Positions 1 through 28,881 of a DNA stretch of 28,881 nucleotides are shown one piece after another (positions within the stretch are counted from its first letter, which is position 1; every line of letters begins with the position of its first letter). Location of the stretch: the IMG/VR virus record IMGVR_UViG_3300032322_002002, positions 1-28,881 of that record; one strand, 5' to 3'. The stretch is from a virus. The translations under genes and the position numbers were made by a program. The notes below the pieces were generated by a model. The model was not told where the DNA came from. It saw nothing but the letters and a program-made list of their open reading frames with translations, and ran no database searches.

Positions 1-1
1 G

Positions 2-3000
2 ACTGATTTCATTGGTCGTCCTGAACCTGTATACACTTACAACAACACATCAAGAACAGGTCAATTAACTTGGAAGATTGTTGTTGACCACCCATCTGTA
101 TTAAACATGTTGGTTAATAGAGTATTATCAAATGAAGTTGTTAAAAGTAGAGTTGATGGTATATTGGAATCATTCTTTGCGGGTTGTAGAAAATATGACC
201 TGTATGAATTGGCTCAAAAATATTATACTATTAATCCACGAGACATTTTTGAAATACAACAAAAATTATCAACTAAAAATGTTACAACCGAAGAGGTTCG
301 TTATTTAACAAACACCATTCAAACAGGTAATGATGCAACTACCGGTGGGGGTGGAAATGGTTCTGGTACACAAGTTAATAATGGAGATAACGCACAGACA
401 GGTAATTCAAGTGAAAAGTTCACAGGTGATATTGGAGCATTGTATTTTGATAATGATATTCCTTTACCAAACATTCCTGTAGAAAGTTATTTAACTTATT
501 ACGCCGCGTACACATCACAAACAACTAAAAATAGATATCAATCACAGGCAAATGTTGATGAAAGAGAACCTATCAAAACTTTTTATACAAGTATTATAGA
601 ATCAAATAAAACCAAAATTGATTCTAAAGTTAATTTGATGAAACAAAAATTATCACAAGGTGGTATTCTTGAGATAGTTTTAGTTGGTAGTGCGTCTTCA
701 CCTCAAACAACAACATATAACGATGCTCTTTCTCAAAGAAGAATAAATGCTGTTAAAAAATATTTCTTAGAAACATTGGGTCTTCAAACATATTTGGATA
801 ACAAACAAATAACTTTTGTGGAAATACCTGATGGTGAAACCATTGTAATTCCTGAATCTGAAATTGGTGATGTCGTTAATATTTTTGATTCAGTTAACTG
901 TACTCAGAATCTAACAGGTAATGATAAAATTTATTCAACTACCGCCATGGCGTGTAGAAGGGTAAAACTTACAGTTAATGACAAAACACCTGTACCGATT
1001 CAACAACCATCTAAAATTGACCCTACACAACCAAGAGTTCAAGAACAATTAACAACTGTTGTTGATTCTAAAACCGTTGTTCAACAAGTTATAACTGAAG
1101 AAACTGTTCTTAGAGACAACATTACTAAGAGAGTTTTAAGAAATTTATTATCTGAATGTGATTATTTTGAGGTTATTAAACAAGAGACACCAATGGTGTA
1201 TGATAACCTAAAAGAAAAATTAAAATTCTTCCACCCAGCATTCCATTCAATTACGCCTGAAGGATTAAACAGTAGACTTACATTTTTACAACAATGTATG
1301 AGACCTGGTGATACAATACCTACGGTCAATTCTGAAGGGCAATTAGAATATAATAATGCCATTAACACCGCATTTGGGGCACCTCCGGTATTAGTTTTAA
1401 GAGTTGGGGACTTTTTCCACTCTAAAATTATTCCTGATAACCTCTCACTTACTTATGAAGGTTTAGATTTAAACCCCGAAGGTATTGGGGTTCAACCTAT
1501 GATTGCCAATGTTACTCTATCGTTTAGTTTTGTTGGTGGACAAGGGTTAAAAAGTGCTGTGGACAAACTACAAAACGCATTAACGTTTAACTTCTATGGT
1601 AACACTGAAATTTATGATGATAGAGCTGACGCGACTGATGACAGTTACAAAGTCTTAGACAAACAATTTGTTCAGAGTTTAGGGTTAGAGGTACCACCAC
1701 CTACAGTTAATCAGGTTGAGAATACAAGACCACAATCTAATTTAGAAACTATTGGTAAGGTTTTGACAACTGAAACAGATGAAAACGGTGTCCAATACGG
1801 AACATTAGAATATAAAACATTCATGACTCAATTAGTTGGAAACACTCAAAGTTATTTTGCAACAATCGTCAATAAAACTAAAGATGTTAACAGTCAGTAT
1901 AATAACGCAATTAGACAATTGTTCCCAATACAAAGAAATTACACTGATGGTTATGTGTTAGCGTATAGTTCAAATGACATTGTGAACATTTATGGTAAAC
2001 CAATTAATTTCCAAAAAACTGTTGATGATTTGTTTTCACAATATATTAGTGATATAGAATCTGAAAATGGTTTTGTTGGATATATGAATACAACAGAATT
2101 CAATTTTTCAAAAAAGGCTTTGAGACAATTGAAACAAAATATGAAAACATTTGTTACAGAAAAACAGAATACTTTCGTTAATTCATTATCAACAATCATT
2201 CAGAGTATAACAAATGCTCAAACACAATACATACAATTACTTGCAAGAACAAATGTTATTACTTATAATCCATTATCTGCGAGTGAAGGTACAGATGGAT
2301 ACCAACAAACAAATGGTCTTGAAGTAATTTATAATGTTTCGGGTACAACCGCGGTTCATAGTTCGTCAGTTGGTGTTACAAACACATATGAAGAAATAAC
2401 TTCGGATTTTGAAAAAATAGCCAATAATTTGGAAGGATTTGATGATGCGTGTCAAATTGATTTCCAAACAACAATTAATGGTGTTGCATATACTGGTATG
2501 TTTGTTACTGACCCACTCCAAGCTAATGAGGTAACTCAAAATGTTTTCGTTCCATTTACGGATGATGTTTGGTGGGATGAAAATGCTAAACGTAGGGAAT
2601 ATGCATTATTATCTAAAGATGTTATTGACCAAAAACTTTATGAAGCGTTTGAAAATGCTATTATTGGTAATATTATAACCAATAAAGATTTAGTTGGTGA
2701 GGGTAAAGATGATTTTCAAAATAAATTCAGAAATTATTGGCAAAAAGACTCTCGTAGAGTATATTCTAAAGAAGATGAGATTACAAAGGCTTGGATTACG
2801 GAATTTGAAAAATCTCAGATGACAAACTATTTGAATTATACACCATTCCCATTGGACAAGAAAAGAGTCTTCACATATGAAGTTTCATCAACTCCAACGG
2901 CAGAACAGAAGACATACATTAAAGATTTAGGATTAAAGAATAATACTAATACAGATACATCTAAGTGGGCAACCATAAACGGAAGTGTTATAACAACTAA

Positions 3001-3016
3001 AGTAGAATTACTATAA
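2..3016 (+). CDS. Baseplate/tail-tube structural protein with OmpA-like module (5' partial)
   Basis: The reading frame is open from the left edge: 35 codons precede the first ATG at 107 without a stop (they begin TDFIGRPEPVYTYNN), so the true start lies outside the window and 107 is internal. From the left come a beta-rich segment, a Gly/Asn-rich linker (about 338-375), an OmpA-like module (about 545-990), and a beta-rich segment around 1380-1620 (PPVLVLRVGDFF and following residues) that resembles tail-tube initiator or hub beta barrels. A long helical and mixed C-terminal part follows. In the OmpA-like part the motif VGSASS...YNDALSQRR aligns without gaps to the OmpA core, and the domain closes with the typical RRVKLTV strand. 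The stop codon overlaps the gp53-like start by one base, so the product is probably a baseplate component. An assignment to the gp48/gp54 type is an inference from strand patterns only. Confidence 0.6.
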   Translation, partial: TDFIGRPEPVYTYNNTSRTGQLTWKIVVDHPSVLNMLVNRVLSNEVVKSRVDGILESFFAGCRKYDLYELAQKYYTINPRDIFEIQQKLSTKNVTTEEVRYLTNTIQTGNDATTGGGGNGSGTQVNNGDNAQTGNSSEKFTGDIGALYFDNDIPLPNIPVESYLTYYAAYTSQTTKNRYQSQANVDEREPIKTFYTSIIESNKTKIDSKVNLMKQKLSQGGILEIVLVGSASSPQTTTYNDALSQRRINAVKKYFLETLGLQTYLDNKQITFVEIPDGETIVIPESEIGDVVNIFDSVNCTQNLTGNDKIYSTTAMACRRVKLTVNDKTPVPIQQPSKIDPTQPRVQEQLTTVVDSKTVVQQVITEETVLRDNITKRVLRNLLSECDYFEVIKQETPMVYDNLKEKLKFFHPAFHSITPEGLNSRLTFLQQCMRPGDTIPTVNSEGQLEYNNAINTAFGAPPVLVLRVGDFFHSKIIPDNLSLTYEGLDLNPEGIGVQPMIANVTLSFSFVGGQGLKSAVDKLQNALTFNFYGNTEIYDDRADATDDSYKVLDKQFVQSLGLEVPPPTVNQVENTRPQSNLETIGKVLTTETDENGVQYGTLEYKTFMTQLVGNTQSYFATIVNKTKDVNSQYNNAIRQLFPIQRNYTDGYVLAYSSNDIVNIYGKPINFQKTVDDLFSQYISDIESENGFVGYMNTTEFNFSKKALRQLKQNMKTFVTEKQNTFVNSLSTIIQSITNAQTQYIQLLARTNVITYNPLSASEGTDGYQQTNGLEVIYNVSGTTAVHSSSVGVTNTYEEITSDFEKIANNLEGFDDACQIDFQTTINGVAYTGMFVTDPLQANEVTQNVFVPFTDDVWWDENAKRREYALLSKDVIDQKLYEAFENAIIGNIITNKDLVGEGKDDFQNKFRNYWQKDSRRVYSKEDEITKAWITEFEKSQMTNYLNYTPFPLDKKRVFTYEVSSTPTAEQKTYIKDLGLKNNTNTDTSKWATINGSVITTKVELL

Positions 3017-3339
3017 TGGCGTTAGGATATTATAACAGATACAATCTTTTTTACATAAATGGTGAACAAACTGTTGTTCCTTATGTTGCAATACCTACAA
3101 AACCTTCAGATAAAGTTTATGTTTATAAGGTTGGTGTGAGTAGATTAGATAAAGTTTCTCAAGAATATTATGGTACACCATTCTTTGGTTGGTTGATATT
3201 ACAGGCAAATCCGGAATATAGTGGTATGGAAAATAATATATTTGACGGTGCTGTATTGAATATTCCATATCCTTTAGTAACTTCATTACAAGATTATAAA
3301 TCGGCTGTAGAGGCTCACTTCTTCTATTATGGTAGGTAA
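3016..3339 (+). CDS. Baseplate wedge subunit, gp53-like
   Basis: This 107-residue protein matches the size and pattern of the compact gp53-type wedge protein with a LysM-like core. The segment RLDKVSQEYYGTPFFGWLIL followed by QANPEY and a late GAVLNIPYP strand is the recognisable signature: a helix ending in YYG, a W, then a residue ladder leading to an IP-x-P end. In T4 gp53 ties wedges together at the inner baseplate. The start ATG overlaps the preceding stop (TAATG), and the stop overlaps the start of the giant downstream gene by 11 bases, so the three are surely co-transcribed and probably translationally coupled. No signal peptide or membrane segment is visible. The identification rests on motif pattern and synteny, without a database search. 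Confidence 0.82.
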   Translation: MALGYYNRYNLFYINGEQTVVPYVAIPTKPSDKVYVYKVGVSRLDKVSQEYYGTPFFGWLILQANPEYSGMENNIFDGAVLNIPYPLVTSLQDYKSAVEAHFFYYGR

Positions 3340-6300
3340 TGGTTTATCAGACAACTCAGGGAACATTTTTGTTGAGGCGGCATATAACAATGTTATATTA
3401 GTTGACCCTAACAAAACATGGCGTATTGCTTCTAATGGACAACAAGTTGTTGAAGAAAGATTGGTTGACCATGAGAACTTAGTAATGTATGCTAATCTTG
3501 AAGCAGAAATCCTCCCAAGAACAAAGTTAGCATTAGGTGCCACACCGCAAGACAATATTAGAACAGTATCGCTTGCAAAGATTAATTTTCTTCGTCCTAA
3601 TGATGAAGATTTTTTAAATACGGGATATTACGATGATTTAACAGGATTAGGTTCAACAGAAAAGAAAGCCAGACTACAGAGATATGAAGATTTGGTTGAC
3701 ACTACTGATGGAAAAAAATTCTATAAACAAAGATTCCAAACTAATTTAGCGGGTACTGTTGACCCCGGATTATTGGGTATTACAAGTATTGAAGCTAGAA
3801 CAAATCTATCGTTTATTCCTGAGGTAACGATAAGATTGGAAGATGTTCAGGGTAGGGCTTTATTTGAACTTGGTGACCAATCACCTTACGCCGCATTTTT
3901 TAACTTACCATACCCTGTCTTTTATCTAACAATGAAAGGGTATTATGGTCAAGCGATTAGATACCAATTAAACTTACACAAGTTTAGTGCTGACTTTAAC
4001 TCTATGAGTGGTAACTATATGGTTACTCTTCAGTTCTTTGGTTACAAATACAATATTCTCAATGAGATTGCAATGGGACACTTGGTTGCGGTTCCTCACA
4101 TGTATGAAACCGCATTCAATTTTTCTAAAACAATTGGTGGTGAAACAACTTTATATGGTACTTCAGAAACACAAGTAATTAATACCGCTCAGAATATACC
4201 ATCTTCAACACAATTAGACTCAACAATTAGTATTGATACAATTGATGCTCGTGGATTACAAAAAATTAATGAAGTATATTCAGAATATGTTGCAAAACAA
4301 TTAATACCTGCAGACTTTCCAAGATATACTGTGGCACAACTTCAATACAAATTGATGAAGTTGGAACAAACAATCTTGGATGTTTATAAAGATAAAGCCG
4401 ATTTACAACCACTAACCGATGCTGAAGATTATAGAAAGGCTTTATTAGGTTATTACGAAAAAGTTAGAGGTTCTAAAACTTCATGGTTTGCCGAATACAT
4501 GAGTCAAAATCCTTATTATTTAATTAATTCTGATAATAGGGTTTATACGTTCAAACAAAATGAAATTAGTTTTATCAAAAGAGGTGAAAGTAAATTAAAA
4601 TCTTTGGTTCTTGAGGGTAATACTGCTTTAGATGAAAACGCCACTTTTGGTTCTATAAGAGGAACTGCGAATTATAAAATCACTAACCAAATAAGTTACA
4701 ATACGTTTACGATATTCCAACCATTGGATATTGATTGGAGACGTACATTCATTGCTCAAACAGGTATTGTAAACCCAACCGCGGTTCAAATATCTCAATT
4801 CCAAGCATCCGAAATATTAAAATGGGGTGTTAGAGGTGAGGTTACACAACAAGGTATTAAAGAAGTTAAACTACCGTTCTTTACCTTTGATGGACCTGGT
4901 AGGTTTGAAAGTTTGATAAAAGATATGGAAGGACAACTCAATACAAAACAAAATAGTATTGAGTTAGAAATTTCGGAAAAACTACAAAAAACGATTTCAT
5001 CACCAACAACTGGTATTGGATTCGTTCCAAGTGTTAGAAATGTTTTGGCGGTTATAATGGCATCTACAGAAGCGTTCATTAGATTAATGAATGATGTTCA
5101 CTCAAAAGCTTGGGATGTGAGAAGAGACCCTGTAAGAAGAAATGTTATTTTAAATTCGTCAATCACAGCACCAAACCCTGATAACAAATTTAACGTTCAG
5201 TATGGTACTAACGTTAATCAACAAGTTGCTGATAATACTGAATTAGACGTATACCCATGGCCTCAAGTTTTTGTTGAAAACACAGACCCTGAAAAGGCAA
5301 AATATGAGTTGGCTTATCCTGGCGACCCATCTATTGCTAACTTAACAAAAGGTTATCTATATGACAAATGGCCTGAAGTGGAATTCTTAGAGGAATATTT
5401 AAAAGGTGTTACTCAAAAGTATCAACCACCTATTTCAACACCACCACAAGATAACGAGAATTCACTTACACGTAGAATTAATATAAATGCGGTTTTATTC
5501 CCGTATTCAAACTTGGCGTTTCAAAACAAAAACCAAATAAAATATTTGTATGAAATGTATGAGAGACAATCCATATATTCTTACTATACAAACTTTGGTA
5601 GGTTAATTAACAGTCCTGAAAAGAGTGATATTATTAATCTTGTTGGAACCACAGAAGCTAGAAATATTGTTCAAAGTTTGGGTGTTAGTAATCCGTATTT
5701 GATTCAAACTTTAAAAAACACTCCATTAAATTCTACAACTTTTCCTGAGGTACTACGAAACTCATCTTTAGATGGACAAGGTAGATTGTGGCAAACATAT
5801 ATCAGAGGTGATTTTACCACGGATTATTTAAGAAACTCCGTTGACCATCCTAATGGTATTTTACCAATTGACATTTTCAATGTAGGTACTCAAAATGATA
5901 GTATTAACAACCCTGATTTAAGTGCTTTAGCATCCTTGTCGGTTTATGTTGATGAGCCACAACTACAAACTTTACAGGGTATGTTGAGTAGTACAATAAC
6001 TAACACACCCCAAGTAACCGATTTATACCCATATACAAACGAAACTTGGGACACCAATAATTTGGTCGGATTCCAATTAGTAAGTGGTCCTGAAAACGTA
6101 TTCAATACTACAAGAACTTACAAATTTTATAACCCAACCAAGACAATAACAAACTTTACAGACCCTGTTGATTATACTCAAATTAGACCTGTAACATCAT
6201 TCAATTACATTGAAACACAAAAACCTGATTACACATCAGGTTTGGTTCAACTGTATGGAAATAGGACATTATTATTACCAACTGAAGGTATTGTATCAAA

Positions 6301-9300
6301 TACTACACCAACAAATATTACAAACTTTAGTCAAATAGAATTTGATACCACAACCTCAATGTTGAATACACCATATTTTATTAATTCAATATTATATGGT
6401 GTTGAACAAGACCAATTAGGACAATCAAGTCCTTACAAACAAGCGGCTTACTTATTTTTAAATTCTCTACCGTTAGCAACACTTAGAGAAAGATATAAGA
6501 GTTACGTTGAACCTGGTACAACAATTTCATTAGATTACATATTTGCATCTTTCAAAAAGTTTGGTGCGGTTCATAGATTACCATACGTTTGGTTATTAAA
6601 ATATGGTTCACTTTGGCATAGGTACAAAACTCAAATACAACAAAGACAAGATATTTTAAGTCCAATTTGGGGTGATTTTGATTATGCTAGACAATATGAC
6701 CCAACATCAGGAACACCAAATACAAGTAAAACATATACCGTAGGTAATTTCTCTTACACACTACAAAAAGAAACTTTTGTAAATAATGTAAGAACTGTTG
6801 AGATGGATTTAGGTTTTTATCCTAAAACAGTTAATAGTTTTAATTATTTCTTGAATGGTAGAAACCTATTCACAAATTATAGTGACGGTGAAATAACCCA
6901 AGCCATCAACAACGGTATGAAGGTTGTAAACTTGGCGGATTCAAACATTACAACAACAACTTTGGATAGTACAGGATTATCAACAACAATTGACATTAGT
7001 ACTTATTCAGTTGTAATACCTGATACAATACCTGAGTCAAATCCAAATATTACCAGTTGTTCTTTAAATGCAACAACACCACAAACAAATTATTATATCT
7101 TACCATCATTTGGTTCACAACAAAATGAAATTAGATTTAAATGTTTCAATTCAGTTGGTACATTAACAGAACCTTTATACAATAATAGTTCTATCTTTAA
7201 TGGTTCTGTTAGAACTTTTTGGTCTTTACCTAACTACGGATACTTTGATACTACGAACATTGTTAGACCAAGTATTGAAAGTTATTTTACGACTAAAAAT
7301 ACTTTAGGTGCATCGGCATTTAAATTTTCAAATACTAATGATTATGCCGAATTTGAGGAGGTCTTTACTGTTTTTGAGAAAAGTGTATTGGACTTAATGG
7401 AAAGTGAGTTTTTAAACTTTTCACAACCATCTTCAAAATTCACAAATACATTTATCACGGCTTCAAGTAACAATATTGGACTTGAAACGTTTGGTGTTGA
7501 AAATACTCAAAACGATAAATTCAGAAATTTCCAATTATTATTTAGGGATTTGATGAGTGTACCATTACCAAAGTCTACAGGACAACAAATGATATTGGAT
7601 ATGGTGGATTCTCAATATAGTTTGGGTATGTCAAAAATTCAAAACTTAATGAATTATAATGTTGCATTAAAACTTGGAAATCCTACAAACTATGATAAAA
7701 GAGTTTGGTTATCTTACATTCAACACATTACAAATGCACCCCAACTTACGGAACCAATTCAATGGCAACCCTATCAGGTATTGACTCTGTCAACACCAAA
7801 TTTCCTTAATACAACTGAAACCGCACTAATTTATTTTGGTAATTCAACCATTCCACAGGCTGACATTGGGACTGTGGGTAATTACATTTTCCAATTCTTT
7901 GAAGAGTCAAACATTGCGTTAAACTCACAAAACATTGCCGAGTTAAATACACTTGCTAAAATGTACACAACCCAAAAATTAGAGGATAGTACATTAACTG
8001 TTCAACAATTCGCAGGACAAATAAATTCTTGGGTTAATGAACGCACTGCGTTCTTCAATGATACTTTAAACTTAACCGACACAAAAATTAAAAAACCTGA
8101 CACAGGATTACCTGATGTAACTGAAATCCCTGAAGGTATTATTCAATCACAGTGGGAGGGAAGTCAAACAAAGGTTGAACTATATGAAATGTTCAAGGCT
8201 TTGAATGATAAGTGGATTGCCGGTTACGATGATTCAAGAACTTTATTTGAAGATGTATTGTTCTTAGATAGGGCATCAAGAAATGTTGGTGATAAAGTTA
8301 TTATTGATATTTTTGCACTACAACAAATGGTTGACCCTGAATTTATGAATTTGAAGATGAGTGTCTTCACATTTATCAGTGGAATATTAACACAAAACCA
8401 TTTTTCGGTTATGCCGGTTCCTGCGTATGTTAATTTCTATAACGTACAAAACTCGCCAGCACCATTACCGGTTACAGTCCAACCATCACAAGAGTTTGCC
8501 AATGAAATGTGGGGAACCTACATGACAGTTGATACTAGAAAATCGGGACCAAAACTTGTTTGTTTCTATACGGATAGACCATCTTCATATTTGGATATGA
8601 AAGATAATAAAAACTATTTGTTTAGAAGTGACTCGTTTGATTTGAGAAACGAACAACTTAATCCATTCTATGAGGATTTTGGTACAAAAACTGATTATGC
8701 GTTGTCTAACAGGGTTGTAGGATTCAACGTTGATATTGGAACTCGTAATCAAAATATATTTTATTCTTTCTCAATTACTCAAGATAGTGGAAAGGCGACT
8801 TCAGAATCAATACAACAAATTAATTTGATGGCAAACAGTGCCACAGGTAGAAGTACCGCAACACAAAATGTTTCTTTGTATAACATATACAAAAACATGA
8901 GTTATGAGTGTGAAGTTGTTGCGTTAGGTAATGCGTTACTCCAACCAACAATGTATTTTAACTTGAGACACGTACCATTGTTTAACGGTTCGTACATGAT
9001 TACCGAGGTAAAACATTCAATACAACCTGGACAATTCCAAACTACATTCAAAGGTATAAGACAAAGTTATATGTCATTACCAAGAATTGACGTTTATCTT
9101 CAAAGTATTAAAACAAATTTAGTTTCTAAGTTATTACAACAATACAGAAATACTAAAGACAATCCATTACAAACGGCGTCTACAACAACACAAGCGAACA
9201 ATGCCAACCAAACCGTCCAAACAAACAACCAATTGGCGGCACAAAATTCTTGTACATCAAAAGTATCGTTCCCATATTTGGAGGCGGAGTTTGGTTTCCA

Positions 9301-10498
9301 ATCAGTTGCTGGAAGAACATTTATTTATACACCACAACAATTCTATGATGAAATTAGAAAAGTGGAACAAAGACCTGAAGTTGTTTTTGGTATATTTGTT
9401 ATCTCTTGGATGTCATCAGGTATTGAAAATAAATTCAAAGGTTACGATTATAACTTTGGTAAAGTCACTTTAACAAGTGATTACGGACCATTGGGTGATA
9501 AGTACTTTACTAACACATATACTTGTCAATCCGCAACAACTGAAAAAAATAGTAACGTAACATTACCCTATGTTAGTTTTGTAACTATTGGTGATTATAT
9601 CTTATTTGTAAGAGATAAGATTCTCCCAAGTATCCAAAGAATTAAGAGTGTTGGTATGATACAATACTACTTACAAAACTGGCCTTATGATAAACAAGTT
9701 ACTGAAACACAAAACATTACTTTAAGTGCTTCATATGCCAAGGCGGTAGATTTACTAAACAACGTAACACCTCCAATTAAAACAATTCAATTACCTCCAA
9801 GACCAGTACCAAACCCAACAACAAACCTTGGTAATGTTGTTACGGCAACACCACCATGTCCAACACCTTCAGTTTCAACAGTATTTGTTCAAGGTCAAGG
9901 ACCAGGTACTGGTAACATACCACCAACCCCAACACCAAGTACATCAAGTCTTTCACCAATAACAACTGACGATGTTATATTGGCAAACGCGTTAACATTA
10001 AACCAATATGACTTGTCGGTAAATTATGTATCACAAGTAGATAACAGATTGACAGGTGTGTTAAATGTGTTCTCAGGACAACTTGTAAACAGTTACCCTG
10101 TTACATTGGTTATCAATCAAGATAATTTGATACAATCTGTACCTGTTGCTGATTTTGAAATATCAGGAAACACATTATCAAACAACTCGGATGGAAGTTT
10201 TGTATCTCAAAATAGTTGGAACGTTGCCTTGGATAGAATAACTGAAAATGGTGATTACTATGTTGATTTTGTCGCAACTGTTAGAACACCAGCAAGACTT
10301 TATAGGTTCACAACAACTTTAGGTATCTTACCACTTGATTGTCCTAATTTGGGTTACAAAGCTAATGATATTGTATCGGTAAGTATATTGGATTCAATAC
10401 TTAATAATTTCTGTTGTAGTTGTTATCCGAGTGGAAGTGGAACTAGAATAGTTTCCTTTAATGGGGTCCAATGTAAACAGATAGGTTCAAATTGTTAA
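3329..10498 (+). CDS. Giant baseplate hub-like protein (2389 residues) with lysozyme-like module
   Basis: The protein occupies the T4 gene 5 position, directly after the gp53-like gene. Residues about 165-250 (motif LPYPVFYLTMKGYYGQAI) look like the conserved N-terminal domain of a baseplate hub family. Residues about 1805-1915 (GNALLQPTMYFNLRHVPLF, then YMITEVKHSI) resemble the last barrel of gp27/gpD-type hub proteins, in which a ligand-independent beta barrel contacts the tail tube. Residues about 1975-2120 resemble a glucosaminidase or lysozyme-like fold (GYDYNFGKVTL, then YVSFVTIGDYILFVRDKI), but the usual ESG at the catalytic position reads SSG (2029-2031). A Pro/Thr-rich linker (about 2148-2214) leads to a C-terminal beta domain with six cysteines in the last 52 residues. 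It is several times longer than T4 gp27 or gp5, so it may fuse hub, linker and cell-wall-acting parts. The hub role is likely; enzymatic activity is uncertain. Confidence 0.65.
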   Translation: MVGNGLSDNSGNIFVEAAYNNVILVDPNKTWRIASNGQQVVEERLVDHENLVMYANLEAEILPRTKLALGATPQDNIRTVSLAKINFLRPNDEDFLNTGYYDDLTGLGSTEKKARLQRYEDLVDTTDGKKFYKQRFQTNLAGTVDPGLLGITSIEARTNLSFIPEVTIRLEDVQGRALFELGDQSPYAAFFNLPYPVFYLTMKGYYGQAIRYQLNLHKFSADFNSMSGNYMVTLQFFGYKYNILNEIAMGHLVAVPHMYETAFNFSKTIGGETTLYGTSETQVINTAQNIPSSTQLDSTISIDTIDARGLQKINEVYSEYVAKQLIPADFPRYTVAQLQYKLMKLEQTILDVYKDKADLQPLTDAEDYRKALLGYYEKVRGSKTSWFAEYMSQNPYYLINSDNRVYTFKQNEISFIKRGESKLKSLVLEGNTALDENATFGSIRGTANYKITNQISYNTFTIFQPLDIDWRRTFIAQTGIVNPTAVQISQFQASEILKWGVRGEVTQQGIKEVKLPFFTFDGPGRFESLIKDMEGQLNTKQNSIELEISEKLQKTISSPTTGIGFVPSVRNVLAVIMASTEAFIRLMNDVHSKAWDVRRDPVRRNVILNSSITAPNPDNKFNVQYGTNVNQQVADNTELDVYPWPQVFVENTDPEKAKYELAYPGDPSIANLTKGYLYDKWPEVEFLEEYLKGVTQKYQPPISTPPQDNENSLTRRININAVLFPYSNLAFQNKNQIKYLYEMYERQSIYSYYTNFGRLINSPEKSDIINLVGTTEARNIVQSLGVSNPYLIQTLKNTPLNSTTFPEVLRNSSLDGQGRLWQTYIRGDFTTDYLRNSVDHPNGILPIDIFNVGTQNDSINNPDLSALASLSVYVDEPQLQTLQGMLSSTITNTPQVTDLYPYTNETWDTNNLVGFQLVSGPENVFNTTRTYKFYNPTKTITNFTDPVDYTQIRPVTSFNYIETQKPDYTSGLVQLYGNRTLLLPTEGIVSNTTPTNITNFSQIEFDTTTSMLNTPYFINSILYGVEQDQLGQSSPYKQAAYLFLNSLPLATLRERYKSYVEPGTTISLDYIFASFKKFGAVHRLPYVWLLKYGSLWHRYKTQIQQRQDILSPIWGDFDYARQYDPTSGTPNTSKTYTVGNFSYTLQKETFVNNVRTVEMDLGFYPKTVNSFNYFLNGRNLFTNYSDGEITQAINNGMKVVNLADSNITTTTLDSTGLSTTIDISTYSVVIPDTIPESNPNITSCSLNATTPQTNYYILPSFGSQQNEIRFKCFNSVGTLTEPLYNNSSIFNGSVRTFWSLPNYGYFDTTNIVRPSIESYFTTKNTLGASAFKFSNTNDYAEFEEVFTVFEKSVLDLMESEFLNFSQPSSKFTNTFITASSNNIGLETFGVENTQNDKFRNFQLLFRDLMSVPLPKSTGQQMILDMVDSQYSLGMSKIQNLMNYNVALKLGNPTNYDKRVWLSYIQHITNAPQLTEPIQWQPYQVLTLSTPNFLNTTETALIYFGNSTIPQADIGTVGNYIFQFFEESNIALNSQNIAELNTLAKMYTTQKLEDSTLTVQQFAGQINSWVNERTAFFNDTLNLTDTKIKKPDTGLPDVTEIPEGIIQSQWEGSQTKVELYEMFKALNDKWIAGYDDSRTLFEDVLFLDRASRNVGDKVIIDIFALQQMVDPEFMNLKMSVFTFISGILTQNHFSVMPVPAYVNFYNVQNSPAPLPVTVQPSQEFANEMWGTYMTVDTRKSGPKLVCFYTDRPSSYLDMKDNKNYLFRSDSFDLRNEQLNPFYEDFGTKTDYALSNRVVGFNVDIGTRNQNIFYSFSITQDSGKATSESIQQINLMANSATGRSTATQNVSLYNIYKNMSYECEVVALGNALLQPTMYFNLRHVPLFNGSYMITEVKHSIQPGQFQTTFKGIRQSYMSLPRIDVYLQSIKTNLVSKLLQQYRNTKDNPLQTASTTTQANNANQTVQTNNQLAAQNSCTSKVSFPYLEAEFGFQSVAGRTFIYTPQQFYDEIRKVEQRPEVVFGIFVISWMSSGIENKFKGYDYNFGKVTLTSDYGPLGDKYFTNTYTCQSATTEKNSNVTLPYVSFVTIGDYILFVRDKILPSIQRIKSVGMIQYYLQNWPYDKQVTETQNITLSASYAKAVDLLNNVTPPIKTIQLPPRPVPNPTTNLGNVVTATPPCPTPSVSTVFVQGQGPGTGNIPPTPTPSTSSLSPITTDDVILANALTLNQYDLSVNYVSQVDNRLTGVLNVFSGQLVNSYPVTLVINQDNLIQSVPVADFEISGNTLSNNSDGSFVSQNSWNVALDRITENGDYYVDFVATVRTPARLYRFTTTLGILPLDCPNLGYKANDIVSVSILDSILNNFCCSCYPSGSGTRIVSFNGVQCKQIGSNC

Positions 10499-10516
10499 TA
10501 ATTTGAATATTGTTGA

Positions 10517-10527
10517 TATTTATAATA
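10517..10527 (+). promoter_or_regulatory. Candidate late promoter motif TATTTATAATA
   Basis: This 11-base element lies in the 42-base gap before the 74-residue gene, 13 bases upstream of its ATG. Near-identical elements precede the gp25-like gene (twice) and the 1730-residue structural gene. T4 late promoters are a single AT-rich element (TATAAATA) near the start; this motif is close to its reverse complement, so only the position and recurrence suggest function. Confidence 0.4.
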
Positions 10528-10540
10528 AAAATCTCAAACT

Positions 10541-10765
10541 ATGGATTTAAATAATAGATTAAATCAGTACCTTGGTAAACAAGCCAGAATTTCATCAAAA
10601 CCTATTGGTGATGGTACCACAGAAGTATGTGACCTTGATACGGGCGATTGTTATGTTGTTCGTGAAAAAGATGGTCTTATTGAAAGAGCCGGTCATCAAC
10701 ATACTGCGAATCGTAAAGTTAAAGTAGAAACCGTACACGGAATAAAAAACTTATTAAATGGTTAA
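10541..10765 (+). CDS. Small unknown protein (74 residues)
   Basis: I do not recognise this family. It is a soluble, mixed-charge protein with no membrane segment. The centre has a regular strand-turn-strand pattern with two cysteines (EVCDLDTGDCYVVREKDGL), which looks like a compact beta hairpin, followed by a His-containing stretch and a basic C-terminal strand. It opens a two-gene unit: its stop is followed 3 bases later by the ATG of the next gene, and the candidate late element lies 13 bases before its start. The position directly after the giant hub gene suggests a virion or assembly role expressed late, but that is inference from location alone. Confidence 0.7.
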   Translation: MDLNNRLNQYLGKQARISSKPIGDGTTEVCDLDTGDCYVVREKDGLIERAGHQHTANRKVKVETVHGIKNLLNG

Positions 10766-10768
10766 TTG

Positions 10769-11404
10769 ATGAATTTAGATAAGAAGATACTCAAGGAAAT
10801 TGAGAGACATCACAAGATTAATAGATATATTACTGAACAGGCATTACCACCTGAAGGAGATTTACCTCCAGCACCTGAAGCAGCACCCGCGGTAGCTCCC
10901 GAGGAAGCACCCGCAGACCCATCAATGCCACCACAAAAGATTGATGTGGCGACTGATACTGAAGTTACAAAAATTGATGACGAAGGTGAAACAGATGAAA
11001 AAGGTGATGGTACCCAAGAGTTAGATGTAACTGAATTGGTTAAGACTCAAGAAAAGATTGAGCAAAAACAAGAAGAGTATTTTAACAATTTGTTTGGTTA
11101 CATTCAAAATTTAGAAACTAAGCTTGGCGAAATGGGTCAAGTTATTGATAGATTAAATGCGATTGAAACTAAAATTGAAAAGTATCGTGATAAAACCCCC
11201 CAAGAAAAACTACAGTTGAGAAGTTTGGACTCAGGACCATTCACTCAAAAGTTGACAGACTTTTTTGATGATAAGAAGGAAGACTTTGAAAAGGCGGGTA
11301 AACACGAATACGTTCTAACATCAGATGAAGTTGAGGATGTGAATCCTTCAGAAATCAAATCAACTTTCAGAGCTGGAGAAGAAGAAGATAAATTTAAGTT
11401 TTGA
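10769..11404 (+). CDS. Acidic Pro/Ala-rich coiled-coil protein (211 residues), function unknown
   Basis: The start is the ATG at 10769. A TTG codon three bases earlier also opens the frame but is less likely. The N-terminus is a short charged helix (MNLDKKILKEIERHHKINRY). Residues about 25-55 are rich in Pro, Ala and Glu, and residues 60-90 are strongly acidic. Residues about 85-140 are predicted by eye to form a coiled coil with many Glu, Lys and Gln (KTQEKIEQKQEEYFNNL and on), and the tail is acidic. There are no cysteines and no membrane segments. Composition of this kind is common in phage scaffolding, assembly-chaperone or prohead-core proteins, but no diagnostic motif is seen. It sits directly after the 74-residue gene and directly before a strong terminator, so it ends the structural transcript. 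Confidence 0.75.
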   Translation: MNLDKKILKEIERHHKINRYITEQALPPEGDLPPAPEAAPAVAPEEAPADPSMPPQKIDVATDTEVTKIDDEGETDEKGDGTQELDVTELVKTQEKIEQKQEEYFNNLFGYIQNLETKLGEMGQVIDRLNAIETKIEKYRDKTPQEKLQLRSLDSGPFTQKLTDFFDDKKEDFEKAGKHEYVLTSDEVEDVNPSEIKSTFRAGEEEDKFKF

Positions 11405-11428
11405 TTTTTTGATATTTTTTACTATATT

Positions 11429-11459
11429 AAGGTTGTGGACACCCACAACCTTTTTTTTT
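11429..11459 (+). terminator. Strong intrinsic terminator after the structural unit
   Basis: A perfect 10-base-pair stem (AAGGTTGTGG / CCACAACCTT) encloses a four-base ACAC loop and runs into nine consecutive T residues. It lies 25 bases after the preceding stop and separates the structural transcript from the single-stranded DNA-binding protein gene. Confidence 0.92.
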
Positions 11460-11460
11460 A

Positions 11461-11492
11461 TTTGACTATTTGAAACTAAAATTGTAACTTTG
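11461..11492 (+). promoter_or_regulatory. Bacteroidota-type primary sigma promoter (TTTG-N20-TAACTTTG)
   Basis: TTTG at 11461-11464 and TAACTTTG at 11485-11492 are separated by exactly 20 bases. This matches the Bacteroidota -33/-7 consensus (TTTG, 19-21 bases, TAnnTTTG) in full. The element lies immediately after a terminator and 33 bases before the start of the gp32-like gene, which gives a plausible short A/T-rich leader. The host RNA polymerase should therefore read this gene without a phage factor, as expected for an early or middle gene. Confidence 0.8.
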
Positions 11493-11525
11493 AACTAAAC
11501 TCTAACATTAAATTTTTTAAAAACT

Positions 11526-12395
11526 ATGACATCATCATTAGACGCAGTACTTGCACAGTATGAACAAGCACAGAAAAACAGCTCAGGCGGAGAAAACCGT
11601 ATGTCATCAGAAGAAAGAATGAAGAAATACTTCGCTCTTATTCTTGATGAGAAATCAAACTCAGGAACACGACGTATCCGTATCCTCCCTACCAAAGACG
11701 GTAGTTCACCTTTTAAAGAGGCTTGGTACCATGAAATCCAAGTAGGTGGAAAATGGCAAAAATTTTACGACCCAGGAAAAAATGACAATGAGCGTTCACC
11801 ATTGAACGAAGTTTATGAAGAACTCATGTCAACGGGTAAAGAATCTGATAAAGAATTGGCTAAACAATACAAGTCACGTAAGTTCTACATCGTGAAGGTT
11901 ATTGACCGTGACCACGAAGAAGACGGTGTAAAGTTTTGGCGATTCAAACACAACTACAAGAATGATGGTATTCTTGATAAAATCATCCCTATTTGGCGAA
12001 ATAAAGGTGATATCACCGACCCTGAAAAAGGACGTGACCTTATCATTGAATTGACCAAACAAAAGACTCCTAAAGGAGCCGCATACACGACCGTATCAAC
12101 TATCATGTATGAAGACGCAGCACCAATTCACGAAAATAAAGGATTGTCAAAAGAGTGGGTTGAGGACGAGATGACATGGTTGGATGTTTACTCCAAGAAA
12201 CCCGTTGAATACTTGGAAGCGATTGCTCGTGGTGAAGTTCCACGTTGGGATAGTGATAAAGGTGGTTACGTTTATAGTAACGATGAGGAAGGTACTCAAT
12301 CCTTCGGTGGAAGTTCAACCACATCGTCATCATCAACTCCGTCTTACTCTGACCCCCAAGCTAACTCAGAACCTGACGAGGACCTACCATTCTAA
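11526..12395 (+). CDS. Single-stranded DNA-binding protein, gp32-like
   Basis: The 289-residue protein coats single-stranded DNA during phage replication and recombination. The core pattern (TRRIRILPTKDGSSPF, then GGKWQKFYDPG) matches the T4 gp32 core around its VIRFLPSK and GKWY segments. His69 corresponds to the T4 zinc ligand His64, but the three Cys ligands are replaced (CPVC of T4 reads SPLN at 91-94), and the protein has no cysteine at all. The basic N-terminal KRKST motif used for cooperativity in T4 is absent. A Ser/Thr/Gly-rich linker (about 258-276) leads to an acidic tail ending DEDLPF, which looks like the bacterial SSB C-terminal tip rather than the T4 tail. The gene has its own promoter and terminator and unusually CGN-rich arginine codons, consistent with high expression. 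Confidence 0.9.
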   Translation: MTSSLDAVLAQYEQAQKNSSGGENRMSSEERMKKYFALILDEKSNSGTRRIRILPTKDGSSPFKEAWYHEIQVGGKWQKFYDPGKNDNERSPLNEVYEELMSTGKESDKELAKQYKSRKFYIVKVIDRDHEEDGVKFWRFKHNYKNDGILDKIIPIWRNKGDITDPEKGRDLIIELTKQKTPKGAAYTTVSTIMYEDAAPIHENKGLSKEWVEDEMTWLDVYSKKPVEYLEAIARGEVPRWDSDKGGYVYSNDEEGTQSFGGSSTTSSSSTPSYSDPQANSEPDEDLPF

Positions 12396-12401
12396 TTTAA
12401 C

Positions 12402-12445
12402 GAGCATGGACACTTACATAGACATAGTGTCCATGCTCTTTTTTT
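12402..12445 (+). terminator. Strong intrinsic terminator after the gp32-like gene
   Basis: A perfect 12-base-pair stem (GAGCATGGACAC at 12402-12413, GTGTCCATGCTC at 12427-12438) has a 13-base loop and is followed by seven T residues. It begins six bases after the stop codon. The next gene starts 14 bases after the T tract with no obvious promoter, so some read-through is likely needed to express the recombination cluster. Confidence 0.92.
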
Positions 12446-12459
12446 AACACATACAGATA

Positions 12460-12681
12460 ATGAAAATAAGAAAATTAATGTACGAATCACTCATCAAGAA
12501 ATATGAGAGTGAGATTGCGGAATCTGAGGCGACTTTAATGGTGTATATGGAAAACCCTGTTGGTATTGGGGAACATCCGCAACACTTGGAAGAGATGGAT
12601 AAGTTTGTTGAGAAATTGGCAAATGCACAAGATAAATTAGGAACCCTGAAAGAATTTTACAAATACAACTATGGCAATTAA
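12460..12681 (+). CDS. Small helical protein upstream of UvsX (73 residues), unknown
   Basis: I do not recognise this family. The sequence reads as two charged helices (MYESLIKKYESEIAESEATL and EEMDKFVEKLANAQDKLGTL) joined by a Pro/Gly-containing turn (ENPVGIGEHP), suggesting a helical hairpin. It has no cysteines and no membrane segment. Its last 11 bases overlap the start of the UvsX gene, so translation is probably coupled and the two products are probably made in similar amounts. A recombination-mediator or accessory role is possible from this position (T4 UvsY is a small helical partner of UvsX) but no sequence feature supports homology. A second in-frame ATG (codon 7) is an alternative start. 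Confidence 0.75.
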   Translation: MKIRKLMYESLIKKYESEIAESEATLMVYMENPVGIGEHPQHLEEMDKFVEKLANAQDKLGTLKEFYKYNYGN

Positions 12682-13678
12682 GAAAACCGATTTCAATTCA
12701 GTAAAGAAGAAATTCTCTACTTCAGCCAAATACAAACCCCAAAGGTTTTTTGACTGTGGTCCTGATTTCTTGGATGCTGTAGGTTTACCTGGTCCGGCTA
12801 TTGGACATATCAATATGTTCTTGGGTCACTCAGATACGGGTAAAACAACTGCGATGATTAAAACTGCGGTGGATGCTCAAAAGAAAGAGATTCTACCTGT
12901 GTTTATCATCACGGAACAGAAATGGAGCTTTGAACACTCAAAGTTGATGGGTCTTCAATGTGAAGAGGTGGTTGACCAAGAAACGGGTGAAATGGATTGG
13001 GACGGGTTCTTTATCTTTAACAACAACTTTGATTACATTGAACAGATTACTGATTACATCAACAGTTTGTTAGATGCTCAAGAAAAGGGTGAATTGGATT
13101 ACAGTTTATGTTTCCTGTGGGATTCTGTTGGTTCTGTACCTTGTAAGATGACTTACGAAGGTAAAGGTGGTAAACAACACAACGCGTCGGTTTTATCTGA
13201 CAAGATTGGTATGGGTATCAACCAACGTATCTCGGGTTCTCGTAAAGCGGAGTCAAAGTATGAAAATACTTTGATTATTGTAAACCAACCTTGGGTTGAA
13301 CTTCCTGACAATCCATTCGGACAGCCTAAAATTAAGGCTAAGGGTGGAGAGTCTGTTTGGCTTAACTCATCTTTGGTGTTCTTGTTTGGTAACCAAAAGG
13401 GAGCGGGTACCACCAAGATTACGGCAACCAAGGATAAGAGAACTGTGAAGTTCGCTTCTCGTACCAAAATCTCCGTAATGAAAAACCACATCAATGGTTT
13501 GGGTTACGAAGACGGTAAGATTATTGTCACACCTCATGGTTTCTTGGCGGGTAAGGATACTGCGGAAGAGAAGGCTTCTATTGAAGCGTACAAGAAGGAG
13601 TATTCTGACTATTGGAAAGAAATCATCGGTTCAGATGGTGACTTTGTGTTGAAAGAGGAAAAAGAACCTATTGAATAA
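12671..13678 (+). CDS. uvsX: UvsX/RecA-like strand-exchange recombinase
   Basis: The 335-residue protein is an ATP-dependent recombinase that forms filaments on single-stranded DNA. The Walker A motif GHSDTGKT is at residues 52-59, and the Walker B-like strand LCFLWDS is at 146-152. Between them TEQKWSFEH (81-89) holds the catalytic Glu expected after the second strand. The loop-2 region follows around KGGKQHNASVLSDKIG and MGINQRISGSRK, and a conserved NQPW lies at 205-208. The length is close to UvsX and the P-loop variant with Asp is typical of phage UvsX rather than host RecA (GPESSGKT). It overlaps the upstream small gene and is followed after six bases by the nuclease gene, so it belongs to one replication-recombination operon. 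It would act with the gp32-like protein and the helicase in recombination-dependent replication. Confidence 0.93.
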   Translation: MAIKKTDFNSVKKKFSTSAKYKPQRFFDCGPDFLDAVGLPGPAIGHINMFLGHSDTGKTTAMIKTAVDAQKKEILPVFIITEQKWSFEHSKLMGLQCEEVVDQETGEMDWDGFFIFNNNFDYIEQITDYINSLLDAQEKGELDYSLCFLWDSVGSVPCKMTYEGKGGKQHNASVLSDKIGMGINQRISGSRKAESKYENTLIIVNQPWVELPDNPFGQPKIKAKGGESVWLNSSLVFLFGNQKGAGTTKITATKDKRTVKFASRTKISVMKNHINGLGYEDGKIIVTPHGFLAGKDTAEEKASIEAYKKEYSDYWKEIIGSDGDFVLKEEKEPIE

Positions 13679-13684
13679 ACTTTT

Positions 13685-14692
13685 GTGAAGACCCTATTAG
13701 TTGATGGAGATAATTTATTTAAAATCGGTTTCCACGGAGTCAGAGACTTTTTCGTGGAAGGCGAACACATTGGTGGGGTATTTCACTTCCTCAACACCAT
13801 TCGTCGCCAGTTGGACGAAAATGAGTTTGACAAAGTTATCGTCTTTTGGGACGGCAAAAACAACTCACAATCAAGACGTGAGTTATATCCTGACTACAAA
13901 TTAAACCGAAAGAATGATATGACTGAAGCCAAGCTTGAGTCATATTACTTTCAAAAATCAAGGGTGAAACAATACCTTGAAGAGTGTTTTGTTCGTCAGA
14001 TTGAAGTTGATGGTAATGAGTCTGATGATTTGATAGCCTATTATTGTTCGTTGGCGACAGACGAAGAAAAGGTTGTTTTTTCATCAGACCGTGACCTTCT
14101 ACAAATCATCTCGGAGAATACTTCCATTTATTCTCCAATCAAGAAAATCAGTTATAATTACGGAGACAAGATAAAGTTTGGTGATGTTCATATACCTCAC
14201 CAAAACGTTCTTGTTGTTAAAGTTTTTTTGGGGGACAAGTCGGATAATATCTTTGGTATTGACCGTCTTGGTGAGAAAACTTTTATCAAATTATTTCCTG
14301 AGATTGTTGATAATGTATTAACTGTTACCGATATTTTGGATAAGACAAACAAGTTAATTTCCGAAAATAGAAAAGAAACAATTTTACATAATATTAAAAA
14401 TGGAAAAACAAAAAAAGGACAGATTGGTGATGAATTCTTCAGAATCAATCAACAAATTGTGGACCTTAGAAACCCCATCATCACAGATGACGCAAAAGAG
14501 TTTGTCACCCTTTACTATTCTGAAACATTAGACCCTGAAGGTAGGGATAATAAAAACTTAATCCGTTTAATGATGGAAGATGGTTTTTTCAAATACCTAC
14601 CCAAGGATGATGATGCCTTTGTTAATTTTATGAAACCTTTTACCAAACTCACAAGAAAAGAAAAACGCAAATACAAACAATCAAACAATTAA
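13685..14692 (+). CDS. 5'-3' exonuclease / RNase H of the FEN-1 family
   Basis: The product would remove RNA primers and 5' flaps, as T4 RNase H does. The start is a GTG at 13685; it gives MKTLLVDGDN, the standard beginning of the family, and no in-frame ATG lies between the upstream stop and this conserved start. Metal-binding acidic residues are present in order: Asp7 and Asp9 in VDGDN, Asp56 in FWDGKN, Glu112/Asp114/Asp115 in NESDD, Asp135 and Asp137 in SSDRD, and Asp184/Asp187 in GDKSDN. Arg and Lys residues in RRELYPDYKLNRK (64-76) match the DNA-contacting segment. The helix-hairpin-helix part follows GDKSDNIFGI. The gene is 6 bases after UvsX and 3 bases before the next gene. T4 rnh is about 305 residues, so the 335-residue length is normal. 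Confidence 0.88.
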   Translation: MKTLLVDGDNLFKIGFHGVRDFFVEGEHIGGVFHFLNTIRRQLDENEFDKVIVFWDGKNNSQSRRELYPDYKLNRKNDMTEAKLESYYFQKSRVKQYLEECFVRQIEVDGNESDDLIAYYCSLATDEEKVVFSSDRDLLQIISENTSIYSPIKKISYNYGDKIKFGDVHIPHQNVLVVKVFLGDKSDNIFGIDRLGEKTFIKLFPEIVDNVLTVTDILDKTNKLISENRKETILHNIKNGKTKKGQIGDEFFRINQQIVDLRNPIITDDAKEFVTLYYSETLDPEGRDNKNLIRLMMEDGFFKYLPKDDDAFVNFMKPFTKLTRKEKRKYKQSNN

Positions 14693-14695
14693 ATT

Positions 14696-15148
14696 ATGAA
14701 AGAAGAATCCGTAGTTAAGATGGAGTTTCTCCTAACCTTGAACAACAACATCGTCGTTCAACGTTTTTACAATGTTAAAAATTACAACCCATTGGCACGA
14801 AAGTCTTACGACTTGGCGTACTTCATGAAGGAAGTAGAAATGGTGTTGTCTGAGGAACTCAAGATGAAAACTGTAATTTACATGATGGACAATCAAGATG
14901 AAATTACCGATGACCCAGATGTCCTAAACACATCAAATACAGAGGGTCCTGAGTACTTCCATCTGTATGTCAAAATTTCCGATGAAATTATTTTACATAG
15001 AATTTTTGACGCGAAATTGTACCCACCAAAAGTAAGATATACGGTTGATGTACGTCCCAGCCTGAAAAGCATTTTGAAAGGCTTGACTGACATTTTTTCA
15101 GCTCAAAATTTATCTCATGACTACTTGAGTTATGACCTAAGTCGGTAA
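14696..15148 (+). CDS. Conserved-looking unknown protein in the replication cluster (150 residues)
   Basis: I do not recognise the family. The protein is soluble, without cysteines and without a membrane segment. Strands such as KMEFLLTLNNNIVVQRFYNV and a similar later part (EIILHRIFDA) suggest two copies of one small fold: each has a hydrophobic strand, then a polar turn and a RF/RIF pair followed by a loop with Tyr and Pro (NYNPLARKSY; LYPPKVRYT). Each half is then followed by a helix (LAYFMKEVEMVL; LKSILKGLTDIF). The gene is three bases downstream of the nuclease gene and 24 bases upstream of the helicase, so it is co-transcribed with the replisome genes and may be an accessory factor. The internal duplication is a visual impression. 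Confidence 0.78.
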   Translation: MKEESVVKMEFLLTLNNNIVVQRFYNVKNYNPLARKSYDLAYFMKEVEMVLSEELKMKTVIYMMDNQDEITDDPDVLNTSNTEGPEYFHLYVKISDEIILHRIFDAKLYPPKVRYTVDVRPSLKSILKGLTDIFSAQNLSHDYLSYDLSR

Positions 15149-15172
15149 TATTTAATTTATACACGCGGCTCT

Positions 15173-16552
15173 ATGACTAAGAATTTCGACTATCTCGGCA
15201 ATACATTTCAAATACAATTACTTAACCAAATCATCGTAGACAAAGAGTTCGCACAATCCATTATTGACGTTTTAGACCCTAGTTATTTCGACAACAAATA
15301 CTTCAAGTTGATTATACAAATGGTAAGGGAATACTACCAAAAGTACCAATCAACACCTGGATTTGAAACTTTGGAACAAATAGCCAAAGCAGAGATTTCA
15401 GTTGAGTTGGCGTTGAAGATTGTGTTGGACACTATTAAACAAGTTCAAAACGCACCGTTTGAAGGAAGTGTATTTGTTCAAGAAAAAGCTTTGAAGTTTT
15501 GTAAACAACAAGAACTTCAAAAAGTGATGAACAAAGCGCAGAAAATCATTGACCAAGGTGACTTTGAATCTTACGATACCGTTGAAGGTTTGGTTAGAAC
15601 AGCCCTACAAGTTGGGGTTAGAGATGGTGGAGTACAAGACATCTTCTCGGGATTGGATGAAGTTCTTAATGATGACTTCAGACATCCTATCCCAATGGGA
15701 ATCGCAGGTATTGACAGACTAATGAAAGGTGGTTTGGCAAAGGGCGAGATTGGAGTTGTCTTGGCACCTACCGGTGTTGGTAAAACAACACTCATGACCA
15801 AAATTGCTAACACAGCATTTAACATGGGATACAACGTTCTTCAAATCTTCTTTGAAGACAACCCAAAGATTATCCAAAGAAAACACTTCACAATTTGGAC
15901 AGGTATTGAACCTGATAGATTAGCTCTTGAAAAAGAGGCTGTTATGGACAAAGTGGAAGAAATTAAGAACACGATGCCGAACAAACTAATCTTGAAGAAA
16001 TTACCTTCAGATACTGTGACAATGAATGAAATCAAAAACCAAATTAGAAAGATGATTGCCGACGGCACTCCAATTGATATGGTTACATTGGATTACATTG
16101 ACTGTGTCGTTCCTGAAAACACAAGAAACGATGAGTGGAAAGCAGAAGGTTCTGTAATGAGACATTTTGAGGCTATGTGTCACGAGATGAATCTTGTTGG
16201 ATGGACTGCGACTCAGGGTAATCGTTCTTCAATTTCTTCGGAGGTTGTAACCACCGACCAAATGGGGGGTTCAATTAAAAAGGCTCAGGTTGGTCACGTA
16301 ATTATTTCAGTTGCTAAAACACTTCAACAAAAAGAATTAAAGTTAGCAACAATTGCGATTACAAAGTCTCGTATTGGTTCAGATGGTATTATCTTTGAAA
16401 ATTGTAAATTTGACAATGAATTGTTGGAGATAGATACGGAATCATCAACAACGTTCCTTGGATTTGAAGAACAACAAGAAGAGAAGAAGAAGGATAGGGT
16501 TAAAGAACTTCTTGAAAAAAGAAAACAAAGAGAACAGCAAAACGCCCAATAA
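15173..16552 (+). CDS. Replicative DNA helicase, DnaB/gp41-like
   Basis: The 459-residue protein has the two-part form of DnaB-type hexameric helicases. An alpha-helical N-terminal region (about 1-150) begins with the pattern of the DnaB N-domain (LLNQIIVDKEFAQSIIDVL). A RecA-like motor domain follows from about residue 170: GGLAKGEIGVV, Walker A APTGVGKTT at 198-206, the FFED segment (226-229) with the catalytic Glu after the second strand, Walker B VTLDYID at 304-310, and the TQGNRSS segment (347-353). The C-terminus is a highly charged Lys/Glu/Gln helix. It unwinds the phage fork in concert with a primase that is not in the window. A short AT-rich spacer (15149-15172) precedes it. It shares the transcription unit with UvsX and the nuclease. 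Confidence 0.92.
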   Translation: MTKNFDYLGNTFQIQLLNQIIVDKEFAQSIIDVLDPSYFDNKYFKLIIQMVREYYQKYQSTPGFETLEQIAKAEISVELALKIVLDTIKQVQNAPFEGSVFVQEKALKFCKQQELQKVMNKAQKIIDQGDFESYDTVEGLVRTALQVGVRDGGVQDIFSGLDEVLNDDFRHPIPMGIAGIDRLMKGGLAKGEIGVVLAPTGVGKTTLMTKIANTAFNMGYNVLQIFFEDNPKIIQRKHFTIWTGIEPDRLALEKEAVMDKVEEIKNTMPNKLILKKLPSDTVTMNEIKNQIRKMIADGTPIDMVTLDYIDCVVPENTRNDEWKAEGSVMRHFEAMCHEMNLVGWTATQGNRSSISSEVVTTDQMGGSIKKAQVGHVIISVAKTLQQKELKLATIAITKSRIGSDGIIFENCKFDNELLEIDTESSTTFLGFEEQQEEKKKDRVKELLEKRKQREQQNAQ

Positions 16553-16584
16553 ACAAAAATTAAAAAAAATATAAATTAAATGTT

Positions 16585-17865
16585 ATGGATAATTCTAATG
16601 AATTAACTCAAGTTGAAACACAATATGTGATTAAAAGAAGTGGTGATAAAGTACCATTTGAATCGGACAAAATCCAAAATGCTATCTTAAAGGCAATGAT
16701 GGGTATTAACAAAGTTGATGCTGAAATGGCTGAAAAAATAGCAAGATTAACCAAGAAAAGTATTTTCAGAAATGATAAGACTCGTGTACCTCATGTAGAT
16801 GAGATTCACGATATGGTTGAGAATAAATTAATGGATAATGGATTGAATGATGTTGCTAAAGAGTATATCATTTACCGTTCAAAACACAGACCAAATATCT
16901 TCAATAAGAGAGTTAACTTGAAACCCTATGAGTATCCTGATTTGCTTCAATACGTTGATGCAATTCGTCACTCTTATTGGGTTCACACAGAGTTTAACTT
17001 CACTTCTGACATTCAAGACTTCAAGGTCCATTTGAATGAAAAGGAAAAGTCCGCGGTACAAAGAGCTATGTTGGCTATTTCACAAATTGAAATCGCAGTT
17101 AAAACTTTTTGGGGTGACATTTATAAGAAGTTACCAAAACCTGAAATTGGTAGTGTTGGGGCAACGTTTGCGGAATCAGAGGTAAGACACGCAGATGCTT
17201 ACTCAAACCTAATCCAAGTACTTGGACTTAACAAAGAATTTGAAAACCTACTTGAGGTACCTGCAATTCGTAGAAGAATTAAGTACTTGGAGAAATCTAT
17301 CTCAAATTCAAAGGCAATTGAAAACCAAGATTACTTTGAGTCCGTTATATTGTTTTCAATGTTTGTGGAAAACGTATCGTTGTTCTCACAGTTTTTAGTT
17401 ATTATGTCATTCAATAAGTTTAAGAACGTATTGAAAGGTACAAGTAACGCAGTTGAGGCAACTTCTAAAGAAGAAAACATTCACGCAGAATTCGGATTTG
17501 ATTTGGTTAATCTAATCAAAAAAGAAAATCCAAGTTGGTGGACACCTGAATTAGTTCAAGATTTAATCAACGCTACTATTGATGCTTACGAAGCTGAGAC
17601 TGATATTGTTGAGTGGATTTTTGAGAAGGGTGATTTAGATTTCCTAACTAAGGAACAAACATTGGAGTTTATCAAACATAGATTTAACATTTCATTAAAC
17701 GCTATTGGTATTGATAAAGTATTTGATGTAAACCCTATTATATTGGAAACAACCGAATGGTTTGATGACGAAATTTTAACAACAAAACACACAGACTTTT
17801 TTAACAAACGTAGTATAAACTACAGTAAAAAATCAAAGTCTATTACTTTAAACGATTTATTTTAA
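16585..17865 (+). CDS. nrdB: Class I ribonucleotide reductase small subunit with N-terminal ATP-cone
   Basis: The 426-residue radical-generating subunit is longer than the usual NrdB because residues about 13-105 form an ATP-cone (VIKRSGDKVPFESDKI, then AKEYIIYRSKHR), normally the activity-control domain of NrdA. The diiron/dimanganese-type site is complete: Glu169, Glu199 and His202 (EVRH), Glu262 (FVEN), Glu297 and His300 (ENIH). Tyr206 sits four residues after His202, the position of the radical tyrosine in E. coli NrdB. The C-terminal tail (TLNDLF) is the peptide that binds the large subunit. A 23-base gap separates it from NrdA, which lacks the cone, so the pair must be regulated through this subunit. 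No Shine-Dalgarno sequence is present. The fold call is certain; the metal type and whether a tyrosyl radical is used cannot be told from sequence. Confidence 0.97.
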   Translation: MDNSNELTQVETQYVIKRSGDKVPFESDKIQNAILKAMMGINKVDAEMAEKIARLTKKSIFRNDKTRVPHVDEIHDMVENKLMDNGLNDVAKEYIIYRSKHRPNIFNKRVNLKPYEYPDLLQYVDAIRHSYWVHTEFNFTSDIQDFKVHLNEKEKSAVQRAMLAISQIEIAVKTFWGDIYKKLPKPEIGSVGATFAESEVRHADAYSNLIQVLGLNKEFENLLEVPAIRRRIKYLEKSISNSKAIENQDYFESVILFSMFVENVSLFSQFLVIMSFNKFKNVLKGTSNAVEATSKEENIHAEFGFDLVNLIKKENPSWWTPELVQDLINATIDAYEAETDIVEWIFEKGDLDFLTKEQTLEFIKHRFNISLNAIGIDKVFDVNPIILETTEWFDDEILTTKHTDFFNKRSINYSKKSKSITLNDLF

Positions 17866-17866
17866 C

Positions 17867-17874
17867 TATATTTG
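17867..17874 (+). promoter_or_regulatory. Possible -7 element (TATATTTG) before nrdA
   Basis: TATATTTG fits the Bacteroidota -7 pattern TAnnTTTG and lies 14 bases before the nrdA ATG, in the gap after nrdB. No TTTG is found 19-21 bases upstream, so the -33 half is missing and this may be chance in AT-rich sequence. If real it would give extra transcription of the large subunit. Confidence 0.28.
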
Positions 17875-17888
17875 CAGTAATAATTATT

Positions 17889-19595
17889 ATGGAAAATAGA
17901 AAACCTTTTGATTGGATTAATGACGAATCCATAACATTTCTTCGTAGAGGATATCTCAGCGAAGGAGAAGAACCACTTGAACGAATTCGTGTAATTGCGA
18001 ACCATGCTGAAAAATTATTGGGTAAGGCTGGTTTTGCAGACAAGTTCTACGATTACATGAGTAAAGGATGGTATTCACTATCTTCACCTGTTTGGGCAAA
18101 CTTTGGTAAGAAGAGAGGATTACCTGTTAGTTGTTTTGGTTCAAATATTGGAGACAACATTGAATCAATTCTTTACACTCAGGCTGAAGTTGGTGAGATG
18201 AGTAAGATGGGTGGAGGTACCTCAGGTTATTTTGGTAATATTAGAGGTAGAGGTGCGGAAATCACCGACAACGGACATGCACCCGGAGCAGTTCACTTTA
18301 TGAACTTGTTCCAAAGTGTTGTTGATAATATTTCTCAAGGTTCAACACGTAGAGGTAGATTCTCACCTTATCTACCAATTGAACACCCTGACATCATGGA
18401 GTTCTTAGAAATTGGAACTGAAGGGTTCCCCATCCAAGATTTGACTCACGCAGTTACTGTAACTGATGAATTCATGGAATCCATGGTTAACGGTGACCCT
18501 GATAAGAGAGCGGTGTGGGCTAAGGTTATTCAAAGAAGAGGTGAGATTGGATATCCGTACATTATGTTCACAGATACTATGAACAATAAGGCTCCTGAAG
18601 TATACCGAGAAAAAGGTATGAAAATTTATAACTCTAACTTATGTTCTGAAATTGCATTACATAATTCAGAGGAAGAGTCCTTCGTTTGTGTATTGTCTTC
18701 AATGAATGTTTTACACTATGATGAGTGGAAAGATACAGATGCGGTTGAGACTATGGTTCATTTCCTTGATGCAGTTGTAACTGAGTTTATCAGTAAGATT
18801 GATGACATTAGAACTAACGGTACCGTTGAAGGTCAAAGAGCATTCTTCTATCTTGAAAAGGCGTACAACTTCGCTAAAAGACAAAGAGCTCTTGGTTTGG
18901 GAGTATTGGGTTGGCACTCACTACTACAATCTAAAGGATTACCTTTTGACAGTAAGGCGGCGGCAAAATTGAATGTTGAGGTATTCAAATTGATTAAGGA
19001 TAAGTCATACAAGGCTTCAGAAGAATTGGCTCAAGTTTTTGGTGAACCTGAAACACTTGTTGGTTATGGTAGAAGAAATGTCACTTTGAATGCAATTGCT
19101 CCAACAACATCTTCAGCATTTATCTTGGGTCAAGTGTCTCAGTCAATTGAACCTATTTGGTCTAACTGTTATGTTAAGGATGTGGCAAAGATGAAAGTAA
19201 CAATCAAAAATCCTGTTCTTAAGAAAGTATTAGTTGACATGGGTAAAGATGATAAATCTACTTGGGATAGTATTAAGAAGTATGATGGTTCTGTTCAACA
19301 CTTGGATTTCTTAACAGATGAACAAAAAGATGTTTTTAGAACCTTTGCAGAAATCAACCAAGCTTCTATCATCAACCAAGCGGCGGTAAGACAAGATTAC
19401 ATTGACCAAGCTCAATCTTTGAACTTGATGATTTCACCTGACATGCCAACAAGGGACGTTAACAAACTTCTAATTGACGCATGGCAACTTGGAGTTAAAA
19501 CTCTGTATTACCAACACTCTATGAACTCAGCACAGGCTTTCGCAAGGAAGAAGTTAAATCTAAATGATTTACAATGTGTGGCTTGTGAGTCATAA
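17889..19595 (+). CDS. nrdA: Class I ribonucleotide reductase large subunit lacking the ATP-cone
   Basis: The 568-residue catalytic subunit reduces ribonucleoside diphosphates to deoxy forms. All key residues are visible: Cys82 (LPVSCFG), the Asn250/Cys252/Glu254 active site (NSNLCSE), Cys267 (FVCVLSS) as partner of Cys82, the radical-transfer Tyr pair 540-541 (TLYYQHS), and the C-terminal redox pair Cys563/Cys566 (QCVACES). The sequence begins directly with the ten-stranded barrel domain (DWINDESITFLRRGYL) and has no N-terminal ATP-cone, which explains why it is about 190 residues shorter than E. coli NrdA. The cone is found on the neighbouring NrdB. A terminator follows 18 bases after the stop. 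No glutaredoxin or thioredoxin gene is seen nearby, so reduction likely relies on a host protein or one encoded elsewhere. Confidence 0.97.
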   Translation: MENRKPFDWINDESITFLRRGYLSEGEEPLERIRVIANHAEKLLGKAGFADKFYDYMSKGWYSLSSPVWANFGKKRGLPVSCFGSNIGDNIESILYTQAEVGEMSKMGGGTSGYFGNIRGRGAEITDNGHAPGAVHFMNLFQSVVDNISQGSTRRGRFSPYLPIEHPDIMEFLEIGTEGFPIQDLTHAVTVTDEFMESMVNGDPDKRAVWAKVIQRRGEIGYPYIMFTDTMNNKAPEVYREKGMKIYNSNLCSEIALHNSEEESFVCVLSSMNVLHYDEWKDTDAVETMVHFLDAVVTEFISKIDDIRTNGTVEGQRAFFYLEKAYNFAKRQRALGLGVLGWHSLLQSKGLPFDSKAAAKLNVEVFKLIKDKSYKASEELAQVFGEPETLVGYGRRNVTLNAIAPTTSSAFILGQVSQSIEPIWSNCYVKDVAKMKVTIKNPVLKKVLVDMGKDDKSTWDSIKKYDGSVQHLDFLTDEQKDVFRTFAEINQASIINQAAVRQDYIDQAQSLNLMISPDMPTRDVNKLLIDAWQLGVKTLYYQHSMNSAQAFARKKLNLNDLQCVACES

Positions 19596-19613
19596 TTAAT
19601 ATCTAAACTAAAT

Positions 19614-19641
19614 AAAACCCATCGTTTTCGGTGGGTTTTTT
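19614..19641 (+). terminator. Intrinsic terminator after nrdA
   Basis: An 11-base-pair stem (AAAACCCATCG / CGGTGGGTTTT, one G-T pair) with a TTTT loop is followed by a T tract (19636-19641). It lies 18 bases after the nrdA stop and closes the replication and nucleotide-metabolism block before the next structural unit. Confidence 0.9.
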
Positions 19642-19651
19642 ATTTATAAGA
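19641..19651 (+). promoter_or_regulatory. Candidate late promoter motif TATTTATAAGA (copy 1)
   Basis: This is the first of two exact 11-base copies in the gap before the gp25-like gene, 28 bases upstream of its ATG and touching the end of the nrdA terminator. The same element with one or two changes lies upstream of two other late-type units. Confidence 0.38.
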
Positions 19652-19667
19652 AAAAAAATACAGAGTA

Positions 19668-19678
19668 TATTTATAAGA
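19668..19678 (+). promoter_or_regulatory. Candidate late promoter motif TATTTATAAGA (copy 2)
   Basis: This exact repeat of the element at 19641 ends one base before the gp25-like ATG. If it is a -10-like element, its transcript would start inside the gene, so only copy 1 would serve this start; alternatively copy 2 acts in translation initiation or is chance. Confidence 0.33.
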
Positions 19679-19679
19679 T

Positions 19680-20150
19680 ATGGCTGAAGGTATTACATAT
19701 GGTTTAGAATTTCCTTTTGTGGATTCAACACAAGGGGATTATTTAGCCCTAACGGAAACTCAGTTTCAACAAATAAGAAGTGACTTATTACATCTGATTC
19801 TCACAAGAAGAGGTTCAAGATACTTTTTACCAACGTTTGGTACAAGGTTATATGAATATATCTTTGAACCTTATGATGGTCTTACTTTTGATGCAATAGA
19901 AGCGGATATTAGGGATTCTGTCCAAACTTTCATGCCAAATCTTTTACTTAATAAAATTACAATTGAACCTGCAGACCCGTCTGAAGAGGTTCCGTTGGCT
20001 AAAGGAACTACAATACCAGGAACGGCGAGAGAGTATGTTTATAGAGTTCCCGGTAAAGGAACATCTGAATATACCGCAAAAGTAAAGATTGACTACACAG
20101 TTGACAATTTAGCGTTTGCACAAAGTGATTTCGTTATTATCAATATTTAA
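19680..20150 (+). CDS. Baseplate wedge protein, gp25-like
   Basis: The 156-residue protein has the gpW/gp25 core at about residues 15-95: LTETQFQQIRSDLLHLILTR, a GSRYFLPTFGTRLYEYIFEP segment, and the D-AIEADIRDSVQTFMP helix. Family members sit at the base of the sheath and start sheath polymerisation in phages, type VI secretion systems and related contractile machines. The Leu/Ile helix followed by RRG-R-FLP-FG and the E-P motif in the middle are the family hallmarks. The C-terminal 60 residues carry extra beta strands. It opens the second baseplate unit, seven bases before the gp6-like gene, and follows a terminator with candidate late elements. All eight arginine codons are AGA/AGG. Confidence 0.92.
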   Translation: MAEGITYGLEFPFVDSTQGDYLALTETQFQQIRSDLLHLILTRRGSRYFLPTFGTRLYEYIFEPYDGLTFDAIEADIRDSVQTFMPNLLLNKITIEPADPSEEVPLAKGTTIPGTAREYVYRVPGKGTSEYTAKVKIDYTVDNLAFAQSDFVIINI

Positions 20151-20157
20151 ACAATAG

Positions 20158-21996
20158 ATGGCAAACAATAGAATTTCATATACAGTACGAGATTATGAAG
20201 GAATTCGTATAGAGTTACAAAACTATGTCCGTACATATTATCCTGAACTAATTCAGGACTTCAACGACGCGTCAGTGTTCTCGGTATTCTTGGATTTGAA
20301 TGCTGCGGTTGCGGACAACCTACACTATCACATTGATAGAAGTATTCAAGAGACTGTATTACAATATGCTCAACAAAGGTCATCAATTTATAATATAGCC
20401 AGAACATACGGTCTTAAAATACCTGGTCAAAGACCTTCAGTATCTTTAGTTGATTTCTCAATTACTGTACCGGCTTTTGGTGATAAAGAAGATGAAAGAT
20501 ACTTGGGTATTCTAAACAGAGGTTCTCAAATATTTGGTGCGGGTATTGTCTTTGAAAACCAATACGACATTGATTTCTCATCACCATACAATTATGCCGG
20601 TTTCCCAAACAGATTAAAGATTCCGAATTTTGATGCCGCGGGTAACTTAGTTAACTACACAATCACAAAAAGAGAACTTGTTGTAAACGGTATTACCAAA
20701 GTTTACAAAAGAGTTATCACACCTGCCGATGTAAAACCATTCTTTGAATTGTTCTTACCCGATAAGAACGTTCTTGGTATTACAAGTGTATTATTAAAAA
20801 ACGGAACAAACTACACTAACGTTCCTACCGCTGCGGAATTTTTAGGTTTGGAAAACAGATGGTTTGAGGTAGATGCCTTGGCGGAGGATAGAATCTTCAT
20901 TGAAGACCCTACCAAAGTGTCTGACCAACCCGGTATCAAAGTAGGTAGATACATTCAAACAAATAGTAGATTCATATCTGAGTTTACACCTGAAGGGTTT
21001 AATAAACTAACTTTCGGTGGGGGTACTTCCTCAGCTCAAGACCAATTGAATACTTTTACCAATTTAGGTTTCCCAATCACAATTCAGAACATTACCAATA
21101 ACTTTTCATTAGGTTCAACTTTGACACCAAACGCAACGTTATTTGTTCAATACAGAGTTGGTGGTGGATTGGGCACCAACTTGGGGACGAATGTTATTAA
21201 CCAAGTGGGAACGGTATCCTTCTTTGTGAATGGTCCATCACAAACAATTAATAGTTCGGTAATCAATTCATTGAGATGTACCAACGTTACTGCGGCTATC
21301 GGTGGTTCAAACGCTCCAAATACTGAAGAAGTTAGAAACTATGTAGCATTTAACTTTGCGGCTCAGAACAGAGCCGTTACCGTTAATGACTATGACTCTT
21401 TATTGAGAAACATGCCAGCTGAATTCGGAGCACCTGCAAAAGTGGCAATCACAGAAAACAACAACAAAATTGTCATCTCAATGTTATCTTATGATACGTC
21501 AGGTAAATTAACTAGTATTGTGTCAAATACATTGAAACAAAACGTTGCAAATTACTTGTCAAATTATAGAATGATGAACGACTATATTCAGGTAACAACC
21601 GCAGAGGTTTTAGACTTGGGTGTGGAGATTTCAGTTGTATTAGATGCAACACAAAACTCAGGACAAATTATTAGTGATATTGTTAATAGAATTTCAGCAT
21701 ATTTTGACCCCCAATTCAGGCAGTTAGGTCAGAACGTTTATTTGTCAGAACTTAGAAGTATTGTTCAAAGTCAAAATGGTGTAATTACCGTATCGGATAT
21801 TGTAATTGATAATAAAGTGGGGGGACAATATTCTTCGGCTGAAACATCAATGGCATACTCAGACCCTGAGTTAAGAATTATCAGACCGGTTGACGATACT
21901 TTGTTTGCACAACCTAACCAAGTTTATCAGGTTAGATACCCACAGAAAGATATTAAGGTGAGAGTAAGAAACTTACAGAATGTTTCTTTCTCGTAA
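20158..21996 (+). CDS. Baseplate wedge protein, gp6-like (J family)
   Basis: The 612-residue protein forms the ring-linking wedge component of contractile baseplates. The N-terminus (YTVRDYEGIRIELQNYV, then PELIQDFNDASVFSVFLDL and DNLHYHIDRSIQET) is the gp6 and gpJ pattern: a helical entry, the F-D-S segment and the D-N-L-Y-DR helix. The later part around residues 390-420 (NTEEVRNYVAFNFAAQNRAV, then VNDYDSLL) is the gpJ-type core. The end around residues 515-545 (QNVYLSELRSIVQSQNGV) is the conserved C-terminal helix and turn before a final strand. It follows the gp25-like gene by seven bases, as in many phages. T4 gp6 is 660 residues, so the size is ordinary. Confidence in the family is high; no search was run. 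Confidence 0.9.
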   Translation: MANNRISYTVRDYEGIRIELQNYVRTYYPELIQDFNDASVFSVFLDLNAAVADNLHYHIDRSIQETVLQYAQQRSSIYNIARTYGLKIPGQRPSVSLVDFSITVPAFGDKEDERYLGILNRGSQIFGAGIVFENQYDIDFSSPYNYAGFPNRLKIPNFDAAGNLVNYTITKRELVVNGITKVYKRVITPADVKPFFELFLPDKNVLGITSVLLKNGTNYTNVPTAAEFLGLENRWFEVDALAEDRIFIEDPTKVSDQPGIKVGRYIQTNSRFISEFTPEGFNKLTFGGGTSSAQDQLNTFTNLGFPITIQNITNNFSLGSTLTPNATLFVQYRVGGGLGTNLGTNVINQVGTVSFFVNGPSQTINSSVINSLRCTNVTAAIGGSNAPNTEEVRNYVAFNFAAQNRAVTVNDYDSLLRNMPAEFGAPAKVAITENNNKIVISMLSYDTSGKLTSIVSNTLKQNVANYLSNYRMMNDYIQVTTAEVLDLGVEISVVLDATQNSGQIISDIVNRISAYFDPQFRQLGQNVYLSELRSIVQSQNGVITVSDIVIDNKVGGQYSSAETSMAYSDPELRIIRPVDDTLFAQPNQVYQVRYPQKDIKVRVRNLQNVSFS

Positions 21997-22088
21997 CACC
22001 TTTATTTAATCACACCTTAAGGTATATTTTTAGATTAAGAGGTTTTTCTCAAAAAAACCCTAATAACTATTTATCATAAAAGCCTTAA
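21997..22088. other. Structured intergenic region between gp6-like and 1730-residue genes
   Basis: The 92-base gap contains a perfect 10-base palindrome (ACCTTAAGGT, 22014-22023) framed by TTAATC (22006-22011) and GATTAA (22033-22038), which could pair. A second hairpin has arms GGTTTTT and AAAAACC (about 22041-22059). Neither is followed by a good T tract, so termination is doubtful. A candidate late element ends 10 bases before the next ATG. Confidence 0.5.
22068..22078 (+). promoter_or_regulatory. Candidate late promoter motif TATTTATCATA
   Basis: This variant of the 11-base element lies 10 bases upstream of the ATG of the 1730-residue gene. It differs from the 19641 copy at positions 8 and 10. 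Position and recurrence are the only evidence. Confidence 0.38.
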
Positions 22089-25000
22089 ATGGGAAAATCA
22101 TATAGGATAAAAACTGACGTAGGTGTAGACAAAAATATTTCGTTTCAATTAGAGCAAGATTTTGAATTTTTAGAAATCCTTTCTCTTCAAATTTCTCAGA
22201 ATGATGTTTACACAAGAAACTGTGCGGACTACGGTGTTGTAGTTGGTAGGGTTATTGCCAACGGTGGATTGGGTATTCCAAACGTGAAGGTTTCAATTTT
22301 TGTACCTATCACTGAAACCGATGCACTTAACGAACAAATTGTTGCTCTTTATCCTTATGTTCAACCAAACGATAGAGATACCAATGGTATTAGATATAAC
22401 TTATTACCAAGTGAACAATCCTACGCAAAACATGCTGTAGTTGGTACTTTCCCAACAAGAGAAGAGGTTTTAAAAGACCCAACCTTGGTTGCGGTTTACG
22501 ACCGTTATTACAAGTATACTGTTAAGACCAACGAGAGTGGTGACTACATGATTTTTGGTGTTCCATTGGGACAACAAACCATGGTAATGGATTTGGACTT
22601 GAGTGATATTGGTGAGTTTTCACTAACCCCTCAGGATTTGATTCGTATGGGTAGAGCAACTGAAGCTCAAGTTGCGGGTGACAGATTCCAAACATCAACC
22701 AACTTGGAGAGTTTACCACAGATTGTATCTATTACCAAGACCTTTGAAGTAAATCCATTTTGGGGTGACCCAAGTTTGTGTCAAGCCGAGGTAAATCGTG
22801 TTGATTTTGATTTACGTGAAGAAGCCAATATTGATATTGAACCAACTGCGATATTCATGGGTTCAATGTTTTCAAGTCCTGATGAGTTTAGAATCGGGGC
22901 ACCATCCACAAGAACCGATGGACCTCCAAGTGTATTAGGTAGGGGATGTAAACCAAAAGACAATACAGGTAGTTTGTGTCAGAATATCCCTGGTCCTGGT
23001 CAGGTGTTAGCCGTTAGACAAACAATTAATCAGGATGCTGAAGGTAGACCCATCTTGGAAGAATATAGATTGGAGAACTCAGGTAATGTAATTGACGGGG
23101 ACGGTACGTGGGTTGTTGAAGTTCCAATGAACTTGGATTATGTAACAACATCTGAAGACGGAACAAGAATATTTTCAAGAGACCCGTCTGTGGGTATTCC
23201 AACAAAAGGAAAATACAGATTCAAAATCAAATGGCAACAATCTCCAAACTCTGTTGAACAAATTAGAAGACCATATTACTTGGTTCCAAACATCAGAGAA
23301 TATGGTTGGCAAATATCATCGGTTGACCCGATTTATGGTGCAAACCCATTATTGTTAAAAGATTTAAAAAGTTCGTATTATTTTGGTTTGGATTGGTCGG
23401 GATATACCGATGCAAGCACCACTTCAATTGAGAACGAAAAATTAAATAATGCCATTAATTGTCTTGATACTTTCTATGAGTTTCAATACAACAAAGTTTT
23501 CACCGTATCAAGTTTAATTGACCAGTATAAAAGGGGGGATGGTAGAAGTAAGTTTATTGGTGTAAAAGATATTGCTGACAATCAGTGTACAAACACAACA
23601 AATAATTTTCCTGTCAACGAGGCGGTTAAGAATTTTGATTTATTATATTTTTTATTTTCAATTGTATTTCAAATATTCCAAACCATATTTCCACCAATTC
23701 TTGTAATATATCACATCATTGCATTTTTGTGGAATAATTTTGCAGTTGTGATTGCGGCGGCTTTGATTGGATTATTAAGTTTCTTAACCTATGCGTTCTT
23801 TACTGCGGCATTTATATTCCCACCACCATCGTTAGTTTTCCTTGGATTGGGTGCGATAACTTTATCGTTGACGATAAAACTTACAACTAGTTTCAGAAGG
23901 ATTACTAAATTTAAATTTGGTGCGTTTAATTTACCTATGATAACATATCCTGAATGTCAGGGTTGTGATTGTAAACCTGGTGACAGTATTGCTGGTGACA
24001 GCGAAGACGGTGGTACATCTTTGTTAACACCTTTGGCAAATCCGGCACTTTATTATGAAAATATTTCTGAGGGTTATTTGAGATTTAGTGAAGTTGAAAG
24101 TGGTGATGATAAGGGAACAATATCAGAAGATAATATTGCGGTTCAATCTTTAGTTTTATCACAAGCGGTTGGTTCAAGAATTTATAGAAACCAAAAATTA
24201 GGAATTTATAAGTCTACGGAATCTGAAGAGTTAAGATTACCCGATGCTGATAATGATAAGTATTTTGCATATGGAACATCATTACCGATGGCTCAGAGAG
24301 TCAACCAATTCAATAGCAGGAAAAAATACTTTGACGGACTCAATAGAATTTCCGTTAGTTTTGATAATCCATCAAACGCAACGGTAAAACACTTTGATAA
24401 TACTTTAACAATAATGTCTCAATCTTCGTTCCCTTCAGGAACATTGTTGACATTCGTTAATCCTGAGAATTCTTCGGACAATAACTATAAGTTCAGTTCT
24501 AACACTCAATCAGAGACAGGTATTAGTGGAACTACTTTACAGGCGGGTCCAGGACCTATAACGGTAAGATATGCGACATCTCAAACTAATGACACAACAC
24601 AGACGTATAATTTAAGTTCAGGTTCAACAGAAACGAATTATAATTTCCCTGCGGATATTGAATACTATCAAGTTGTAACGGCAATTACCGTTTCTGATGC
24701 GTTTAATTTAATAGCACAACCGGGATGTTCGTCATGTAGAAAATATGTAATAAAGTGTGACGACTCAACGGTAGGTCAATTATTTGCCTATTTCTCATAT
24801 CAAGCTTGTGACGGAACAACTCAATATGTTAATTTAACAAACGTATATGATAATACATCTCAAGATTGGGTAGGTGAAACTTTAGAGGTTTGTGCCTGCG
24901 CAACACCAACACTTGATAGTGGTGACGGTAGTGTAACATTTGTAGGTCCTACATGCCAACTTCAACCAACTTTAAATTCGTTTCTTAAATTAATAAATTC

Positions 25001-27281
25001 TTCGGTAAGTGTTACTTATGCGAGAAAGCAAGGATTAACTTGGGATAAGTATGGTACCTCATATCAACCGAGACAAATGTTTGAAGGTTATGATAGCCAA
25101 TATATTTTAATCCTTCAAAGAGGTGTTGACCCTTACTCGCCTTTGTATACAAACAAGTATGGTATTGGTAAAATTCTTGGACTTGCAAACGAAGATGATG
25201 TTATAGTTACAACTAAATCAAGAATCAACATTCCAATTCAAAAATTGACAGAAACTGATATGTCGGTTCAGAATCACAATGTTCAATCAAACATATTTTA
25301 TGCAAGTAATTTCTTCAGAGCCGGTAACGGTTTTTCCGCATTTACAACGTCAAATGTTGGTTATTATAGTGGATTGGACGCAAACACCGAATGGAAAAAT
25401 TTTGTGAATAGTGGTGGTAGAACGTTAAAAAGTTATGGTGTTGACGATTACTTTAATTACCCAACAAATAGTGGTGTTGTATTAACAACAAGTAAAAATA
25501 AAAACGACTTTTTTGATACTCAAGTTGATGATGGTAAATATGATTCTGTTGAAGATGTTTCAGGTTTAGATTTTTATTGGTTAAAGACAACAGGTCAAGG
25601 TAAAAAACCTTCACAAGTTGACAGTGAATATATTTCAGTTTCTTTGTTACCACAATTTGAATCAACACCTCTTACAATTTCTAATAAAATTTTGAATGTG
25701 ATGAGAACTGACAGACTACCATCTTCAGACTTCTTAGAGGGTAAAAATTGGGATGGTATTGTTCCTGTCTTACAACAAAATTTAGGTTTTACAATTTACG
25801 AAATTACAACACAATATCAGGAAGATTTCACAACAGTTGCTTATGGTACAGGTGCTGACATTGTTACACCTGATATTAGTGATTTACCCGGTAGTTTAAA
25901 TGTGTTGGAAACTTTCTCATGTTCAAACATGGTAAGTATTGATTGTTATAGTGGTGATGGTAAAACATTTGGTGTTAAAACTGACTGTCAAAATAACGAT
26001 ATTGTCTATGATGGTTGTTATAGGTTTATGACAAAACCTTTAGTTTCATTACCTAAAGATTTACTTGGATTTACAGAATATGGTGTTAGATATAAGTTTT
26101 TCTACGCGTTGTGTAGAGGTGTGTTATCTCAGACGTTTACAAACAACTGGATAAATGGTACTCTATACACACCACCAATCCAAACAAGAACTGTTTATGA
26201 TGGTCAGAATAGACCTGTCAGAACAACATACTGTAAAGAGTTTGTTTATTTTAACGATGATAGTAACAACTTCTACATGAGAAGTAGTCCATATAATCCA
26301 TCAAGTCCTAAAGGTTTTATTGGAAAAAGACAAACACCTTCGGCGGGTAAGATTAATGACTTGAATTTATTGTACCCAACAACAATTATGAACTTGGGAC
26401 CTAAGAGTGACATATATTCTGAAATTTCGTTAGACCCTACATATAAAGGTTTCGTTATGAATAAACTCACACCAACAAGTTATGGTGATACATCTGATAT
26501 TTTAACCTTTTTTGTTATTTCAAGAATCACTAATAATGCTTTTGTAAGACTATTGGGGAATTTGAACTTTGGAATTTATGGTTCAAGCGTAATTAATATT
26601 CTCTTCTCAAGACCTGAATTCAGAGCTGATGGTGATGTGGTACAATTGTTATCAATTAATTCTGAAAATGGTGTTGTTAAATTCTCGGCAGATGCTTATG
26701 AGTCTTTTGGTGGAACGGATGACCCCGTTCAATTATTAGGAAATAATATAAGTGGACCTGTTATGGGTATTTTCTTCTCTTCAACTACAGAAGACCTACA
26801 GTTTAAGGATTTCTTAACACCTGGTAAAATTGATTTTAGACCAAATCCTGCATCATCTGCAATACAATATAGTTACGGTATTAAATCTCAAGAAGTACCT
26901 TTCTATCAGTGGGAACAAAACCCTCCAAGAAATCCTTTGAGAAGATTTCCTTTCCAAAGACTAACTAATCCAACAATATTTGGTGGTGAACAAAATAATT
27001 GGGGAACAGAAACAAATGATATTTTCTCAAGAAAGTATCAGGTTTTGGATAGAACAAATGTTGTGTCACCTACATACTTTATCGGTTCAAATACTCAAGG
27101 TGATGATAGAAGAGCAAGAGGTTACATTTACATGCAAGATAACAACGGTGTGATTACACCAAATGTTGGTAATTGGAACAATAAATTCTTAGTAGGTGCA
27201 CCATTCCATTTTTATTTTGGATTAAAAACAGGTCTAACCGCACTTGATAAATTTAAACAAAAGTATTTAAGTGATGAGTGA
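22089..27281 (+). CDS. Large baseplate wedge-like protein (1730 residues) with a long hydrophobic segment
   Basis: It sits directly after the gp6-like gene, the position of T4 gene 7 (1032 residues), but I see no gp7 signature, so this is a positional inference. Residues about 50-190 look like a carboxypeptidase-regulatory or similar beta-sandwich domain (GRVIANGGLGIPNVKVSIF, then NESGDYMIFGVPLGQ). Residues 518-598 form an almost uncharged stretch rich in Phe, Ile, Leu and Ala (about 80 residues, with FPP and FPPPS turns), sufficient for three or more membrane-crossing segments. A CQGCDC cluster follows at 623-628. Residues about 880-960 carry a second set of cysteines in a beta-rich domain (GCSSCRK, then EVCACATP). 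The C-terminal half is beta-rich with many Asn, Thr, Tyr and Gly. Its stop overlaps the next start by eight bases. Confidence 0.65.
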   Translation: MGKSYRIKTDVGVDKNISFQLEQDFEFLEILSLQISQNDVYTRNCADYGVVVGRVIANGGLGIPNVKVSIFVPITETDALNEQIVALYPYVQPNDRDTNGIRYNLLPSEQSYAKHAVVGTFPTREEVLKDPTLVAVYDRYYKYTVKTNESGDYMIFGVPLGQQTMVMDLDLSDIGEFSLTPQDLIRMGRATEAQVAGDRFQTSTNLESLPQIVSITKTFEVNPFWGDPSLCQAEVNRVDFDLREEANIDIEPTAIFMGSMFSSPDEFRIGAPSTRTDGPPSVLGRGCKPKDNTGSLCQNIPGPGQVLAVRQTINQDAEGRPILEEYRLENSGNVIDGDGTWVVEVPMNLDYVTTSEDGTRIFSRDPSVGIPTKGKYRFKIKWQQSPNSVEQIRRPYYLVPNIREYGWQISSVDPIYGANPLLLKDLKSSYYFGLDWSGYTDASTTSIENEKLNNAINCLDTFYEFQYNKVFTVSSLIDQYKRGDGRSKFIGVKDIADNQCTNTTNNFPVNEAVKNFDLLYFLFSIVFQIFQTIFPPILVIYHIIAFLWNNFAVVIAAALIGLLSFLTYAFFTAAFIFPPPSLVFLGLGAITLSLTIKLTTSFRRITKFKFGAFNLPMITYPECQGCDCKPGDSIAGDSEDGGTSLLTPLANPALYYENISEGYLRFSEVESGDDKGTISEDNIAVQSLVLSQAVGSRIYRNQKLGIYKSTESEELRLPDADNDKYFAYGTSLPMAQRVNQFNSRKKYFDGLNRISVSFDNPSNATVKHFDNTLTIMSQSSFPSGTLLTFVNPENSSDNNYKFSSNTQSETGISGTTLQAGPGPITVRYATSQTNDTTQTYNLSSGSTETNYNFPADIEYYQVVTAITVSDAFNLIAQPGCSSCRKYVIKCDDSTVGQLFAYFSYQACDGTTQYVNLTNVYDNTSQDWVGETLEVCACATPTLDSGDGSVTFVGPTCQLQPTLNSFLKLINSSVSVTYARKQGLTWDKYGTSYQPRQMFEGYDSQYILILQRGVDPYSPLYTNKYGIGKILGLANEDDVIVTTKSRINIPIQKLTETDMSVQNHNVQSNIFYASNFFRAGNGFSAFTTSNVGYYSGLDANTEWKNFVNSGGRTLKSYGVDDYFNYPTNSGVVLTTSKNKNDFFDTQVDDGKYDSVEDVSGLDFYWLKTTGQGKKPSQVDSEYISVSLLPQFESTPLTISNKILNVMRTDRLPSSDFLEGKNWDGIVPVLQQNLGFTIYEITTQYQEDFTTVAYGTGADIVTPDISDLPGSLNVLETFSCSNMVSIDCYSGDGKTFGVKTDCQNNDIVYDGCYRFMTKPLVSLPKDLLGFTEYGVRYKFFYALCRGVLSQTFTNNWINGTLYTPPIQTRTVYDGQNRPVRTTYCKEFVYFNDDSNNFYMRSSPYNPSSPKGFIGKRQTPSAGKINDLNLLYPTTIMNLGPKSDIYSEISLDPTYKGFVMNKLTPTSYGDTSDILTFFVISRITNNAFVRLLGNLNFGIYGSSVINILFSRPEFRADGDVVQLLSINSENGVVKFSADAYESFGGTDDPVQLLGNNISGPVMGIFFSSTTEDLQFKDFLTPGKIDFRPNPASSAIQYSYGIKSQEVPFYQWEQNPPRNPLRRFPFQRLTNPTIFGGEQNNWGTETNDIFSRKYQVLDRTNVVSPTYFIGSNTQGDDRRARGYIYMQDNNGVITPNVGNWNNKFLVGAPFHFYFGLKTGLTALDKFKQKYLSDE

Positions 27282-28881
27282 TTTTACAATTATACCTTCT
27301 AGACTTCAGTTTAAATCTGCACCTTCTATTGACCAACAGGTAAATCTTGAATTAAGTCAAACACAAGAGGAGTTAACGCAGTTTGTGAGAAACACCTCGT
27401 TAAACTTGTCACAATTATACGACGATGAGAGACAAACTTGTGAGGTGTTCAGACCAACATTCAAGTTACAATATTTATATGACAATACTTTGACAGGAAC
27501 TACAGAATATATTCCATTTCTTAATAATCTATATTATGTAAATCCTGAACAATCATCTGTTAGTAGTGTGTGGAGAGGTTACCCACAATATTATGAGTTT
27601 GATTTTTTCAGACCACGAATAACTGACTATCATTTTGATTACTCACCTGAGAGTGCATATACTTACAATTGGACTTACTATTTGACCTACCCATCAACTA
27701 ATGATGGTAGTGTTACAATGCAAGGTACCTATTCAGGACAAACTATTCAATGGAATGCTGAAGAAGGTATTCCATTTATAATATCATCATCTTCAGAGGG
27801 TGGTTTTAATATTATTTCTTTTCAGTGTTTAATGTCACATGGACTAGTACCATTTGAATCCGTTGAATTATCTTTTGATTATGATGGTGATACAATATTT
27901 GAGGTATTATCATTGGGTAATGACAGATATGAAAGTTCTGATTTTGTATTCAATATTATAAATCCTGGTTACACTGGTAATACATTCTTTAATGGAAGAA
28001 TGGGGACTTTTAAAAGAGTTTCCAATCCATCAAATTTGGAAACAAGGTCAAAATATTATGTTAGAAAAAACAGAGTTTTATTTACACAGAACGAAGTTGA
28101 TGTAACCAAAACCGGTTTTGAACTTAACCCATTTAATAATCAGAAAAAATTAGAGTTCAGTTCTATTACACCAAATCAACAGACAAGAGTTTCAATGAAA
28201 ACATCATCAAATACTTACGATGTTACATTGAAAAAAGATATGATTCTTAGCGGGATTACAGACAACAGAAATCGTCCTGTTGGTGAGATATTCCTATCGG
28301 TTGTCAACAAAGGATATAGTGGATATTTTAACAAGTCATTCAATGGAGTAGGACTCAAAAAAGGTTGGGGATTTAATTTGACTAAAGACGTTAGTACTTG
28401 GTGGTCAGATAATAACCAATATTCTTTTACGAACATACCGGTTAATAGTTATACCAAAACTAGTGGAACGACTGAAACATTTTATTACAATCAAAATTTA
28501 AAAGTTGGTGATTTATTGGACGGTGATTTTTGTGAGTGGAATGATTATGAACAAGTTGAAAGAGTTATTTCACCGTTGATTCATAAAATTAAATTCAACC
28601 AAGATGTGTTTAAAACAGAATCAACTCCAAATCCAAATGCCATGGGTTATTATTATGTACCTCATGTTCCATTAACCTTGAGAGTTTTTTCTGATTACGT
28701 TGAAACCGCACCACAGAACAATTCTGAAAACGTTCCAAGTTATGCGTTTTATTCTACTATAGACCAAGAGTTTAGATGGAGGGAGCCTTATTTATATGGT
28801 GAGTTTGATAATTTAGATAGGGGTGTAAACTATCCTTATTTGAATAGAGCTCATTATCCTTACAGAGATTATGTGTTTAGA
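27274..28881 (+). CDS. Large unknown structural protein (3' partial, at least 536 residues)
   Basis: The frame opens with ATG at 27274, overlapping the preceding stop by eight bases (GATGAGTGA), and runs without a stop to the right edge, so the C-terminus is missing. It begins MSDFTIIPSRLQFKSAPS and continues with a helical stretch (LSQTQEELTQFVRNTSLNL). A beta-rich body follows with high Tyr, Asn, Phe and Ser, no membrane segment and few cysteines. The end contains a Tyr/Pro-rich part (RGVNYPYLNRAHYPYRDY). Composition and overlap with the upstream gene point to a baseplate or tail structural protein. T4 synteny would put a gp8-like protein here, but T4 gp8 is 334 residues and I see no diagnostic motif, so the function stays unknown. 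Confidence 0.8.
   Translation, partial: MSDFTIIPSRLQFKSAPSIDQQVNLELSQTQEELTQFVRNTSLNLSQLYDDERQTCEVFRPTFKLQYLYDNTLTGTTEYIPFLNNLYYVNPEQSSVSSVWRGYPQYYEFDFFRPRITDYHFDYSPESAYTYNWTYYLTYPSTNDGSVTMQGTYSGQTIQWNAEEGIPFIISSSSEGGFNIISFQCLMSHGLVPFESVELSFDYDGDTIFEVLSLGNDRYESSDFVFNIINPGYTGNTFFNGRMGTFKRVSNPSNLETRSKYYVRKNRVLFTQNEVDVTKTGFELNPFNNQKKLEFSSITPNQQTRVSMKTSSNTYDVTLKKDMILSGITDNRNRPVGEIFLSVVNKGYSGYFNKSFNGVGLKKGWGFNLTKDVSTWWSDNNQYSFTNIPVNSYTKTSGTTETFYYNQNLKVGDLLDGDFCEWNDYEQVERVISPLIHKIKFNQDVFKTESTPNPNAMGYYYVPHVPLTLRVFSDYVETAPQNNSENVPSYAFYSTIDQEFRWREPYLYGEFDNLDRGVNYPYLNRAHYPYRDYVFR

Follow-up and report, generated by a model that had tools for sequence, protein, structure and literature searches.

A conserved apolar, possibly membrane-active segment in a large protein encoded in a phage baseplate gene cluster

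In the contractile injection system of Anabaena, the component Cis13 anchors the particle through a predicted transmembrane helix, and truncation of this component frees the particle (PMC8894136). Transmembrane helices are also predicted in the tape measure proteins of diffocin (CD1366), TP901-1 and the cyanophage Pam3, for which a role in DNA entry has been proposed (PMC10996793, PMC5099701). Transmembrane regions of tape measures have been proposed to form pores, and the tape measure proteins of T4 and T5 have little or no transmembrane region (PMC10996793). For the hydrophobic regions of the TP901-1 tape measure, the recruitment of chaperones or a role in assembly was judged likelier than membrane insertion (PMC5099701), which counts against a membrane-acting reading of the segment described in the present work.

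The T4 baseplate provides a further point of comparison. The structural wedge subunit gp7, for which several structures have been solved, contains an apolar run of 25 residues (FVHPVGFGFIAITLLTMFINVGLTL, residues 882-906) that lies between its Pfam domains V and VI and has a Kyte-Doolittle (KD) value over 19 residues (KD19) of 2.07 and a Wimley-White value of -10.2; the GenBank record of gp7 carries the annotation “C-terminus is predicted integral membrane domain”. A sequence-only reading of the present locus had contrasted it with T4 on the ground that T4 wedge proteins have no such region, and this was wrong. With such a run known from a wedge protein, hydrophobicity becomes a weaker argument for membrane insertion and does not prove it, and a buried oligomerisation helix becomes a serious rival explanation.

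The locus lies in a stretch of viral DNA of 28,881 nucleotides (the window), in which the following features surround the segment.

19680-20150, plus strand: gp25-like baseplate wedge or sheath initiator (PF04965, 7.1e-10; phrog_261, 1.6e-14)
20158-21996, plus strand: gp6/baseplate-J-like wedge protein (PF04865, 1.6e-6; phrog_219, 2.9e-22; synteny)
22089-27281, plus strand: 1730-residue protein with the apolar segment, in the baseplate cluster, no Pfam or PHROG family
22221-22868, plus strand: N-terminal prealbumin/CnaB/carboxypeptidase-regulatory-like beta-sandwich, residues 45-260 (AlphaFold2; VIA-align)
23586-23639, plus strand: N-side foot of the segment, with the invariant C500, FP507-508 and a conserved NFD ahead of the helix
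23640-23876, plus strand: uncharged apolar run of 79 residues, 518-596 (predicted helices 518-576 and 581-600)
23640-23735, plus strand: conserved polar-striped apolar helix, residues 518-549 (S524, Q528, Q531, H542, N549; periodicity 100-102 degrees, descriptive permutation p 0.0005)
23889-23933, plus strand: basic C-side foot, residues 601-615 (mean net charge +3.1 over residues 600-619, clade-wide)
23946-23972, plus strand: YPxCxxCxC cluster, residues 620-628, invariant in the clade of the window
26067-26168, plus strand: amphipathic helix leading into the NNWINGTLY block (the FYNDW block in distant relatives), the C-terminal core of the family
27271-28881, plus strand: next gene of the cassette (563 residues in L003), ended by the window edge, beta-rich by inspection, no family match

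The description of the 1730-residue product as a protein in baseplate position is upheld by the placement of its gene in the wedge cluster, with gp25-gp6 always upstream. In all complete loci that were examined the gp6 gene lies directly 5'; the very distant relatives L159 and L160 retain both gp25 and gp6 ahead of the segment gene, and L161 retains gp6 there. In 13 homologous contigs the order of gp25, gp6, the segment gene and a gene of about 560-600 residues, followed by genes of about 270, about 360-390, 302 and about 990 residues, is constant to the contig ends. The isolate neighbours immuto, Mel-JY01 and LR756508 share gp6, and the stretch examined in them contains no homologue of the 1730-residue protein. 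Farther 5' in the window are genes for an SSB, a UvsX-like recombinase, a DnaB-like helicase and the subunits of a ribonucleotide reductase. The reductase genes (window 16585-19595) encode 426 and 568 residues, as against 315 and 806/810 residues in contigs such as L032 and L079, with only about 23-25% identity; since the reductase types differ at the same place in related contigs, the locus has been swapped. An ORF of 2389 residues upstream of the replication genes (window 3329-10498) matches no Pfam or PHROG family.

A promoter-like sequence that is conserved in the clade, TAACTATTTAT, stands about 24 nt 5' of the ATG of the segment gene (window 22064-22074, plus strand). Across L001-L158 (2.0 Mb) the pattern AA[CG]TATTTAT occurs 203 times on the plus strand versus 3 times on the minus strand, mostly 23-28 nt before an ORF start, and 191 matches fall at most 60 nt upstream of an ORF. 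Of 73 members of the segment gene family, 72 have TATTTAT close to the start, as do 28 of 39 members of the family of the downstream gene of about 300 residues. The pattern looks like a late-promoter element.

The segment gene occupies the position of the gp7/gpI/TssG wedge subunit, directly downstream of gp6, and its product resembles T4 gp7 in being a large multidomain protein with one apolar run. Unlike T4 gp7, which matches the Pfam domains Gp7_helical, Gp7_5th and Gp7_6th, the window protein matches none of the three, and alignment of the family profile with T4 gp7 by hhalign gave a probability of 0.2 (E 0.35), which is no match. A better candidate for gp7 is a separate gene of 991 residues, five genes past the segment gene (L003:17716-20691), which is recognised by neither Pfam nor PHROGs. 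This gene aligns with immuto_161, a large gene of the Flavobacterium phage immuto, with an hhalign probability of 95.6 (E 1.2e-8), and carries the motif LFKSKGTRKSVEFLL, which occurs in immuto 161 as well and resembles T4 gp7 (gp7-type “KSKGT”); hhalign detected no match between T4 gp7 and the 991-residue gene itself. The match to immuto_161 and the shared motif suggest that the 991-residue gene probably encodes the gp7-type wedge subunit of this lineage. The identification of the 1730-residue protein as gp7 was dropped once this gene had been found, and because the gp7-type subunit is probably encoded separately, the 1730-residue protein would be an extra component between gp6 and gp7.

In the frame of the 1730-residue protein, window positions 23640-23882 encode residues 518-598, LLYFLFSIVFQIFQTIFPPILVIYHIIAFLWNNFAVVIAAALIGLLSFLTYAFFTAAFIFPPPSLVFLGLGAITLSLTIKL. 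In-frame translation confirms that this stretch contains one charged residue (K597) and one histidine (H542), with R, D and E absent, and its mean KD value is 1.76. The run free of K, R, D and E spans the 79 residues from 518 to 596 and is longer than the longest uncharged run in any of 2,000 shuffles of the 1730-residue protein (mean 30, maximum 68); the next-longest run elsewhere in the protein is 23 residues. The hydropathy of the segment passes the thresholds by which integral membrane proteins are predicted, with KD19 values of up to 2.37 and Wimley-White sums reaching -14.3, and the Wimley-White octanol threshold is exceeded by more than 10 kcal/mol in three well-separated 19-residue windows and by 6 in a fourth. 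The segment is preceded by C500 and followed by the cysteine cluster that had been noted from the sequence, C623-x2-C626-x-C628.

A survey of 323 relatives with an intact N-terminal domain, in which the criterion was a 19-residue window with a KD value above 1.6, located an apolar segment directly after this domain in 319, usually as one cluster that starts near residue 470-505. Three of the four relatives without the segment are ORFs of 403-498 residues that end ahead of it. In a homologue of 734 residues (L170:5944-8145) the apolar helix and the FYNDW block that follows it are genuinely lost, and the other listed ORFs of that locus contain no strong transmembrane-like segment; the lack of the segment in this homologue counts against a membrane role. 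In the clade of the window, KD19 is at least 2.01 in all 151 members bearing the flanking motif, and KD19 exceeds 2.0 in only 4 of 512 other ORFs of at least 500 residues in the same loci. As a feature of the family, the segment is real, conserved and specific.

Among sequence pairs with 45-65% identity in the N-terminal domain, pair identity is 59% in that domain, 33% in residues 518-549 and 14% in residues 550-600, while charged residues in the clade of the window make up 21.7%, 1.1% and 9.6% of the same regions, respectively. Taken together, these sequence comparisons indicate that apolarity rather than sequence is conserved in the segment, as is the case in membrane segments. Charged residues that were common in homologues had been named beforehand as an observation that would speak against insertion, and in this clade they are not common. 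Elsewhere in the family, lysine occurs in the polar stripe of many rumen relatives and the minimal homologue L161 has D, D and E in the second half of the helix, and both observations count against the membrane-acting reading. The insert between the fixed feet varies in length from 76 to 177 residues. C500, C623, C626 and C628 are each present in 152-155 of 158 sequences, and the cluster is absent from distant relatives.

The mean hydrophobicity of residues 518-548 has a periodicity with its maximum at 100-102 degrees per residue (permutation p 0.0005), and the same periodicity is found in an independent set without the cysteine cluster (0 of 2,000 permutations), in which one column is 97% Asn and another 96% Cys; these p-values are descriptive, since the region was picked after the sequences had been seen. 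The polar-striped helical periodicity is shared by two deeply separated clades. The surface of the helix is mostly apolar with one polar edge, formed in the window protein by S524, Q528, Q531, H542 and N549 and partly acidic in L161.

Structure prediction around the segment, which the sequence-only reading had called for, returned helices. The AlphaFold2 model of residues 1-690 of the window protein (74 sequences; mean pLDDT 72.9, pTM 0.54) contains a helix at 518-576 (block pLDDT 78-91) and another at 581-600, with feet at 503-515 and 618-625 whose pLDDT is below 50. The model of full-length L161 (69 sequences; mean pLDDT 80.3, pTM 0.82) contains a helix at 449-475 and then one at 494-509 that runs into the FYND block. 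The longer predicted helix of the window protein comprises 59 residues, which is far beyond the span of one bilayer and counts against the membrane-acting reading. Foldseek and VIA-align searches with both models retrieved mainly prealbumin, CnaB and pilin-type domains, and the transmembrane helices of ASIC1 appeared among the low-Z helix-pair matches (Z 4.8, 60 residues), a similarity too weak for use. Mean-field direct coupling analysis of helix-domain packing (322 sequences, Neff 100) reflected chiefly the clade signal (column 329) and was uninformative. The four cysteines might form a single zinc site, an idea to be read with the pLDDT of below 50 at the feet.

These observations permit more than one explanation of the segment, of which the following is preferred, at a probability of roughly 0.45: the 1730-residue protein is a peripheral component of the baseplate (tail tip) whose conserved segment acts on membranes as a helix or a helical hairpin. 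The protein would then be present in the virion, and in the unfired baseplate its helices would be packed together or shielded. On contraction they would enter the host envelope, the outer membrane first, where they might hold the baseplate in place or help to open the membrane; within the membrane their polar stripes would face each other and their apolar faces would point towards the lipid. This reading is favoured because apolarity is conserved without sequence, because the length of the segment varies, and because Cis13 and the tape measure regions provide precedents. Further points in its favour are the length of the uncharged run, the rarity of comparably apolar ORFs in the same loci, the place of the segment between two conserved domains, the long predicted helices, the polar stripe shared by two clades and the fixed position of the gene next to gp25-gp6.

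If the segment is instead a buried structural helix, it would be an oligomerisation or packing element that is sealed in the assembled baseplate, against its own copies or an adjacent subunit, and has no contact with lipid at any stage. This is a real possibility, if a somewhat weaker one, and it remains in close contention because of the T4 gp7 case, in which a wedge protein of solved structure has an apolar run, because a polar stripe with a 3.5-3.6-residue repeat also suits the polar layers of a helical bundle, and because of the acidic residues in L161. It is made harder to accept by the length of the window segment, which is three times that of the apolar run in T4 gp7, by the fall of pair identity to 14% together with the wide spread in length, an unusual combination where protein surfaces pack tightly against each other, and by the apolar arc that makes up most of the helix surface.

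The charges at the two feet bear on a different explanation, in which the segment is an inner-membrane hairpin of the infected cell with both large domains in the cytoplasm, so that the protein either serves as a platform for baseplate assembly or acts without entering the virion. The basic charge of the C-side foot is as the positive-inside rule predicts if that foot is cytoplasmic, and a co-translational route to the membrane would be expected for so hydrophobic a segment. The N-side foot, however, has no net charge, both terminal parts of the protein are beta-sandwich-like and have pilin- or adhesin-type folds, and the position of the gene between gp6 and further tail-type genes is fixed; the latter two properties are more typical of virion surface proteins, and the explanation is unlikely. 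It is highly improbable that the segment is an exposed apolar signal by which a chaperone or partner is brought in while the tail assembles: TP901-1 offers a precedent in its tape measure (PMC5099701), but such a signal does not need a 30-residue polar-striped helix or invariant cysteines at both feet, and no chaperone gene was identified adjoining the segment gene. Both of these last two explanations are less likely than membrane action or burial.

The suggestion that the segment may be a “fusion or channel element” belongs to the sequence-only reading, of which one part stands: the segment is real, near-universal and selected for apolarity, and its gene lies in the wedge cluster. The contrast with T4 does not stand, and the argument from hydrophobicity is weaker without it. 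A strong form of the suggestion, in which contraction would cause the polar-striped helices of a dedicated protein family in an uncultured jumbo-phage lineage to oligomerise as a pore or anchor within the host envelope, with the four cysteines (perhaps a metal site) clamping the feet in the clade of the window, is doubtful; if it were true, the membrane-inserting device would be located in the baseplate rather than in the tape measure.

The family is widespread. Five overlapping scans of viral contigs confirmed 138, at least 576, 10, 166 and 337 related stretches, several of them on contigs of 340-413 kb; the members on such contigs that were reached with a rumen Bacteroidales query are L173, L180, L195, L196, L231 and L248. 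The same query had no match among 50,697 phage records, and tblastn against isolate phages found no match with the window protein, L160 or L161 as query. A search of 84,980 bacterial and archaeal genomes yielded matches on three contigs only, which come from a Bacteroidales MAG, a Bacteroidota MAG and a Prochlorococcus single-cell genome, and since these are mostly from Bacteroidota, a Bacteroidota host is likely. The Prochlorococcus contig (83.8 kb) carries L159 and L251, which belong to a branch of cyanophages or else to a virus that was sorted together with the cell. Searches of Pfam, PHROGs and PDB sequences with the window protein and distant homologues gave no useful match, and Pfam yielded no family for the window protein at E values up to 0.1. 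The sole homologue found in a named database is A0A8S5LA66, an uncharacterised protein of Myoviridae sp. ctPuP5 (38% identity, E 1.4e-41; Foldseek/BFVD). The carriers are a widespread lineage of uncultured contractile-tailed phages, probably with Bacteroidota hosts, and the family of the 1730-residue protein is a good marker gene for this abundant lineage, which has no match in the isolate collection searched.

For the question of how the DNA of large contractile phages passes both membranes of Gram-negative cells, the segment provides a concrete, mutable candidate for a membrane-acting part; alternatively, it is a clear example of a baseplate that hides an apolar stretch. The sandwich at residues 45-260 has a fold in common with carboxypeptidase-regulatory, CnaB and transthyretin-like domains (best VIA-align match 2nsm 320-398, Z 9.6, 79 residues, rmsd 2.1, a similarity of fold only), which is a common fold and is uninformative about the apolar segment. 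Tape measure proteins are long, helical and located inside the tube, whereas the gene of the window protein lies in the baseplate cluster and its modelled parts are beta-rich; beta structure predominates in the models of residues 1-690 and full-length L161, in place of the mostly helical coiled coil of a tape measure. Cis13 (All3316) is a tail-fibre-like, baseplate-attached component with a predicted transmembrane helix of about 33 residues that acts as a membrane anchor (PMC8894136); in the window protein, which may likewise be attached to a baseplate, an apolar helix is predicted by hydropathy and AlphaFold2. Cis13 differs in belonging to a bacterial injection system seated in the thylakoid of its own cell and in having its helix near the C-terminal end, whereas the window segment is up to 79 residues long and internal to a phage protein of 1730 residues.
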